A program made the position numbers and the translations under genes. A stretch of 64,000 bases of DNA from Deefgea rivuli DSM 18356 (GTDB lineage Bacteria > Pseudomonadota > Gammaproteobacteria > Burkholderiales > Chitinibacteraceae): assembly GCF_000620145.1 (NCBI RefSeq), contig NZ_JHVM01000013.1, forward strand, positions 62,001-126,000. The letters run 5' to 3'. The first letter of the stretch is position 1. Each line of letters starts with the position of its first letter. The notes beneath the pieces are model-generated. The model was given only the letters and a program-made list of their open reading frames with translations, made no database searches and was not told the DNA's origin. This document shows positions 1 through 64,000 of the stretch, in pieces.

Positions 1-2160
1 TATCAGCCGCAAAAAATGACTTTGGTGATTGCTGGCGATGTGCCAAAAAACATCGAGCAAACCATCAAAACGCTGTTTGTCAAAGCGCCGATGGGTGATC
101 AAGCTAGCCAATACCCTGCTTTACCTTTAACGCCTAAAGTGCGTAGCTATCGCGGCAATCCATGGCCGCAAGATGAGTTGGCGGTGTCTTGGGGATTCTT
201 GCAACCGCCAATCAGTGATGCACGACAGGTTCAATTACAAAAACTGGCTATGCTGGCTTTGTCGCAACGGCTAAGCAAAATGTCTACCTTGGAAAATGAA
301 CCGTTTGCCAATGCGTCGATGGCCGACTGGAGTGGCAGTATCGGCCGCGAGTCATACTTGACCTTATATGCTGCAGTCAGGGAGCAAAATCCAGGTGCCA
401 CGCTCACTCAGATGTATCGAGAAATTCGCCGTGCGCGCGAATTTGGCTTAACTGCGGCTGAAGTGACCGAGGCCATCGATATGTACATGTTGGCGATAAA
501 GAATATTCCAGCATCGAATGAAACTTGGGCCAATAGCTTAACGAGTTCGGCCAAAATGGGCGTGCCTGAATTGTATGTCGCTGAGCAGAAATCGATTTTC
601 GATCCGGCAATGATCACGCCGCAAGCGGTGAATGCCGCGCTACAGCAAATCTTAACTACGCCCGATCAGGTCGCCATTTTAATTGGTAAGACCACGACGA
701 AGGCCGCAAATGAGGATTATTACAGCTGGCATGACGATAAATTGAACGCGATGATCGCCGCAGTGGAGACAGAGACTTTGCAAGCGCCGGTCGCCCATGT
801 TGCAAAACCGCTGCTGGCCAAAGAGCCACCGCGTGGCAAGGTCGTACAGACAAAAACAGAAAATGGCGTCACCGTTTGGACGTTGAGCAACGGCGCGCAA
901 GTTTTAGTTCGCCAGCAACGTCAGCCAGACGAGCGCATTGGCATTAATGGACGCTTTGCGGGAGGCGCATTGGCCTTGCCCAAAGAGTGGCGCTTTGTCT
1001 CGCAAATCTTGCCCAAGTATATGGCGGCAGCGGGAGCTGGGAATTTGACGGCTGCCGAGATTGGCCAAGCGATTCGTAATGAAGAGCTGCAATTGCAACC
1101 GATGTTTGAAACTGCCCAGCATGGTTTTGGCGGTGTCGCTGCAGAGCGCTCTTTGAAACCCTTGATGCAGTTGATTTACCTTGGTCTTGCTGAGCCGCGC
1201 AGTGATGACGCAGCCCGAAAAAATACGCCAGATCAAGCGTATGCCGCTTATTGGCCTAACGGCCCCGGCTTTTTGCAAAATCTCTACGGTGCTGCGTGGC
1301 CTTATCGGGTTTGGGGCAGTCTGACCGACTTTGAGATTACAACTGAAAAACTCAATGAGCTACGTGACCAGTTGTATGGCAATCCAGCGCAGTTGCGGAT
1401 CGTTTTAACTGGCGTTGCGGACATGTCGCAGATGAAAGACTTGGTGGAGCGCTATATCGCCAGTATTCCGCCAGCGAGGCCAACGGCAGTGTCCTTGTTA
1501 CCGACCAAAATTGAACCGAAAGTCCAATCTTTATCGAACACAGTGTTAAGTGAACGTCTGAAAGAGTCGCTAAAGACATTTACGTTTCGTGATGATAAGT
1601 ATACGGTCTGGAGCGTTGCATTAGATGGTTCAGGGTCGAATACCCAGAATGCCTTCCTGCAAGAAGGCTTAAACGATGTGATTAAACAGCGCTTGTTTAC
1701 GACATTGCGCGAGCAAGCGGGGGATTCTTATGCCGTGAATAGCGCTGGCGAAATGTCGCCCTACTATGGTCCTACGCTCGATATTAGTTACAGCGTATCG
1801 CGTGAAAAATGCGGAGAGGCTTTAGTGCTCACCGCGCAGGAATTAAGAAAACTGAGCCAAAATTCGGTCACCGATGCCGAGTTGAAGTCTATGCATGAGT
1901 TGATGCAAAAAGGCTTGGATAATGGCCCGAAATATCCGTTTGGATATGCTTATTCACAAATGTTCCATTGGGTGAATAATAGCGATTTAAGCTGGGTGAA
2001 TCCAAAGCCAGAGTTGATTTTGACTCGGGCCAATGTTGATGCGGCTGCTAAAAGCTGGTTTGTGCCAGAAAAATGGATCGTCGCAGCGGATGCGTGCAAA
2101 ACCTTGCCTGATCTGACCGTGCTAGATCGCAAAGTAACGGCGGTAAGTGCCAGCAAATAG
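1..2160 (+). CDS. M16-family zinc peptidase, C-terminal part (5' end outside window)
   Basis: The reading frame is open to the first base and codes YQPQK before the first internal Met at base 16. YxPxxMTLVIAGDV is the usual end of the first M16 core domain, so the true start lies upstream. About 720 residues are present: the end of one M16 half, then a second M16-like half from about residue 285 to the end. The length and two-half layout resemble PqqL-like insulinase-family periplasmic peptidases. The zinc-binding HxxEH motif would lie in the missing part, so catalytic competence cannot be judged. The second half has no HxxEH, as expected for the non-catalytic half. An imperfect hairpin (2175-2209) follows the stop but lacks a T-run. 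Confidence 0.85.
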   Translation, partial: YQPQKMTLVIAGDVPKNIEQTIKTLFVKAPMGDQASQYPALPLTPKVRSYRGNPWPQDELAVSWGFLQPPISDARQVQLQKLAMLALSQRLSKMSTLENEPFANASMADWSGSIGRESYLTLYAAVREQNPGATLTQMYREIRRAREFGLTAAEVTEAIDMYMLAIKNIPASNETWANSLTSSAKMGVPELYVAEQKSIFDPAMITPQAVNAALQQILTTPDQVAILIGKTTTKAANEDYYSWHDDKLNAMIAAVETETLQAPVAHVAKPLLAKEPPRGKVVQTKTENGVTVWTLSNGAQVLVRQQRQPDERIGINGRFAGGALALPKEWRFVSQILPKYMAAAGAGNLTAAEIGQAIRNEELQLQPMFETAQHGFGGVAAERSLKPLMQLIYLGLAEPRSDDAARKNTPDQAYAAYWPNGPGFLQNLYGAAWPYRVWGSLTDFEITTEKLNELRDQLYGNPAQLRIVLTGVADMSQMKDLVERYIASIPPARPTAVSLLPTKIEPKVQSLSNTVLSERLKESLKTFTFRDDKYTVWSVALDGSGSNTQNAFLQEGLNDVIKQRLFTTLREQAGDSYAVNSAGEMSPYYGPTLDISYSVSREKCGEALVLTAQELRKLSQNSVTDAELKSMHELMQKGLDNGPKYPFGYAYSQMFHWVNNSDLSWVNPKPELILTRANVDAAAKSWFVPEKWIVAADACKTLPDLTVLDRKVTAVSASK

Positions 2161-2348
2161 TCCGCACTTCTCTAATAAGCCACGGCACTTTAGCATTGCA
2201 GTGGCTTATGATTGCTTACAAAGTTCCCGCAAGAATGCGTAAAAATCGTCTTCAATGTTGGTATTATTTGCGCGATGATTTGTCAGAAAAATCACAGAGC
2301 ATAAAACATTCTACTTTTATGATGTTGGCTTACCGACTGGAGATTGCC

Positions 2349-2792
2349 ATGAAATCCCTACTTAATCTTGTTTTAGGCCTTGCGCTGAGCGCCCCCGCAT
2401 TGGTGCATGCTGATCCACAAATCCCCGAGCAAATGATGCGTGGCCGTAGCTCGCAATATCAGGATGGATTTCGCGATGGTTTTCGTGAGGCAGTGCAGAT
2501 GATGAATAACGGCGGCGGTAATATGGGCGGCGGTGGCAACCACTGGGAGCGGGGTATTCGGATTATCTCAGCAGTTTATGGTACGGATCGCGGCGGCTCT
2601 TGTGATTTAACTCGTAAATTGGCGCATCAGGCGAATGGCAAAAAAACATTTAACTTTGCGTCAAACGATAGCTGGTGCGGCGATCCTGCCGTGGGTCATG
2701 TGAAATACGCCAATATTGTTTTTAGTTGCAATGGCCGTGAGCACTCCGAGTCGATTCGTCAGGAGCGCAGCTCGACTTTGCGTTGTTATTAA
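2349..2792 (+). CDS. Small secreted cysteine-containing protein of unknown function
   Basis: Encodes 147 residues starting MKSLLNLVLGLALSAPALVHA, a clear Sec signal peptide with likely cleavage after AHA-type residues near position 22. The ATG at 2349 is chosen because GGAG lies six bases upstream; the frame stays open to 2196 but that part has no coding character. The mature protein has a Gly/Asn-rich stretch (NGGGNMGGGG, near residue 60) and four cysteines (SCDL, WCGD, SCNG, RCY) that could form two disulfides in the periplasm. I do not recognise the family. It stands alone between the M16 peptidase and a convergent cysteine-cluster gene. Confidence 0.65.
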   Translation: MKSLLNLVLGLALSAPALVHADPQIPEQMMRGRSSQYQDGFRDGFREAVQMMNNGGGNMGGGGNHWERGIRIISAVYGTDRGGSCDLTRKLAHQANGKKTFNFASNDSWCGDPAVGHVKYANIVFSCNGREHSESIRQERSSTLRCY

Positions 2793-2873
2793 GCGCATTG
2801 CGTAGTGGCTACTTACTTATTTGGCTTTGAGTTGATATCGAATTCTTAGGCAATATTCAAATTTTAGCTTGAT

Positions 2874-2918
2874 GTATTTGTCTATGCCCTTTTATTTTAA
2901 AGGCTTGTGTGGCAATAC
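2874..2918. repeat. Dispersed 45-47 bp palindrome, copy 1 (GGTATTGCC family)
   Basis: Imperfect palindrome running GTATTTG...GGC...GGCAATAC. The right arm read in reverse is GTATTGCCACACAAGCC. It matches five other copies in this window (4501, 14040, 25118, 41659, 44479) in length, termini and A/T-rich centre. It lies in the gap between two convergent genes. Confidence 0.6.
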
Positions 2919-2977
2919 ATCAGTGCTATATCAATACCGATGCTTGGATTGTGCTCGTTTACGCCGATGCAGTTCAA

Positions 2978-3247
2978 TCAAAAAACTTGAGGTGCTGTCA
3001 TGATCTCAAGCTGCGTCAAATAAAGCATCGCTTCTGTCTTGGAATTACCGCACATCTCAAACGAAGGCTTTAATCCCGCACAAACGGCAGGGCGCTCGGG
3101 CTGGCCGAAGATTTTACAGCTGAGTTTTTCATCGAGCTGAATACAGGCGACGCCAGCGGGCTTGCCATTTGGCATGCCAGGTATCGGACTAGAGATGGAC
3201 GGCGCGGTGCAGCAGGCGGCGCAAAGAGGGCGGCATTGGAAAGTCAT
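2978..3247 (-). CDS. YkgJ-type cysteine cluster (zinc/iron-chelating) protein
   Basis: About 89 residues from the ATG at 3247; an in-frame TTG at 3283 would add 12 residues. The N-terminus [13 protein letters not shown] carries the C-x3-C-x2-CC signature of the YkgJ/UPF0153 family, followed by conserved Cys residues at CKIF, VCAGL and MCG. These proteins are small, cytoplasmic and predicted to chelate Zn or an Fe-S cluster; their cellular role is not established. The length fits the short form of the family. It is convergent with the upstream secreted-protein gene and divergent from the diguanylate cyclase. Confidence 0.75.
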
Positions 3248-3438
3248 GGCGCCGATTTCACCGTATCGTGTGCTTTTGGGCAAGGCATTTCGGCTGGGCG
3301 AACGGCTTAATCCGAGGTTTTGCTGTAATCGATTGCGCGCGGCGTGTGCAATTGCTTTATCTTTTCTTTAAAACGACATTCATTGTAAGAAAAACATGCG
3401 ACAATCGGAAAAGACCCTATCGCTAGTATTGGTAAACT

Positions 3439-4476
3439 ATGCCTACCGACGCCTTGATTTCATTTGAGATACTTGCTGCATTATTCGATATTTCTCCGTC
3501 GGGCATTGCCATTGCGGATGAAAAAGGGCGTTATTTGCGGGTGAACGATGCATATTGCCGAATTTTCGGTTTTTGCCGTGAAGAGCTGATTGGCCGCACT
3601 TTTGGCATTACTTTGCTGGCGGAAGACAAGGCTTTAGAACCTGAGATTTTGAGGATGGCTTTGGAGCAGGATGAGTCTGCTCCGACGGAATGGCGGGTTC
3701 AGCATCAAGATGGTCGAGTGCTGTTTGTGCATTCAGCATTTAAGACGTTTTTTGCGCCTGATGGCAGTGCGCGAATTTTAACGATTTTGAGCGATGTGTC
3801 GACGCTGGTTTCCAATTTGCGAGCGATGCAAGAGCATGAAGCTCAGTTGCATAAAGCCAATGAAAGCTTGGAGGCGATAGTCAGCAGCCGCACGGTGCTG
3901 CTTGAACAGGCAAATCGTGAATTGGCGCGGCTGGCAACCGAAGATCCATTGGCGGGAATTTATAATCGCCGCGCTTTTGAAGCCGAAGCGGCTAAAGCGA
4001 TTGCAAGTGCTGATCGTTCAGGTCGCCCGCTCTCGCTGCTGTTTTTGGATATCGATCACTTTAAATCGATTAATGATCGGTTTGGCCATGCGGCGGGTGA
4101 TGATGTAATCCAGAAAGTAGCCGCATTGAGCAAAGATTTATTACGCAGTAGTGATTTGCTAGCGCGCTGGGGCGGCGAGGAATTTGTGCTGCTCTTGCCG
4201 GATACCGCTTTAGCGCAAGCTATTGTGGTGGGCGAAAAAATCCTAGCGGCAGTGCGAAACTGCGCTTTTGAGTCTCCACAGTGTTCAATCACCATTAGCG
4301 GCGGTGTGGCTGAGCGCTCATTTGCGCAACCACTCGAATCGCTACTCATTGAGGCCGATCAATTGCTTTATAGGGCCAAGCATGCGGGGCGTAATCGCCT
4401 GGTATGGAGCCTCAATACGCAAGATGCGGTCGTGTCCAATGCATCGGTTTCGCGGTTTGTGCAATCGCTGGTTTAG
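3439..4476 (+). CDS. PAS-GGDEF diguanylate cyclase
   Basis: Encodes 345 residues with no membrane segment. A PAS sensor domain covers about residues 5-125, a coiled linker about 130-165, and the GGDEF domain about 170-330. The active site is intact (RWGGEEF, GGEEF near residue 245). The product-inhibition I-site RxxD is present as RSSD exactly five residues before GGEEF. It should therefore make c-di-GMP from two GTP in the cytoplasm under control of an unknown PAS ligand and be feedback-inhibited. It is a single gene followed by a repeat and a bidirectional terminator. Confidence 0.92.
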   Translation: MPTDALISFEILAALFDISPSGIAIADEKGRYLRVNDAYCRIFGFCREELIGRTFGITLLAEDKALEPEILRMALEQDESAPTEWRVQHQDGRVLFVHSAFKTFFAPDGSARILTILSDVSTLVSNLRAMQEHEAQLHKANESLEAIVSSRTVLLEQANRELARLATEDPLAGIYNRRAFEAEAAKAIASADRSGRPLSLLFLDIDHFKSINDRFGHAAGDDVIQKVAALSKDLLRSSDLLARWGGEEFVLLLPDTALAQAIVVGEKILAAVRNCAFESPQCSITISGGVAERSFAQPLESLLIEADQLLYRAKHAGRNRLVWSLNTQDAVVSNASVSRFVQSLV

Positions 4477-4500
4477 CGAGATTAGCTAATTTTAGTAATG

Positions 4501-4547
4501 GGTATATTGATGTAGGCTTTTATTTGTAATGCTTAGATGGCAATACC
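4501..4547. repeat. Dispersed 45-47 bp palindrome, copy 2
   Basis: Begins GGTATATTGATGTAGGC and ends GCTTAGATGGCAATACC, with an A/T-rich centre. The arms are reverse complements with several mismatches. It sits 24 bases after the stop of the diguanylate cyclase gene and before the shared terminator. Confidence 0.65.
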
Positions 4548-4570
4548 TGTTGTAGTTAGTTGGTTAATAA

Positions 4571-4596
4571 AAAAACGACCCGAAGGTCGTTTTTTT
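4571..4596. terminator. Bidirectional rho-independent terminator
   Basis: Stem ACGACC / GGTCGT with a CGAA tetraloop, flanked by A-runs on the left and a T-run on the right, so it can stop transcripts from both sides. It lies between the convergent diguanylate cyclase and giant glycosyltransferase genes. Confidence 0.85.
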
Positions 4597-4612
4597 ATTG
4601 GGTGAACTACGC

Positions 4613-7600
4613 TTAGAAATACAAAATCACTGGCCCTTTATTCATAAATTCCAACCAGCCGCGCGGTACGGGTAGGCCGCTGATGGCGGGGAAGTAGGCG
4701 ATAAACAGCACGAGGGCGACGCTAAATAAGCCCCACGGCAAGTATTGCGCCCATTTGCGATCTGGATTGTAAATTTGCAGACGTTGCAGCCACCACACCA
4801 GCGCCAGAATAATAAACGGCACCGATGCAAAGAAATGGTAGATAAACACTAATTTGCGGGGGATCACCGCCCATGGCAGAAATTGCGCCAAGCCTGCGAT
4901 TAAAATAAAGCCCAGTGCGAGTTTTTGGCTGTCGCTCACATTAAAGCGTTCAACTGTTGCTTTTGATCCGGCCAATACGGCGCGCCAAGCCAGCGCAAAG
5001 ATAAATGCCAGCGTACCCAAATACCAAGTGATTGGATTACCAAAGGCGCTAATCGTCGAGGCTTTGAGCGGGCCAGCCCATTCGCTGCCGCCGTAATACC
5101 ACATCGGTTTCACCATCGTCGGCCATTCATACCAGAACGAGCTAAACGGATGCGTGGCTTTCAATTGGCTGTGATAGGCCAACATGCTTGATTGATTGGC
5201 AAACATGCCCGATAAACCTTGGCCCGTCGCTTGCATTAACGGGATGTAGGCGGCGGTATAGATCAGCGCCGGAATCACGATAAACGCGACAATCGACACC
5301 AATACAGTTTGCGTTACCCACTGCGCATAGCCGCGTTGATCGGGCATGAGCGGGCCTTGTGCTTTGGCGACTTGCGCTTGTCGCCATAGATTCCAGCAAT
5401 ACAGCGCCGCTAAGCCCACTCCGTGGTACAGCACAATCCATTTACTCGCCGCGCCCAGACCAAACATCATGCCGCACAGCAGCAGCGATTTCACATCAGT
5501 TTTCCAGCCATTTTGCACTGGCTCGCTTTGCATAAAGCGCAGCATCCAGTACGAGCTGACCAAAATAAAGAACACGCCATAGGTATCAATCGTGGCAATC
5601 CGCGTTTGCGTGAAATGCATGAAATCGACGGCCAAGAAAGCGGTGGCCAATAGCGCGAAATTGTCCGAGCGGAACAGGCGGCGTGATAGGCAGAAGAATA
5701 CCGGCAACATCAAAATACCAAAGGTCACACCCATAAAGCGGAAACCAAACGGGTTCATACCAAATAGCGCAATACCGATACCGATAATGATTTTGCCCAG
5801 GGGTGGATGCGTATTTTCGGTCGCGTCGATGCCTTGGTACATTTCCCAAGCACTGTGCGCGTGATACACCTCGTCAAAATACATGCCGTTAAAGGCGGTG
5901 GAGGGTGATTCAAATTTGTCTTGCTCATCAAACAGCGCGGCCGCTTCATCGGGGCCGCTGATTTGTTTGACTGGCAACACTTGGCCTTGCGCATCGAGCA
6001 GTGCCAGTTCATTCATTTGCAATGAACCGGTGCTTAAGCCCACTTTGAAATAGCGCGCAGCGACATTGGCATCCACTTTGCGCCAGCGGAATTCGGCAAA
6101 GCGGTTGTCGACAATAATGCCTTTGCCATCAACCCAAGTCTGCCCATCGTTTGACCAAGCCAGTGCATATTCACCTGTGCCTAAACCATGGTGGTATTGG
6201 ACTGTAGACACCGTCTGCGTTGAACCCAGGTCATATACTGCCCAGTCTCCAGCGGCGGGTGGATTCCAGAATTTTTGTGGTGACGCAAAATTACCCAGAT
6301 AAGTAAACGCAGCAATCGAGTACAGCACGCAAATTGTCGCCAGCGCGATCCACGCGTTTTTGCTGACTTTCGCCAGCGGCGTATCGCTAGGGATGAGGTT
6401 GGCCGGTTTTGCTGATAATTGTTCTGCGGATAGTGGCGTTGCTGCTGCCGAATCAGGCAAAAGCTGGATATTGCCGCGCAAGAAAATATCGTAGCCCACG
6501 CGGAAGGTTTGAATCAGCAAAATGACGTTCGCCAGCGAGCCTATCCACAAAAACACATTGCTGTTTTCAACCAAGGAGCTTTGCAAGCGCGTCATCATAT
6601 CCAGCGTGATGAGCGTGTTGATAAACGTCGTTAAGCTTGCGCCAATCGCCAGCCACAGCACGCGTTTATCGCGAATCAGCAAGAAGGCGGTAAAGCCAAT
6701 AAACGCCGCTGGGAATAAATAGCGCTCGTGCATTTTTGGCCCGAGCACGAAAAACAGCAGGTAAATCGCAAACGCACCAAACAGATAGCTCCCGACTTTA
6801 TGCCCGCCTTGATTGCTTTTGATGATGCCGTAAATCACCGCGCCCAGCGCCGATAAAGTCAGCACCCAAGCCCAAGTGCTTACTTGCAAGCCGATAAATA
6901 GTGTTTCATTCGGCAACCAGTTTTGGCCGAGCAGCGCGTACAGGTTAAACGCATTCAAAGTTAGGTAGTTGTAGCTGGCCAGCGTGCCGGCATACAGGCT
7001 GAAAATCCAAGTTGGTTCGCGCGAAATGGTAAACGGCAGCGATAGCAAAATGAACGTGCCAATCGCAGCGCCAACAGCTTTCAGTTGCAGCGGAATATCG
7101 CGCAATGAGAATAAGGCCACCAAGGCAATCGGCCCGACGAGCAGGGCTTGTGGCTTAAATAACACCGCTACGGCATATAAACTTGCCGCCAAAATCACAC
7201 GGCGTCGTTCGAGCATCAAGAAGGAGGCCGCCAACACGAGCGTGAAAATGCTATCTACTTGTCCCCAGAAGGCCGAAGTGACAATCGCCAAAGGATTGAG
7301 TAACCACAGCAAGGCGGCGAGCAAGGCTAAGGCACGCTCAGTCAGATTATTGCGCGCCAGGCTCAAGAGGAAGATTGCGCCCGCAATATCGGCTAGCATC
7401 GCTGGCATTTTCAGCAGCACTAAAAAGCCCGGCGTGCCGTACTGAATGCCAAACCAATTAGAGATCCCGCCAACCAGCCATAACACGGTGATATAGCCCG
7501 GTGGATAATCGGCAAAATAGCCGGGCATATAAAAACCGGCAAAGCCACGGCTATACATATCGATGGCCCACGCGCTAAACGTGCCAACGTCTTGCGTGTA

Positions 7601-8455
7601 ACCTGTGACTGAGCCTGCGCCCCAAGCTTTGAGCAAGACCACGAGGGCAATTAAAGCCAGCGCTGGCCAAGTTTGCGCTAGCGGCGTGATGCCATCGGCT
7701 ATCGCGCCAAAACGTTGATTGAGTGTATTGCGTTGCTTGATGGCAAATGCGGCGAGCAGCAAAAAGCTCAATGTCACGCCAACGGCAAGCGTAGAAACTA
7801 GCGCGGAAGAGGCTTTTCCGCTGGGTGTTTCAGCGGCAGGTGCTGGTGGCGGCGAAATAAAGCTAATCACTTTCGCGCCAGCAGCAGGCTCGCTTGGAAC
7901 CAGCGCAATATCGTCAAACCAAGCGCTGCCCGTGGCTAAACTGCCGTAAAAACCAAGCCGAACTGCAATTTTGATTTCAGTTTGCTCTGGACCAGTTTTT
8001 CCCCAAGCGACGATTTCTTGCCAATCACTATCGCCTTTAATGTCGCCAGCAAATTCCATTGCATCAACCACGCTGATGTTTGCGCCGACTTTAGTGTCTG
8101 CGGGTATGCCTTGGGTCTTCACCCAGCTGGATACGCGATACCAAGTATCGGGTTTAACTTTGATCGCTTGCGTGAGCTTGCCATCGTCGCCTTGTTGTAG
8201 ATTGATTTTGAGTGAGGACTTTCCGCTGCGTGCCACGGTTTCATCGCGTGTCGCGGTGCTGGGCGGGTCGCCTTGAGTCCAATGATCGAAAGTCCAGCCG
8301 GCTGCGCCGCCTGATGGGCTGGCGTCTTCGGCGCTGGCATTACGCACCAAGGCGGTGTCTGTGGTGGCATGGACACGGCCAGTGATTGCCAGCATCAGCA
8401 ATAAGATGGCAATACAACACTGCGCCCAGACCGTTCGTACAGATAAATTCGACAT
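4613..8455 (-). CDS. Giant membrane glycosyltransferase: CBM-like + GT-C module + discoidin-like + PMT module
   Basis: About 1280 residues from the ATG at 8455 (an in-frame GTG at 8476 is possible). Order: signal/TM segment; a carbohydrate-binding-like beta domain (about 30-200, ending WFDDIAL); a TM; a GT-C polytopic module of Gpi18/ArnT-like type (about 250-700, with YPPGY and FWGQVDSIF); a discoidin/F5-8-like extracytoplasmic domain (about 730-870); then a second GT-C module of protein-O-mannosyltransferase type (about 870 to the end). The last module has the acidic DEVYH motif and THPPLGK loop. Such enzymes move a sugar from a polyprenyl-phosphate donor to protein or glycan outside the membrane. 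Two complete GT-C modules in one chain is unusual. It is divergent from a polyprenyl-phosphate glycosyltransferase and a GtrA flippase gene that could supply the donor. The acceptor is unknown. Confidence 0.85.
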   Translation of the reverse strand: MSNLSVRTVWAQCCIAILLLMLAITGRVHATTDTALVRNASAEDASPSGGAAGWTFDHWTQGDPPSTATRDETVARSGKSSLKINLQQGDDGKLTQAIKVKPDTWYRVSSWVKTQGIPADTKVGANISVVDAMEFAGDIKGDSDWQEIVAWGKTGPEQTEIKIAVRLGFYGSLATGSAWFDDIALVPSEPAAGAKVISFISPPPAPAAETPSGKASSALVSTLAVGVTLSFLLLAAFAIKQRNTLNQRFGAIADGITPLAQTWPALALIALVVLLKAWGAGSVTGYTQDVGTFSAWAIDMYSRGFAGFYMPGYFADYPPGYITVLWLVGGISNWFGIQYGTPGFLVLLKMPAMLADIAGAIFLLSLARNNLTERALALLAALLWLLNPLAIVTSAFWGQVDSIFTLVLAASFLMLERRRVILAASLYAVAVLFKPQALLVGPIALVALFSLRDIPLQLKAVGAAIGTFILLSLPFTISREPTWIFSLYAGTLASYNYLTLNAFNLYALLGQNWLPNETLFIGLQVSTWAWVLTLSALGAVIYGIIKSNQGGHKVGSYLFGAFAIYLLFFVLGPKMHERYLFPAAFIGFTAFLLIRDKRVLWLAIGASLTTFINTLITLDMMTRLQSSLVENSNVFLWIGSLANVILLIQTFRVGYDIFLRGNIQLLPDSAAATPLSAEQLSAKPANLIPSDTPLAKVSKNAWIALATICVLYSIAAFTYLGNFASPQKFWNPPAAGDWAVYDLGSTQTVSTVQYHHGLGTGEYALAWSNDGQTWVDGKGIIVDNRFAEFRWRKVDANVAARYFKVGLSTGSLQMNELALLDAQGQVLPVKQISGPDEAAALFDEQDKFESPSTAFNGMYFDEVYHAHSAWEMYQGIDATENTHPPLGKIIIGIGIALFGMNPFGFRFMGVTFGILMLPVFFCLSRRLFRSDNFALLATAFLAVDFMHFTQTRIATIDTYGVFFILVSSYWMLRFMQSEPVQNGWKTDVKSLLLCGMMFGLGAASKWIVLYHGVGLAALYCWNLWRQAQVAKAQGPLMPDQRGYAQWVTQTVLVSIVAFIVIPALIYTAAYIPLMQATGQGLSGMFANQSSMLAYHSQLKATHPFSSFWYEWPTMVKPMWYYGGSEWAGPLKASTISAFGNPITWYLGTLAFIFALAWRAVLAGSKATVERFNVSDSQKLALGFILIAGLAQFLPWAVIPRKLVFIYHFFASVPFIILALVWWLQRLQIYNPDRKWAQYLPWGLFSVALVLFIAYFPAISGLPVPRGWLEFMNKGPVILYF

Positions 8456-9034
8456 GATTGAGTACTCAAGCAACACCTTGGGGAAGTGCGCACTATAGCG
8501 GCTCTCAATCCTTACGCCTAGTTCCGTCCAGAGAAACGCCGATCTACATCACAATTCGGGATTGACTGTATGTCGGCGATGTTTCTTACAAACTCAATCT
8601 GGCTGCGGCCTAGGCGCAATAGTGCATTGCAGCAACGCTATTGCTATATCAGCAATCGCTAAAGCGTTTATTTGCTTGGATTTGTCGTGTAATTGCATCA
8701 CTCGTTTTGCAGGGCAACAAGTAAAGCCAATTGCTTTGTGAAATAGCCCATTGGGCGGGGTTTCCAAGCTGAGCTTGATGCTGTAAGGTTGATCCTCATC
8801 GGTTTTGTAACCAGACCGACGTGACTACAAAAAAAATTAAAACAACCCCAGCGGTTGGCGGTTGCAGTAGGGCATTGAAAAACGTAGCGAGAAGCTCGAA
8901 GGCAAGGCAAAAAATGGCGAAAAACCGCAGTTTACAGTTGTAAATGAGGATTTTGAGCCATTTTTTAACGCAGATTTCGAGGTTCGAAGTAGTTTTTCAG
9001 TGTTCTGCTATGAGCGCATGGATGGAGAGAGGAA
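8456..9034. other. 579-base divergent intergenic region
   Basis: Lies between the divergent giant glycosyltransferase and GT2 genes, so it must hold both promoters. I found no convincing gene in it. Its right third is a 124 bp palindrome (listed separately). A small hairpin, GCTATTGC..GCAATCGC, is near 8638-8662. AGAGAGGAAATG supplies the ribosome-binding site of the GT2 gene. Confidence 0.6.
8876..8999. repeat. 124 bp imperfect palindrome (MITE- or repeat-like)
   Basis: Begins TGAAAAAC and ends GTTTTTCA, and is exactly centred on TTTACAGTTGTAAA (8931-8944). The arms share TGAAAAAC, a GAAGCTCGAA/GAACCTCGAA block one base out of register, and AAAAAATGGC. No reading frame of note is inside. 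The symmetry over about 60 bases per arm suggests a non-autonomous element or a very long RNA hairpin upstream of the GT2 gene. Confidence 0.7.
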
Positions 9035-9979
9035 ATGCAACAACGTTTATCAGTGGTAATCCCGTGTTACAACGAAGAAGAAGTGATAGGCGAAACGCTG
9101 AAACGCTTGCGTGATTTCCGTGCGATGGTCACCGACATGGATTGCGAATTCATTTTTGTTGATGACGGCAGTAAAGATCGCACGCGTGAATTACTGATGG
9201 CGGCGCAAGCAGCGGATCCAGAAATCCGCATCGTCGGCTTTGCGCGCAATTTCGGCCACCAAACTGCTGTGACAGCAGGGATCGACGCGGCGAGCGGCGA
9301 TGCGGTGGTGTTGATTGACGCCGATTTGCAAGATCCGCCTGAAGTGGTCACTGAAATGATTGCCTTATGGCGTGCGGGTTATCACGTGGTGTACGGTACT
9401 CGCGTTGATCGTCCGGGTGAATCGGCATTCAAACTGGTTACGGCGCGTGCTTTCTACCGTGTCCTGAATAAACTCTCTGATGTACCGATTCCGCTCGATA
9501 CCGGCGATTTCCGTTTGATGGATCGCAAGGTCGTTGATGTGCTCAAAGCGATGCCAGAACGTGATCGATTTATTCGCGGCATGGTGAGCTGGGTGGGTTT
9601 CAAACAAGTCGCGCTACCGTACCGCCGCGCCGAGCGCTTTGCCGGTGAGAGCAAATATCCGCTGCGCAAAATGATTCGTTTTGCCACCGACGGCATTATG
9701 TCGTTCTCTACCAAACCCCTGCAATTGTCGATTAGCATTGGCTTGTTGTCGTCTTTTATTGCTCTGATGGGGATTATCAATACTTTGTATGTGCGCTTAA
9801 CGACGCCGGATTGGGTGGCGGGTTGGGCGGAAATCATGGTGGCGATTTTGTTCCTAGGCGGCGTACAGCTGATGTGTATCGGGATTTTGGGCGAATATAT
9901 TGGCCGGATTTACAACGAAATCAAACGCCGTCCGCTCTACGTGGTGCAAGATAAAATCGGCTTTCCGACGGAAGAATAA
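9035..9979 (+). CDS. Polyprenyl-phosphate glycosyltransferase, GT2 family (GtrB/DPM1-like)
   Basis: Encodes 314 residues. A cytoplasmic GT2 catalytic domain (about 1-230) contains VVIPCYNEEE, FVDDGSKDRT, ARNFGHQ and the metal-binding DADLQDPPE, followed by GDFRLMDRK. Two TM helices near the C-terminus (about 230-290) anchor it, as in GtrB and dolichyl-phosphate mannose synthase. Expected reaction: NDP-sugar plus undecaprenyl phosphate gives undecaprenyl-P-sugar. AGAGAGGAA precedes the start. It is followed by a GtrA-type flippase gene and divergent from a PMT-type transferase, together making one complete Gtr-like set. Confidence 0.9.
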   Translation: MQQRLSVVIPCYNEEEVIGETLKRLRDFRAMVTDMDCEFIFVDDGSKDRTRELLMAAQAADPEIRIVGFARNFGHQTAVTAGIDAASGDAVVLIDADLQDPPEVVTEMIALWRAGYHVVYGTRVDRPGESAFKLVTARAFYRVLNKLSDVPIPLDTGDFRLMDRKVVDVLKAMPERDRFIRGMVSWVGFKQVALPYRRAERFAGESKYPLRKMIRFATDGIMSFSTKPLQLSISIGLLSSFIALMGIINTLYVRLTTPDWVAGWAEIMVAILFLGGVQLMCIGILGEYIGRIYNEIKRRPLYVVQDKIGFPTEE

Positions 9980-9982
9980 TTC

Positions 9983-10226
9983 GATCACGACGGATTATGA
10001 AGGGCACGAAAGAAAGGCGAAAAAATCGCTTCAGCTCGATCATTAAACTAGCCTTCTCAGTTAAACCCTCATACCGGCGAAGGCCGGTATCCAGAGCTTG
10101 GCTCTAATTGGGCATTGTCGCTGGATTTCGGCCTTCGCTGAAATGACGAAATAAGGTTTATTTGAAGTAACTAGAGCGTTTAAATTTTTTCGTGTTTTTT
10201 GTATTTCTTTCGTGCCTTTCGTGATC
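9983..10226. repeat. Nested repeat: outer inverted repeat around an ATTCCGGC-type element
   Basis: The outer arms read GATCACGA..CACGAAAGAAA..CGAAAAAAT (9983-10026) and its inverse ATTTTTTCG..TTTCTTTCGTG..TCGTGATC (10184-10226). Inside, TCATACCGGCGAAGGCCGG (from 10069) and TTTCGGCCTTCGCTGAAATG (10125-10144) form an inner inverted pair spanning 10069-10148. The inner element resembles the copy at 29222-29302. The block lies between the GT2 and GtrA genes. Confidence 0.7.
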
Positions 10227-10248
10227 CCCCGTTTTTAATGGATTTGCC

Positions 10249-10680
10249 ATGCCTCCGATTATCAAAAAATTCCTGACCTTTGCCGCCGTAGGCGTATGCG
10301 GCACGGGCATTCAATATTTGGTGTTGTGGTTGGGCGTTGAGCATTTGGCAATGAAAGCGGCCGTAGCATCGGGAATTGGTTACGCATTAGGCTCTGTCGC
10401 TAATTATTTGCTGAATTTCTTTGTGACTTTTAAAAGCCATGAGACGCAGCAATCGCACCGTGCCGCAGTCGCCAAGTTTTACACTATCACCGGAATCGGC
10501 TGGTGTATCAATACCGGCCTGATGGCGCTCTTTGTTGGTCATTGGCATTGGGGCTATTGGCTCGCGCAATTACTCACGACAGCGATTGGTTTGCTGTGGA
10601 ATTTTAGCGGTAGCCATTGGTGGGCTTTTCGTCATCCAAAGTCGGCAAGTGCTCTGACGCAATCATCGGCACTGAAGTAA
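10249..10680 (+). CDS. GtrA-family membrane protein (putative lipid-linked sugar flippase)
   Basis: Encodes 143 residues with four predicted TM helices filling the protein. The N-terminal FLTFAAVGVCGTGIQY and the following NYLLNFFVTFK segment are typical of the GtrA family (PF04138). Family members are thought to flip bactoprenyl-phosphate-glucose or related lipid-P-sugars across the inner membrane. It is 269 bases downstream of the GT2 synthase gene, with a repeat block in the gap, so co-transcription is possible but not certain. Confidence 0.85.
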   Translation: MPPIIKKFLTFAAVGVCGTGIQYLVLWLGVEHLAMKAAVASGIGYALGSVANYLLNFFVTFKSHETQQSHRAAVAKFYTITGIGWCINTGLMALFVGHWHWGYWLAQLLTTAIGLLWNFSGSHWWAFRHPKSASALTQSSALK

Positions 10681-10702
10681 TTTATTTAAAGTGAGTCGAA
10701 TA

Positions 10703-11176
10703 ATGCAGTGGCTGCTTGATTCTTTATATTTCATTAAAGACTCCCATCATGGCGGGGCTAAATTTATTCGTTATGGATTAATTGGTGGTAGTGCTGCAGT
10801 ACTCGATTTTTCTGTGTTTTTTGTGTGTTTCAAATTGCTGTTGGCTATTTCTTATTCTTCTACAATGATTCCTTTTCATGCAATATCGATTGCCAATACC
10901 CTTGGTATTCTTTCGGGGTTTGTGTGGGGTTTTTTTATGCAAAAGAAATGGGCATTTCAAGCTGATGGCCGCACGCAGTCTCAATTTGTATATACAACAT
11001 TGTTATTGATTTTTAATATCTTGGTTTCCAGTTGGGCGATTTATCCCCTATCAGAAATGTTAAACGGTAATGCTTCGATTGCAAAGTTAGTGATGCAAGT
11101 CCTTGTCGTTTTTTGGAATTATTTCATTTACAGTTATTTCATTTTTAAAGCTGCTGGAGTTGTTAATGAAAAATAA
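10703..11176 (+). CDS. Second GtrA-family membrane protein
   Basis: Encodes 157 residues from the ATG at 10703 (an in-frame GTG at 10691 adds four). Four TM helices. The opening FIRYGLIGGSAAVLDFSVFF and GFVWGFFMQKKWAFQ match the GtrA family pattern of a first TM with Gly/Ala and a K/R-x-W-x-F motif after TM2. It begins 22 bases after the first GtrA gene. Base composition drops sharply to A+T-rich here and stays so to 13918. The stop overlaps the next gene by 11 bases, so the two are probably translated together. Confidence 0.82.
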   Translation: MQWLLDSLYFIKDSHHGGAKFIRYGLIGGSAAVLDFSVFFVCFKLLLAISYSSTMIPFHAISIANTLGILSGFVWGFFMQKKWAFQADGRTQSQFVYTTLLLIFNILVSSWAIYPLSEMLNGNASIAKLVMQVLVVFWNYFIYSYFIFKAAGVVNEK

Positions 11177-12149
11177 TAATAATATTTTATCCGCGGTCAT
11201 TCCTGTTTTTAATGAAGGGCTTATGATTAAACAGAGTGTGCAGCGTGTTGATCGAGTGCTAACAGACTCCGGCATCCCTCATGAAATTATTTTGATTGAT
11301 GATGGCTCTACAGATCATTCATGGGCAGAAATTCAATCCTGTGTGAACACGATGGCAGGTGTAAAAGCCATTAAGTTGAGCCGGAATTTTGGTAAAGAAA
11401 GTGCATTGTGTGCGGGCTTGAACCTAGTTAAAGGCGACTGCTGTGTGTGCCTTGATTCTGATATGCAGCATCCACCCGAAATCATACCGCAAATGTATCA
11501 GCTTTGGCTGAATGAAGGTTATGAGGTCGTTGAGGGTGTTAAAAGCAATCGTGGAAAAGAAAGTTTAAGTTACAAATTAAGTGCAGGTCTATTTTATAAG
11601 GTATTACAAACGACATCAGGTATTGATTTAAATAATGCTTCTGATTTTCGTTTGTTAGATCGTAATGCTTTAATGGCTTGGCAAGCGATGCCTGAAAAGC
11701 AAACATTTTTTCGTGGTATGTCATCTTGGATTGGTTTTCAGCGTACTCAAGTTGAGTTTGAGGTGGCTGAACGAGAAATGGGCACATCAAAATGGTCATT
11801 TACTAATTTAGTCAAATTAGCGGTTCAAGGGGTTACTTCATATACTGCTGCGCCACTTTATGCTTCGGCGTTTATGGGCGCTGCACTCTTATTGGCATTT
11901 TTTGTTTTACTTTGCCAAACATTTATTATGAAAGCGTTGGGCTACGCTGCGGATGGTTTTACAACAGTGATTGCATTGCAGTTAGTGATTGGCGGAGCAC
12001 TGATGCTGTCGGTCGGAATTATTGGTATTTATATTGAGAAAATTTACGAAGAAGTTAAAGGTCGGCCACGCTATATCGTGCAGCAGCAATTAGAAAATCC
12101 CGTTTTTTATGCGAACACATCGTCAGCTCAAGTTAGTAATAAGGAATAA
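11166..12149 (+). CDS. Second polyprenyl-phosphate glycosyltransferase, GT2 family
   Basis: Encodes 327 residues starting MKNNNNILSAVIPVFNEG; the longer frame back to 11103 lies inside the GtrA gene and is rejected. It has the GT2 motifs AVIPVFNEG, LIDDGSTDHS, SRNFGKESAL, DSDMQHPPE (metal site) and ASDFRLLDR, with two C-terminal TM helices (about 235-300). It is a paralogue-like counterpart of the gene at 9035 but in A+T-rich DNA. Presumed product: an undecaprenyl-phosphate-linked sugar for the membrane transferase encoded directly downstream. Confidence 0.88.
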   Translation: MKNNNNILSAVIPVFNEGLMIKQSVQRVDRVLTDSGIPHEIILIDDGSTDHSWAEIQSCVNTMAGVKAIKLSRNFGKESALCAGLNLVKGDCCVCLDSDMQHPPEIIPQMYQLWLNEGYEVVEGVKSNRGKESLSYKLSAGLFYKVLQTTSGIDLNNASDFRLLDRNALMAWQAMPEKQTFFRGMSSWIGFQRTQVEFEVAEREMGTSKWSFTNLVKLAVQGVTSYTAAPLYASAFMGAALLLAFFVLLCQTFIMKALGYAADGFTTVIALQLVIGGALMLSVGIIGIYIEKIYEEVKGRPRYIVQQQLENPVFYANTSSAQVSNKE

Positions 12150-12154
12150 ACAGA

Positions 12155-13918
12155 ATGGCATACTGGAATGATTTTCTATTGGGCTTTTTTTGGTCGATCG
12201 TGTTGTTGGTATTAATTTTACAGTTTGCGTATCGTCCCTTGCACGCACGCATTGATTGTAAATTGGTAGAAAAATTTAATGGCTCTTTTGAAGAGAATCA
12301 AATTGATGCGCAGCGCTTATTGTTTTATTTAATTTTCTTGTTGGCGGTTGCCGTTCGTATATGGGATTTTGGTGCAATTCCTGCTGGCTTTAATCAAGAT
12401 GGTGCAATGGCTGCGGTGGATGCAAAAGCATTGGCAGATTATGGTACTGACCGATTCGGGATGAAATTGCCCGCGCATTTTACCGCCTGGGGCTATGGGC
12501 AAATGAGTGTGCTGCTGTCATATCTGATGGTGCCATTTATTAAAATTTTTGGTTTGAGTATAATTTCTGCACGAATTCCGGTGCTGATTCTTAGTCTGTG
12601 TGGGATGTTGGCCGCGTATGGTTTTGTTAAAAATGGGTTTGGACGGACGACTGCATTAATTGCATTTTTCTTATTGGCGATTAATCCTTGGCATATTATG
12701 CAAAGCCGCTGGGCTCTTGATTGTAATATATTTCCACATTTTTTCATTATCGGCTGCTATTTCTTAACTTTACTGCATGTAAAAAGATATTTTTTGTATT
12801 TGTCGATGTTGTCTTTTGCTTTGTGTATGTATAGCTATGGTATTGCTTTCCTTACCGTCCCTATTTTCTTGCTAGGCATTGCTATTTATATGTCGCTAAA
12901 GAAAATTGTTAGTGTTAAAGAGATGCTATTAAGTGTGCTTACTTATACTTTAGTTGCATTGCCGGTTTTCTTGGTGATGATTATTAATTTTCTTAAATTT
13001 CCAACGATTAATACGCCATTTTTTACTATTCCATTTTTTCCAGATAGCGTTCGCTCTGCGGAAATTTTATTTTTTTCACCTCAGTTTGCTACTCAATTAA
13101 GTACTAATTTTAATGCTCTGCTCAATACAACTCTATTGCAACGTCCAGACTTGCCGTGGAATGCGATTGATAATTTTGCGACTTTATATTTGTTTTCGAT
13201 GCCTTTGGTCGCTTTGGGTGTGATTTCGGTTCTTGTCGGTCAGTGCACTATTAAAGATGAAGTGATTGTGGATGCCCCTGCTATTCGATTTGCACGGTTT
13301 ATTTTGTTAATGGGGGGCTTTATTGCTTTATGGGCTGGGCTCGTGGTTGGCTCGGTCAATGTAAATCGAATTAATATTGCCTATTATTTCTTGATTATAT
13401 TTTCTGGTATTGGCCTGGCTCAAGTCTATAAATGCTTTAAGCCTGCTTTTGTGGTCACTAGCTTAATTTATTGTGTGTCGTTTATATTATTTTGTAGCCA
13501 ATATTTTGGTTTATGGTCGCGGGATATTAGTGTGTATTTTTTCGATGGGATGGGCAAGGCACTGCAACAGGCGGCCAAAATTGATACCCCGAAATATTAC
13601 ATCACGATCAATAGTCAGTTTGAAGGGGCAAAGGCAACGAGTGAGATTTTGACGATGTTCCATCATCAGATTGATGCGAAATATTTTCAAGGTGACGCGC
13701 TTCATTCGCCCTCTGCAGCAACGGTTTCGGCCAATAAATACCAGAAGTCTTATGCTGAGCGCTATGTGTATATCGATCCAAAACAAGTGACGATTAATCC
13801 ACAAGAGGCGGCGGTTTATATTGTGGCAGAGAGCGAGCTGAAATATTTTGATCCGCAGTTTTTCAATATTACGCCGTATCAAGGGTTTTCATTGGTGGTA
13901 CAAAAAAGTTTGAATTGA
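12155..13918 (+). CDS. GT39/ArnT-like polytopic glycosyltransferase
   Basis: Encodes 587 residues with about ten or more predicted TM helices. After the first TM the loop NQDGAMAAVDAKALADYG resembles the acidic first periplasmic loop of GT-C/GT39 enzymes (ArnT, PMT), followed by SARIPVLILSL and AINPWHIMQSR, both common in GT39 proteins. A C-terminal soluble tail of about 120 residues follows. It starts five bases after the second GT2 gene and is the third member of a GtrA-GtrB-transferase operon. Codon use is A/T-rich, unlike the genes on either side. The sugar and acceptor cannot be told from sequence. Confidence 0.8.
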   Translation: MAYWNDFLLGFFWSIVLLVLILQFAYRPLHARIDCKLVEKFNGSFEENQIDAQRLLFYLIFLLAVAVRIWDFGAIPAGFNQDGAMAAVDAKALADYGTDRFGMKLPAHFTAWGYGQMSVLLSYLMVPFIKIFGLSIISARIPVLILSLCGMLAAYGFVKNGFGRTTALIAFFLLAINPWHIMQSRWALDCNIFPHFFIIGCYFLTLLHVKRYFLYLSMLSFALCMYSYGIAFLTVPIFLLGIAIYMSLKKIVSVKEMLLSVLTYTLVALPVFLVMIINFLKFPTINTPFFTIPFFPDSVRSAEILFFSPQFATQLSTNFNALLNTTLLQRPDLPWNAIDNFATLYLFSMPLVALGVISVLVGQCTIKDEVIVDAPAIRFARFILLMGGFIALWAGLVVGSVNVNRINIAYYFLIIFSGIGLAQVYKCFKPAFVVTSLIYCVSFILFCSQYFGLWSRDISVYFFDGMGKALQQAAKIDTPKYYITINSQFEGAKATSEILTMFHHQIDAKYFQGDALHSPSAATVSANKYQKSYAERYVYIDPKQVTINPQEAAVYIVAESELKYFDPQFFNITPYQGFSLVVQKSLN

Positions 13919-13958
13919 TTTTGAGTGATTTTTTTGTCGTGCACTATGCACCGAATAT

Positions 13959-13999
13959 AAAAAGCCTCATTCTCTAGCTAAAGAGAATGAGGCTTTTTA
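13959..13999. terminator. Strong bidirectional terminator
   Basis: A 17 bp perfect stem, AAAAAGCCTCATTCTCT and its complement, with a seven-base loop; A- and T-runs at the ends serve both strands. It separates the glycosyltransferase operon from the convergent YidB-like gene. Confidence 0.92.
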
Positions 14000-14039
14000 T
14001 TGCTGCTTCAATTGATCTAGCTTAGAAGTTTTAAGCTAG

Positions 14040-14085
14040 GTATTGCCGTCTAGCCTTTTAAATTTAAGGGCTAGATCGAAATACA
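14040..14085. repeat. Dispersed 45-47 bp palindrome, copy 3
   Basis: Reads GGTATTGCCGTCTAGCC, then an A/T centre (TTTTAAATTTAA), then GGGCTAGATCGAAATAC. This is the clearest hairpin of the family, with TCTAGCC/GGCTAGA paired perfectly. It abuts the stop codon of the YidB-like gene. Confidence 0.7.
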
Positions 14086-14484
14086 TCATGAAAATAGTTT
14101 GCCTTTCAATAGACCCATTGCTGCGCCCATTAAATCTGGACTGCCACCTTCGACTTCACCGTTGGGCGTAAGTCCGTCGATGAGTTGTGGCAATAAAGTT
14201 GAAATTTGTCCTGCTGCGGCTTGTGGATCAACGCCAAATTTTTCTGCTATCGATGCGACCATATCGCTGCCAAGTACCGATTGAATTTGTTCGGCAGAAA
14301 TCGGTAGGTTTTGTCCAGTTGAAACCCAAGATTGCGCCACTTCGCCGAGGCCGCCTTGCTGGAATTTTTCGAGCAAACCTGAAACACCGCCTTGCTGTTC
14401 CAAAAGACCCGCGAGGGCGCCCATACCACCTTCAGTATTGCCACCGCCAAGGAGCTGGCCTGCTAGAGAATCGAGTAAACCCAT
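14086..14484 (-). CDS. yidB: YidB-like DUF937 protein
   Basis: Encodes 132 residues starting MGLLDSLAGQLLGG, the typical YidB opening, with Gly/Gln-rich segments and the conserved block LPISAEQIQSVLGSD followed by FGVDPQAAAGQISTLLPQLIDGL and a short tail. DUF937/YidB proteins are soluble and of unknown function; some have been tied to stress and surface phenotypes. The length matches the family. It is a single gene with a repeat immediately after the stop. Confidence 0.85.
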   Translation of the reverse strand: MGLLDSLAGQLLGGGNTEGGMGALAGLLEQQGGVSGLLEKFQQGGLGEVAQSWVSTGQNLPISAEQIQSVLGSDMVASIAEKFGVDPQAAAGQISTLLPQLIDGLTPNGEVEGGSPDLMGAAMGLLKGKLFS

Positions 14485-14643
14485 GATGTTTTCCTATTGA
14501 TGGATGAGTGTTAGCTTGCAAAAAAGGCGATTAACCTCCGCAGGTATTCTTAATGAGCGCGTCAAGAATGGCAAGTTAAATTTCGGCTTGCGCTAGGAGC
14601 TGTTGACGTTTGGTTTACGATGCAAACCAAACATCCACAGACC

Positions 14644-16677
14644 CTAAGGGGAGGGGCGGGCGCTTAGTAATTGCGCGAATTCGGTGGCGGGAAGTGGGTG
14701 GCCTAGTAGATATCCCTGAATTTGATCGCATTCAATTTGCTGTAAAAAAGCCAGTTGGGTTGCGGTTTCTACACCTTCGGCGATCAGGCGCAAATTCAGG
14801 CTGCGTGCAATGCCGCAAATTGCATTCACAATCCCAGCGCTGCTTTTATCATCGGGTAAGCCACGAATAAAGCTTTGGTCGATTTTGAGGTAGTCGAGTG
14901 TGAAGCGTTGCAAGTAGGATAAATTGGAATAACCGGTGCCAAAGTCATCCAGCGCCAGCGAAAAACCGGCCGTTTTAAGTTCTCGTAAAAGGTTGAGCGT
15001 GATTTCGTCGCTTTGCATCAGTATGGATTCGGTGAGTTCTAATTCGATTCGATTGGGCTGGAGCTGCAGGCTGTCGAGTCGGTGGATGAGTTGTTCGGGT
15101 AGATTGGCTTTGAATTGCCGTGCCGAAAGATTAATTGCCAAACGCGGCAGAAATTGATGATTGGCATCCCATTGAGCCAATTGCCGCGTGGCCTCAAAGA
15201 TGACCCATTCGCCAATGGGGATGATTAAGCCAGTTTCTTCGGCAAAGGGAATAAATTCAGCCGGCGAAATAAAACCTCGGCTTGGGTGTTGCCAGCGAAT
15301 TAGGGCTTCTGCACCAACAAGCTCAGCGCTTTGAGCATCGTATTGGCCTTGGTAAAAAAGCTGTAGTTCATGGCGCTCTAAAGCATGATGCAATTCACTG
15401 GTGAGCTTGAGTCGCGCCATTGAGCGTTGATTCATTTCGGGCGAATAAAACAGCATTTCTTGCTGTGCTTGTTTACCGCGGTGCAGCGCCACTGCGGCTT
15501 GATTGATGAGCTTTTCGGCATCGCGCCCATCGTCAGGATAAACACTGATCCCAATACTGGCATTGAGTAGTAATTCTTCGTGGCCCAGCATGAGTGGCAG
15601 GCTGATGGCATGCAGAATACGTTGTGCCACCAAACTAGCATCATCGCGGTGGCTAATATCAAATAGGCCAATATAAAACTCGTCGGCACCAAAGCGCGAC
15701 ACAACATCTTCATCACGCAAACTGGCACGAATCCGTAGCGCGACTTCAATCAGTACCTGATCGGCAGCGCGATGGCCGAACGAATCATTTAGTGCTTTAA
15801 AGCGAGCAATATTAAAACAGAGTAGTGCGCCATGCTGGTTATTGCGCCGTGCCTCGGTGAGCGCTTGTTCTAGCAGTGCGAACAGCATAATTCGATTGGG
15901 CAAATTCGTGAGTTGATCAAAATAAGCTAAGCGATGAATTTGTGCTTCGGCTTGTTTTTGCTCGCTCAAATCGGAAAATACCGCGAAGTAATGCGTGAGT
16001 TCACCGCGTTTATTTTTCACGCCGCTGATGGTGAGATGAATCGGGTAGCGCTGGCCGGATGCGCGCTGATCCCACAGCTCGCCTTTCCAGTGGCCGAGTA
16101 GATTGAGTTGCTCATACAGTGGGATGCCGGGCTCGTGTTGCAGCGCTTGCAAAAAGCTGGGTAATTGACCGAGTGTTTGTTCAATATTTTTTTCGGTCAT
16201 CTGCTGGTAGGCTGCATTACAGCCGACGCAGTGAAAGTCGAGATTGGTAATCACAATCGCGTCGGTGGCTTGCTCGAATATATGATTATAAAGCCGATTT
16301 TTTTCTTCAAATGCCAGTTGCTCGGTGATGTCGGTGACATAACCAATCATACGCACGGCTTGATTTTCGCTGTTACGTACGAGGGTGAGATGGATATTGG
16401 CCCAGAAGGTATCGCCATTTTTTTTACGCCGCAAAACTTCCATTTGCGCGTGGCCTTGCACCAGAACCGTATTGAAATCGGCGCTGTCATCAGCGCTTTC
16501 TTCTGCATATAACATCAAAATGTGCTGGCCGATAACATCGTCGGCACTGTAGCCAAAGAGCTGTGCAGCGCCTTTGTTCCAGCCGGTGATATAGCCTTGT
16601 AAATCCAGCGTGATGAGTGATGCCGCCAGCTCATTGATAAGCTGGCTACTGCTGCCTAGTTCGTTAGATTTTGGCAC
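14644..16677 (-). CDS. PAS-PAS-GGDEF-EAL protein, probable c-di-GMP phosphodiesterase
   Basis: Encodes 677 residues with no TM. Two PAS domains (about 10-125 and 130-245) precede a GGDEF domain (about 260-415) and an EAL domain (about 425-670). The cyclase motif is altered to RFGADEF, suggesting an inactive or GTP-sensing domain. The EAL domain keeps EALIRW, NLSARQ, ELTES and DDFGTGYS, so hydrolysis of c-di-GMP to pGpG is likely. It starts with GTG one base after the TAA of the HDOD gene, so the two are almost certainly translationally coupled. Confidence 0.9.
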   Translation of the reverse strand: MPKSNELGSSSQLINELAASLITLDLQGYITGWNKGAAQLFGYSADDVIGQHILMLYAEESADDSADFNTVLVQGHAQMEVLRRKKNGDTFWANIHLTLVRNSENQAVRMIGYVTDITEQLAFEEKNRLYNHIFEQATDAIVITNLDFHCVGCNAAYQQMTEKNIEQTLGQLPSFLQALQHEPGIPLYEQLNLLGHWKGELWDQRASGQRYPIHLTISGVKNKRGELTHYFAVFSDLSEQKQAEAQIHRLAYFDQLTNLPNRIMLFALLEQALTEARRNNQHGALLCFNIARFKALNDSFGHRAADQVLIEVALRIRASLRDEDVVSRFGADEFYIGLFDISHRDDASLVAQRILHAISLPLMLGHEELLLNASIGISVYPDDGRDAEKLINQAAVALHRGKQAQQEMLFYSPEMNQRSMARLKLTSELHHALERHELQLFYQGQYDAQSAELVGAEALIRWQHPSRGFISPAEFIPFAEETGLIIPIGEWVIFEATRQLAQWDANHQFLPRLAINLSARQFKANLPEQLIHRLDSLQLQPNRIELELTESILMQSDEITLNLLRELKTAGFSLALDDFGTGYSNLSYLQRFTLDYLKIDQSFIRGLPDDKSSAGIVNAICGIARSLNLRLIAEGVETATQLAFLQQIECDQIQGYLLGHPLPATEFAQLLSARPSP

Positions 16678-16678
16678 T

Positions 16679-17614
16679 TTAGTGCGACTCGCAAATCAAG
16701 CGGTGCGCCCAAGCAATGGCTTTGAGCTCACAATTGACCCAAGCCGCCTGCTTGGCCAGTAGGGGGGCGATCAGCGGATTGTGGCGCTCACCCGCTTCCA
16801 GCGCAGTGAGTTGCTTTAGAGCCAATCCTAATACGCCTTCGCCGGATAAAAGGGCGCTGCGTAAATGCAGATCAAGTGGTAGCAAGGCCATTAGCTCGGT
16901 GAGTGGCTCGGCAAATAGCCGATCTAATAGCGACAACATACCGCACAAGAACGCTTCATCTTGATTGGTATTTCCTAGCCAGCCGTGCTCGGCCCAGAGC
17001 GCGAGCCGTTTTCCCCGCAATGCGGCGGCAATCAGAATGGCAGGCGTCGCCTCACCATATTGCTCGGCATAAAGTAATAGCTGCAGCCAGCGCTGCAATT
17101 GTCGCCGTCCTAGTAAAGTAATTGCTTGGCGAATACTGCGTGCGGGTGCAGCACTGCCCATGCTGACTGAATTGACCAATTTGAGTAAATTGAACATCAA
17201 TTGTGGCGCTTTAGCGAGCGTCATTTCCAGCGCCGACGTTTCGGCATCACTGACAATTAAGCTGAGTAGTTCGAGCAAGACCGGTTTGCTGGGATTGGCC
17301 GCGTTGGCTGTGGGACTGGCCTCGGTATACCATGGGCCACACGCGACATCGAGAGGATTTAGCGCTGTAAAATCACTGCTATGTTGCAGTTGAAAATGCA
17401 GGCGAGCGCTATTCGGCAGCACAATCCCATGTTCGTCTTGTTGGACATTCACTAAGCCTTCCGTGCTGTGCTGTCCCAGTGCATAGCAGGCAACACCCCG
17501 CAGCGGCTGATTGAGTAAAGCTGCGCCTAGAATATCGCCAAATTGATCGGCGTTATGGGCAAATAGCCCGATCCAACGCTGTTGTTGATCCCAAACCAGT
17601 TCAAGCAAAATCAT
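16679..17614 (-). CDS. HDOD-domain protein (YuxH-like, EAL part eroded)
   Basis: Encodes 311 residues. The C-terminal two thirds (about 105-305) is an HDOD domain, recognisable by LLKLVNSVSMGSAAPARSI, then RQAITLLGRRQLQRWL and the DEAFLCGMLSLLDRL segment. YuxH-type proteins have an EAL domain before HDOD; here only about 100 poorly conserved residues remain and no EAL motif is seen. HDOD proteins act as non-catalytic signalling scaffolds in c-di-GMP and chemosensory pathways. It is the first gene of a two-gene operon with the PAS-GGDEF-EAL protein, its probable partner. Confidence 0.8.
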   Translation of the reverse strand: MILLELVWDQQQRWIGLFAHNADQFGDILGAALLNQPLRGVACYALGQHSTEGLVNVQQDEHGIVLPNSARLHFQLQHSSDFTALNPLDVACGPWYTEASPTANAANPSKPVLLELLSLIVSDAETSALEMTLAKAPQLMFNLLKLVNSVSMGSAAPARSIRQAITLLGRRQLQRWLQLLLYAEQYGEATPAILIAAALRGKRLALWAEHGWLGNTNQDEAFLCGMLSLLDRLFAEPLTELMALLPLDLHLRSALLSGEGVLGLALKQLTALEAGERHNPLIAPLLAKQAAWVNCELKAIAWAHRLICESH

Positions 17615-17644
17615 AAATTGAGTCTCAATGACGTAGCTATTCGT

Positions 17645-17747
17645 GCAAAAGTTTTATGGCAAGGCATCGAAGCCGCAGACAGTATGTGTAGTACGGCAAG
17701 GCGAGATAACAATGCAAGACTGGGTGGCCTTAGGCCAAGGCTTTTGC
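17645..17747. repeat. GCAAAAGTTTT-family element, degenerate copy
   Basis: Starts GCAAAAGTTTTATGGC, identical over 16 bases to the left end of the element at 38057. The right end, GGCCAAGGCTTTTGC, is an imperfect inverse. It occupies part of the 379-base gap (17615-17993) between the divergent HDOD and LOG genes; I see no gene in the gap. Confidence 0.45.
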
Positions 17748-17993
17748 TTTACTACTTAGTTATTAAAGCTAGGCACTGGATGGGGCTAGGGCAAGAAATT
17801 GTCTGTGATTTAACTATGGACTACTTTTTTACTTATTTCGCAGACGCAGCTAGAGAAACGCATTTTTGCGGCAGCCTTGTCGCTTAATTATCAAAGATTT
17901 ATTCAAGTAATTACGCTGAGTGCTTACAGCGTGGGCTTTTCAAACTAAGATAAAGCGTCGACGCCGTGTGGCGCGCAACTTAAGTGAAAGATA

Positions 17994-18737
17994 ATGATTA
18001 ATTCATACAATAAACCCATCGGCGTAATCGATGATGAAGAGGCGCTGGATATTGTCGGTTCAGCCGTTTTAAAACTGTGGGATGCGGTGGATGATTTGTC
18101 GCGTTTGCGCCCCGCACACACGCCTGATTACCATGTGACGATTTTTGGTTCTGCACGGATTGAAGACAATACGCCTGCGTATGAAGCGGTTAAACAACTC
18201 GCTTCGCAGCTGGCCGCGATGGGCTGCCGGATTGTCACTGGCGGCGGGCCGGGCTTGATGCAGGCTGCGAACGAAGGCGCCAGCCAAGGCGCACCGAATA
18301 AACCCGAATCCTCGGTTGGGATTCGAATTGATTTGGATTTTGAGCAAAATGTGAATGATTTTGTTGGCCGCGTGTTTGAACACAAAACGTTTTTCTCACG
18401 TCTGCATCATTTCATCATGCGCTCAAATGCGTTTATTGTGACGCCAGGTGGGATTGGTACTTTGCTTGAATTGTCGATGGTGTGGCAATTGATTCAAGTG
18501 CGCAAACTGTACGATACGCCGATTATTTTGGTCGGTGATATGTGGGGCGAGTTGGTTGATTGGGCACAGCGCCATATGGTTGACAATAATGCAGGATTAG
18601 CTAGCCCGGTGGATATGCAAATCCCGATTGTTGTCGATACGATAGAAGATGCGATCCATTTGATTCGTGAGCATCACGAACGCTGGCAAAAAATTGATGG
18701 TGAACTGAGGCCAACACGCACTTCGCCACCGCGTTAA
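17994..18737 (+). CDS. LOG-family protein (TIGR00730, putative nucleotide 5'-monophosphate phosphoribohydrolase)
   Basis: Encodes 247 residues with a Rossmann-like fold. The two family motifs are present: GGGPGLMQAANEGA (about residues 82-95) and PGGIGTLLE (about 152-160). Plant and bacterial LOG enzymes cleave ribose-5-phosphate from cytokinin ribotides; many bacterial members probably act on AMP or similar nucleotides (as PpnN does). It has the N-terminal extension of the longer bacterial forms. It is monocistronic and followed by a strong terminator. Confidence 0.9.
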   Translation: MINSYNKPIGVIDDEEALDIVGSAVLKLWDAVDDLSRLRPAHTPDYHVTIFGSARIEDNTPAYEAVKQLASQLAAMGCRIVTGGGPGLMQAANEGASQGAPNKPESSVGIRIDLDFEQNVNDFVGRVFEHKTFFSRLHHFIMRSNAFIVTPGGIGTLLELSMVWQLIQVRKLYDTPIILVGDMWGELVDWAQRHMVDNNAGLASPVDMQIPIVVDTIEDAIHLIREHHERWQKIDGELRPTRTSPPR

Positions 18738-18761
18738 GCGGCGTAGCGGTTTTTCAATTGC

Positions 18762-18803
18762 AGCCCAAATATGGATATTCGTCCATATTTGGGCTTACTT
18801 TTT
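18762..18803 (+). terminator. Rho-independent terminator after the LOG gene
   Basis: Perfect 14 bp stem AGCCCAAATATGGA / TCCATATTTGGGCT with a six-base loop, followed by TACTTTTTT. Confidence 0.88.
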
Positions 18804-18844
18804 TGCGTGAGATTGATCGCTTGGCATCTCGCGCAGGCGAATCC

Positions 18845-19003
18845 TTAGATTCTGCCGGTGAGTAGCAAAATCAACAGAATAATCACGATCAAACCGACGC
18901 CACCACTCGGGCCATAGCCCCAGCTTTTACTGTGCGACCAGCTTGGGATGACGCCGATGAGCATCAAAATCAAAACAATTAATAATATAGTGGCTAAGCT
19001 CAT
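18845..19003 (-). CDS. DUF3309-type small membrane protein
   Basis: A 52-residue protein starting MSLATILLIVLILMLIG with two hydrophobic helices separated by the polar loop PSWSHSKSWGYGPSGGVG; the Gly-Tyr-Gly-Pro-Ser-Gly pattern is typical of DUF3309. AGGA lies eight bases before the ATG. Such proteins are widespread in proteobacterial stress loci; their function is unknown. It is the last of four minus-strand genes (20930 to 18845) that read as an operon, 45 bases after the hydrolase gene. Confidence 0.8.
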   Translation of the reverse strand: MSLATILLIVLILMLIGVIPSWSHSKSWGYGPSGGVGLIVIILLILLLTGRI

Positions 19004-19048
19004 GGTGGTTTTCCTAGTGTGAAATGAATGGCGTTGCCGCCAGATTGT

Positions 19049-19894
19049 TTAAGGCTGCGTATGCGCTGCCGAATTTGAATCTTGTAAAAAATTGAGTAAA
19101 TCTCGGCTAAGTCGATCTTTCGCTGTGGCAAAGAGGCCATGTGGGGCGTCTTCGTATTCGATGAGCGTTGATCCGGCGATCGCTTGCGCAGTCGCTCGGC
19201 TCATACTGACGGGTACCGTTTTATCGTTCGTGCCGTGAATAATCAGCGTCTGCACTTTGAACGCGGCCAAATCGGGGCGAAAGTCGGTCGTTGAAAACGA
19301 ATGCGCACAAGCTAAAGTCGCTTTCAAACTGGCCTGCATCGCCATTCCCCGCGCCCATTCGATAAGCGCTTCGCTCACCGGCTGGGCGATCAGGCCAATG
19401 CCGAAAAAGGATTTGAAAAAGCCCGCAAAAAACTGCGCACGGTCTTCATTAATATCCTGCGTCATATTGAAAAAATGTGCTTCGTCGATACCGTCAGGAT
19501 TGTCAGTTGTTTTCAACATATACGGGACAACGGACGAGATCAGTACCGCTTTACTGACTGATTTACCGCCATGCCGCGACATATAGCGGGCAATTTCACC
19601 GCCGCCCATTGAGAAGCCAACTAGCGTAACGCCTTCAACGCCCGTTTGCTGAATGACCGCCGCCAAATCATCAGCCAGCGTGTCGTAATCGTATCCGCTC
19701 CACGGCTGCGAAGAGCGGCCAAAACCGCGCCTATCGTAGCTAATGACGCGATAGCCCGCTTCGGCCAATGCCATCGCTTGATCGTCCCAACTATCGGATG
19801 ACAGCGGCCAGCCACTGATTAAAATCACCGGGCGACCCGTGCCCCAGTCTTTAACAAATAATTGTGTTTGATCTGCAGTCGTAATGGTGTACAT
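19049..19894 (-). CDS. Alpha/beta hydrolase, non-haem haloperoxidase/arylesterase-like
   Basis: Encodes 281 residues from the ATG at 19894, which has GGAG upstream; an in-frame extension to 19942 overlaps the preceding small gene and is rejected. Catalytic triad candidates: Ser95 in GFSMGG, Asp in the HGTNDKTVP turn, and His in DAPHGLF. The oxyanion segment SGWPLSSDSWD and YDRRGFGRSSQ are characteristic of the chloroperoxidase/arylesterase subfamily. There is no signal peptide, so it is cytoplasmic. Physiological substrates are unknown; perhydrolase or esterase activity is typical. It belongs to the small stress-type operon 18845-20930. Confidence 0.87.
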   Translation of the reverse strand: MYTITTADQTQLFVKDWGTGRPVILISGWPLSSDSWDDQAMALAEAGYRVISYDRRGFGRSSQPWSGYDYDTLADDLAAVIQQTGVEGVTLVGFSMGGGEIARYMSRHGGKSVSKAVLISSVVPYMLKTTDNPDGIDEAHFFNMTQDINEDRAQFFAGFFKSFFGIGLIAQPVSEALIEWARGMAMQASLKATLACAHSFSTTDFRPDLAAFKVQTLIIHGTNDKTVPVSMSRATAQAIAGSTLIEYEDAPHGLFATAKDRLSRDLLNFLQDSNSAAHTQP

Positions 19895-19931
19895 AGCAAA
19901 ACTCCGGTGATTGGATAGCAATAAACGATCC

Positions 19932-20006
19932 TTAATTAACAAATAGCGCGATCAAAATAATGATCGGAATAGGGATACCTAAGAAGTACAGTAAAAGTGA
20001 ACGCAT
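19932..20006 (-). CDS. Putative 24-residue membrane peptide
   Basis: Codes MRSLLLYFLGIPIPIIILIA followed by LFVN, a single hydrophobic helix. GGAG lies eight bases before the ATG, and it sits in line between two same-strand genes: 18 bases after the stop of 20025-20930, and its stop is 37 bases before the hydrolase start. The good ribosome-binding site and clean hydrophobic pattern support a real microprotein, though a peptide this short could be chance. Confidence 0.55.
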   Translation of the reverse strand: MRSLLLYFLGIPIPIIILIALFVN

Positions 20007-20024
20007 GATGGGCTCCGTTAAATG

Positions 20025-20930
20025 TTAAATATCGCGCTGTCGACCGCCATAAATCGCCGTCACACTCGCCGTGAATGCACCGATCAATAAAGAAATAAAC
20101 AGCCATAGCGCGGCATACGCCGAGGCTTTTCGATTGAGCTCTGCGGCGGCATTGGCGCGCAGCATTTCGGTATTAATTGCCGTTTGTAGGTTGTGAAAAC
20201 TTAAGGCGCTGCGTTGCTCGGCGGCAAGACGCGAAATACCGGTGTAATCGGTGACTCGCTCAGTGACATAGCGCAAATCATCGGCGGGTAATAAGCCCAA
20301 ACGCAGGCCATTGCTAAAAATCGCTGCAATTTCATCCGATGTTTTGCGGCTGAGTGGCGGTGTTTTTGCATTGGCTAAGGCGGGGAAATCTTGGCGGAAC
20401 AGGCCATCAATCAAATACGTTCGTACATCCTCGCTCAATTTCGGTGGCGCTAAAGCATCGACTCGGGCGGCAATCGCGGTATCAACTCGGCCTACAATCG
20501 GCTCACGATGCAAAATGGATGTAATCGCTGCACTCAATAACATGGCCGTGAGCAGAGTCGCCATCGCCCAAGACAGCAAACCATGCGCGCTGTCTCGAAA
20601 AAATACTTCATTGGTATCGACCTCTAGCCATTTCACTCTAAGGCGTCCAGTTAAATACCCACCCATGCCCGCTGCGACGAGCTGAGTTAAGGCCAGCCAT
20701 AAAATGGTCGAAATCCCTAAAGTGACAGCGCTCATGCCATTTTGCATCCATGGCGACATCGCCGATAAACCGAGACCAACGCCCAAGAGCAAGAGAATGA
20801 GCGACAAAGCGGCCGTAACGGCTGCGCCAGCCAAAATCGCCGCCCAAGACACCGCGCTGGCGTTAAAGAGTGAATGATCGATGGCACGCTGTGCTGTGCT
20901 CGCTGCTGTGGAAATGGGGAGTGTATTCAT
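20025..20930 (-). CDS. Conserved polytopic membrane protein of unknown function
   Basis: Encodes 301 residues. A polar N-terminus (about 1-25) leads to three or four TM helices (about 28-145, with VSWAAILAGAAVTAALSLIL and a Gly-rich GVGLGLSAMSPW). A soluble loop of about 110 residues follows (about 145-270, with several helical segments), then a final TM (about 275-295). I recognise the N-terminal pattern from proteobacterial stress loci but know no function. It heads a four-gene minus-strand operon and is divergent from the hybrid histidine kinase gene, sharing a 251-base regulatory region with dyad motifs. Confidence 0.72.
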   Translation of the reverse strand: MNTLPISTAASTAQRAIDHSLFNASAVSWAAILAGAAVTAALSLILLLLGVGLGLSAMSPWMQNGMSAVTLGISTILWLALTQLVAAGMGGYLTGRLRVKWLEVDTNEVFFRDSAHGLLSWAMATLLTAMLLSAAITSILHREPIVGRVDTAIAARVDALAPPKLSEDVRTYLIDGLFRQDFPALANAKTPPLSRKTSDEIAAIFSNGLRLGLLPADDLRYVTERVTDYTGISRLAAEQRSALSFHNLQTAINTEMLRANAAAELNRKASAYAALWLFISLLIGAFTASVTAIYGGRQRDI

Positions 20931-21014
20931 CGTGGCCTTTGTTCAGTGAAGCGGCCGCGATAGGCAGGCTGCTCTGGAAGATGAGCCACTGTGCGCCAAT
21001 GCAGATTGTGCGTC

Positions 21015-21030
21015 TGTGCGTTAGCGAACC
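21015..21030. promoter_or_regulatory. Candidate operator dyad TGTGCG-N4-CGAACC
   Basis: TGTGCGTTAGCGAACC, preceded by two more TGTGCG half sites at 20990 and 21007. It lies in the divergent region between the membrane protein (20930) and the hybrid kinase (21182). The same dyad occurs at 25260 and 31108. It equals TGTGC-N6-GAACM, the half-site spacing of Crp-family operators. Confidence 0.5.
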
Positions 21031-21080
21031 GATGCAAATGAACATGGGTTCAATCCTAGTGAGCGTTCAATCTAGCGCTA

Positions 21081-21096
21081 TGTTAGCTAGCAAACA
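21081..21096. promoter_or_regulatory. Candidate operator dyad TGTTAGCTAGCAAACA
   Basis: A 16-base dyad related to the site at 21015; the flanks GCGTCTGT (21011-) and ACAGACGC (-21101) make a larger inverted repeat around both sites. Confidence 0.4.
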
Positions 21097-21181
21097 GACG
21101 CTCATTGGCGAAGTGTGTGATGATCTGCGCGAGGTGCATACGCACTGGCCTTGACCGGCTCATCATCCACAAAGGCTAGAA

Positions 21182-23305
21182 ATGCAAAATAAGTACAATA
21201 TTTCATCGGCTGGCCTGATTAACACGGGCGCTGAAGACAGCGTGGAAGTGCAGCGCGAAGAGGCCTTGCTCAAAACCGGCGCCTTGCAGCGTGCGATTTT
21301 TAATAGCGCCAATTTCTCCAGCATCGCTACTGACGCCAAAGGCGTGATTCAGATTTTCAACGTCGGCGCTGAGCGGATGCTGGGTTTTGCCGCCGCTGAT
21401 GTGGTCAATAAAATCACGCCTGCTGATATTTCCGACCCGCAAGAAGTCATCGCTCGCGCCGCAGCGCTGAGTTTGGAATTGGGCGTGACGATTAGCCCCG
21501 GCTTTGAAGCCTTGGTGTTTAAAGCTTCGCGCGGCATCGAAGATATTTATGAACTGACTTATATTCGTGAAGACGGCAGTCGTTTTCCGGCCGTCGTCTC
21601 AGTAACGGCATTGCGCGATGAGCAAGAGACCATCATCGGTTATTTGCTGATTGGCACTGACAATACCGCACGCAAACAAGTGGAAGCTGAGCAGCAAAAG
21701 CTCGATCAACGCCTACGTGATCAACAGTTTTATACGCGTTCGCTGATTGAAGCGAATATCGATGCGATTATGACCACCGATCCGGCGGGGATTATTTCTG
21801 ATGTGAATAAGCAAATGGAAGCGCTGACTGGTTGCACGCGCGATGAATTAATCGGTGCGCCTTTTAAAAGCTTTTTCACCGATCCAGCCCGCGCCGAAGC
21901 GGGCATTAAACGCGTATTAAGCGAAAATAAAATCACCGATTACGAACTGACCGCCCGCGCTTGGGATGGCAAAGAAACAGTCGTGTCGTATAACGCGACG
22001 ACGTTTTATGATCGAGATCGCAATTTGCAAGGCGTGTTCGCTGCCGCGCGCGACGTCACGGAGCGCAAACGGCTCGATCAAATTCTTGCTGAAAATAATA
22101 TCGAGTTAGAACACGCCAAATCAGCAGCCGAGAAGGCCAATTTGGCCAAATCTGATTTCCTCTCCAGCATGAGCCACGAGTTGCGCACGCCTTTAAGCGC
22201 GATTTTGGGCTTTGCGCAACTGATCGAATCAGGCAACCCATTACCAACGCCCAATCAAAAACGCAGCCTCGATCAAATCCTACAAGCGGGCTGGTATTTA
22301 TTGGAGTTGATCAATGAAATCTTGGATTTGGCGCTCATCGAATCGGGTAAATTATCCTTATCGATGGAGCCGGTTTTACTCGCGGAAGTGATGCAAGAAT
22401 GCGAAGCGATGATCGAGCCGCAGGCGCTTAAACGTGGTATTGGCGTCAGCTTTCCAAAGTTTGAAGCGCTGCACTGCGTTCAAGGCGACCGTATTCGCAT
22501 TAAGCAAGTGCTGGTGAATTTGCTCTCGAACGCGATTAAATACAATAAAGTCGACGGCACGGTTACGGTGACCTGCGTGCAAGCCACGCCAGAGCGAATT
22601 CGGATTTGCGTTGCCGATACGGGTGAAGGTTTGTCGCCCGAGCAAATCGCCCAACTCTTTCAACCGTTTAATCGGCTCGGTCAAGAATCCAATACCGAAG
22701 AAGGCACTGGTATTGGCTTGGTCGTCACCAAGCGTTTGATTGAGTTGATGGACGGCAGCATCGGCTTTGAAAGCACGCTGGGCAGCGGCAGCGTATTTTG
22801 GGTGGAAATGAATTTAACGCAGGCGCTTCAGGCTGTTGAGATCGAAAGCGTGCATATCGAAACGACGCAAGTACGTACTTATTCTAAAACCGCGCTGTAT
22901 CGACTGCTGTATGTTGAAGATAATCCAGCCAATTTAATGCTGATTGAAGACCTGATTAGCCGGCGACCCGATATTAGCTTGCTGACGACGCGTGATGCCT
23001 TGAGCGGTATCACGATGGCGCAAACCTCGCAGCCCGATTTGATTTTAATGGACATTAATTTGCCTGGCATTAGTGGGATTGAAGCCTTGAAAATTCTGGG
23101 TGAAGACCCGTTAACGCAGCATATTCCGGTGATTGCGCTCAGCGCTAACGCCATTCCTAGAGATATTGAGAAAGGCTTGCAGGCGGGGTTTTTCCGCTAT
23201 TTGACCAAACCCATCAAAGTGAATGAATTTATGGAAACGCTCGATACTGCGCTCGAGTTTGTCCAGAAAAAAAACCTCTGCGCTAATGAAGAAGATCCAG
23301 CATGA
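21182..23305 (+). CDS. Hybrid sensor histidine kinase (PAS-PAS-HisKA-HATPase-REC)
   Basis: Encodes 707 residues, soluble. Two PAS/PAC modules (about 35-165 and 180-300) precede the HisKA domain, with phospho-acceptor His in SMSHELRTP near residue 330. The HATPase domain has the G2 box GTGIGL near residue 508. A C-terminal REC domain (about 575-695) has the acceptor Asp in LILMDINLP near residue 621. It presumably senses an internal signal through PAS and phosphorylates its own REC and the regulator encoded next. Its stop overlaps the next start (ATGA). AAAGG precedes the start codon. Confidence 0.92.
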   Translation: MQNKYNISSAGLINTGAEDSVEVQREEALLKTGALQRAIFNSANFSSIATDAKGVIQIFNVGAERMLGFAAADVVNKITPADISDPQEVIARAAALSLELGVTISPGFEALVFKASRGIEDIYELTYIREDGSRFPAVVSVTALRDEQETIIGYLLIGTDNTARKQVEAEQQKLDQRLRDQQFYTRSLIEANIDAIMTTDPAGIISDVNKQMEALTGCTRDELIGAPFKSFFTDPARAEAGIKRVLSENKITDYELTARAWDGKETVVSYNATTFYDRDRNLQGVFAAARDVTERKRLDQILAENNIELEHAKSAAEKANLAKSDFLSSMSHELRTPLSAILGFAQLIESGNPLPTPNQKRSLDQILQAGWYLLELINEILDLALIESGKLSLSMEPVLLAEVMQECEAMIEPQALKRGIGVSFPKFEALHCVQGDRIRIKQVLVNLLSNAIKYNKVDGTVTVTCVQATPERIRICVADTGEGLSPEQIAQLFQPFNRLGQESNTEEGTGIGLVVTKRLIELMDGSIGFESTLGSGSVFWVEMNLTQALQAVEIESVHIETTQVRTYSKTALYRLLYVEDNPANLMLIEDLISRRPDISLLTTRDALSGITMAQTSQPDLILMDINLPGISGIEALKILGEDPLTQHIPVIALSANAIPRDIEKGLQAGFFRYLTKPIKVNEFMETLDTALEFVQKKNLCANEEDPA

Positions 23306-24165
23306 AACTCACGCCAAACGATTTTTTTAATGCCTTTATTTTGATTGTTGATGATCAAAAAGCCAATGTCATGCTGCTAGAACAGCTACTGAGCGAGGCG
23401 GGTTACACCAATGTGCATGCGACGATGAATCCGCAAGACGTTTGTGTTTTGCATCGACAATACAATTTTGATTTGATTTTGCTCGATCTACAAATGCCAG
23501 AAATGGACGGTTTTCAAGTGATGGAATGCTTGAAAACCAATACGGGTGATGATTATTTGCCCGTGATTGTCTTGACTGCACAGCCCGGGCATAAATTGCG
23601 TGCGCTACAAGCGGGTGCCAAAGACTTTATTAGTAAGCCGTTTGATTTGGTCGAAGTCAAAACGCGAATTCACAATATGCTCGAAGTGCGCTTGCTGTAC
23701 AAAAAGCTCGAATCGTATAACCAACTGTTGGAAGCGACAGTCTTAGAGCGCACCGCACAATTATGCGAAAGCGAAGCGCGCTTTCGCAGCCTCACTGAGC
23801 TGGCCTCCGATTGGTATTGGGAGCAAGACGAGCACGAAAATTTCACCAAAGTATCGGGTCCGGTACTGGAAATGCTCGGCATTCGCGTCACCCCCTTGAT
23901 GGGCGACGAAACCACGAGCGAGCCAGTTGATGATTCCGGCTGGAATCCGGCCGAGCGCGAATGGCTGCAAGCCACCATCGCCGCGCGCCAACCGTTTCTG
24001 GATTTTGCCTTTAGCCGCACGCTCAGCGACGGCAGCAAGCGGCATTACCGCGTCAGCGGCGAACCGATGTTCGATCAAGCCTGCCGTTTTACCGGCTATC
24101 GCGGCATTGGCATTGAATGCCAAGCCTTGCCCAGTTTAAAGGTCAACCATGATCCTCTTACCTAA
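23302..24165 (+). CDS. Response regulator with REC and PAS domains
   Basis: Encodes 287 residues. An N-terminal REC domain (about 12-130) has the acidic pair in LIVDDQ, acceptor Asp in LILLDLQMPEMDG (near residue 60) and the conserved Lys in ISKPFD. A coiled linker (about 130-155) and a PAS domain (about 155-275, starting RFRSLTELASDWYWEQD) follow. There is no DNA-binding or enzymatic output, so it probably acts by protein-protein contact, perhaps back onto the kinase. It overlaps the kinase gene by four bases and the next gene by 17. Confidence 0.88.
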   Translation: MKLTPNDFFNAFILIVDDQKANVMLLEQLLSEAGYTNVHATMNPQDVCVLHRQYNFDLILLDLQMPEMDGFQVMECLKTNTGDDYLPVIVLTAQPGHKLRALQAGAKDFISKPFDLVEVKTRIHNMLEVRLLYKKLESYNQLLEATVLERTAQLCESEARFRSLTELASDWYWEQDEHENFTKVSGPVLEMLGIRVTPLMGDETTSEPVDDSGWNPAEREWLQATIAARQPFLDFAFSRTLSDGSKRHYRVSGEPMFDQACRFTGYRGIGIECQALPSLKVNHDPLT

Positions 24166-24862
24166 TCCTCAGCAAAATCAACTGCTCGCCGCGCTAAGCA
24201 GCGACGAAAGCGCGCGACTTAGCCCGCATTTAGAATTGGTGAGCATGCGGTTGGGCGATATGCTGTATCAGCCCAATGAGCAATTGCGCCACGCCTACTT
24301 TCCGACGACGGCGATTGTGTCTTTGCATTACGTCACCGAATCGGGCGCATCGGCCGAAGTCTCGGGCGTGGGCCACGAAGGCGTGGTCGGCATTCCGCTG
24401 TTTATGGGCGGCAACACCACCAGTAGCTCGGCCGTGGTGCAAACCGCTGGCCATGCTTATCGTCTGGATCGCGCCCTATTTAAAGAGGAGTTTAGCCGTG
24501 GCGGGGCTATGCAGCGGCGCTTGCTGAGCTATACCCAAGCGCTCATCACGCAAATGTTCCAAACCGCCGCCTGCAATCGCCACCACAGCATCGAGCAGCA
24601 ACTGTGCCGCTGGCTCTTGCTGACGCTAGATCGGATTCCAGCCGGTGAGTTTTTAATGACGCAAGAACTGGTCGCCAATACCTTGGGCGTGCGCCGTGAA
24701 AGCGTCACCGAAGCAGCCGGCCAATTGCAACGCGACGGCTACATCAGTTACCGTCGCGGCCACATCTCGGTACTAAGCCGCACGGGCTTAGAGCAACTTA
24801 GCTGCGAATGTTATGCCGTGGTTAAAAAAGAATTGATTCGCTTGGAAACGGCGACACACTAA
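24149..24862 (+). CDS. Crp/Fnr-family transcription regulator
   Basis: Encodes 237 residues. A cyclic-nucleotide-binding-like beta barrel (about 10-130) is followed by the dimer helix and a C-terminal winged HTH (about 165-225, with TQELVANTLGVRRESVTEAA as the recognition region). The barrel lacks the RxS/T phosphate-binding cassette of true CRP (it has GNTTSSSAVV), and no N-terminal Fe-S cysteine cluster of FNR is seen, so the ligand is unknown. The start ATG has AAAGG upstream and lies inside the preceding gene (17-base overlap). It is the most likely output of the kinase/regulator pair and a candidate binder of the TGTGCG dyads. Confidence 0.88.
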   Translation: MILLPNPQQNQLLAALSSDESARLSPHLELVSMRLGDMLYQPNEQLRHAYFPTTAIVSLHYVTESGASAEVSGVGHEGVVGIPLFMGGNTTSSSAVVQTAGHAYRLDRALFKEEFSRGGAMQRRLLSYTQALITQMFQTAACNRHHSIEQQLCRWLLLTLDRIPAGEFLMTQELVANTLGVRRESVTEAAGQLQRDGYISYRRGHISVLSRTGLEQLSCECYAVVKKELIRLETATH

Positions 24863-24918
24863 ATCGAGATCAACTTGTGGCCGTGCCAGCGCTGCGCGTC
24901 AAAGCAACAAGATCGGCC

Positions 24919-25102
24919 ATGTTCAGATTACGTGCTGATGGTTTAAAGTGCCTGCGGCACGGTGTTTTGGTGTCGCAATCCGCGACAGGGACTTCTTTCT
25001 TTGCGTCGCCAAAGAAAGAAGCAAAGAAAGGCGACCCGGGCGCTTAGACGGGGATTTTAAGCCCCAGCTCAACGAGCGCGGCACAGCATAAAATCTGAAC
25101 AT
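24919..25102. repeat. 184 bp element with 11 bp terminal inverted repeats, copy 1
   Basis: Bounded by ATGTTCAGATT and its perfect inverse AATCTGAACAT. It contains a smaller hairpin, CTTCTTTCTTTG / CAAAGAAAGAAG, and no gene. A longer, inverted, internally expanded copy lies at 56852-57110. With the palindrome at 25118 it fills most of the 490-base gap between the Crp-type regulator and the DUF4398 lipoprotein. Confidence 0.75.
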
Positions 25103-25117
25103 TGCCACAAGTCAACA

Positions 25118-25163
25118 GTATTGCCTTGCAGGTCATATCAATAAATGGCTACAAGGCAATACC
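25118..25163. repeat. Dispersed 45-47 bp palindrome, copy 4
   Basis: GTATTGCCTTG ... CAAGGCAATACC; the outer 11 bases of each arm are perfectly complementary. It lies 16 bases after the 184 bp element. Confidence 0.7.
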
Positions 25164-25259
25164 AACAGCACACTATCCAGCCTTGCCGCCGTGCAGGGCT
25201 TTTTTTTGCGCGGCGTTTGCTGATATTCATTTCGCATTAATCCAAATGATTACCGCCTA

Positions 25260-25275
25260 TGTGCGACGGCGAACC
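25260..25275. promoter_or_regulatory. Candidate operator dyad TGTGCG-N4-CGAACC upstream of DUF4398 lipoprotein
   Basis: TGTGCGACGGCGAACC, 78 bases before the lipoprotein start. It matches the sites at 21015 and 31108 at 11 or more of the 12 non-spacer positions. Confidence 0.5.
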
Positions 25276-25352
25276 GACTGTCTGCGTCAAACGCCGTAAA
25301 AAGGAGTCATTCAGGGTGATTTAGCCCTTTTCAAAGTAAAGCGAGCACAACG

Positions 25353-25733
25353 ATGTTTATCTATTACAAGCAATGTTTCACCGTTTTGGGCCTGAGCGCC
25401 ATTCTGTTGGTATCGGCATGCAGCAGCATGAAAGGGCCTGCGACAACTGAAGTGGCGGTGTCGGCTGCGGCGGTTGATAGTGCGGCGGCGGCAGGTGCGA
25501 CTGAATTTGCGCCAGTTGAAATGAATTTGGCACGCGAAAAAATGACTTTGGCACGCGCTGCCTTGGCCAAAAAAGACTATGCCAAAGCCACTGATCTGGC
25601 CAACCAAGCCGAAGCCGATGCGAAATTAGCCCAAACCAAAGCGGCATCCAGCAAAGCACAAGCGGCAGCCCAAGGCTTGCAAGACGACATTCAAGTGCTG
25701 CGCGATGAACTGATCCGCGCCAACAATAAATAA
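25353..25733 (+). CDS. DUF4398-domain lipoprotein
   Basis: Encodes 126 residues. The N-terminus ends in a lipobox (LLVSAC, Cys near residue 23), so it should be lipidated and exported. The mature part is Ala-rich and helical (SAAAVDSAAAAGATEFAPVE), with the DUF4398 pattern of A-P-x-E followed by A-x-x-K repeats (ARAALAKKDYAKATDLA, QAEADAKLAQTKA). The function of the domain is unknown, but it is usually paired with OmpA-like lipoproteins, as here (next gene 80 bases downstream). Confidence 0.85.
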   Translation: MFIYYKQCFTVLGLSAILLVSACSSMKGPATTEVAVSAAAVDSAAAAGATEFAPVEMNLAREKMTLARAALAKKDYAKATDLANQAEADAKLAQTKAASSKAQAAAQGLQDDIQVLRDELIRANNK

Positions 25734-25813
25734 TCTCGCCCTTAAATAATCTCACTAGCACTTTACGATGCGGGCGCGATTGCGCCGCATTTTCAGCGAC
25801 CTCGGAGTTCATT

Positions 25814-26677
25814 ATGAATAAATTCACCCCAGCCCTTTTAGCCATGACCACTTTGCTTTGGGCATGTAGCACCACGCCGACGCAAACGTCTTTGCTGGAT
25901 CAAACACGCAGCGAATATAGCCTAGCGAAAAATAACCCAAGCATCGCCAAATACGCGCCGCTGGAATTAAAGCAAGCGGGCGAAGCGCTCGACCAAGCCA
26001 ATGCCGCAGCGAGCAAAAAAGAATCGATCGAAGTCGTTGATGGTTTGGCGTATGTGGCCAAACAAAAAATTGCGTTAATGCAAAGTACGGCGACGCAAAA
26101 ATCGGCCGAAGCCGATATGGCCAACAGTAGCAAGCAACGCGATCAAGTACGTTTAGAGCAAAGAACCAACGAAGCTAATCAAGCAACGGCCAGCGCAGTG
26201 CAAGCCAAAGCCGATTTGCAAGACGCACAGCGCGAAACCCAAGTGGCCAAAGCTGATGCATCGAGTTTGTTGCAGCAATTGAGCGATTTGAAAGCCAAAA
26301 ATACCGAACGCGGGATTGTGATTACTTTGGGTGATGTGCTGTTTGCCAGCAACCAATCGCAGTTGACGGCGGCGGGTGTGGCGACGGCGCAAAAGCTAGC
26401 TGATGTCTTGCAAAAAAATCCGCAGCGCAAAGTATTGATCGAAGGTTTTACCGATAACACCGGCACAGTGGCGCATAACCAAATGCTCTCCACGCGCCGT
26501 GCTACAGCGGTAAGCGCTGCGTTGCAACAATTGGGCATCGCCAGCGAACGCATTGCGGTGCAAGGTTATGGCGAGAGTTTCCCAGTGGCCTCGAATGCGA
26601 CCAGCCAAAATCGCCAATTAAATCGCCGCGTTGAAATTGTATTGTCGGACGACAACGGCAAAATCAACCCACGCTAA
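25814..26677 (+). CDS. OmpA-family lipoprotein with DUF4398-like N-terminal half
   Basis: Encodes 287 residues. Signal peptide and lipobox (LLWAC, Cys near residue 17), then a long helical, Ala/Gln-rich region (about 30-165) of DUF4398 type. The C-terminal OmpA peptidoglycan-binding domain (about 175-280) has GDVLFASNQSQLTAAG, the binding segment IEGFTDNTGTVAHNQMLSTR and the closing NRRVEIV. It should link the outer membrane to peptidoglycan. Together with the preceding lipoprotein it forms an envelope-stability pair within the stress island. Confidence 0.9.
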   Translation: MNKFTPALLAMTTLLWACSTTPTQTSLLDQTRSEYSLAKNNPSIAKYAPLELKQAGEALDQANAAASKKESIEVVDGLAYVAKQKIALMQSTATQKSAEADMANSSKQRDQVRLEQRTNEANQATASAVQAKADLQDAQRETQVAKADASSLLQQLSDLKAKNTERGIVITLGDVLFASNQSQLTAAGVATAQKLADVLQKNPQRKVLIEGFTDNTGTVAHNQMLSTRRATAVSAALQQLGIASERIAVQGYGESFPVASNATSQNRQLNRRVEIVLSDDNGKINPR

Positions 26678-26759
26678 TCAGCGCGATTAAACCGATTTTT
26701 TGAGTGCAGTGCGGCGAACTTTGCCAATCTGCACCCCTTTTATTTTTAGGAGTTTTACG

Positions 26760-27062
26760 ATGTTTGAATCTAATAGCCATAAAATCGATCAAGACCTGAA
26801 TGTTTTAGTGAAAGACGTTCAAGCGCTATTTCAAGAAGCCGCGAGTTTAAGTGGCGATAAAGCCGACGCGCTGCGCCAGCAAGCGATGCAGTTGCTCGAT
26901 AGCGCAGTCGATACGCAAAAAACGGCTTCTGAGCGCCTGTATTGTTCAGGGAAGAAAATCGCTGGCACGGCCTATGATTGCGCAAAAACGCACCCATGGA
27001 GCACCGTCGCCGCAGTTGCTGGTTTTGGTCTATTGCTCGGCGTGATTTTGGGTCGTAAATAA
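26760..27062 (+). CDS. DUF883 (ElaB/YqjD-type) membrane-anchored protein
   Basis: Encodes 100 residues from the ATG at 26760, which has AGGAG upstream; an in-frame start at 26700 is rejected. Amphipathic helices (about 1-70) precede DCAKTHPWSTVAAVAGFGLL, the conserved HPW-(T/S) anchor, and a C-terminal TM with GxxLGxxLGRK. ElaB, YgaM and YqjD of this family bind ribosomes and sit in the inner membrane in stationary phase. It is 83 bases after the OmpA-like gene and followed by a terminator. Confidence 0.88.
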   Translation: MFESNSHKIDQDLNVLVKDVQALFQEAASLSGDKADALRQQAMQLLDSAVDTQKTASERLYCSGKKIAGTAYDCAKTHPWSTVAAVAGFGLLLGVILGRK

Positions 27063-27118
27063 ACTGATTTAACGGCTGGCGCAGGCGATGCATCGAGTAT
27101 CCAGCACCAGCGTTTACG

Positions 27119-27152
27119 AAGCCCAACTATTGCGGTCAATGTTGGGCTTTAT
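27119..27152 (+). terminator. Probable terminator after DUF883 gene
   Basis: AAGCCCAAC / GTTGGGCTT stem with a 13-base loop, then a short TTTAT. The T-run is weak. Confidence 0.6.
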
Positions 27153-27283
27153 CGTATCCATCTCAAGCTTTAAATCATCTGTGCTTTGACGTCATCTAAG
27201 CGGCTTAAAATCAAAACTCAGAACTGAATGCTCTATCGTGCTGCGCAGTGTTGTGGCCTCACTCCATGCTCAAAGGATATCCA

Positions 27284-28312
27284 ATGGTAAGGCGTACCAG
27301 TAAAAAGCGATGGAGTGGTTCATTTGGGCGCGCCTTGAATGCAATGACACGAATTTCGCTGCGCGCCACGTCAAAAGCAATCAAAGATTCCTTGAGTGTT
27401 GCACCCGCCGCCAAAAAAACGCGCAGTAAAAAAACCACTGCTGTTTCGGCTAACTGGACGACAGGCATCGCGATGGGTACGGCAGGCCCAAGGCGCTATC
27501 GACTCTATAAACCACCGGGTGTTCAGCACCATGAGCAGCTGCCGCTGTTGGTGATGTTGCACGGCTGCGGTCAGGATGCACAAGCGATGGCGAGCAGTAG
27601 CCGCATGAATCAGATTGCCGCCCGTGAGCGATTTTTTGTGCTGTACCCTGAGCAAGATCGCTTGTCGAATCTGCAAGGCTGCTGGAACTGGTTTGACACC
27701 CGAACAGGTAGAGCGCAGGCAGAAGAAAATTCAATTATTGCGGCCATCGAAACGGTTTGCCTGACGCAGCCCGTGGATCGCAACAAAGTCGCCCTCGCGG
27801 GCCTTTCTGCGGGTGCCAGTATGGCGGTATTGCTCGCAACGCAGCACCCAAAGCGGTTTGCTGCGATTGCCATGCATTCAGGCATCGCGCCGGGGGTTGC
27901 TCACTCATCGGTCGGTGCGATCAAAGCGATGTTTGGCCAAAGTGTGAATCCGGCACCATTGCCACCCATCCCGCGCAGTACACAACTACCCTCGCTGCTG
28001 GTGATTCACGGTTCTGCTGATCACATCGTGGCACTGAGTAATGGGGAAGAAGCAGCCATGCGCTGGGGTGAACGAGTGGGTGCAAAAGCAGGTAAATCGC
28101 GCACTGTACAGCGCGGCGCGCGTTATGCCGCAACCATCACCGATTACAAAAAAGCGGGTCATCTGATCGCAACGCTCTGCGTTGTCGACGGCCTTGGCCA
28201 TGCATGGAGTGGTGGCGCCGCCAGCCAGCCTTTTAGCGACCCCAAAGGCCCCGATGCATCACGCATGATCTGGGCTTTTGTCGCCAAGCAATTTGAGCGA
28301 ACGGTCGATTAG
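27284..28312 (+). CDS. PHB-depolymerase-family esterase
   Basis: Encodes 342 residues from the ATG at 27284 with AAAGGA upstream. The first 60 residues are basic and low-complexity (KKTRSKKTTAV) with no Sec signal, suggesting a cytoplasmic or granule-associated enzyme. The alpha/beta hydrolase domain (about 60-342) has LHGCGQDA (oxyanion), the nucleophile Ser175 in GLSAGAS, Asp in VIHGSADHIV and His in GLGHAWSGG. The family includes polyhydroxybutyrate depolymerases and feruloyl or acetyl esterases (LpqC type). The substrate here is inferred only. Confidence 0.85.
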   Translation: MVRRTSKKRWSGSFGRALNAMTRISLRATSKAIKDSLSVAPAAKKTRSKKTTAVSANWTTGIAMGTAGPRRYRLYKPPGVQHHEQLPLLVMLHGCGQDAQAMASSSRMNQIAARERFFVLYPEQDRLSNLQGCWNWFDTRTGRAQAEENSIIAAIETVCLTQPVDRNKVALAGLSAGASMAVLLATQHPKRFAAIAMHSGIAPGVAHSSVGAIKAMFGQSVNPAPLPPIPRSTQLPSLLVIHGSADHIVALSNGEEAAMRWGERVGAKAGKSRTVQRGARYAATITDYKKAGHLIATLCVVDGLGHAWSGGAASQPFSDPKGPDASRMIWAFVAKQFERTVD

Positions 28313-28399
28313 CTGGATTCAATATTTTGACGATACCCATCAGTGCCACTGGAATAACAGCTATCTACATAGCTGGCAGCTCTCGACCCAAAGCGGTCA

Positions 28400-28912
28400 T
28401 TATTTAGTTCCGTTAGTTTTCCTCGGCAGAAGCCCAAAAAATGCCTCTAAGTTATCTTTGGGGACAAGGAATCGAGCTGTGACGCTAAGTGCTTGGTATT
28501 TCTCTTCGGACTCCTCCTTGGCGATGTAGCAAACATCCTTTCCGCGGCTTGTATTTGCCCGTATTCCTATATCTAGCACCTCGTTCCGAAATGCCCCAGA
28601 TATGGATACATTAAGCACATCGTAGATTTCAAACTCTCCGTCACCGGGGTGGCCTAATGGTCCATTTGTATAACTTCCTAGCCTATTTCCATCCATATTA
28701 ATTTGATAATCTTTCTTCATATCAAATGTTGTCCCCGAAAACATTCGGGCTGAAAAAGGGTGGATGGTAAGTGTCTTCCCACGAAACATGCCATTGACGT
28801 AGTTGCGCAGCATTATTTCATACTCATTGACATATATTTCCAAAGTTCCATCCGTGATTGACACTCCATTTTCAGAAATATCTCCGATAAATTCGAAACG
28901 GGTTGTTGGCAT
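28400..28912 (-). CDS. Orphan protein of unknown function
   Basis: Encodes 170 residues, soluble, no signal peptide, predicted mostly beta (MPTTRFEFIGDISENGVSI, then many short alternating strands). It has no motif I can assign. The DNA is richer in A+T and its codon use differs from the neighbours. The left flank carries CGACCCAAAGCGGTCATT (28384-28401), a sequence type I associate with intergenic repeats next to orphan genes in other proteobacteria, and it overlaps the stop codon. It may be a recently acquired cassette gene. Confidence 0.6.
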   Translation of the reverse strand: MPTTRFEFIGDISENGVSITDGTLEIYVNEYEIMLRNYVNGMFRGKTLTIHPFSARMFSGTTFDMKKDYQINMDGNRLGSYTNGPLGHPGDGEFEIYDVLNVSISGAFRNEVLDIGIRANTSRGKDVCYIAKEESEEKYQALSVTARFLVPKDNLEAFFGLLPRKTNGTK

Positions 28913-29378
28913 ATGACTTACCTGACATTTGAGTCGATGCGATTGAATCGTGAAGCATAATAATCGTTGGAGCGAAACTGAAGCTACAGAGCTGAACTTC
29001 CGCTATTGGCCGATAGCCGTAGCTCAAACGCAGTTTAACGCAGCTATCGAAAACGAGCATTATACGCAGATTGAGGTGGGCGAAATAACTCAAGGCGATG
29101 GGGGATTAATGGATTGAGCCATGATTTTTAGCCAAGCCGATCAACGTCTATCGCTTCGCCCAAGCTGTGCGCCCATCAACGTTAATCACTCGTTAGTGAA
29201 TCATCTTGGCAAACCCTATTTCGTCATTCCGGCGAAAGCCGGAATCTAGCTGCAATGCTTATTTGACCATCGCTCTGGATACCGGCTTTCGCCGGTATGA
29301 CGATCTACTGAGTTGTTTAGCTAATCAGGAATTGATTTCAGCACCACATCACTACGCAGACGCGATTGAAAAAAACAA
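28913..29378. other. 466-base gap with a palindromic element, no gene seen
   Basis: Holds the probable promoter of the orphan gene, a segment with GCTGAACTTCCGCTATTGGC (28990-29009) and the ATTCCGGC-type element at 29222-29302. Weak reading frames here lack ribosome-binding sites. Confidence 0.5.
29222..29302. repeat. ATTCCGGCGAAAGCC-type palindromic element
   Basis: Begins CGTCATTCCGGCGAAAGCCG and ends with its near inverse CCGGCTTTCGCCGGTATGACG. Each end is itself a 20 bp palindrome (ATTCC-N10-GGAAT, ATACC-N10-GGTAT). It resembles the Neisseria dRS3 pattern (ATTCCC-N8-GGGAAT) in layout. Related copy at 10069-10148. Confidence 0.75.
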
Positions 29379-29933
29379 TTATTGATTCGTTCTGGCCGTC
29401 GATTGCTTGAGTAACTGAGTCAACTGCGCAATTTGCTGCTGTTGCAGCGTGATCAATTCTGCCCATTGCGTTTCGCGCAAGACGTCGACTTTTTGGTGTA
29501 GTGCCATCACTTCCAGCTCGGCTTTCAGATTGACTTCGTAATCGTGCTGCGCGGCGGCGCGATCTTTGGCGGCGCTGCGGTTTTGCGACATCAAGATAAT
29601 CGGCGCTTGTAAGGCGGCGAGCATCGACAAAATCAGGTTCAAAAATACAAAGGGATAGGGATCAACACCACGCGTCAAAATCAACGTATTAAGGGCAATC
29701 CACAGCACCAGCAAACCGATAAATAGCAGGATAAACGTCCACGATCCACCAAAAATCGCAATGCGATCCGCGAGTTTTTGCCCGATTGTTGATGCCTCAT
29801 CCATCTCGGTATTGGTATTGCGGCTGATATGGCTTCTTTGCCGCAGTCGCAGCAGCACTTGCTGCTCGCTGTCGTTTAGATTGCGATGGTTTTTTATAAA
29901 TTCATTGGCAAAATCATCGATCAGATTATTCAT
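29379..29933 (-). CDS. DUF1003 inner-membrane protein
   Basis: Encodes 184 residues from the ATG at 29933, which has AAGGA six bases upstream; a longer frame reaches 30074 but has no better site. An N-terminal cytoplasmic helix region (about 1-60) leads to two TM helices (about 68-90 and 100-122) with the DUF1003 hallmarks ADRIAIFGGSWTF, DPYPFVFLNLILSMLAALQAP and MSQNRSAAKDR. A charged coiled tail follows (ELITLQQQQIAQLTQLLKQ). Function unknown. It lies 148 bases downstream of the BON-domain gene on the same strand. Confidence 0.88.
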   Translation of the reverse strand: MNNLIDDFANEFIKNHRNLNDSEQQVLLRLRQRSHISRNTNTEMDEASTIGQKLADRIAIFGGSWTFILLFIGLLVLWIALNTLILTRGVDPYPFVFLNLILSMLAALQAPIILMSQNRSAAKDRAAAQHDYEVNLKAELEVMALHQKVDVLRETQWAELITLQQQQIAQLTQLLKQSTARTNQ

Positions 29934-30046
29934 GTTCGTCCTTGTATTCAGATTTCCTCGGTGCTTGCCATAACTAAAAAAACCGCCTTTTTTCATCGGC
30001 GGGGAAGATAAAGAAATTTGCATACAGGCTCGATCATGCAGTGATT

Positions 30047-30072
30047 GGCGCACCGCCCTAGAGCGGTGCGCC
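30047..30072. other. GC-rich hairpin between BON and DUF1003 genes
   Basis: Perfect 10 bp stem GGCGCACCGC / GCGGTGCGCC with a six-base loop, 10 bases after the BON gene stop, without a T-run. It could protect the 3' end of the BON mRNA or weaken read-through into the DUF1003 gene. Confidence 0.55.
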
Positions 30073-30081
30073 ATACTGAGT

Positions 30082-30924
30082 TTAGAAAGTCAGAGATTGC
30101 GCTTTTACGCTTTTTACGCCCAATACGTTTTTAGCCAATTCAATCGCTAAAGAACGCTCTGCGCCGCTGGTGACTTTGCCGCTTAAAGTCACCACGCCAC
30201 CTTGTGTTTTCACGTTGATGTCAGAGCCCGCCACATTGCTGGAATACAAGTAAGTCGATTTCACTTTCGCGGTGATCCAGCTATCGCTAATGCTGCGCTC
30301 TGCATCAAGTGCAGCGCTTTTGGCGGTATCAGCGGCATTGAGCTTGGTGCCGCCGACGATCAATTGATTGTCGACCGCGACTACGCCACGCGTTGTCATT
30401 GCCAAGCGGCCTGCAACAGCTTTGGATTCGGCGGTTTTGGCACTACCGCGCAGCAGCACTTTGCCGGCGTTGGTGTCGACCGTGGCGCTTAAACCATCGG
30501 TTTGCTTGCTCCACATGATTTTGGATTTAATCGCTGCGGTGATGTAGGCATCGTCAGTCACCTCACCATAGCTGCGCGTGGTCGTTGCGGGCGGCGCGAC
30601 ATAATCGGCTTGCACCACAATTTGGTTATCGACTTCTTTAATTCCGCTCACACCCAAAGCGATTTGTTTGGCGAGATCTTTATTGACGCTGTCTTCAACG
30701 CGGCCGGTGATGGTGGCTTTACCGCTTTTGACGCTGACTTTCAAATCATTGGCGCGCAAATACGGGCTGAGCGCATAGGTGGTCCAGATTTGGCTTTCTT
30801 GTTTGGCTTCAACAATTTCTTGGGAAACGGTTTCTGCGAAGGCCGGGGCGCTGATCGTCACCATGGCAATCATGGCTGCGACCATGCTGGAAGCAAGTAG
30901 ACGTTGAGGGTATTGGATTTTCAT
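30082..30924 (-). CDS. Periplasmic protein with three BON domains (OsmY-like)
   Basis: Encodes 280 residues. A signal peptide (cleavage after APAFA, near residue 30) is followed by three BON repeats, about 45-108, 125-190 and 210-278. Each has the pattern helix-(I/V)-x-V-x-(T/S)-x-x-G-x-V-x-L-x-G-x-V (for example NVKTQGGVVTLSGKV in the last). OsmY has two such domains and is an osmotic and stress periplasmic chaperone that binds phospholipid; three is a less common count. It is divergent from the CsbD gene across a region with two TGTGCG dyads. Confidence 0.9.
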   Translation of the reverse strand: MKIQYPQRLLASSMVAAMIAMVTISAPAFAETVSQEIVEAKQESQIWTTYALSPYLRANDLKVSVKSGKATITGRVEDSVNKDLAKQIALGVSGIKEVDNQIVVQADYVAPPATTTRSYGEVTDDAYITAAIKSKIMWSKQTDGLSATVDTNAGKVLLRGSAKTAESKAVAGRLAMTTRGVVAVDNQLIVGGTKLNAADTAKSAALDAERSISDSWITAKVKSTYLYSSNVAGSDINVKTQGGVVTLSGKVTSGAERSLAIELAKNVLGVKSVKAQSLTF

Positions 30925-31042
30925 AAAATAACTCCGTAAAGAAGAAAGTCACTCAGTGCGATTCAAGATGAATTAAAGCAACCGTAGCGGTCTGTGCAGC
31001 ACTGGACTTGTCGCTAGCTTAATACTGACTAGATCACAGGTC

Positions 31043-31060
31043 TGTGCGTTAACTCGCACA
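31043..31060. promoter_or_regulatory. Candidate operator: perfect dyad TGTGCG-N6-CGCACA
   Basis: TGTGCGTTAACTCGCACA, an exact 6+6 dyad with spacer two bases longer than the related sites. It lies in the 329-base divergent region between BON (30924) and CsbD (31254) genes. Confidence 0.5.
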
Positions 31061-31107
31061 AGTCGCTTAAGACGCAGAGTCAACTCAATGAAAGTTAACA
31101 TCAGCTT

Positions 31108-31123
31108 TGTGCGCCAACGAACA
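31108..31123. promoter_or_regulatory. Candidate operator dyad TGTGCG-N4-CGAACA
   Basis: TGTGCGCCAACGAACA, 130 bases before CsbD and about 185 before the BON gene start on the other strand. It is the best match to the consensus shared with 21015 and 25260. Confidence 0.5.
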
Positions 31124-31253
31124 GACTTTGATTGCTCGGATTGATTAATCTGGCTGCAGTGGAACAACCGCCGCCCTAAACATTGGCGGTGATACGGATG
31201 CTGCGTTGGCAATATCGTCAATGGCATGCCGAAATAGAAAAGGAGTAGGCGCG

Positions 31254-31463
31254 ATGAACTGGGATATCGTTGAAGGAAATTGGCTGCAATTGAAAGGCAA
31301 AATCCAGCAAGAATGGGGCAATCTAACGGATGACCATTTAGATGTGATTGCAGGCCAGCGCGAAAAATTGCTGGGGCAATTGCAAGAAGCCTACGGCATT
31401 TCTAAAGACGTGGCCGAAGAAAAAATCAAAGACTTTGAAGCGCGTAATACACCGCCAAAATAG
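31254..31463 (+). CDS. CsbD-family stress protein
   Basis: Encodes 69 residues from the ATG at 31254, with a strong AAGGAG upstream; a start at 31206 in frame is rejected. MNWDIVEGNWLQLKGKIQQE and WGNLTDDHLDVIAGQREKL are the classic CsbD/YjbJ sequence (general stress response, sigma-B in Bacillus, RpoS in E. coli). It is small, charged and cytoplasmic. It is followed 73 bases later by a BON lipoprotein gene, probably co-expressed. Confidence 0.93.
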   Translation: MNWDIVEGNWLQLKGKIQQEWGNLTDDHLDVIAGQREKLLGQLQEAYGISKDVAEEKIKDFEARNTPPK

Positions 31464-31536
31464 GTTTTCAACACGATCTATTTGCCGCACGAATGCGGTG
31501 AATGGCTAAAAATACTGACCCATTTGGAGTATGACT

Positions 31537-31851
31537 ATGAAACCCATTAGCAAATTTTTATCTGCCGCCTTCGTTGCTGTCGCTTTATTGTCGGCGGTCG
31601 GTTGCTCATCGACTGCCAAGCAAGAAGGCACGGGCGAATATATTGACGACAGCGTGATTACCACTAAAGTAAAAGCCGCCATCTTGGATGAGCCAACGCT
31701 TAAAGTCGCTGAAATCAACGTTGAAACCTTTAAAGGTACTGTGCAATTGAGCGGCTTTGTTAGCTCGCCAACGGCAGCGGCTAAAGCGGTGCAAGTGACT
31801 CGCACTGTGAAAGGCGTGAAATCAGTTAAAAACGATATGCAAATTAAGTAA
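31537..31851 (+). CDS. Single-BON-domain lipoprotein
   Basis: Encodes 104 residues from the ATG at 31537 (GGAG eight bases before; another ATG at 31531 is too close to it). Signal peptide with lipobox LLSAVGC (Cys near residue 23), then one BON domain (about 38-104) starting DDSVITTKVKAAIL and ending VKSVKNDMQIK. It is similar to the periplasmic, outer-membrane-facing BON proteins of the OsmY/DolP group. It is the last gene of the stress island and is followed by a terminator. Confidence 0.9.
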   Translation: MKPISKFLSAAFVAVALLSAVGCSSTAKQEGTGEYIDDSVITTKVKAAILDEPTLKVAEINVETFKGTVQLSGFVSSPTAAAKAVQVTRTVKGVKSVKNDMQIK

Positions 31852-31921
31852 GTGCTTTGTCGCTTACCGATTGCTATAAGTCGGTGTGGTGCGATTAAAG
31901 AACTTCAATTTGCGTAGCTTT

Positions 31922-31950
31922 AAAAAAACCGCCTTTCGGCGGTTTTTTTT
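31922..31950. terminator. Bidirectional terminator
   Basis: AAAAAAACCGCC, TTTC loop, GGCGG and eight Ts. It serves the BON lipoprotein on + and the DUF3999 gene on - (overlapping its last codons). Confidence 0.88.
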
Positions 31951-33253
31951 ATGGCGCTGGCGGTTTGAGTTGGCGTATTAGGCTGCGTGCCATCAAGGCC
32001 AATACACCAACAGCCAAAATCAACGCGCCCCAGAGTAGCCATTTTTTCTGCTGCGCAGGATCGCTTTCGCTCGGCGGTGTCGCGTTGGCCATCGCGCTGG
32101 CGGCACTGGCGGCACTGGCGGCGCCAATCGGTGTGGCGGGATCAATCAGCAAATCAGCTTCGCTTTGTGCGGCGCTACTGATGGCTTTATTGCCGTAGGC
32201 CAGCGTAAACGGCGGATTGCCGCGCGCAACAAATAACAAGGTACTCGGAATCCAGCCCATTTCAATTTTGGCCTGGCCTGATCCTAGGCCACCACCTTGG
32301 GTATCGAGCTGTAGCTTCCATTGAGTATGGCTGTTCGGGCTAAACATGGCGGGGGTATTATTAAGCTCGGCTTTATTGCGCACCAGTCGATACAGCACAC
32401 CTTGCCAGCGCGATTGCCATGCCGCGTCAGAGCGCGGGCGAGAATAGAGTTGTGCCCGCACCACGGTATTCACTTCGGGCAGGGTGATGCGCATTTGATC
32501 AACAGGCGTGGCGGTGAGCGTGTTGAAAAGCAGTGCGTCTTGTTTGGACTTGCTGATGCCCACGCTTTGCCATTCATGCTGCGCTGCAACTTGGCCATTG
32601 AGTAAACCTACTTGGACGGAGTGTAGTTGCGGTGCGCCATCTGGCCAGCTTAGGCGCAAATATTTGGCCTTACTTTTCGGCAAGGTCAGCGTTTGCTGTG
32701 CTAGCTGTTGGTCTTGATATTGCAAGCTCAGCACATTACCGCGTTGCAATTCGTGCCATCGCTGTAAATCATCGCTGGCTTCAATGACCACCGTGCCGCT
32801 GTATTCGGGATTTTGCCAAGCAAAGGTGATGCTGCTGAGTGGCGCTTTGATTTTGCTGGCATCAACGAGGAAACTGACGATGTTTTTTTGCAGCGCTTGC
32901 TGTGTGATTTGCACCAAGCTACCGTCAGAATTGCGCTGAATTTGCGTGCTGCTGCCGGCGGTATTTTGTAGCTCAGTTTGTGGAAAAAATGGCAGTGAGA
33001 CTGAGTGTTGTGTCGGTGCCAGCGCGGGCGGTGTGCGTAATGCGTAGGGCACCAATTCGCCAGCAGCATTAAATACACGCAAATCACCGATGTCGCTGCG
33101 CTGGCTGTGTTGATAGACGTTCAGCGGCAGGCTCAGCTGATATTGCGCGCTGCCGCTGGGCGTGATTAAAGCTTGGCTGTAATTGAAATCAGCAGGCTTA
33201 GGATTGCCCCAAGCCGCAGAACTGAGCAGCCCCACTAGAAGCCAAAGACGCAT
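31949..33253 (-). CDS. DUF3999 membrane-anchored periplasmic protein
   Basis: Encodes 434 residues. Signal peptide (to about residue 16), then a large beta-rich periplasmic region with FNYSQALITPSGSAQYQLSL and VPYALRTPPA, typical of DUF3999, an Ala-rich tract (GAASAASAASA, near residue 380) and a single C-terminal TM (about 405-425) with a short basic tail. It starts two bases after the DUF2339 stop; the two families are regularly adjacent and probably work together, in a role that is not established. A 9-base repeated unit underlies the Ala tract. Confidence 0.85.
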   Translation of the reverse strand: MRLWLLVGLLSSAAWGNPKPADFNYSQALITPSGSAQYQLSLPLNVYQHSQRSDIGDLRVFNAAGELVPYALRTPPALAPTQHSVSLPFFPQTELQNTAGSSTQIQRNSDGSLVQITQQALQKNIVSFLVDASKIKAPLSSITFAWQNPEYSGTVVIEASDDLQRWHELQRGNVLSLQYQDQQLAQQTLTLPKSKAKYLRLSWPDGAPQLHSVQVGLLNGQVAAQHEWQSVGISKSKQDALLFNTLTATPVDQMRITLPEVNTVVRAQLYSRPRSDAAWQSRWQGVLYRLVRNKAELNNTPAMFSPNSHTQWKLQLDTQGGGLGSGQAKIEMGWIPSTLLFVARGNPPFTLAYGNKAISSAAQSEADLLIDPATPIGAASAASAASAMANATPPSESDPAQQKKWLLWGALILAVGVLALMARSLIRQLKPPAP

Positions 33254-33255
33254 GA

Positions 33256-36030
33256 TTATTCCTCGGAAGGCGCAACATCGCGTGGTGGGAGTGGCGAAAA
33301 ATAGCCGATCAGCAGCAGTAAGACACCGACGCCAATAAACGCAATAATCCGCTCAATGCCGCTAATTCGCGATAAATCAAAGATAAATAGTTTAACGACA
33401 ACAACGCCAAGCAGTGCCGCCCCGACCAGCCACAAGGCGCGCTCAATCCTGCGTGTTGCGGCGAGCATCAGTGCTAAGGCGATCAGCGTCCAGAAAATCG
33501 TTAAACTCATTTGCACTAACATCGAGTCGGCCAGCGCATCGATTTGGTAAGCAATGTGCTGAGTGTGATGCAGCGTGCGCAGCAAGACGGCGTTCAGCCA
33601 CACAAAGATAGTTCCCCCTGTCGCAGCAAAAATCAAGGTATTAGGCCAAGCAAAATCAGGCCATTCATCTTTGATACGCACTAACCATAGTGCCAAAATC
33701 CCCAGCGTGAGCCATTGCATAATGTCGATGGGATTCAGTAGTGGCAAATAAGGCAGCGGTGCCATATTGCCATCGGCTTGTGCGCTGTAAATTCCCCACA
33801 AGTACAAAAAGGCACACACCGGCAATGGGCCGATTCCCCAATAAACACGGCGGTAATCGGCAACAGGCCATAAATCACCCAATTTGAGCAGCAAGAAAAT
33901 CGCCGCGCTAAGCGCCAATGGCCATGCAGTGAGTGACCAAACCCCTTCGGGTATATGCTTCAAAACTAATAGATTAAAGTCATGGGCGAATATACCCATT
34001 ATTAGCCATAAGCTAATAAGGTGTAGCGTTTCACTTAATATGCTTTGTTCTTCATCATCGTGGCGATGGAGCAGCCAGTAATTTACGGCGATGGCGATGG
34101 GCCAAATCAGATTGTTCAAGAAGAAACTGGATGGATCGAGAGCCAGTAGCGCTAAAACAATCGGCAATGCTTGCGTTGGCCAACGTGCGGCTAGCCACCA
34201 GCCTCGCTGCCAAATCACACTAAACACACCGCTGGTGATGACGGCTAGAACGACAAAGGCGAGATTACGCTGCGGCCAATCGATAAAATATTGGATTTCA
34301 TTGGCGTTGCCGCCGACCCACCATAGCAAACCCCAAGTGGCGAGAATCCAGCCTGCGCTGTGCAATGTGTCTTGATAGCGTAGCCAAAAATCATTGCGAA
34401 CTTTGTGCAGTTGCCAGCCACAAAACAGACCCGCCAGTGCCAACATCAGGCTGCCGATATAGTTGCCATTTAAAATGGGCGTAATGGCGTCGTGATGATT
34501 GTTCGCTAAAAAGCCGAGCCCAGCTAAAAATTGTAAAACGAGACCAAAGCTCAGCGCCAAACGGCGCTGCTGGCGCAAGCTGACCCAAACTACGCCAGCG
34601 CCTTCGAGCGCCCAAATTGCAGCGCTGACCTTGCCATCGAACGCCAGTGGAATTGCCAACGTGGCAAAGATAATTCCCAGCGCGAGCAAGGATTCGAGTA
34701 TGAGTTTCAAGCGTGGATTGTGTTGGCGGATTAAAAATAATCCCAGTCCTAAGTAAAACAGCGCCATAAGGACGGCGGAATACGCGAGGCCATATTCAAT
34801 GCCTTGCATCAATTTGGCTTGCAGCGCAAAGCAAACCATCGGTGTGCCAAAAACTAAAGTGCCATCGACGGGCGATTTGATTTCACAGCTTTGGCGTAGC
34901 GCATAGAGCACGCTGATGCCAACATAAAATAAGAAAAATAAAATGAGGAAAGGCAGGGTGCTAGCGAGTAGATCGGGATGATAAGACAGCGCCCCCCAGA
35001 ATGTCGCAATCGAAAAAGTGAAAACAAAGCCTAATAAATTGAGTGGTCGCCACGCTTTAAACCATGCCATACCAAAAATGCCAGAGTTTAAAATCGCGTA
35101 ATAGCTAAACAGCATCACATGGTTGCCGCCGCCAGTCGACGTGAGGATAGGCGCTAAAAAGCCGCCAATAATGCCCATCACCGCTAAAGAGCGTGCGTTT
35201 TGTAGAATTGCTAATGTGGCTGAGAAAATGCCAATGGCGACCAATAAACCCAGTGCTAAACCCGCGGGCAGCAATTGATACAGTTTGAGCGCGCCGAATA
35301 TCGTCATATACAGCACACCGATGCCGCCGCCCTGCAATATCAGTGCGTAATCTGATTTTTTGCTGCGCAGTCGCCAGCCGATCACCAATAAAGCCATCGC
35401 GCCCAGCGCAAGGCCAGTCAGGCGGTATTCAATCGGCAACATGCTGTTATCAGCGGCGTATTTCAGTAAAAAGCCTACGCCGAAAAATAAAATCAAGATC
35501 CCAACGCGCACGACGGTATTGCCACCCAATAGCCATGCTTTGGCTTTGCAAAACAGCTCTTCCAAAACGTCGGGTTGGCTAGGTGTGGTGATGGTTGTTG
35601 GGCGAGGCTGAGGACGAGGTGTTGCAGGTGTTGCAGGTGTTGCAGGTGTTGTGATGGTTGGGGTTGTAGTGGTTTCTGTAACTGATGTTGTGATGGGCGT
35701 GCTGCTAATGAGCGAGGGCGATACGACAGCAGGGCGGATGGTTTCGCTGGCAGATACTTCACTTGGCGCATCGCTGCTCGCTTGCCCTGTGCGCAGCGCT
35801 TGAACTTCTTGTTCTAAGCGTTGCACGCGGTTTTGTAGTTGTATCAATTGTTGATGTAAAGAGAGCGGGGCGCCGGCTGTGTTACTGGCGGCTGGCGGTT
35901 TACTGCGATTTTGGCTATCGATTAAATGCCCAATGATGCCACCAATCGCACCTAAAATTAGGGCAGAAGGCCATTCATAAATACTCCAGCCGAAAGCAAA
36001 ACCGATTAAAAATAAGAAAAACCGCAGCAT
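33256..36030 (-). CDS. DUF2339 large polytopic membrane protein
   Basis: Encodes 924 residues. Two N-terminal hydrophobic segments, a coiled coil (about 55-85, LHQQLIQLQNRVQRLEQEVQ), a Thr/Pro/Ala-rich linker (about 95-160) containing tandem ATP tripeptides, and then roughly 20 or more TM helices (about 170-915). EELFCKAKAWLLGGNTVVRVG followed by LFFGVGFLLKYA is the DUF2339 signature. Function unknown. It is the first gene of a two-gene operon with DUF3999. The linker DNA has 9 bp tandem repeats (near 35620-35651) that could vary in number. Confidence 0.88.
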   Translation of the reverse strand: MLRFFLFLIGFAFGWSIYEWPSALILGAIGGIIGHLIDSQNRSKPPAASNTAGAPLSLHQQLIQLQNRVQRLEQEVQALRTGQASSDAPSEVSASETIRPAVVSPSLISSTPITTSVTETTTTPTITTPATPATPATPRPQPRPTTITTPSQPDVLEELFCKAKAWLLGGNTVVRVGILILFFGVGFLLKYAADNSMLPIEYRLTGLALGAMALLVIGWRLRSKKSDYALILQGGGIGVLYMTIFGALKLYQLLPAGLALGLLVAIGIFSATLAILQNARSLAVMGIIGGFLAPILTSTGGGNHVMLFSYYAILNSGIFGMAWFKAWRPLNLLGFVFTFSIATFWGALSYHPDLLASTLPFLILFFLFYVGISVLYALRQSCEIKSPVDGTLVFGTPMVCFALQAKLMQGIEYGLAYSAVLMALFYLGLGLFLIRQHNPRLKLILESLLALGIIFATLAIPLAFDGKVSAAIWALEGAGVVWVSLRQQRRLALSFGLVLQFLAGLGFLANNHHDAITPILNGNYIGSLMLALAGLFCGWQLHKVRNDFWLRYQDTLHSAGWILATWGLLWWVGGNANEIQYFIDWPQRNLAFVVLAVITSGVFSVIWQRGWWLAARWPTQALPIVLALLALDPSSFFLNNLIWPIAIAVNYWLLHRHDDEEQSILSETLHLISLWLIMGIFAHDFNLLVLKHIPEGVWSLTAWPLALSAAIFLLLKLGDLWPVADYRRVYWGIGPLPVCAFLYLWGIYSAQADGNMAPLPYLPLLNPIDIMQWLTLGILALWLVRIKDEWPDFAWPNTLIFAATGGTIFVWLNAVLLRTLHHTQHIAYQIDALADSMLVQMSLTIFWTLIALALMLAATRRIERALWLVGAALLGVVVVKLFIFDLSRISGIERIIAFIGVGVLLLLIGYFSPLPPRDVAPSEE

Positions 36031-36220
36031 AGCGCACGCCTAAAAGTAACTGTGCTGTCATCATAATGTATTTTTAATAATCAGTTATGCGAGGATCGGT
36101 TTTTTCGATGTGTTGACTATATGGCATATTTTTGTAAAATTATCCGTGTAAAGACTTTTTGTTTTTTAGTGGTAAAAGTACAACGAATTGTTTTAAAAGT
36201 GCACGTATTATCACTTCTAT

Positions 36221-36292
36221 GGAACGCGCCTTGAACACGCTACCAGACGAGAGAACCACCGAATGCCCCATCCTGAACAATGGGGCATTTTT
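36221..36292 (+). ncRNA. Candidate small RNA, unit 1 of a tandem pair
   Basis: Starts GGAACGCG..TTGAACACGC and ends in the hairpin ATGCCCCAT / ATGGGGCAT (loop CCTGAACA) followed by TTTTTACG. TATTAT (36206-36211) is placed as a -10 box. A second possible promoter, TTGACT-16-TAAAAT, lies at 36113-36140. Unit 2 repeats the whole arrangement, and one stem pair changes from A-T to G-C, consistent with an RNA structure. No protein of merit is encoded. Confidence 0.5.
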
Positions 36293-36418
36293 ACGTCGGT
36301 GCTATCGCTGAGTAATGGCTATTTCAGTTTATCTCGTGGCTTATATGAAAAAATACACGCTGAATTGGGTATAAATGCAAAGTTAGAAAACACGTTAAAC
36401 GTTATTATTATTTCTGTT

Positions 36419-36478
36419 GGAACGCGATTGAACACGCAGCAAGACACTATGCCCCGTACTGAACGACGGGGCATTTTT
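36419..36478 (+). ncRNA. Candidate small RNA, unit 2 of a tandem pair
   Basis: Starts GGAACGCGATTGAACACGC and ends in ATGCCCCGT / ACGGGGCAT (loop ACTGAACG) followed by TTTTTACG. TTAGAA-17-TATTAT (36383-36411) is a plausible promoter. It shares start, loop core (CTGAAC) and terminator tail with unit 1, 198 bases upstream. Confidence 0.5.
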
Positions 36479-36501
36479 ACGTTTGGAATTAAGAAAGACA
36501 T

Positions 36502-36535
36502 AAAAAATGCCGCCCTTAAAGAGAGCGGCATTTTT
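36502..36535 (-). terminator. Terminator of ctpA
   Basis: AAAAAATGCCGC / GCGGCATTTTT stem; on the minus strand it ends in a T-run 14 bases after the ctpA stop. It could also stop + transcripts from the sRNA-like units. Confidence 0.85.
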
Positions 36536-36549
36536 GGTGCTACAGATGT

Positions 36550-37998
36550 TTATTTGATGCTTGGCTTGTCTTTGTTGAGCATCAGTTGCTGAACTTTGAG
36601 CACGCTAATCGCTTGTTGCAATTGGTAGTCTGACTTAGATACCAATTCACGCGGATTTTCATCGGCCTCAGCAGCGCTGGCATTAGTTTTGGCTGGTTTT
36701 TTAGTTTCAACTTTAACTGGCGCTGGCGTTGCCGCTACTTTGCCGGCGTCTTTATCCGTTGGATTATCCAAATGCTTGCCCAAATCGGCTTCACGCAGGC
36801 GGAATCCATTGTCTTCTTTACCGCTGAGCGTTGCGTCTTCAACGATAATATCAGGGGTAATGCCCTTGGCTTGAATAGACCTGCCGGCTGGCGTGAAATA
36901 CCTAGCAGTCGTTAATTTCAAGGCGCTCTTCGCGTCAATTGGCAGAATCGTTTGTACCGAGCCTTTACCGAAGGTTTGCGTACCGACGACCAAAGCGCGT
37001 TTGTGATCTTGCAGCGCACCAGCGACAATTTCAGATGCAGAGGCTGAGCCACTATTGACCAAGACAACCAGCGGAACGGTCTTCACTTCCGGTGGCAGGT
37101 TTTTAAAGAAGTCTTTTTTGCTATCGCGTTGGTAATATTGCGGATTCGCTGTGAGCTTGATTTTCGAATCGGCAACACGGCCTTCGGTGTACACGACTAG
37201 CGCATCTTTAGGTAAGAATGCGGCAGAGACGCCGACTGCACCATCGAGCAAACCACCCGGATCATTACGCAAATCAAGCACGATGCCTTTGAGTGGCGCT
37301 TTGTTTTCTTTGTACAGCGCTTCAATGGCTTCGCCGAGTTTTTCAGAGGTGTGCTCTTGGAACTGCGTCACGCGGATATAGCCGTAACCGGGTTCGGCCA
37401 GTTTGAATTTCACCGATTGCACTTTGATGATTGCGCGTTTGAGCGTAATCACAATTGGTTTGCCTTCGCCTTTACGCAGTAAAGTCAACGTTACTGGCTC
37501 ACCCACTTTACCGCGCATTTTCGACACGGCTTCATTGAGCGTTAAGCCTTGAACTTGAACATCACCAATTTTGACAATAAAGTCACCGGCTTTCACACCA
37601 GCACGATAGGCAGGAGAATCTTCAATCGGCGAAACGACGCGAACAAGGCCGTCTTCCATATTAACTTCTATTCCGAGTCCACCGAACTCGCCTTGGGTAT
37701 TCACTTTGAGTTCTTTGAACGCTTCTTCATCAAGGTAAGACGAGTGCGGATCAAGACCCGCTACCATGCCTTTGATGGCTTCGTTGATGAGTTTTTTGTC
37801 ATCCACAGGCTCGACATAGCTTTGCTTGATGACGCCAAATACGGTTGAAAATGCACGCAATTCATCAATCGGTAGCGGATTGCTGACCGTTTCTTTATCG
37901 GCTGTCGCATTAAATGACAGACTAATGGCGACACCGAGTCCAGCGCCGGCAGCAATGAGGCTGACTTTTTTCCAGCGACTGTAGGCTTTATTCGACAT
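36550..37998 (-). CDS. ctpA: Carboxyl-terminal processing protease CtpA (S41)
   Basis: Encodes 482 residues. N-terminal signal/anchor (about 10-32), a helical domain, PDZ (about 95-180, with FGGLGIEV and SPAYRAGVKAGDFI) and the S41 catalytic core. The catalytic Ser is in VNSGSASASEI and the Lys in GTQTFGKGSVQ, about 26 residues later. A Lys/Ala/Pro-rich region (about 415-450) precedes the end. It cleaves periplasmic substrates at their C-termini, including peptidoglycan hydrolases in some bacteria. Third gene of gpmI-envC-ctpA; a GCAAAAGTTTT element sits between envC and ctpA. Confidence 0.94.
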   Translation of the reverse strand: MSNKAYSRWKKVSLIAAGAGLGVAISLSFNATADKETVSNPLPIDELRAFSTVFGVIKQSYVEPVDDKKLINEAIKGMVAGLDPHSSYLDEEAFKELKVNTQGEFGGLGIEVNMEDGLVRVVSPIEDSPAYRAGVKAGDFIVKIGDVQVQGLTLNEAVSKMRGKVGEPVTLTLLRKGEGKPIVITLKRAIIKVQSVKFKLAEPGYGYIRVTQFQEHTSEKLGEAIEALYKENKAPLKGIVLDLRNDPGGLLDGAVGVSAAFLPKDALVVYTEGRVADSKIKLTANPQYYQRDSKKDFFKNLPPEVKTVPLVVLVNSGSASASEIVAGALQDHKRALVVGTQTFGKGSVQTILPIDAKSALKLTTARYFTPAGRSIQAKGITPDIIVEDATLSGKEDNGFRLREADLGKHLDNPTDKDAGKVAATPAPVKVETKKPAKTNASAAEADENPRELVSKSDYQLQQAISVLKVQQLMLNKDKPSIK

Positions 37999-38056
37999 CC
38001 GTTTATATCCTGTATGTAATCGTTAAGGCTTTAGTGGCCTAATTCATTGACTGCAT

Positions 38057-38104
38057 GCAAAAGTTTTATGGCAATCAGATCAATTGCGGCAAGAAAACTT
38101 TTGC
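38057..38104. repeat. GCAAAAGTTTT-family palindromic element, short copy
   Basis: 48 bp with perfect 11 bp terminal inverted repeats, GCAAAAGTTTT / AAAACTTTTGC, extended by GGC/GCC. It lies between envC and ctpA. Other members are at 46994-47080 and (degenerate) 17645-17747. Confidence 0.75.
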
Positions 38105-38113
38105 GTAATTAAT

Positions 38114-39502
38114 TTATTTAACCCATGCCGCCGGATCAAGCGGGCGGCTGTTTTGGCGTATTTCAAAGTATACGCCGGAATCTGCCATTCCGCCGCTATT
38201 GCCCGCGTTGGCAATATTGTCACCGGCTTTAACTGTATCGCCTACCCGTTTCAACAGGCTTTCATTTGCGCCGTAAAGGCTCATATAGCCGCCACCATGA
38301 TCGACAATCATCAAATTACCAAAGCCGCGTAACCAATCGGCAAAGACAATTCGCCCTGAGGCCACGGCATGCACCGATTCGCCGGTATTGGTGCGGATAA
38401 ATAGGCCTTTCCAAGTGCCACCTTCACCGCGTGCAGCGCCAAAGCGGCCAATGATTTCGCCTTTGGCGGGTAAGCGCATCTTTCCTTTGAGCGATACAAA
38501 GCTCGCGCCAGCTTGGCTGGCGTCCGGCACGGTATTATTTACGCCACTTGGTGTTGGGGCTGATTCTTCTTTTGGTTCTGGTGGTGCGCTTGGTGCAGGT
38601 TTTCCCGCTGACTTGGCGGCTTGTTCTAATTTGGCTTGGCGTGCTGCGCGTTCTAATTTGGCTTTGGCTTGCGCTGCTGCACGTTTTTCTGCGGCTTGTT
38701 TCTCCGCTTGTTTTTGTTTCGCGGCTTCTCGAGCACGTGCGATTTCTTGCTGTTTGATGATCGCATTAAGGCGGTCAATCAGCTGCGTTACGCGTTTTTC
38801 ATCGGCAGCGAGCTTTTGGATTTGATTGCGCTGCGTGCTAATCGTTTGTGATAGCTCGCTCAGCAGCTCTTTTTTCTCTTGCTGTTGCGATACGAGCTCT
38901 TGGCGCTGGCGTTGCTTGTTATTGGCGATTTCTTGTAAGCGGTCATTTTTTTCTTGAATCGCATCCGCCAGAAGATTGAGCTCGCTAAGCTGGCCCTCTA
39001 GTTTTTTAGCAATATCTTGCTGCGATTTTGCAATGTAGCGGTAATAGCTCAGATCGCGACCCGCTTGGCCTGGATCTTTTTGATTCAGCAGCAAGCGCCA
39101 TGCTTCGGTATTACCCGTTTTATAACGGCTTTTGAGTAATTCGCTGAGGCGTTTTTGGCTGGCCTGAATATGTTGGCGAGTATTGCTAATGTCTTGCTGC
39201 AAACTAGCGAGTTCAGCGGCTGTGAGTTGCCTCTCGTTTGCGAGTTCATTCAGGACGCGATTAGCTTCTGAAATTGAGCTTTCCGAAGTTTTGAGCGCAT
39301 CGGCGGCTTCCGAACGATTCGATTCGTTGGCGGATAGGTCTTTCTGGAGTTGCTTAATTTGCCCGCGTAGCTCTTGCAGTTCGGCTTGTTTAGCCTCAGG
39401 AACACTCGCTGTGTTGGCCGTTTTGGCTTGGGGCGCAGCTAAGGCGGTATTAAAAATACCAGTGGTGATCATCAGGAGGAGGGGGAGTAGTCGTCGCAGC
39501 AC
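38114..39502 (-). CDS. envC: Murein hydrolase activator EnvC
   Basis: Encodes 462 residues. Signal peptide (to about residue 22), a long coiled coil (about 30-290: QLQKDLSANESNRSEAADA, RQELVSQQQEKKELLSEL and similar) and a C-terminal LytM/M23 domain (about 335-462) with KGLFIRTNTGESVHAVASG and IVDHGGGYMSLYG. The first HxxxD zinc motif of active M23 enzymes is missing (RTNTGE), as in E. coli EnvC, so it is an activator of amidases during septum splitting, not an enzyme. An Ala/Lys-rich repeat follows the coil. Middle gene of gpmI-envC-ctpA. Confidence 0.92.
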   Translation of the reverse strand: MLRRLLPLLLMITTGIFNTALAAPQAKTANTASVPEAKQAELQELRGQIKQLQKDLSANESNRSEAADALKTSESSISEANRVLNELANERQLTAAELASLQQDISNTRQHIQASQKRLSELLKSRYKTGNTEAWRLLLNQKDPGQAGRDLSYYRYIAKSQQDIAKKLEGQLSELNLLADAIQEKNDRLQEIANNKQRQRQELVSQQQEKKELLSELSQTISTQRNQIQKLAADEKRVTQLIDRLNAIIKQQEIARAREAAKQKQAEKQAAEKRAAAQAKAKLERAARQAKLEQAAKSAGKPAPSAPPEPKEESAPTPSGVNNTVPDASQAGASFVSLKGKMRLPAKGEIIGRFGAARGEGGTWKGLFIRTNTGESVHAVASGRIVFADWLRGFGNLMIVDHGGGYMSLYGANESLLKRVGDTVKAGDNIANAGNSGGMADSGVYFEIRQNSRPLDPAAWVK

Positions 39503-39624
39503 TAAAATCGACTCGAATCAATAATCATTAGAAACGCTACTGTACGCGAATCGTTGCGACGACTAAACCCTTAGTATGGTTCGCGGTGCGATTCAGTGAG
39601 AATCACATCGCTTTTGGTACTTTT

Positions 39625-41157
39625 TTACAAAAACTTAATCAACGATGTACCTGTCATTTCTGCAGGCTGCGCCACGCCCATCATTGCCAGTAACGATGGT
39701 GCAATGTCTTGCAGTGCGCCGGCCGGTGCTAAACGTGCTTCACGGCCCACGTAGCAAAATGGCACGAGATCAGTGGTGTGCTGCGTATGCGCTTGGCCTG
39801 AGTCTTTGTCGAACATCATTTCGCAATTGCCATGATCGGCGGTAATGATGACTTCGCCGCCAATCGCCAATTGCGCTGCAACGACTTTGCCTACGCATTC
39901 GTCGAGTGTTTCAACGGCTTTGACCGCAGCATCAAAAATCCCGCTATGGCCGACCATATCGCCGTTGGCGTAGTTACAGATAATCGCGGCGTATTGACGG
40001 CTTTCGATGGCAGCGATGAGTTTATCGGTCACTTCGTGTGCTGACATTTCAGGTTTCAAATCGTAAGTGGCTACTTTTGGCGATGGCACCAAAATACGAT
40101 CTTCACCGGCGTATTCGCTTTCTTCACCGCCCGACAGGAAGTAGGTGACGTGAGGATATTTTTCAGTTTCGGCAATCCGTAATTGCTTCAAGCCCAAACT
40201 CGCGACGTATTCACCAAAGCCGTTTTGTACTTTCGGCTTGGTGTAGGCGACGGGGTGATTGTAGGCTGAGCCGTAATCGGTGGCGGTGCAGAAGTAGCCA
40301 AACGCCGGTTGGCGTTGTGGATGTTCAAAGCTGCTGAAACCTGTCGTAGTGAGGGCGCTGGTGAGTTGACGTGCACGGTCGGCGCGGAAATTCATAAAGA
40401 TCACCGCATCGCCATCACTCATTTGCGTAGGCTCGCCAATCACGGTGGCAGAAACGAATTCGTCGTTTTCATCACGTTTATACGCGTCTTCCAAGCCTTC
40501 GATCGCGGTTGGGGCGCTGTACAGTCCGATGCCATCAACGATGAGTTTGTAGGCTGGCTCTACGCGCTCCCAACGGTTGTCGCGGTCCATCGCCCAGTAG
40601 CGACCGACGATGCCGACGATTTTCGCGCCATTGGCGTCGCAAACGGCTTGCAGCTTGTCGATATAGCGTTCTGCGCTGCGTGGTGGCGTGTCGCGGCCGT
40701 CCAAGAAGGCATGCACGCGAATATCGCTCACGCCCGCCTCATGTGCGGCTTTAATCAGCGCAAACACATGCGCTTCGTGACAGTGCACACCACCATCGGA
40801 CATCAAGCCCATAATATGCAAAGCTTTGCCGCTGTTTTTGGCGGAATCAATCGCTGCTTTAAGCACTGGATTGTCTTTCAGTGTATTGTCGGCTACATCA
40901 CAATCAATTCGGCTGATGTCTTGTTGCACGATGCGACCTGCGCCAATATTCAGGTGGCCGACTTCAGAATTACCAAATTGACCCGCTGGCAAGCCAACGA
41001 ATTGCTCAGAAGCATTGATGGTCGTAAATGGGTATTGGCTGAAAAGGCGGTCGAAATGATGCTTGCGGGCGTGTAAAATGGCATTGTCATTGCCGCCAGT
41101 GCGGTAACCAAAACCATCCAAAATTAAAAGTAAAACAGGCGTGATTGCTTGCGTCAT
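39625..41157 (-). CDS. gpmI: 2,3-bisphosphoglycerate-independent phosphoglycerate mutase
   Basis: Encodes 510 residues, the usual family length. The alkaline-phosphatase-like fold has metal ligands in LILDGFG (near residue 14) and TADHGNCEMM (near 440), and the phosphoserine nucleophile Ser64 in GNSEVGHLNIGAGR. MGLMSDGGVHCHEAH and FLDGRDTPP follow. It interconverts 3- and 2-phosphoglycerate using Mn2+ in glycolysis and gluconeogenesis. First gene of the gpmI-envC-ctpA cluster. Confidence 0.97.
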   Translation of the reverse strand: MTQAITPVLLLILDGFGYRTGGNDNAILHARKHHFDRLFSQYPFTTINASEQFVGLPAGQFGNSEVGHLNIGAGRIVQQDISRIDCDVADNTLKDNPVLKAAIDSAKNSGKALHIMGLMSDGGVHCHEAHVFALIKAAHEAGVSDIRVHAFLDGRDTPPRSAERYIDKLQAVCDANGAKIVGIVGRYWAMDRDNRWERVEPAYKLIVDGIGLYSAPTAIEGLEDAYKRDENDEFVSATVIGEPTQMSDGDAVIFMNFRADRARQLTSALTTTGFSSFEHPQRQPAFGYFCTATDYGSAYNHPVAYTKPKVQNGFGEYVASLGLKQLRIAETEKYPHVTYFLSGGEESEYAGEDRILVPSPKVATYDLKPEMSAHEVTDKLIAAIESRQYAAIICNYANGDMVGHSGIFDAAVKAVETLDECVGKVVAAQLAIGGEVIITADHGNCEMMFDKDSGQAHTQHTTDLVPFCYVGREARLAPAGALQDIAPSLLAMMGVAQPAEMTGTSLIKFL

Positions 41158-41296
41158 ATCTCGGTCCTTGAGGCTGAAGTAGAAAGGGTGAAATCGCGTG
41201 GCGCGTAATTTAATCTGTGAGTTCGGTTGGAATCAATTTCAATTATATGTAGTATTCTAACCTAAGCCGGTATCATGCCGTGGTCGTTTAGTCTTT

Positions 41297-41325
41297 TTGC
41301 TGATTGAAAGCAGAAAAAATAAAAT
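41297..41325 (+). promoter_or_regulatory. Sigma-70-like promoter of the ArsR-type gene
   Basis: TTGCTG (41297), 17-base spacer, TAAAAT (41320-41325), 28 bases before the ATG. Confidence 0.5.
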
Positions 41326-41352
41326 TAGATTTAAAGAAAAAAGATAAGAGAC

Positions 41353-41658
41353 ATGATGGATTCTATTGCACTAATGGACGACGAGCACATTGATCAAGCC
41401 TCCCGCGCGATGAAGGCCATGTCGCACCCGCTGCGTTTGAAAATTTTATGTGTGCTAGCCGATCAAGAAGTCAGCGTGCAAGATATCGTGGAACGCGTAG
41501 GAACGACGCAATCGAATATCTCTCAGCATTTGGCGCTGATGCGCGAGAAAGGCGTGCTGCGTACACGTAAAGATGCGAACCGCGTGTTTTACCGTGTTGG
41601 CGATCAGCGCACTTTAGAAGTCGTCGCGATGATGCGCGACGTGTTCTGCGGATTTTAG
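41353..41658 (+). CDS. ArsR-family winged-helix transcription regulator
   Basis: Encodes 101 residues (a second ATG lies one codon further). The HTH is clear: KAMSHPLRLKILCVLADQEV, then VQDIVERVGTTQSNISQHLA, LMREKGVLRTRKDANRVFYR (wing). It lacks the ELCVCDL metal motif of ArsR/SmtB and has a single Cys near the end (VFCGF), so it may be a redox or sulfur sensor of the SqrR/BigR-like kind, or sense something else. It is divergent from gpmI and convergent with the thioredoxin-like gene. Confidence 0.88.
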   Translation: MMDSIALMDDEHIDQASRAMKAMSHPLRLKILCVLADQEVSVQDIVERVGTTQSNISQHLALMREKGVLRTRKDANRVFYRVGDQRTLEVVAMMRDVFCGF

Positions 41659-41705
41659 GGTATTGGCTTGTAGCCATTGATCAGCAATGGCTACGTTGAT
41701 ATACC
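41659..41705. repeat. Dispersed 45-47 bp palindrome, copy 5
   Basis: GGTATTGGCTTGTAGCCATTG, ATCAG, then CAATGGCTACGTTGATATACC. The inner 10 bp stem GTAGCCATTG / CAATGGCTAC is perfect. It fills the whole gap between two convergent genes and may double as a terminator, though there is no T-run. Confidence 0.75.
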
Positions 41706-42175
41706 TACTTGGTTAGCGCTTTAAGCTGACCGTCTAGTTTTTCCTTGCTCAGCCTTCCCAATTCCTTTGCAATTAGATTTCCCTTGGCGTCGAAAATGAC
41801 GGTAAAGGGCAGGCCGCCTTGCACATTGCCTTGCGCGCGCATCATCTCCATTGCGCTATTGCCGCCAATCAGAGTGGGAAAGTTCACTTTGTATTGCTTT
41901 ACAAAAGTGCTGACGGGTGCGACATCATCAATTGCAATACCGATGAACTGTACTTTGCCCTGATACTTCTTCTGTAATTCGACTAATTCTGGCATTTCTT
42001 GTCGGCACGGCCCACACCACGTTGCCCAGTAATTCACCACTAGCGGTTTACCCTGCCATTGCTTGATGGCCTGCGGCTTGCCGGCTAAATCGTTAAAGCT
42101 GGCGGCCATAAAATCGGCAGCCTGTGCCAAATTTGCGAGCGCCATCAGGCTGGCGGCGAGGATTAGTTTTTTCAT
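41705..42175 (-). CDS. TlpA-like periplasmic thiol-disulfide reductase
   Basis: Encodes 156 residues. Signal peptide (LAASLMALANLAQA, to about residue 19), then a thioredoxin fold with active site WATWCGPCRQEMPEL (Cys near 54 and 57) and the cis-Pro segment GGLPFTVIFD. It is of TlpA/ResA type, keeping partner thiols reduced (cytochrome c maturation or similar). The start overlaps the dsbD stop by four bases (ATGA), so it probably receives electrons from the DsbD encoded upstream. Confidence 0.9.
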   Translation of the reverse strand: MKKLILAASLMALANLAQAADFMAASFNDLAGKPQAIKQWQGKPLVVNYWATWCGPCRQEMPELVELQKKYQGKVQFIGIAIDDVAPVSTFVKQYKVNFPTLIGGNSAMEMMRAQGNVQGGLPFTVIFDAKGNLIAKELGRLSKEKLDGQLKALTK

Positions 42176-43728
42176 GGTTGCGCCTGTTCAATTAGTTTTA
42201 GCGTTTTGAGAAATTCGCTCGGATTTTGAAAACCAATGACGCGGGGTTTTAATTCTTGGCCGTTTGGCGAATAAAAAATCAGCGCGGGCGGGCCATACAG
42301 CGCAAATCGAGCGAGTAGGGCGGCGTCTGCTGCTGTGTTCTGCGTCACATCTGCGCGGATCAAGACGATGTCTTTCAGCGCTGTTTGAACTTGTTTATCG
42401 CTCAAAGTTTCGCGTTCAAATTCAACGCAGGCGACGCACCAATCGGCGTAAAAATCGAGCATCACGGTTTTGCCGCGTGCCGCGAGTAGTGCTTGGTCGA
42501 GTTGGGCCGATGAGTTGATATTCTGAAAGCTCAGTTCATGCTGTGCTGGCGCGAAGTAGGGCGCCCACAGCGGGCGAGACACCCACACTGCCATCGCCAG
42601 CAGCACGATACCAAAAAATAGTTTTATGCCTTGCATCACTCGACCAGAGAGTCGCGGCAAAATCGTTGAACCAAATGCGCCGATCAACAGCAAGGGCACG
42701 CCAAGGCCGAGCGCCATCACGTAGAGTGCGCTGCCGCCCAAAATCAGATCGCCTGTTTTGCCCAAATAAGCCAAGGCCGCAGCCAGTGGTGGCGCGATGC
42801 ATGGGCCCACCAGCAGCGCGGATAAAATACCCATCACAAACACTGAAATCCAGCGCCCACCTGGCAGGCGATTGGCTAGATTATTGATGAAATTATGCGG
42901 GCCTTGCGGCAGCTGCAAATGAAATACGCCGAGCATCGCCAGCGCCATGACGACAAAAAACAGCGCAAATGTGGCGATCACCCAGGGTTGCTGCAACACG
43001 ACGACCAATAAAGTACCCGTTGCGGCGGCGGCAATGCCCAGCGCCGTGTAGGCCAGCGCCATGCCTTGCACGTAAACGAACGTGAGGCCAAAGGCTTGCC
43101 AGCGGCGTGGTTTGACTTGCTTGGCGTTATGCCCGATGACAATGCCGGACACAATGGGAATCAGCGGATACATGCAAGCTGTCAGCGCAAGGCCAATACC
43201 GGCCAAAAAAAACACGCCTAGCGTGCCGAGAAAGCCACCAGAAAAATAATCGGGTTCGATGGAGGAAGGCTCGGGAGCTGCGCTATTCGCGCCAAAAATA
43301 TCTTTGATGCTATTGTTTTGTGAATTTTTACCCGCTTGCAATGTTTGCGTTTGCGGCGGGTAGCAAATTCCAGCTTCGGCACAACCTTGGTATTTGAAGT
43401 TGATTTTCTGCGTGCTAGGGACTGGCTCTTTGAATTTCAGCAGAATTTGCGTGTCATGTTTGTAGACTTCGACTTTACCAAAGCTGGGATCGTCTTTGAT
43501 TTCACCTTTGGGGAACACCGCTTCTAGCTTTTTGCCATCAGCACTAAAGCTCATTCGGTCGCGATACAGATAGTATTGGGGCGCAACGGTGAAGCTGGCT
43601 GCAAAGGTTTGATCGTCGATTTGCTTGAGGCTGGGTACGAAAGCTTTTTCAGGCGACAAGAATTGCGTTTCGGCTTGCGCGCCGAACGCAATAAACAGAA
43701 ACAGTAGGTAGCTTAAAAATCGTTGCAT
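42172..43728 (-). CDS. dsbD: Thiol:disulfide interchange protein DsbD
   Basis: Encodes 518 residues. Signal peptide, periplasmic alpha domain (about 20-140, Cys pair in CAEAGIC), eight-helix membrane domain (about 165-390) with the two redox cysteines in LTACMYPL and LVGPCIAPP, and C-terminal thioredoxin domain (about 400-518) with WCVAC near residue 430. It carries electrons from cytoplasmic thioredoxin to the periplasm. All six redox cysteines are visible. Its ATG directly follows the TGA of cutA (TGAATG). Same order as the E. coli cutA-dsbD locus. Confidence 0.95.
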   Translation of the reverse strand: MQRFLSYLLFLFIAFGAQAETQFLSPEKAFVPSLKQIDDQTFAASFTVAPQYYLYRDRMSFSADGKKLEAVFPKGEIKDDPSFGKVEVYKHDTQILLKFKEPVPSTQKINFKYQGCAEAGICYPPQTQTLQAGKNSQNNSIKDIFGANSAAPEPSSIEPDYFSGGFLGTLGVFFLAGIGLALTACMYPLIPIVSGIVIGHNAKQVKPRRWQAFGLTFVYVQGMALAYTALGIAAAATGTLLVVVLQQPWVIATFALFFVVMALAMLGVFHLQLPQGPHNFINNLANRLPGGRWISVFVMGILSALLVGPCIAPPLAAALAYLGKTGDLILGGSALYVMALGLGVPLLLIGAFGSTILPRLSGRVMQGIKLFFGIVLLAMAVWVSRPLWAPYFAPAQHELSFQNINSSAQLDQALLAARGKTVMLDFYADWCVACVEFERETLSDKQVQTALKDIVLIRADVTQNTAADAALLARFALYGPPALIFYSPNGQELKPRVIGFQNPSEFLKTLKLIEQAQP

Positions 43729-44064
43729 TCAAATCTTCTCTATCGAGTCGTGCACCCAGGCGATATAGGCAGGCAAGCCTTGTGTCACAGGAAGTGCGAT
43801 AATCTCTGGGATTGTATAGGGATGGTGAGTTTGTAACCATCCCTCTAATTTGGGATACGCCGCCGCTGTTGTTTTAATCATCAACGGAACTTCGGTGGCG
43901 GTTTCTAGCCTATCTTCCCAATGGTAGATAGATTGCACTGCGGGCAAAACGTTCACGCAGGCGGCGAGTTTTTCTTTGACTAAGCCTGAGGCCAGCGCGG
44001 TCGCGCTGTTTGCATCAGGACAGTTGCACCACACAATGAATATTTCAGTTGGAGTTGTTGTCAT
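43729..44064 (-). CDS. cutA: CutA divalent-cation tolerance protein
   Basis: Encodes 111 residues. IFIVWCNCPDANSATALA, then LVKEKLAACVNVLPAVQSIYHWE and EVPLMIKTT, which is the core CutA1 trimer sequence, ending YIAWVHDSI. It was linked to copper/divalent-cation tolerance, with a still debated function. First gene of cutA-dsbD-tlpA. The start codon overlaps the start codon of the divergent fxsA-like gene by two bases. Confidence 0.95.
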   Translation of the reverse strand: MTTTPTEIFIVWCNCPDANSATALASGLVKEKLAACVNVLPAVQSIYHWEDRLETATEVPLMIKTTAAAYPKLEGWLQTHHPYTIPEIIALPVTQGLPAYIAWVHDSIEKI

Positions 44065-44476
44065 GCCTTACCTTTTATTTGGATTATTGTTGGCTTACCC
44101 GTTTTTTGAGGTGATGTCTTTGATTTGGCTGGCCGATACGATTGGCGGTGCTTGGACGATGCTCTGGGTGATCGTCTCATTTGCTTTGGGCGTATTGATG
44201 TTACGCCATCATCGTTTGGCGGTGGGGCTCAAAGTGATGGGCGATATGCGGCGAGGCCAAGTGGGGCTTAATAGTTTGCTTGGGATTGCGCGCTACTTTA
44301 TTGCGGCGATTTTATTGATTATTCCGGGATTAATCAGTGACGTAATTGCCTTGATTTTACTGTTGCCATGGCAAAGTAAATCCACAATTGGCCAGCCAAA
44401 GGCTGACGATGGGATTATTGATGCGGAGTATCGTCGGGTTGATCCGATTGACGATACGCCGCGTATTGACCGCTAA
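44063..44476 (+). CDS. fxsA: FxsA-family membrane protein
   Basis: Encodes 137 residues from the ATG at 44063 with GGAG eight bases upstream (inside cutA). Three or four TM helices (about 3-22, 28-48, 75-105). PYLLFGLLLAYPFFEVMSLI, RRGQVGLNSLLG and LLIIPGLISDVIALILLLP are FxsA hallmarks. In E. coli, FxsA suppresses F-exclusion of phage T7 by sequestering PifA; its housekeeping role is unknown. A dispersed palindrome follows two bases after the stop. Confidence 0.9.
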   Translation: MPYLLFGLLLAYPFFEVMSLIWLADTIGGAWTMLWVIVSFALGVLMLRHHRLAVGLKVMGDMRRGQVGLNSLLGIARYFIAAILLIIPGLISDVIALILLLPWQSKSTIGQPKADDGIIDAEYRRVDPIDDTPRIDR

Positions 44477-44478
44477 TG

Positions 44479-44525
44479 GGTATTGCTCGCTAGGCTAAGC
44501 TGGATTTAGCTTTTCGGGCGATACC
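44479..44525. repeat. Dispersed 45-47 bp palindrome, copy 6, overlapping a gene end
   Basis: GGTATTGCTCG ... CGGGCGATACC with an inner GCTAA/TTAGC stem. Its right 31 bases form the last codons of the DUF167 gene, so the element has been incorporated into coding sequence. Confidence 0.7.
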
Positions 44526-44788
44526 TTGCTGCCTGTGATGGTGAAGACTTTGTTCTGTGTGTTTTCACCACTCACTAATCCCACTTGCTGTGGCCGCACG
44601 CCAAATTGATCGGCGAGCCACGTCACCAAACATAAATTCATTTTGCTGCTGACGGGCGGTGTCGCGACACGGATTTTGAGCGCATCGCCATAGTAGCCAA
44701 GACACTCGGTTTTTTTGCCGCTTGCTTGGACATGAATCCGCAAAGTGAATGCGTTGCCAGATTGAGAAAACCAACGATTGTGAGCCAT
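44495..44788 (-). CDS. yggU: YggU-type DUF167 protein
   Basis: Encodes 97 residues. FTLRIHVQASGKKTECLG, ALKIRVATPPVSSKMN, LVTWLADQFGV and VSGENTQNKVFTI follow the DUF167/YggU pattern (where KARVxAPPxxGKAN is usual). Small, soluble, unknown function. Its start overlaps the yggT stop (TAATG). Last gene of yggS-proC-yggT-yggU. The C-terminal tail (about ten residues) is encoded by a dispersed palindrome, so it may differ from relatives. Confidence 0.88.
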   Translation of the reverse strand: MAHNRWFSQSGNAFTLRIHVQASGKKTECLGYYGDALKIRVATPPVSSKMNLCLVTWLADQFGVRPQQVGLVSGENTQNKVFTITGSKVSPEKLNPA

Positions 44789-45381
44789 TACGCAGTTACC
44801 ACGACTTGTTGCAAGATGATGGGTTCCATTTGGGCGACAAAGACATTCAGCAAGAGCTGAATGAGTAAAATCAAAATAAATGGGGTGATGTCGACGCCGC
44901 CAATCGGATGAATGACTTTCTGAATGGGGCGCAAAAAAGGCGCGGTTAATCCATTCACAATTGGCATGAGTGGATTGTAGGGCGAGAGCCAGCTCATCAA
45001 TGCTTGACCAATGACGGCGGCAAATAAGAGATACAGCGACATTTTGAATAATTCCAGCGTCGCAATCAAAATCAGCGCCAGAATCGATTCGCCTGACATG
45101 AAATTAAACGGCCACGGGCTAATCGCCAACAGCATCGCGTGCATGGTCAGCGCGCATAGCCAAGCCAGCGCCAGACTGCTGCTGTCATAGCCTTTCAGTG
45201 GCGGTATTAGGCGTCTGATGGGCAGCACTGCCCAATTGGTCATTGCTAAAACAAATTGGCCTATTGGATGATGGAACGATACTTTGGCGGCTTGCAAATA
45301 AAAGCGCGCCAAGAGTAAAAGGATAAAAAAATCCAAGACATTGCGCAGTAAAAAATCCAACACGCTACTTAGCATATTCAC
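44788..45381 (-). CDS. yggT: YggT-family membrane protein
   Basis: Encodes 197 residues with two YggT repeats, each of two TM helices: FFILLLLARFYLQAAKVSFHHPIGQF and its counterpart with VIGQALMSWLSPYNPL, TAPFLRPIQKVIHPIGGVDITPF. It is involved in osmotic tolerance in some bacteria and related to a chloroplast membrane biogenesis factor. It lies nine bases after proC. Confidence 0.93.
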   Translation of the reverse strand: MNMLSSVLDFLLRNVLDFFILLLLARFYLQAAKVSFHHPIGQFVLAMTNWAVLPIRRLIPPLKGYDSSSLALAWLCALTMHAMLLAISPWPFNFMSGESILALILIATLELFKMSLYLLFAAVIGQALMSWLSPYNPLMPIVNGLTAPFLRPIQKVIHPIGGVDITPFILILLIQLLLNVFVAQMEPIILQQVVVTA

Positions 45382-45390
45382 TCCTTGCGA

Positions 45391-46206
45391 TTACTCGCTA
45401 TCACGTCCGAGTTCATCACCTAATTCACGCGAACGCGCGGCGGCTGCCGACGCTGCGGCAATGATCGTGGTGCGGACTTGGCTAGTTTCGAGCGCTTTAA
45501 TCGCGCGCTCAGTGGTACCGCCTTTGGACGTTACTTTCACTTGCAAAGTTCCGGCATCGTCTTCGCTATGAATCGCTAACTTCACTGCACCAGCAAAAGT
45601 TTGATATGCCAGTTTTTGTGCAATTTCCGCATTGAAACCTTGTGCTTTTGCAGCGGCTTGTAGCGCTTCCATAAAGTAAAATACATACGCTGGACCACTA
45701 CCTGAAATGGCGGTAATGCCATCGATTTGGCTTTCTTCATCAACCCAAACTTGTTCACCGATTGAGGCAAGAATCCGCTCAGTTAATGCTTTGTCGTCAG
45801 CAGTCACATCTGCTGCGGCATAGACGCCAGAAATACCAGCTTGTACCAGCGCTGGCGTATTGGGCATTACACGGATAATTCGGCCATAGCCATTTAGCCA
45901 TTTAGAAATTGTTTCGGCACGAATGCCTGCGGCAATTGAGATCACCAACGCGTCGTTCAGTTGCGGCAAAACTTGAGCCGCCACACTGCGAAACTGTTGT
46001 GGCTTGATCGCAAACACAATCGCTAGACTTGCTGGTAGCGCTTCATCCGGTGCGCTGGTGCTGATACCGTATTGCGTGCTGAGTTCCTGACGTTTATTGG
46101 CATCGGGCTCAACGACGTGAATCTCATTGCCGGTAAATCCTTGCGATAACATACCGCCTATCATGGCTGCAGCCATATTGCCGCCGCCGATATAAGTTAT
46201 TTTCAT
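45391..46206 (-). CDS. proC: Pyrroline-5-carboxylate reductase
   Basis: Encodes 271 residues. N-terminal NAD(P)H site YIGGGNMAAAMIGG, VVFAIKPQ-type second strand, VRVMPNTPA-like substrate loop and the C-terminal dimer domain with ISGSGPAYVFYFMEAL and KGGTTERAIKALE. It catalyses the last step of proline synthesis. It starts two bases after the yggS stop, so the genes are co-translated. Confidence 0.96.
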   Translation of the reverse strand: MKITYIGGGNMAAAMIGGMLSQGFTGNEIHVVEPDANKRQELSTQYGISTSAPDEALPASLAIVFAIKPQQFRSVAAQVLPQLNDALVISIAAGIRAETISKWLNGYGRIIRVMPNTPALVQAGISGVYAAADVTADDKALTERILASIGEQVWVDEESQIDGITAISGSGPAYVFYFMEALQAAAKAQGFNAEIAQKLAYQTFAGAVKLAIHSEDDAGTLQVKVTSKGGTTERAIKALETSQVRTTIIAAASAAAARSRELGDELGRDSE

Positions 46207-46208
46207 GG

Positions 46209-46913
46209 TTATATGCTTCCTAATGGATAGGTTCTGGCGCCAAAAATGGCGCTACCAACACGAACTAAAGTCGATCCAGAGGCGATCGCTAATTCTAAAT
46301 CATTCGACATACCCATCGAGAGGGTGTCCAGCGTAAAGCCTTGTGCGGTGAGTTGCTCTTTTAATTGCACTAGGGTGGCAAACTGTTCCGCCAATAAAGC
46401 TTGATTCTCAGTTGCTTCGGGGATGCACATCAAGCCACGGATTTGCAGCCGAGGCAAGTGACCAACTTGTTGCGCCAATTCAAGCAAGTGCGAGGGAGCG
46501 ACGCCAGATTTGCTGCTTTCGCCAGAAACATTGACTTGCAGGCAAATATTGAGTGGCGCTAAATGGCTTGGACGCTGCTCGGAAAGTCGTTCAGCAATTT
46601 TAAAGCGATCTATGGTATGCACCCATGCCGCACTTTCAGCAATCAGCCGCGTTTTATTACTTTGTATTGGGCCAATAAAGTGCCATTCTAAATCTGTGCA
46701 ATCCTTAAGGTCTTGATATTTAGACGCTAATTCTTGCGCGTAATTTTCTCCAAATGCACGCTGACCATATTCATAAAGCTCGCGTATATCGCAGCTTGGA
46801 AAAGTTTTACTGACAGCCAGCAGGGAAACGTCGCCGCTATTTCGCGCTGCGGCTGTGCATGCAGCGTGAATCCTCGCGTGTACGTCTTGCAATGCAGTAA
46901 ATATCGTTGCCAT
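46209..46913 (-). CDS. yggS: YggS-type PLP homeostasis protein
   Basis: Encodes 234 residues from the ATG at 46913 (an in-frame GTG at 46928 is possible). PLP-binding Lys36 in LLAVSKTFP; FGENYAQEL, EWHFIGPIQSNK, LQVNVSGESSKSG, GLMCIP and MGMSNDLELAI(A)SGST are the conserved blocks of the fold-type III barrel. It binds pyridoxal phosphate and buffers its level; no catalytic activity is known. It heads the operon yggS-proC-yggT-yggU and is divergent from pilT. Confidence 0.95.
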   Translation of the reverse strand: MATIFTALQDVHARIHAACTAAARNSGDVSLLAVSKTFPSCDIRELYEYGQRAFGENYAQELASKYQDLKDCTDLEWHFIGPIQSNKTRLIAESAAWVHTIDRFKIAERLSEQRPSHLAPLNICLQVNVSGESSKSGVAPSHLLELAQQVGHLPRLQIRGLMCIPEATENQALLAEQFATLVQLKEQLTAQGFTLDTLSMGMSNDLELAIASGSTLVRVGSAIFGARTYPLGSI

Positions 46914-46993
46914 AATGGACAGAATCACTCAAGGGCCACTTGCCCTTTACTTTCAGGGTTTGTTGTTAGGCCTGTAGATGGATAAGTAGGCAA

Positions 46994-47080
46994 GCAAAAG
47001 TTTTCTTAGGATTGTTCGTAGCACCAAGTCGTACTGGCTGTACTAACTTGTGGCTTTACGCTTCGTTATAAAACTTTTGC
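46994..47080. repeat. GCAAAAGTTTT-family palindromic element, long copy
   Basis: 87 bp with perfect 11 bp ends GCAAAAGTTTT / AAAACTTTTGC; ATAAGTA occurs outside both ends in inverse orientation. An inner stem is made by CCAAGTCGTAC / GTACTAACTTGTGG. It lies in the pilT-yggS divergent region, 29 bases before pilT, so it is in or next to the pilT promoter or leader. Confidence 0.75.
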
Positions 47081-47109
47081 GCAATTACTTATAAGAGGAA
47101 TAATTATAA

Positions 47110-48153
47110 ATGGAAATCTCAGAACTCTTAGCCTTTTCGGTAAAGAATAAAGCATCCGACTTGCATCTTTCTGCGGGTTTGCCACCGATGATTCGGGTTC
47201 ATGGCGATGTGCGGCGGATTAATTTGCCTGCGATGGAGCATAAAGACGTACATGATATGGTGTACGACATCATGAATGATGGCCAGCGTAAAATTTACGA
47301 AGATACCTTAGAGTGCGATTTTTCTTTTGAAATTCCGAATTTAGCGCGTTTTCGGGTCAATGCTTTTGTGCAAAATCGCGGGGCTGGCGCTGTATTTCGG
47401 ACGATTCCATCAAAAGTGCTGTCACTTGAAGAATTAGGCTGCCCGAAAGTCTTCCAAGATATTGCCCAAAATCCGCGTGGGTTGGTGTTGGTCACTGGGC
47501 CAACGGGCTCGGGTAAATCAACGACGCTAGCAGCAATGGTCAATTTCATTAATGATAATGAATATGGTCATATATTGACCGTTGAAGATCCGATTGAGTT
47601 TGTGCATCAATCCAAAAAATGCTTAATTAATCAGCGCGAAGTCGGCCCGCATACCATGTCGTTTTCAAATGCACTACGTAGTGCTTTGCGTGAAGATCCT
47701 GATGTGATTTTAGTGGGTGAAATGCGCGATTTGGAAACAATTCGTTTGGCGTTAACAGCGGCAGAAACTGGGCATTTGGTGTTTGGTACTTTGCATACGA
47801 CGTCTGCCGCCAAAACAATTGACCGCGTGGTTGACGTTTTCCCCGCAGCAGAAAAAGAAATGGTTCGATCTATGCTTTCGGAATCATTACGCGCCGTGAT
47901 TTCACAAACCCTATTAAAAACCAAAGATGGGCAAGGCCGTGTCGCCGCGCATGAAATCATGATAGGGATTCCGGCGATTCGAAATTTGATCCGCGAGAAT
48001 AAAATCGCCCAAATGTATTCGTCGATTCAAACGGGTTCGCAGTATGGTATGCAAACTTTGGATCAATGCCTGCAGAACTTGGTACAACGCAACATTGTTT
48101 CGATTGCTGATGCGCGTAGTAAAGCCGCGATTCCGGATAATTTTAAAGGCTAA
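47110..48153 (+). CDS. pilT: Type IV pilus retraction ATPase PilT
   Basis: Encodes 347 residues. N-terminal PAS-like domain (ASDLHLSAGLPPMIRVHGDV) and RecA-type ATPase with Walker A GPTGSGKST (residues 130-138), Asp box (TVEDPIEFVH), Walker B (VILVGEMRD) and His box (TGHLVFGTLHT). The C-terminal AIRNLIREN motif needed for retraction is present. It depolymerises pili for twitching and DNA uptake. A weakly conserved leader precedes it; pilU follows. Confidence 0.97.
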   Translation: MEISELLAFSVKNKASDLHLSAGLPPMIRVHGDVRRINLPAMEHKDVHDMVYDIMNDGQRKIYEDTLECDFSFEIPNLARFRVNAFVQNRGAGAVFRTIPSKVLSLEELGCPKVFQDIAQNPRGLVLVTGPTGSGKSTTLAAMVNFINDNEYGHILTVEDPIEFVHQSKKCLINQREVGPHTMSFSNALRSALREDPDVILVGEMRDLETIRLALTAAETGHLVFGTLHTTSAAKTIDRVVDVFPAAEKEMVRSMLSESLRAVISQTLLKTKDGQGRVAAHEIMIGIPAIRNLIRENKIAQMYSSIQTGSQYGMQTLDQCLQNLVQRNIVSIADARSKAAIPDNFKG

Positions 48154-48162
48154 GCCAGCACC

Positions 48163-48217
48163 ATGGAAACAGAATAAGCCGCATTGTTCATCCATGATTT
48201 GCTGCGCGATATGCGCG
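48163..48217 (+). pseudogene. Decayed duplicate of the pilU 5' end
   Basis: ATGGAAACAGAATAAGCCGC and the sequence after it match the first 55 bases of pilU (48285-48339) without gaps at 47 positions. A C-to-T change turns codon 5 (CAA) into TAA, leaving the four-residue frame METE. The similarity stops near 48217. It lies 10 bases after the pilT stop and 122 bases upstream of the intact copy. Confidence 0.8.
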
Positions 48218-48284
48218 ATGGGTGTGTTGAATTTAGGCCATAGCGGCTATTACAAATAGAAATAGTTTAAAAGGTAGCTAAGTG

Positions 48285-49421
48285 ATGGAAAAAGAACAAG
48301 CCGCCAAGTTTATGCATGATTTGCTGCGCCATATGCGCGGCAAAAATGCGTCGGATCTGTTTATTACGGTCGATTTCCCGCCTGCCATGAAAATTGATGG
48401 CCGTGTTACGCCGGTGTCTAATCAACAGCTCACCGCGCAGCACACCAAAGAATTAGCACGAGCGATTATGAATGATCGCCAAGCTGAAGATTTCGAAGCG
48501 CATAAAGAATGTAATTTCGCAATTAGCCCTGGCACGATGGGGCGCTTTCGCGTGAATGCGTTTATGCAGCAAGGCCGAGTAGGGATGGTGCTGCGGACGA
48601 TTAATTCAGAAATTCCGAAACTTGAGGATTTAAATCTGCCACCCGTGCTACGCGATATTGCGATGACTAAACGCGGCTTGGTGGTGTTTGTTGGCGGTAC
48701 AGGCTCAGGGAAGTCGACTTCTTTGGCTGCCATGATTGGCCATCGCAACCAAAATGCTTATGACCACATCATCACGATTGAAGATCCAATCGAATATGTA
48801 CATGAACACCGCAATTCAATTATCACGCAGCGTGAAGTAGGAGTGGATACCGACTCTTGGATGGCGGCGCTGAAAAATACTTTGCGCCAAGCACCTGACG
48901 TAATTTTGATTGGTGAGATTCGTGATCGCGAAACGATGGATTACGCGATTGCTTTTGCTGAAACGGGTCATCTTTGCATGGCAACTTTGCATGCTAACTC
49001 ATCGAATCAAGCCCTTGATCGGATTATTAACTTCTTCCCAGAAGAGCGTAGGTCACAGCTTTTGATGGACTTATCGTTGAATTTGAAAGCTTTTGTATCG
49101 CAACGTTTAGTGCCGCATTTATCCGGGAAAGGGCGCGTCGCTGCTGTTGAGGTGATGCTTAATTCTCCGTTGATTTCTGAATTGATTTTCAAAGGCGAAG
49201 TACACGAAATCAAAGAAATCATGAAAAAGTCCCGGGAGCTGGGCATGCAAACTTTTGATCAGTCTTTGTTTGATTTGTTTGAAGCGAATCGAATTAGTTA
49301 CGAAGATGCCTTGCGTAACGCTGACTCTGTCAATGATTTGCGCTTGCAAATTAAATTGAATGGCACGGAATCTAAAAATCGAGACGTTTTATCGGGATTG
49401 GAGCATCTTGATATTGTTTAA
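48285..49421 (+). CDS. pilU: Type IV pilus retraction ATPase PilU
   Basis: Encodes 378 residues from the ATG at 48285 (GTG at 48282 also in frame), with AAAAGG upstream. Walker A GGTGSGKST, Asp box TIEDPIEYVHEH, Walker B VILIGEIRD, His box TGHLCMATLHAN. The first Gly of Walker A and the ETMDYAIAFAETGH segment distinguish PilU from PilT. It is a PilT-dependent accessory retraction motor. Transcribed after pilT; the gap contains the pilU-like duplicate. Confidence 0.96.
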   Translation: MEKEQAAKFMHDLLRHMRGKNASDLFITVDFPPAMKIDGRVTPVSNQQLTAQHTKELARAIMNDRQAEDFEAHKECNFAISPGTMGRFRVNAFMQQGRVGMVLRTINSEIPKLEDLNLPPVLRDIAMTKRGLVVFVGGTGSGKSTSLAAMIGHRNQNAYDHIITIEDPIEYVHEHRNSIITQREVGVDTDSWMAALKNTLRQAPDVILIGEIRDRETMDYAIAFAETGHLCMATLHANSSNQALDRIINFFPEERRSQLLMDLSLNLKAFVSQRLVPHLSGKGRVAAVEVMLNSPLISELIFKGEVHEIKEIMKKSRELGMQTFDQSLFDLFEANRISYEDALRNADSVNDLRLQIKLNGTESKNRDVLSGLEHLDIV

Positions 49422-49457
49422 TGACAAAGCATGTTTTAACGCAGCTATGAAGAAATA

Positions 49458-51605
49458 ATGATAAGAAAACGGCCTCACTCAATGCTTAAATCCCGTATGT
49501 TTCTGGCTGTTATGGCGACTTTGCTAGCCGCAGAGTCGTCTTCAGCCATGCTTGGCGATATTCGCGTGAATTCTGCTTTGGGCGAAAAATTTGATGCCAG
49601 CATTTCTGTCGCAGCGACCGACGAAGAGGAAATAAGCAGCAATTGTTTTCGTTTGGTCAGCCCACATGAGGATGATGAGCAAAATGTGTTACGCCGTGCC
49701 AAGCTGATTTTTCAGCAAAATGGTGATGGTGGCCGTTTGCTGGTACATGGGCTTGATGCATTACAAGAGCCGGTGGTGAATGTATCGGTTAGAGTGAAAT
49801 GCCCAGGCCAAGAAGATCGTGTTTTTCAGCGTGATTACAGCGTTTTACTCGACCCTCGTGAATACAAATCAGGGCAAAACCGTAAGCCCATTGAAACTCA
49901 GGCAAGCAATAAACAAAGCAAACGCAGTCTGCCACGATTAGGTACGGCATGGCTGACAGAAGAGGGCGATACTGTCGCCAATATTGCGAAACGTTACTAC
50001 CCAACAGATGAAACGCGGCGAGCAAAATTCATTGAAGGTATCTTTGATCTCAACCCCGATTTGCCGCAAGGCACATCGGCTCGCTTGGGCGGTGATTGGC
50101 GTCTGCAGTTGCCTTCGCCGATTGCTGCTACGTCAACCTTAGAGAATGCACCAACTCGTGTTGCACCGATGAGCCAACGCGAAGCTCTGCCTCGTTTGAC
50201 TTTAGATCCGGCTCCCCCAGTTGTTGCGATAGCGCCCACTGCGACTGATGAGTCAAGTGGTGATTTTCGGCTCCGCTTATCTCAGCCGAGTATAGATTTA
50301 ACCCAAAAAAATAATCTGTCCCCAGAGGAAACATTACGCTTACGTGAGCGTTTATTGTCTTTAGAATCTGATGAGCAAGCAGCACAGATGCTGCAGCTCA
50401 AGTATCAAATTACTCAATTAGAAAAACAGCTTGGCAGTCTACGGGGTGGCGCGGCCAGTGCAGCGACTTCGTCATTAAGTGTTGAGGGTAAGCAGGATAG
50501 TGGCAGCAGTGGTTTTTCTTGGAAATGGCTCTACCTCGTGGCGCTGTTGGCGATTGCGAGTTTGCTGCTATTTTGGCGGCAGCGCATGATTCGTCGCCGA
50601 TCTCAAGAAGAGCCTTATTCTATGCTGGGGATTTCGACCTTGCATGTTGGAAACCCGTATGGCGCAGCTGCAAGCCATAGGCCAACGACGAGCTTTAATA
50701 GCCAGTTTGCTTCACGCACCGGTGGTTTTGATCATGATGAAGTGGGCATCCCTATTCGCAATATGGATGAGGATGAGTGGCAAAATGAAGATATGGACGT
50801 GGTATCGCCAAATTCAGTTGCAGAAGAAGCACAACTTCTCATCGATCATGGTCTAACCAAACAAGCCATTAATTTACTGATGCACGAAGTTGCAGAACGA
50901 CCGACTTCACTGGCTTTGTGGATGAAGCTGTTTGATGTGTTCCAGCAAAATAATATGGTTGATTTGTTTCAGGAGCGAGCCGTTGCATTTCGTTTGCAAT
51001 TTTCTAGCGAAGCCCTGTGGCAGCAGGTTCAGGCGCTGGGTTTACAAATAGACCCAACAAACCCTTTGTATCAATCTGTTGATGCAATGTCTGATTTCAG
51101 TTTATTTGCTGAGCCAGAGCAGACTAAGGAAATCATCACCGACCGTAATTTGGCGCAGGCTTTGTACGATGATGTGGGGTTGACTGCTCCCTCTGTTGAC
51201 GCGTCACTTGAGCTAGTAGAAAGTGATGAGCTGGGTTTTGACATTGATTTTTCGCCACTGAATGATGAACCTATGGCTGAGGAGCAGGCGGATGAGGCTA
51301 TTTTTGCCTCAATCCCTGAAGCATTTTCGCTTGACGAGGGGGAGCATTTCGCTGAGCCAGCATCGGCATCAACACTAGCCATTACACCAATAGCGACATC
51401 AGAAATATCAGCGCTACCGATTGATGTGGCAGATTTTGCTTCTGATGATGAAACGCTGCAGCAAATTGCTAAGCTGATCACCGAGGGGCAACGACGCGAA
51501 GCTTTCGATTATTTAGAAATCTTGCTTTACAAAGGGACGATGCCACAGCGATTAACAGCATCAAAGTGGCTAGATAAATTGCTCAGTAAATATGGTAAGC
51601 CTTAA
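49458..51605 (+). CDS. fimV: FimV/TspA-family inner-membrane protein
   Basis: Encodes 715 residues (an alternative start is at 49482). Signal peptide ending SSSAMLGDIRVNSALGE, the FimV N-terminal beta domain (about 32-130), a LysM-like peptidoglycan-binding segment (about 160-220, EEGDTVANIAKRYYPTDETR), a coiled coil (about 290-335), one TM (about 350-372, LYLVALLAIASLLLFW), a TPR-like segment (about 455-510) and a long acidic region ending in the FimV C-terminal helix (DDETLQQIAKLITEGQRREA). FimV links the cell wall to polar localisation of pilus and c-di-GMP/cAMP machinery. Following pilT-pilU supports this role. Confidence 0.9.
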   Translation: MIRKRPHSMLKSRMFLAVMATLLAAESSSAMLGDIRVNSALGEKFDASISVAATDEEEISSNCFRLVSPHEDDEQNVLRRAKLIFQQNGDGGRLLVHGLDALQEPVVNVSVRVKCPGQEDRVFQRDYSVLLDPREYKSGQNRKPIETQASNKQSKRSLPRLGTAWLTEEGDTVANIAKRYYPTDETRRAKFIEGIFDLNPDLPQGTSARLGGDWRLQLPSPIAATSTLENAPTRVAPMSQREALPRLTLDPAPPVVAIAPTATDESSGDFRLRLSQPSIDLTQKNNLSPEETLRLRERLLSLESDEQAAQMLQLKYQITQLEKQLGSLRGGAASAATSSLSVEGKQDSGSSGFSWKWLYLVALLAIASLLLFWRQRMIRRRSQEEPYSMLGISTLHVGNPYGAAASHRPTTSFNSQFASRTGGFDHDEVGIPIRNMDEDEWQNEDMDVVSPNSVAEEAQLLIDHGLTKQAINLLMHEVAERPTSLALWMKLFDVFQQNNMVDLFQERAVAFRLQFSSEALWQQVQALGLQIDPTNPLYQSVDAMSDFSLFAEPEQTKEIITDRNLAQALYDDVGLTAPSVDASLELVESDELGFDIDFSPLNDEPMAEEQADEAIFASIPEAFSLDEGEHFAEPASASTLAITPIATSEISALPIDVADFASDDETLQQIAKLITEGQRREAFDYLEILLYKGTMPQRLTASKWLDKLLSKYGKP

Positions 51606-51629
51606 ATTCTTGTATTTGTTCATGAAAAC

Positions 51630-51660
51630 AGTCCACTTTATTTTAAAGTGGACTTTTTTT
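51630..51660 (+). terminator. Terminator after fimV
   Basis: AGTCCACTTTA / TAAAGTGGACT stem with a three-base loop and a run of Ts. Confidence 0.9.
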
Positions 51661-51804
51661 TATGGTTTGAGATGAGTGCTGCGTGATTTTGTTTCACATC
51701 CCAATGTTATGCACTGTTTTTGTGATGGTATCTAGTTAGCTCAAGTTTATTTGAGGGTAAGTCAATATAACTCCCTGATTAGCGTGCCATTTCAGCTACG
51801 CACC

Positions 51805-51887
51805 GCAGGAGCGGACTTGCCCGCGAAAGCAAGGGTGATACGAAAGTGAATATCAAATAGTGTCTTCGTGGGTAAGTCCACTCCTGC
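51805..51887. repeat. REP-like inverted pair
   Basis: GCAGGAGCGGACTTGCCC(GCGAA) at 51805-51827 and its inverse at 51865-51887 agree at 20 of 23 positions. The sequence resembles Pseudomonas REP units (GGAGCGGGCTTGCCCGCG). No other copy was seen in the window. With two terminators it fills the 394-base gap 51606-51999; no gene is present. Confidence 0.7.
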
Positions 51888-51930
51888 AAATGCAAAATGT
51901 CGATTTGCTGAGATAGCAGGCTAATTAATG

Positions 51931-51959
51931 TAAAAAAAGCTGCCAGTAACTGGCAGCTT
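51931..51959 (-). terminator. Terminator of the chemoreceptor gene
   Basis: AAGCTGCCAGT A ACTGGCAGCTT stem-loop; the minus strand continues into a T-run. It lies about 40 bases after the stop at 52000. Confidence 0.88.
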
Positions 51960-51999
51960 GGGGTTTTCTGGAGTACAGCTTCGGCTTGTGTTCGGCAAA

Positions 52000-53883
52000 T
52001 TAGAGCTTGAAATTGCCGAAGAGCTGGCGCAAGAAGACGGCCAGATCAGTGAGCTGATGCACTGCGCCAGTGGCTCGGTGCAGCGCGGCATCGGATTGCT
52101 GCATTTGATTGGTGATGTTTTCTGCGCTTTGTGCCATTGCGGTAGTGGCATCTTGTTGTTCTTTGGTTGAGTGGGCAATCTCACCAATTTTGACCATCAC
52201 CGTGTGCATGTTCTCACGAATATGGGCGATTTTCTCGGCGGCAGATTCAGACAGCGCAACGCCACTTTGCACAGTCGTGATGGTCGATTGCATATTGGCG
52301 ACGGCGGCATCTGTTTCATGGCGAATGCCGTCAATCATCCCAGTAATTTCTACTGTGGCTTGACCTGTACGCTCTGCCAATTTGCGAACTTCATCCGCAA
52401 CGACAGCAAAGCCGCGCCCTTGCTCGCCCGCTCGTGCGGCTTCAATTGCGGCATTGAGCGCCAAAAGATTGGTTTGATCGGCAATCTCTTTGATCACGCG
52501 AATAATGCCGCTGATATCTTGTGATCGCTGATTTAGGCTATTGAGTAAGCTGGCTAATCCTTCTACTTCAGTCGCTGATTTGCTAACTTCTTTTGCTACT
52601 TCGCGTACCGTTGATGCAGATTCTCCTGATAGTGCCCCAGTGCTAGTAACGAGTTGATTGGCGTCATTGGAATTGTCGGCAATGTGGCTGATGCTGACGG
52701 TGATTTCCTCTATCGTTGCTGCGTTGGCCGCCGCTAGATCAGAAAGTAGCGCTGAATCGTTGGCAAGTTGCTGCAATACGCTATTAATGTCGGTCACGCC
52801 GTGGGTGAGGTTTTCTGTCTCTTTGCGAATATCAATAAACATGGTGCGAAGCTGGCCGGTAAATTGATTAAACGCGACGGCCATTTGGGCAATTTCATCG
52901 TTGCCACGAATATCCAGAGTTCGCGTCAAATCTCCGCCGCCATTAGCAATTTGCTGCATACGGTCACGCATCACTCGCAGATTCGCGAGCATTTTGCTAA
53001 CTAACATACTCGACAATGGAATCAGAACGACAAGCAAACCAATCAATGCGACAAAAGCAATAATGAGCAATTGATTAAGCGGTGCAAGTGCAATATTTTT
53101 ATCAATCACAAACATCAAATACATATCCGAGCCTTCAATCGACTGGATATACACAAGCCGCGATTTATCATCGAGTTGTACGGTATTCAGAGTTCTTTCG
53201 CCAGCGTATTTCTCGAGTAATTCGACGGATAAATCGGGAGTCACTTCGTTGATGGATTTCTGGATGTAAGCCTGATTGCTATGGACTAGCACTTTGCCAT
53301 CTTTCCCCAGCAGCACGGCATAGCCTTCGCCGGTTAACTTGATATTGAGGACGTCTTTGACAATATCATCAAGCATGATGTCGGTACCGACCACGCCAGC
53401 AAGCACGCCGTTGCTTTCTACTGGCGAGGCAAATGACATAGTGAGGCGCTTACTCCCTGCATCAACATACGGTGCAGTTAGAATGGTGCGCTTTTCTGCG
53501 ACGGCTTGTTGATACCAAGGACGGCTCGTTGGATCGTAACCTGCGGGCAGCCCCAGCTCTCGGCTGGTAATCATTTGTTTATCAGCAGTACCAAAATAGG
53601 CTGAATCAAATTTGGCACTTTTTGCGCCCTGTACCAAGGCCGGCATTGGATCGGTGGCACTACCCAGCGCAGTGGCCATTGAGGTGACGATCATTTTATG
53701 ACCGTCAACCCAGTTGCGTAAGGTGACGTTATAGCCAGAAGCGGTACCGGAAATCTCATTTTGCAATGAATCCAGCATCACGCCGCGCATTTTGAAATAA
53801 CCACCTAAGGAAATTAAGCCGATTGTGATTAACAATAAGAGCGCAATAAAAGCGATCAATTTATTGCGGAGCGAGTTAAACAT
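52000..53883 (-). CDS. Methyl-accepting chemotaxis protein (dCache-HAMP-MA)
   Basis: Encodes 627 residues. TM1 (about 10-30), a periplasmic double-Cache domain (about 35-270, with [22 protein letters not shown]-like [17 protein letters not shown] and [12 protein letters not shown]), TM2 (about 275-300), HAMP (about 300-355) and the signalling domain (about 365-615) with hairpin tip [20 protein letters not shown] followed by [16 protein letters not shown]. dCache receptors of this type often bind amino acids or small organic acids; the ligand is unknown. No C-terminal CheR-tethering pentapeptide is seen. Monocistronic. Confidence 0.93.
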
Positions 53884-53993
53884 GGCGTGCCTCGATAATG
53901 TCAGTTGAGCTTTGGATAAGAATAGATATTATCGGCAAGAAAACCCAAATCTTTTCCAATGACACTCGTATAAACGTCATATTTCTCGTTTTC

Positions 53994-56195
53994 TTATAAC
54001 CTCGATACGCGAATCACACCCTGAACATCTTTAAGGCGAACAAATACTTTTTGTAATTGCTCACTGTCTTTAATTTCAATCGTAAAACGCATTTGTGATC
54101 GCGCATCTTTGTTTTGTGTATTCACAGCCGTCACATTGATTTTATCTCGCACCATCACGTCCGACACATCGCGCAGCATGCTTGGGCGTTCTAGCGTTTC
54201 GACTAAAATATCGACTGAAAATACATGCCCGATAGATTGGCCCCAATCGGCTTTAATCAGGCGTTCTGGGGCGGTTGCTGCTAGATGTTTGAGTGCAGTG
54301 CAATCGGAGCGGTGAATTGAAATTCCCCGACCTTTGGTAACAAAGCCCATGACTTGATCGGGCGGCACGGGTTTGCAGCATTTGGCGAGCATCGTCATTA
54401 ATTTATCGATGCCTTCGATCAAAATACCTTCGCCATTTTGTTTGGCGCGGGCGGTTTTGACGAAGTCTTCGGGCTCATCCGGTACTTCAACGGGAGCAAG
54501 CGATTCATTAAAGGCAATCGATAGCGCGCGCAGTGAGCATTCACCTTGACCCAGTGCAGCAAAAACGTCTTCGATATTTTTGTAGCCGAGTTTTTGCGCA
54601 ATCAGCTCGTGGCTGATGTTGTTCGCGCCGGCGCGCGATGATTCTTTGTCAAACAGCGTACGCCCCGCTTCGATGGCAACATCAAGATGCTGCTGACGTA
54701 CCCAATGGCGAATTTTTTGCTGTGCACGGTGGCTTTTGACATAACCTTGGTGCAGCCAATCAAGGCTAGGTCCACCTTCTTTGGCGGCTAAAATCTCAAC
54801 GCGTTGACCATTTTCGAGTGGCGTTCCCAGTGGCACAATCGCGCCATTCACTTTCGCGCCTCGGCAACGATGCCCCAGATCGGTATGTAAATTATAAGCA
54901 AAGTCGACTGCCGTACTGCCTTTGGGCAGTGAAATCACTCGGCCTGCGGGTGTCAGCACATAAATCGTGTCGTCAAACAGTTCGGCTTTAAATGCATCGG
55001 AGAAATCAGTTTCATTGGCAATATCCTCGCGCCAATCGAGTAGCTGGCGCAGCCAAGCAATTTTTTCTTCGTAGCGCGAGTCGCCTTTGCCGCCTTCCTT
55101 GTAGCGCCAATGCGCTGCGACGCCAAATTCGGCGTGTTCGTGCATATCGAAAGTACGGATTTGCACTTCAACCGCTTTATCATTCGGGCCTATCACAGCA
55201 GTATGCAGCGAGCGATAAAAATTGCCTTTTGGCTGCGCGATATAATCGTCAAATTCGCCAGGAATCGGTTGCCATAAGTTATGCACGATGCCGAGCACCG
55301 TATAGCAATCCTTCACATCGTCGACCAAGACCCGCACCGCGCGAATGTCGTACAGCTCAGAAAAATCGAGCTTCTTTTTCTGCATCTTTTTCCAGATGCT
55401 ATAGATGTGTTTGGGCCGCCCCATCAAATCGACGTGGGTGACGCCAGCCAGCGCGAGTTCGCTACGTAGTTTGGCAATAACATCACCAATGAACTGCTCG
55501 CGATCAACGCGGCGCTCATCAAGTAATTTAGCGATTTTTTTATAAGTTTCGGTATGCAAATAACGGAAACCTAAGTCTTCTAGTTCCCATTTAATCTGCC
55601 AAACACCCAAGCGATTGGCTAAAGGCGCAAATAAATCCAAGGTTTCGCGCGCAATAATGCGGCGTTGTTCTTCGGGGATATTGGCAAGGCTGTGCATGGT
55701 TTGCGTGCGCCACGCGAGTTTAATCAGTACCGCGCGAATATCCTCGACCATCGCCAATAGCATTTTGCGCTGCGCTTCCACTTGCTGCGCGTAATCATCG
55801 ATCTTGCCGCGTTGTGGTTGTGCGAGTTGTCGCAACTGCCGCACTTTTAAAATCCCATCAACGAGAGCGGTGACGGTACTGCCAAAACGTTTATTGATTT
55901 GTTCTGCGGCGTTGTTGAGTTTATCCGGCGCACAAAATAGCAGTGCAGCAATGACCGCGTTGGCGTCCATGCGCAAATCGGCAACAATCGACGCGCTGGC
56001 GACTGCGTGCAGAAAGAGTGAAGTTTGCGTATCTGGATTCAGTGCATTGCCGTACAACTCGGCCGCCCAGTCGAGCGCCTCGCGCAGGCGCGTAATATCC
56101 TGCGGCGGATAGCGCTCAGAAAGGGCGAGTAGCCAACGATCTGGATCGGCTGCTTCGGCGATGGACTGGGCGAGCGGGCGGGTAACGGCAACCAT
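53994..56195 (-). CDS. relA: (p)ppGpp synthetase RelA
   Basis: Encodes 733 residues. The N-terminal hydrolase-like domain (about 35-190) has lost the HD residues (LRMDANAVIAALLFCAPDK where hydrolases have AALLHD), so it should not degrade ppGpp. The synthetase domain (about 230-345) has GRPKHIYSIWKKMQKK, YDIRAVRVLV and the QIRTFDMHEHAEFGVAAHW catalytic block. TGS (about 395-460), a helical/zinc-finger-like region (KCCKPVPPDQVMGF) and ACT (about 655-733) follow. It makes (p)ppGpp when ribosomes stall during starvation. The match to E. coli RelA is extended. Confidence 0.95.
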   Translation of the reverse strand: MVAVTRPLAQSIAEAADPDRWLLALSERYPPQDITRLREALDWAAELYGNALNPDTQTSLFLHAVASASIVADLRMDANAVIAALLFCAPDKLNNAAEQINKRFGSTVTALVDGILKVRQLRQLAQPQRGKIDDYAQQVEAQRKMLLAMVEDIRAVLIKLAWRTQTMHSLANIPEEQRRIIARETLDLFAPLANRLGVWQIKWELEDLGFRYLHTETYKKIAKLLDERRVDREQFIGDVIAKLRSELALAGVTHVDLMGRPKHIYSIWKKMQKKKLDFSELYDIRAVRVLVDDVKDCYTVLGIVHNLWQPIPGEFDDYIAQPKGNFYRSLHTAVIGPNDKAVEVQIRTFDMHEHAEFGVAAHWRYKEGGKGDSRYEEKIAWLRQLLDWREDIANETDFSDAFKAELFDDTIYVLTPAGRVISLPKGSTAVDFAYNLHTDLGHRCRGAKVNGAIVPLGTPLENGQRVEILAAKEGGPSLDWLHQGYVKSHRAQQKIRHWVRQQHLDVAIEAGRTLFDKESSRAGANNISHELIAQKLGYKNIEDVFAALGQGECSLRALSIAFNESLAPVEVPDEPEDFVKTARAKQNGEGILIEGIDKLMTMLAKCCKPVPPDQVMGFVTKGRGISIHRSDCTALKHLAATAPERLIKADWGQSIGHVFSVDILVETLERPSMLRDVSDVMVRDKINVTAVNTQNKDARSQMRFTIEIKDSEQLQKVFVRLKDVQGVIRVSRL

Positions 56196-56287
56196 GATTT
56201 TCTATTTATCTATTTGCTGAAGCGAATAATTGAATTTTGCGTTAATAATTCGGTCTGTCATAGCTAAATCAACGAGAAACCCGCCGA

Positions 56288-56839
56288 ATGCCCCGCAAAT
56301 ATTTACGTCGCTGCTTACCAGATCATCAAAGCATGCTGAAAAACCGCTTTCTACGTCGGTTTGCACATTGGTTTGAGCATCCAAATTTATTTCATTTAAA
56401 TCGAAAATCAGTTGCGGGCGGCTTGGCTGTGGGGATGATTGGTGGATTGATACCTGGCCCATTGCAGGTGATTACCTCGGCCATTTTATGCCTGATTTTT
56501 CGTGTCAATTTACCCGTTGCGATTTTGGGTACGTTTTATACGAATCCATTAACGATTGCACCGATCTATTGGCTGGCGTATCAGCTTGGGGTGTGGGTAA
56601 CGGGAACGAATGGGGTGGTGAGCACTGCGATCCCCTCGTTTTCCGATGCTTCGCTGATGCAGTGGATGGGGGCGATGTGGCGGTGGGCGGAATCCCTTGG
56701 TGCGCCATTACTCATTGGCTTGCCTTTGTTGGCTGGTTTGCTCGCGGTAATCGCGTATTTTTCAGTGCATCTTGGCTGGCGCCTGTGGGTGTATTGGTCG
56801 CTGTGGCAGCGCAGGAAACGCTACGGTAACGATACCTAA
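56288..56839 (+). CDS. DUF2062 membrane protein
   Basis: Encodes 183 residues, basic at the N-terminus (MPRKYLRRCLPDHQSML), with three TM helices (about 45-80, 85-110, 140-168). The family motifs are SVAGGLAVGMIGGLIPGPLQ, FRVNLPVAILGTFYTNPLT and IYWLAYQLG. Function unknown; often near ComEC or competence-type genes elsewhere. Here it is divergent from relA and followed by a repeat element. Confidence 0.9.
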   Translation: MPRKYLRRCLPDHQSMLKNRFLRRFAHWFEHPNLFHLNRKSVAGGLAVGMIGGLIPGPLQVITSAILCLIFRVNLPVAILGTFYTNPLTIAPIYWLAYQLGVWVTGTNGVVSTAIPSFSDASLMQWMGAMWRWAESLGAPLLIGLPLLAGLLAVIAYFSVHLGWRLWVYWSLWQRRKRYGNDT

Positions 56840-56851
56840 TTAAAGGGGGCG

Positions 56852-57110
56852 ATGTTCAGATTAGGTGTTGATGCTATGCCAGCGCTCGTTGAGCTGGGGC
56901 TTAAAAATCCCGTCTAAGCGCACCGAGTGAGGGCGAGAGACAAACAGTTTTATCGTTTGGCTCACGACTGATCGAGGGCATCGGGGATCGATGCGCGCCC
57001 GGGTCGCCTTTCTTTGCTTCTTTCTTTGGCGAAGCAAAGAAAGAAGTCCCCGCCGCGGATTGCGACTGTAAAACACCGTGCCGCAGGCACTTAAAACCAT
57101 CAACACGTAA
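56852..57110. repeat. ATGTTCAGATT element, inverted expanded copy 2
   Basis: Inverted relative to the copy at 24919. It starts ATGTTCAGATT, shares AGCTGGGGCTTAAAAATCCC, the GAAAGAAG/CTTCTTTC hairpin and GTGCCGCAGGCACTT, and has about 80 extra bases in the middle. Its far end stops at CACGTAAT, so the second terminal repeat is lost. It fills most of the 338-base gap 56840-57177; small frames within it are not credible genes. Confidence 0.75.
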
Positions 57111-57177
57111 TAAGGGGCGATTAAAAAGACACAACTCAGCCAAGTAATGCTCAGCATATCGAGCGTTGATGCAGTGA

Positions 57178-58077
57178 TTACTCGGCCAAGACCCGATTTC
57201 TCCCTGCTGCCTTGGCTTGGTACAGTCGTGAGTCTGCTACCTGTAATAAGCTATCGGCAGTAGGCTGTACGGCGGCGCGGCTACTGGCAATACCAATACT
57301 CACCGTGACGCAAGCATAGTCCGTTGATTTTTCATGCGGGATGTGGAGCTCTGCAATGGCACGGCATAAGGCCTCGGCTAGCTCAAGCGCGCCATCAAGC
57401 GGGGTGTCTGGCATGATGAGGACGAATTCTTCCCCACCATAGCGAGCTGCGACATCGCAAGGCCGCTTCAAGTTACCACTGAGTACGCGGGCAATGCTTT
57501 GTAGTACGCGATCACCCATGGCATGACCATAAAAGTCGTTATAGGGCTTGAAAAAATCGACATCGAGCAGCGCCACCGACAATGGATTGCCGGTGCGCCC
57601 AGCGCGTGAGCATTCAGCGGCTAATACTGCATCGAGTTGACGTCGGTTGGGTAGCTCGGTCAGCGCATCAATATTGGCGAGGGTTTCCAGCATACGGCGT
57701 TGTCGTGCAACTTGCATATGCACTGCGACGCGCGCTTTGACCACGGCCGGATGAAATGGCTTGGTAATATAGTCGGACGCCCCCAGTAGTAGGCCACGCT
57801 CTTCGTCGGCGGGGGTGTCCAGCCCGGTAATGAAGATCACGCCAATGGAGGCGGTGTGCAGATCGGCTTTGAGCTGACTCAACACTTCATACCCATCCAT
57901 CTCCGGCATGACGACATCTAGCAAAATCAGATCAGGTAACTGTTGACGCGTACGCAGCAAGGCTTGTTCGCCATTTTTGGCCAAGAGTACGGTGTAGTCC
58001 GCTTGTAGCAGTTCGCCTAATAGTTGTCGATTACTGGCTGAATCATCCACCACTAGAATTTTTTGTCGCTCGGTCAT
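57178..58077 (-). CDS. Response-regulator diguanylate cyclase (REC-GGDEF)
   Basis: Encodes 299 residues. REC domain (about 5-122) with acidic [12 protein letters not shown], acceptor Asp in [13 protein letters not shown] (near residue 54) and Lys in ITKPFHP; GGDEF domain (about 135-295) with active RYGGEEF (near residue 212) and I-site RPCD five residues before it. It makes c-di-GMP when phosphorylated. Its start overlaps the stop of the giant hybrid kinase (ATGA), so it is the likely end point of that phosphorelay. Confidence 0.94.
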
Positions 58078-61000
58078 GTCGTCGTGTCCTGTTGGGTGCG
58101 TAATGCCTGTTGCAGCTCAAGGAGCGCTGCGACGGCGGCATCCGTCTCCATATAGTCAAATAGGCGGCCAATTTCGCTAACTTGCTCCTGCCAGCGGGCA
58201 TCCATTAATTTGCTTAAGTGATCGAGCCGCTGGTTGGCGGCAAAATTCCCAGCTTGAATCAGTGGAGCGAGCGCTTCAAGTTGCGCCAAAACTGTGGCGG
58301 TATCTGCTTCTGCACTGGGTGATGGCTTGTCGTGCATAGCGATAGTGTCTGCAATCGCATCAAGGGTCATCGCAAGGTGCTGCTGAAAATAGGCCACGCG
58401 CTCGGGGATTTCGCTGCTTTTTTCAAGTCGTGCTGCAGTTTCCAGCGCGGCGGCGCTGCTCGATAGCGTGCTAGCCCCTAAGTAGGCGGCGGCTGATTTG
58501 ACGGCATGGGCTCGATCAGCAATTCGGATGTATTCCCCTTGTGCCAAAGCCTCGCTGATGGTTAAGCCGGCCGAACCATAATCACGGACAAAGATAACTA
58601 ATGAGCGTTGGAGTAAGTTTTGATTGCCGCCAAGTAATTTGAGTGCCACGACTAAATCGAGGCCGATGGTGGGGACTTGGGTCAGCGGCGCTGCCATAAT
58701 GGATGCGCTTTGTTGCTCAAGTTGCTCGGGAATGGCGCGCCCGAGTAGCTGACTGGGTTTAATCCAATTGAGTAAAGCTTGGATGAGTTGTGCCGCTTCA
58801 ATTGGTTTTGTAATGTGATCGTTCATTCCCGATGCCAAGCTGGCTTCTCTATCCCCCACCATGGCGTGCGCCGTCATCGCAATAATCGGCAGTGAGGCAC
58901 AATCCGTTAATTGGCGAATGGCGCGGGTGGCGCTTAGGCCATCCATCACAGGCATTTGAATATCCATGAGTACCAAGTCATATTGGCCGAGCTTCACTTT
59001 ATCCAGTGCGATCTGACCATTTTCGGCAATGTCCACATTGATGCGTGCTTCGCCGAGAATACCCAGAATGATTTCCCGATTAAATTCGGTATCGTCGACC
59101 AATAAGATGCGAGCGCCATTCAGTTGCGCCAGTGGATCGCCATCATTAAGGCTTTGTGGCTTGCTGGCATCGCTGTTGGGGTAAAAAATGGCCATAAGCT
59201 GCTCTTGCAGCAACTGCCGATTGACGGGTTTGGCGAGGAAACCATCCAATTTAACTGCCTCAGCGAGCGGCATGACTTCGCTTTCGGCAGAGACGGTTAC
59301 CATGAGTATTGCAGCAGGGGCTTTTATAAGTATGCCCTCTGAGCGTATACGTCGAATTGTTTCTATTCCATCCCAGTCGGGCATATGCCAATCCATCAAC
59401 ACAAGATCGATAGGCTGGCCTGATTCGGCGGCGATGATTAAAGTTTCTAGCGCGGCTTTTCCTGAGTCAGCCATGAGGACTTCCGGGCCGAATGAACTCA
59501 GCATTTCTGCCAGTGCTTCACGGGCAATGGCATGGTCATCGACAATCAGTACTCGGTGCGCAGTCAGTAGGGGGAGGTCTGGTTTAATATACGCTGAATG
59601 AGCGGTGTCGATGCCCAATTCAATAGTGAAACGAAACGAGCTACCTTGGCCGAGCGTGCTGCCCACCGTCAGCGTGCCGCCCATCATTTCGACGAGTTGC
59701 TTGCTAATACTGAGGCCTAAACCTGTTCCGCCATATTTTCGAGTGATCGAATTATCCGCTTGAGTAAAGGATTGAAATAGCGTCGCCAGTTGCGGGGGCG
59801 TCATGCCGATGCCTGTATCACTGAGGCTAAAGCGTAACGCCACTCGGTCGGCATATCGCGCTTCAACTTTAATATCCAGCACGATTTCGCCGTGTTCGGT
59901 GAATTTACTCGCGTTGCTGGCCAGGTTATTGAGTACTTGACTGAGACGCAGTCGATCGCCGATCAGTTGCTGTGGCACATCACGTGCGATGCGAAATACC
60001 ACTTCGACGGCTTTGGACTCGGTACGCAGCATAATCAGATCTGAGAGCGGATTGAGTAGGCTGTCTAATTGAAAAGGAATCGCTTCGAGTTCGAGTTTTC
60101 CGGCTTCTATTTTTGAAAAATCGAGAATGTCATTAATAATGCCGAGTAAATTTTCGGCTGAAATAACGATTTTTTGCAGGTAATTGCGCTGTTTTTCGTC
60201 GCTGGCCGTTTTCAATGCGAGTCGACTCATTCCCATCACCGCATTCATTGGTGTACGAATTTCGTGGCTCATATTGGCGAGAAACAGCGACTTGGCTTGC
60301 GTTGCGGCTTCAGCACGCTCTTTGGCTTCCGCCAGCGTCTGCTCGGCCTGTTTGCGTTCAGAAATATCCTGAATCGTGGTGATAATGCCTTGCTCTGGAT
60401 GCTGGCTATCGAGTAAACGGGCATGAACTTCGCAGCAGATGGGCTGGCCATTTTTATGCATCAAAGGCAGATCTGCGTGGTAGCCACCATTTTTTGCAAT
60501 CTGCGAATAAGCGATTTGGGAGTAGTGCTCCGATTCCTCATCGCTGGCATAAAGCACGCGGGTTGATTGACCGATTAATGCCTCACGCTCATAGCCAAAT
60601 AGTTGTGCCAGCCCAGCGTTGCAGCGCTGCACGATACGGTCTTTGATAAAGGCGATACCAATGACCGTATTGTCGAAAATGGCCTGCTGTTCGAGCAAGG
60701 CTTGATTGAGGTTGGCGGTGCGCTCAAAGACTTGACGTTCAAGATTATCGTAAAGCCTGGCGTTATCGATCGAGATGAGCGCTTGTACCGCCACGACTCG
60801 GAGAAACTCAACTCGGTCTTGCGTAAAAACACCTGCAGTTAGATTATTTTCCAAATAAAGAACGCCAGTCACTTGTGAGAAACGTTTAATGGGTAGGCAC
60901 ATCACTGATTTTGGATGTTTCGCTAATACATAGGGATCAATCGCATAATTGTCTGAGCTGCTGATGTTTTCTTCAATCACCTCATTGCCGCTGCGTACCA

Positions 61001-64000
61001 CATAGCGCAGTAGACTCAGTGGCAGTAGCGGACTGCTGAGCGCATTCAATGGGATGGCTAGGGATTGGAGTACCTCGACCTTATTAGAGGACGCTTCACC
61101 TTCTAAGAACCAATGCTCGCCGTTATGCGCAGTGTGCGTCAGTAATAAACGCACCGTTTGCGCGCCAGAGTTTTCTTTGACGATCTCGAGTAGCGTAGCG
61201 AGTACATGACTCAACGCTACTTCGCTTGATAGTGCGTGATTGGCTTTCAGAATGGAAGCCAGATCAAGAAAGTGGATGCTATCTGAGGTACTGGCGGTAT
61301 TCACCAAGGTGACTGTTGACGCTGATTTTTGTACTACAGCGCGGCTTACAGGTCGTAGTTCAGGATGTTTGTTCTGCAGTTGAGCTACTTTCCCTTCCGC
61401 GCCCCAAGCACGGTAAAGGTGCAGTGCATCGCGCAAAAAGACCTCGGCAATGCGTTCTTGTCGCTGAGCAAGCCAGAAATCGCCATACAACTCATTGGAG
61501 AGCGCTTCCACATTGATATAGTTGCTGCTTTTTGCCATTGAGATGGCTTGTGGATAGAGCGCAATCGCGCTGGCGATATCGCCGTTTGATTGCGCCAATT
61601 GTGCCTGTAGCAGCAGCGATTTGGCGGCAAAATTAGCTGGACATTGCAGCGCCCAAACTGAGAATTTTTCGCTGAGTTGCGCCAATAGGGCTTGAATGGC
61701 GTTGTGATCATTACGAGCTGGATGGCGTTGCAGTGCGCGTAGCCAAATCAGCGCAGTATAAAAAGTCGCTTCGGGGATTTTGCATTGGCCCGGCACAAAT
61801 TGTTCGACGAGGGCTAATTTCTCGGCCAGTGCTTCGGCGTTTTCGGCATCAAACAAAAACGCGTTGCGGATTTTTCCGTGGTAGAAATAGGCCAGGTGCA
61901 GTGGTTTGGCGGCATAGTCGATGAGGAATTTTGCTTCGCTAAACTGCGCATCGTCATAAGTCGCCGCATGTGTCGTTTGCCCCAGCAGATTTTTGATCGA
62001 CTGCACCGTGCCGACTCGGGTGCAGTCCACCATATCTTGTTGCCCAGTGCTTTCGAGTAAAAGAATATCGCGCTCGCAACTGGCCAGTAGATCTGGCAGA
62101 TTGATCCCTTGAATGACGCGATCACTCGCGCGAACCGCGATAATGTAGCCCACCGTGGCAAAGTCGCCGCTTTCTAAACTCCAGCTGTAGGCGTCGTCGT
62201 AATAGGTGTTCGATGTCGCCAGTGGCTGATTCCAGTAATTGGTAAAGGTGGCAAACAGAAAGTGGGTGCTGCCACGAATACCCAGATTGGTTTGTGTATT
62301 GGCTAGCTCAACCGCCATCGTACCAAATTGATAACCGACCTCGTATTGCTTGAGGATAAACGCCACGATAAATGCGTAATTGACATAAGCAAACGGTGAA
62401 ATATCACAATGACCGGCTTGCAATGACAAACGCGTCATCGTGGTGGTGGTCAGCGCATTAAGATTAGACAAACCCGCCAGATAGCTGGCGTACCACATGC
62501 CAAATAGCAGTTGCATCGCCGCCAGCTGCTCGGGATCCGCCATGGTTTTCGCTTGCATCAGCTCGGTCATCATGCGATTGGCGGTCATGTTGGCAATATC
62601 AGTAAAACCTTGTCTCACTTCTTGTAATAGCGCGGCATCGTCTTCGGGAATGACGAATCCAAGTAAATGTAAGCCGATGCGCTGGATGTTAATGGCTTCT
62701 AAGAAACGACCTTCTAGCTGGTATTGACTTGCCTGCACCGTGTAGCAACGGATCTGGTCCAATACCCCCTTGCAATGGCTTAGGGCGAGTGGGTAAAGAC
62801 TTTCTGCCGTAGCAAAATCGCCCGATAGGTAGGCACTTTCTGCTGCGCCAATGTGTAGATCAAGGCTGAGCATTGGGCAACACTGCCCAGCATCATTTGG
62901 CAGCAGGCTGAGTCCAATTTGCATGTGGTGAAATGCGGCTTGATAGGCCGCTGAGGTACGCGCTTTAAGGCCGGCTTGCAGATTCAGGTGCGCAATGGCA
63001 ATGCGCTCAGCGGGATCGCGAATCAAATCGCGCCCAGCATTAAATTGCTCAACAATGGCGAATAATTGATTTTCGACCTGCTTGCTTGAGGTATTGCTCA
63101 GTAATAAACGGCCAATGCTAAGGTGATGTTGCTGTTTTTGTTCGTCACCGGCCAGTGCATACGCGGCTTGCTGCACGCGGTCATGCAGAAAACGGTAGCT
63201 AATTTCAGGGCTGGTTTCATCTTCCAGCAAATATTTGTAATGCTGATCCAGTGGCAAAATCAGATCACTTTGCAAGGCAGGCCAGAGGCATTGTTGAGTT
63301 TGGTAGGGCGTCAGTTTGCAGACGGTGGCCAGCGTGACCAGCTCGAAGCGATTACCAATGCTGGCTGCCAGTTGCAATAACTGTTGGGTCTGTTCGGGTT
63401 GGCGGCGAATTTTACTGACCATTAATTCAACGACATTGGCAGTGAAATCGGCATTTTCGATTTGCGCCATATCCCAAACCCAATGATTGAGGTCAAAGTC
63501 ATAATTGAGATAGCCCAGTTCATGAATGGTGCTTAAAAACTGATTCAGGAAAAACGGATTACCTCGGGTTTTATCAAAGCAGAGTTGGGCCAGCACTTGG
63601 CAACTGGCAATGGGCGCGCGCAAGGTGTCGGCAATCAATTTGGTAACATGGTGTTCTTGTAATGGCGCTAAGGTGAGCGTGTGTAGCGCAACGTGGCGTT
63701 TGAGTAAATCGTCTCTGAGCGCAATTAAAGGATGAGCCGCATCGACTTCATTGTCGCGATAAGCGCCAATAAACATCAGATAGCGCTCGTCTGGATTGCG
63801 CATAAACCATTCGATGAGTTTCAACGTCGGCTGGTCGGCCCATTGCAGATCATCCAGAAAAATCACTAAGGGGTGTGCTTCGCTGGCAAAAACTTGGATA
63901 AAGCGCTCAAACAGTCGGTTGAGTCGATGTTGTGATTCCAGTGGTGGCAGTTCGGCGACGGGTTCGCTTGCGCCAATAATCAGCGTGAGATCGGGAATAA
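58074..64000 (-). CDS. Giant ATPase-GAF-PAS-histidine kinase-REC-REC-HPt protein (N-terminus outside window)
   Basis: About 1975 residues are in the window and the frame is open to the last base; the first Met-like codon (GTG at 63866) is an internal Val in [15 protein letters not shown]. Order (window residues): AAA/STAND-type ATPase with Walker B (about 43-55), a long helical repeat region (about 200-850), GAF (about 920-1080), PAS (about 1100-1217), HisKA (His in [10 protein letters not shown], near 1245), HATPase ([10 protein letters not shown]), REC (Asp in LVLMDWHMP), second REC (Asp in LVLMDIQMP) and HPt (His in RAHAVKSAA, near 1830). This matches proteins with an N-terminal Ser/Thr kinase domain, which would be beyond the window. 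It presumably signals to the REC-GGDEF protein encoded next. Confidence 0.9.

Follow-up and report, generated by a model that had tools for sequence, protein, structure and literature searches.

An island of stress-related genes in Deefgea rivuli, lying within the 64,000-nucleotide stretch of DNA analysed here (the window), carries a repeated dyad, TGTGCG-N4-CGAACM, in three of its intergenic regions, which raises the question of what protein, if any, recognizes it. A preliminary description read the dyad as a Crp-family operator and pointed to a Crp-type regulator encoded at 24149 within the island. This reading is supported by the spacing of the element, its rediscovery in an unbiased dyad count, its co-occurrence with the regulator and a class II promoter geometry; with a probability of about 0.8, the dyad is the predicted operator of the Crp/FNR regulator encoded at 24149-24862, which would act as a class II activator. 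All five sequences originally listed can be found at their positions (Table 1), and a scan of the whole genome (3.71 Mb) for TGTGCGN4CGAACM finds three matches and no more, each of them in the island and on the + strand (two for a reversed-letter control). Other dispersed repeats are also present in the intergenic regions of the island.

Table 1. Genes, predicted operators and candidate promoter elements of the island (window coordinates).
Feature	Position	Strand	Details	Basis
Protein of no Pfam family	20025..20930	-	divergent from kinase operon; possible operator 1 target	Pfam negative
Operator 1	21011..21034		TGTGCG-TTAG-CGAACC; - strand reading CATCGGTTCGCTAACGCACAGACG scores better	matrix 24.1 bits
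Possible -10 of operator 1 (+ reading)	21052..21057	+	AATCCT	
Operator 2	21077..21100	+	ATGTTAG-CTAG-CAAACAGACG; 5' of kinase-REC/PAS-Crp operon	matrix 23.4 bits
Possible -10 of operator 2	21119..21124	+	GATGAT, offset 42	
Hybrid histidine kinase	21182..23305	+	PAS, HisKA, HATPase, REC; first gene of apparent regulator operon	Pfam
REC protein	23302..24165	+	weak PAS match, no DNA-binding domain found	Pfam
Crp/FNR-family regulator	24149..24862	+	cNMP_binding fold + HTH_Crp_2	Pfam
Operator 3	25256..25279	+	TATGTGCG-ACGG-CGAACCGAC	matrix 22.8 bits
-10-like element of operator 3	25297..25302	+	TAAAAA, offset 41, without final T; predicted start ~25309	
DUF4398 lipoprotein-like	25353..25733	+	predicted target	Pfam
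DUF4398/OmpA protein	25814..26677	+	likely in operon with DUF4398 lipoprotein-like gene	Pfam
DUF883 protein	26760..27062	+	ElaB-like, below ElaB cut-off; likely in DUF4398-OmpA operon	Pfam, NCBIfam
DUF1003 protein	29379..29936	-	3' of BON, possibly on BON transcript	Pfam
Triple-BON protein	30082..30924	-	OsmY-like, below OsmY cut-off; predicted target	Pfam, NCBIfam
-10 of operator 4	31016..31021	-	TAAGCT, offset 41; predicted start ~31009	
Operator 4	31039..31062	-	TTGTGCGAGTTAACGCACAGACC; 5' of BON gene	matrix 21.4 bits
Operator 5	31104..31127	+	TTTGTGCG-CCAA-CGAACAGACT; 5' of CsbD	matrix 24.5 bits
-10 of operator 5	31146..31151	+	TAATCT, offset 42; predicted start ~31158	
CsbD-like protein	31254..31463	+	predicted target	Pfam
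Single-BON protein	31531..31851	+	likely in CsbD operon	Pfam

Bare-word statistics are uninformative here: if two mismatches are allowed, the window holds the pattern at chance level (10 occurrences against an expected 12.7), and genome-wide the loose palindrome TGTNCGN4CGNACA, at one mismatch, shows no enrichment, its count (69) being below that of the control (99). The significance of the window sites rests on a matrix that came from elsewhere, seeded with the dyad of the unbiased count and refined on 80 other regulator loci, window excluded. With this matrix the five sites are the top five of the window (21.4-24.5 bits), the sixth position reaching 9.9, and 200 dinucleotide shuffles of the window gave one position in total at or above 21 bits. 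The repeated word is confirmed as real. The DUF883 gene has no operator of its own, no window site besides the five scoring above 9.9 bits.

Two details of the preliminary description have to be amended. The dyad at 31043, presented as perfect with an N6 spacing, is present, but its score comes via the right half (CGCACAGACC, - strand); the family spacing is N4, and the left half of this operator is out of register. Neither is the element confined to the island, as a sixth site of equal quality can be found on contig C6 of the same genome. At E<=10 this genome yields ten model matches, namely seven in the island, the C6 site and C11:73117 on both strands; the latter, inside a TolA-like reading frame (family name by eye), was set aside as chance. 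The best match of the genome (E 0.033) misses the E<=0.01 cut used for relatives.

The same word, TATGTGCG-nTAG-CGCACAGAC, emerges from an unbiased gapped dyad count over 80 loci of regulator homologues, window excluded. Run on gapped 4-mers in the intergenic DNA of these loci, this count gives TGTG-N9-ACAG 59 times, versus 4.8 expected, in 33 loci, and one palindrome fits all 45 top gapped pairs among those listed. Genes in these loci were predicted with a purpose-made codon-usage caller. Equal frequency in coding DNA would have spoken against an operator; the matrix finds 241 intergenic sites (202 kb) versus 18 coding ones (1,111 kb), with at least one intergenic site in 71 of the 80 loci. 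Once the five window sites are added, 8 of the 246 intergenic sites fall between convergent genes. An altered recognition helix was considered for the nine loci without a site and rejected, all of them keeping LGVRRE. Where a site has a single possible target gene, the strong half points towards that gene in 108 of 131 pairs, and 38 of the 72 usable loci have a site 5' of the regulator gene or of the operon to which it appears to belong. Regarding targets, 187 predicted target genes are no longer than 900 aa; of 120 taken at random, 117 entered a Pfam tally, three cut-off genes being dropped. Of 120 controls drawn, 99 were kept, 20 being cut at a locus end and one being a regulator gene. Control genes came from outside locus positions 9000-11500, which mostly keeps regulator genes out of them, although at least one (L063:866-1579) is still a regulator gene. 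The tallied targets include 26 Crp genes, in part because the loci were chosen by regulator.

The presence of a Crp-type regulator within the island is borne out by matches to PF00027 and PF13545 over cut-off. Its AlphaFold2 model (mean pLDDT 90.4) displays the Crp/FNR architecture, i.e., a cNMP-type beta-roll, a long dimer helix and an HTH_Crp, and its best Foldseek matches are MtbCRP (E 3.7e-13), GlxR and FNR. Among 15 island proteins scanned with Pfam, two match no family, none is a sigma factor, and the sole DNA-binding domain is that of the regulator. The recognition helix of E. coli CRP contacts DNA through R180/E181, as stated in PMC10127613; R and E are kept at these positions in the 24149 protein, while the third R of RE....R (R185 in CRP) is replaced by E. 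GlxR and MtbCRP, the nearest solved structures, share only 17-18% identity with it and were solved with cAMP, whereas the Glu and Arg of the GlxR phosphate-binding cassette, which characterize cAMP-binding CRPs, are Ile and Thr in the 24149 protein, a further difference from E. coli CRP. FNR and ANR share its fold and the class II activation proposed here, but the 24149 protein lacks an FNR-type N-terminal Cys cluster for [4Fe-4S], its first Cys being residue 142; the conserved Cys/His set of the regulator comprises C142, H145, H146, C219 and C221.

Site and regulator can also be compared across 81 relatives, counting the regulator as present at E<1e-30 and a site as strong at a model match E<=0.01, under stricter filters and among the 150 best matches listed. 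Strong sites occur in 23 of 30 genomes with the regulator versus 4 of 51 without (p 2e-10; all Fisher values given here are too small, because the genomes are related). None of the regulator loci of the 30 relatives is near-identical to a training locus. Among the matches listed, which merge into 139 places, 71 of the 125 in regulator genomes lie within 20 kb of a homologue, where at most 2.6 are expected. The other 54 have no homologue within 20 kb and thus lie outside the kind of DNA used for model training; such places are found in at least 17 of 30 regulator genomes versus at least 6 of 51 others (p 3e-5). This far-place test used 137 places, some opposite-strand duplicates being left out, and both lists give 54 far places and 14 in other genomes. 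Four genomes counted as regulator-less hold strong sites: G051 carries part of a regulator at the edge of a contig, and the sites in G014, G025 and G055 have no such explanation. At the looser E<=1, some match occurs in 62 of 81 genomes, including 12 in G079 and 10 in G080. The exact TGTNCGNTANCGNACA occurs in 19 of 30 genomes with the regulator versus 3 of 51 without, a comparison that is not independent because the pattern was chosen after seeing the regulator loci of the same genomes.

These counts bear on the alternative that a host housekeeping CRP/FNR protein (Crp/Vfr or Anr/Fnr) binds the palindrome and that the island merely uses it. The TGT half-site and core spacing do resemble the CRP operator, TGTGA-N6-TCACA, further Crp/FNR proteins may exist in the window genome, and G004 and G005, of the same genus and without the regulator, hold one exact TGTNCGNTANCGNACA each. 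However, the six genomes of the genus that lack the regulator yield only 0-1 model matches each at E<=1, strong sites track the 24149-type regulator across the 81 genomes, and most distant CsbD genes lack sites, which makes this alternative quite unlikely.

The CsbD genes are instructive in this respect. Thirty CsbD loci were fetched, one being the window's own, and a site was scored at >=12 bits upstream. Own genome excluded, a site precedes all five CsbD genes that have a regulator within 20 kb; of the CsbD genes farther away in regulator genomes, 1 of 15 has one, and where no regulator was counted the figure is 2 of 9. Whether a regulator exists somewhere in the genome is without effect (6 of 20 versus 2 of 9, p 1.0). 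Over all 49 CsbD places, a model match lies upstream in at least 7 of 13 near the regulator versus at least 6 of 36 far from it, the list of matches ending at E about 0.064. Proximity to the regulator, not its mere presence in the genome, is what matters for CsbD sites; the genome-wide concentration upstream of CsbD/BON/DUF883-type genes suggested earlier holds only in part, for CsbD genes near the regulator but seldom for distant ones.

With regards to promoter geometry, a -10-like TAnnnT stands at one fixed offset from the operator, 66% of 240 sites having it at 41 and 12% at 42, versus 1-7% at other offsets tested; the relaxed xAnnnT is found at 41/42 in 189 of 240 sites (controls 28 and 13). 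With this offset the operator would be centred near -41.5, where CRP/FNR activators sit at class II promoters; a centre at -41.5 is given for the class II position in PMC5957442. Centre and -10 come together with no independent -35, as at class II promoters, the starts being predicted. In the window, xAnnnT occurs at 41/42 towards the own gene in four of five sites (p 0.0008), two of the five -10s being weak; operator 1 has it at 41 both ways (AATCCT facing the kinase operon, CACAGT facing 20930). Apart from the -10, which the operator does not overlap, no conserved block or shared flanking sequence surrounds the sites. An alternative, ECF-like sigma promoter with GnACAGAC as -35 and TAnnnT as -10 would account for the strong right half, the exact -10 spacing and the orientation towards genes; it appears improbable, given that the left half mirrors the right one and is conserved (positions 2-9, up to 1.86 bits each), unlike a -35 box, that the -10 is of sigma-70 type and that no sigma factor was found in the scanned island proteins. 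Repression by the same regulator is slightly less probable still: Crp/FNR proteins are also able to repress and two of the three island regions have two sites, but the fixed position near -41.5, without another conserved -35 block or overlap with the -10, is activator geometry. Chance or a REP-like repeat can be dismissed, despite the palindrome and the dispersed repeats nearby, as five sites in one window lie far beyond the shuffles, sit in promoter gaps and share no flanks except the -10.

Activation by the 24149 regulator would proceed as follows. A regulator dimer would bind the 22-bp palindrome TATGTGCG-nTAG-CGCACAGA, which is centred ~41.5 bp 5' of the predicted start of transcription and stands in for the -35 box, a placement from which class II activation would follow, and would touch RNA polymerase at promoters having only a sigma-70-type -10 (TAnnnT). 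Five units would be switched on: kinase-REC-Crp, by which the regulator would control its own operon, DUF4398-OmpA-DUF883, BON(-DUF1003), CsbD-BON and one unlinked secreted-protein gene on contig C6. The signal may come from the linked kinase/REC pair or from the conserved Cys/His set.

Compared with E. coli CRP, the fold, the TGT half-site core, the operator layout (TGTGC-N6-GCACA here) and the predicted -41.5 centre are alike, while the half-site is TGTnCG instead of TGTGA and sites are few in the window genome, five of six lying in the island. Nor is the operator that of FNR, TTGAT-N4-ATCAA. The island target products resemble the families of the RpoS/general stress genes osmY, csbD and elaB, but their genes are linked to a Crp-type regulator and its operator.

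The system is best read as a class II Crp/FNR regulon that is accessory and often autoregulated. More tentatively, it might be an undescribed, self-contained accessory envelope-stress regulon on an island moving between bacteria, in which a Crp/FNR subfamily lacking the cAMP-pocket residues, possibly a metal or redox sensor via C142, H145, H146, C219 and C221, would be fed by the kinase/REC pair, autoregulated and served by one class II operator for all units; a literature search of titles and abstract openings found no description of the regulator-operator pair, which is not proof of its absence from print. For a large group of Crp/FNR regulators (one genome scan confirmed at least 593 stretches), an operator, a promoter architecture and a target set can now be predicted. 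Poorly understood stress proteins (CsbD, BON, DUF4398, glycine-zipper and DUF883) are thereby tied to a specific regulator, and a direct test of what they answer to is now possible.

The five sequences named in the preliminary description are present in the island at the positions reported there, and the word TGTGCGN4CGAACM has three matches in the whole 3.71-Mb genome, all inside one 10-kb stretch of the window. Loose versions of the word are unremarkable in frequency, and independent evidence was therefore sought around homologues of the Crp-type protein encoded in the island (the regulator). Scanning GTDB genomes with an alignment of these homologues gave, among the matches listed, 80 loci, each spanning at most about 20 kb, by their titles mainly from Beta- and Gammaproteobacteria (Massilia, Duganella, Undibacterium, Rhodoferax, Accumulibacter, Nitrosomonas, Pseudomonas, Halomonas, Photobacterium, and many metagenome-assembled genomes). 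When every pair of 4-mers at gaps of 0 to 16 was counted in the intergenic DNA of these loci, with no motif given, the best 45 pairs listed were all compatible with the single palindrome TATGTGCG-nTAG-CGCACAGAC; TGTG-N9-ACAG was observed 59 times against 4.8 expected, in 33 loci. A 24-bp weight matrix, seeded with the rediscovered dyad and refined on the 80 loci with the window left out, gives the five sites the highest scores in the window (21.4-24.5 bits; the next position has 9.9), and 200 shuffled windows hold one position in total that reaches 21 bits.

Genes in the 80 loci were called by a purpose-built codon-usage caller. The intergenic placement first described for the island extends to these loci, where 241 of 259 sites of at least 13 bits are intergenic (202 kb of intergenic versus 1,111 kb of coding DNA). 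At least one intergenic site can be found in 71 of the 80 loci, convergent gaps hold 8 of 246 intergenic sites (the window's included), and the strong half, CGnACAGAC, faces the gene in 108 of 131 site-gene pairs with a single possible target. Alignment of 240 sites with their flanks reveals one extra conserved block, TAnnnT (A 75%, T 71%), and no -35 block outside the operator. This hexamer begins 41 bases past matrix position 0: it is found at offset 41 in 66% of the sites, at 42 in 12% and at each other offset from 26 to 61 in 1-7%, while on the mirror side offset 41 reaches 10%. Because the palindrome is centred at 11.5, this offset and the usual -10-to-start distance would place the operator centre at about -41.5. 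According to PMC5957442, CRP sits at -41.5 at class II promoters. Four of the five window sites have xAnnnT at 41/42 towards their own gene (binomial p 0.0008 against a control rate of 28/240). Another contig of the same genome has a sixth site of equal quality, which scores 22.6 bits, carries TAAAAT at offset 41 and is divergent from a glycine-zipper protein.

Features of the predicted regulon and neighbouring repeats (window positions unless a locus or contig is named)
Feature	Coordinates	-10-like sequence	Remark
Predicted island operators	21011, 21077, 25256, 31039, 31104		three intergenic regions
Regulator, Crp/FNR family	24149-24862
Predicted unit kinase-REC-Crp		AATCCT and GATGAT	two operators; offset 41/42
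Predicted unit DUF4398-OmpA-DUF883		TAAAAA	not counted among the four with xAnnnT
Predicted unit BON, possibly with DUF1003		TAAGCT	offset 41/42
Predicted unit CsbD-BON		TAATCT	offset 41/42
Secreted-looking 140-aa protein, no Pfam family	L139 (locus of sixth site) 1028-1450 (-)		downstream of unlinked sixth site
Dispersed repeat	24930-25110		just 3' of regulator gene
REP-like inverted repeat	29224-29300
Operator cluster, relative G030	C1:3606607-3618231		no regulator gene found nearby
Operator cluster, relative G048	C1:2021035-2030704		no regulator gene found nearby

In a scan of 15 island proteins (18848-31851), two of which have no Pfam family, the sole DNA-binding domain found is that of the regulator. 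A homologue (E<1e-30) occurs in 30 of 81 relatives, own genome included. With a profile that combines operator and -10, derived from the 80 loci, matches at E<=0.01 are found in 23 of these 30 genomes versus 4 of the 51 others (Fisher p 2e-10; the window genome's own best E is 0.033); at E<=1 some match is found in 62 of the 81, so that only strong matches discriminate. Of the four other genomes with strong sites, G051 carries an incomplete regulator where a contig ends. Good operator-plus-minus-10 matches are also present in G014, G025, and G055, in which a regulator homologue was not detected. Among the matches listed in regulator genomes, 71 of 125 places are no more than 20 kb away from a homologue, where at most 2.6 are expected. 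Since circularity had to be guarded against, the 30 regulator loci fetched from relatives were compared with the training loci, none being near-identical (95%), and distant places were counted: 17 of the 30 regulator genomes, versus 6 of 51 others, have a place separated from every homologue by more than 20 kb (p 3e-5). The pattern TGTNCGNTANCGNACA is present in 19 of 30 versus 3 of 51 (reversed control 5 and 8), a count that is not independent because these genomes' regulator loci had been seen before the pattern was chosen; of the three exceptions to it, two belong to the window's own genus (G004 and G005). As genomes share ancestry, all these co-occurrence p-values are too small. In 38 of the 72 loci that could be used, the regulator or its apparent operon is preceded by a site, which would make autoregulation common. 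Nine loci have no site, yet LGVRRE is kept there. Are the clusters in G030 and G048 satellite islands controlled in trans?

The predicted structure of the regulator is confident (pLDDT 90.4) and matches those of MtbCRP, GlxR, and FNR. cAMP is an unlikely ligand, since the Glu and Arg of the GlxR phosphate cassette align with Ile and Thr. C142, H145, H146, C219, and C221 are invariant in a 50-sequence alignment and, with H145 nearly so, in a more diverse one of 28 sequences, which may point to a metal or redox sensor; a CNRHH-type motif (residues 142-146) and a CEC motif (219-221) are conserved across the family. At the positions of R180/E181, which PMC10127613 names as base contacts of E. coli CAP, R and E are retained in the recognition helix, consistent with the TGT common to both operators.

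Neither the regulator nor a CsbD gene was found in the six same-genus genomes searched, so the island would be accessory, gained here or lost there. The dispersed repeat has 62 full or partial matches in the genome and comprises two blocks, about 75 bases apart in several other copies. The REP-like repeat, TCATTCCGGCGAAAGCCGGAATC, has 15 genome places per strand with up to two mismatches, and its reversed control has none.

In a Pfam tally of 117 predicted target genes, HTH_Crp_2 (26), PAS (12), HATPase_c (9), BON (7), CsbD (6), glycine zipper (4), DUF4398 (3), OmpA (3), DUF5670 (2), and PRC (2) are found, versus PAS (5), BON (2), HATPase_c (2), and cNMP_binding (2) in 99 control genes from the same loci. 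Neither CsbD nor HTH_Crp_2 is among the 25 control families listed; for HTH_Crp_2 the contrast is partly by design, since the control genes were taken at a distance from the regulator. The suggestion that sites concentrate upstream of CsbD genes stands near the regulator (5 of 5) and mostly fails far from it (1 of 15); with the regulator anywhere in the genome, 6 of 20 CsbD genes have a site versus 2 of 9 without it, and presence alone is not predictive. The site thus marks the regulator's own gene set, not the CsbD family.

With the dyad recovered at regulator homologues and strong sites concentrated in genomes that encode one, the original observation and its main interpretation, a Crp-family operator, hold. 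The best-supported mechanism, with a probability of roughly 0.8, is that the island's own Crp/FNR regulator would exert class II activation at the predicted operators. Among the entries listed by literature searches, none described this operator, promoter layout, or target set; the kind of system is already known.
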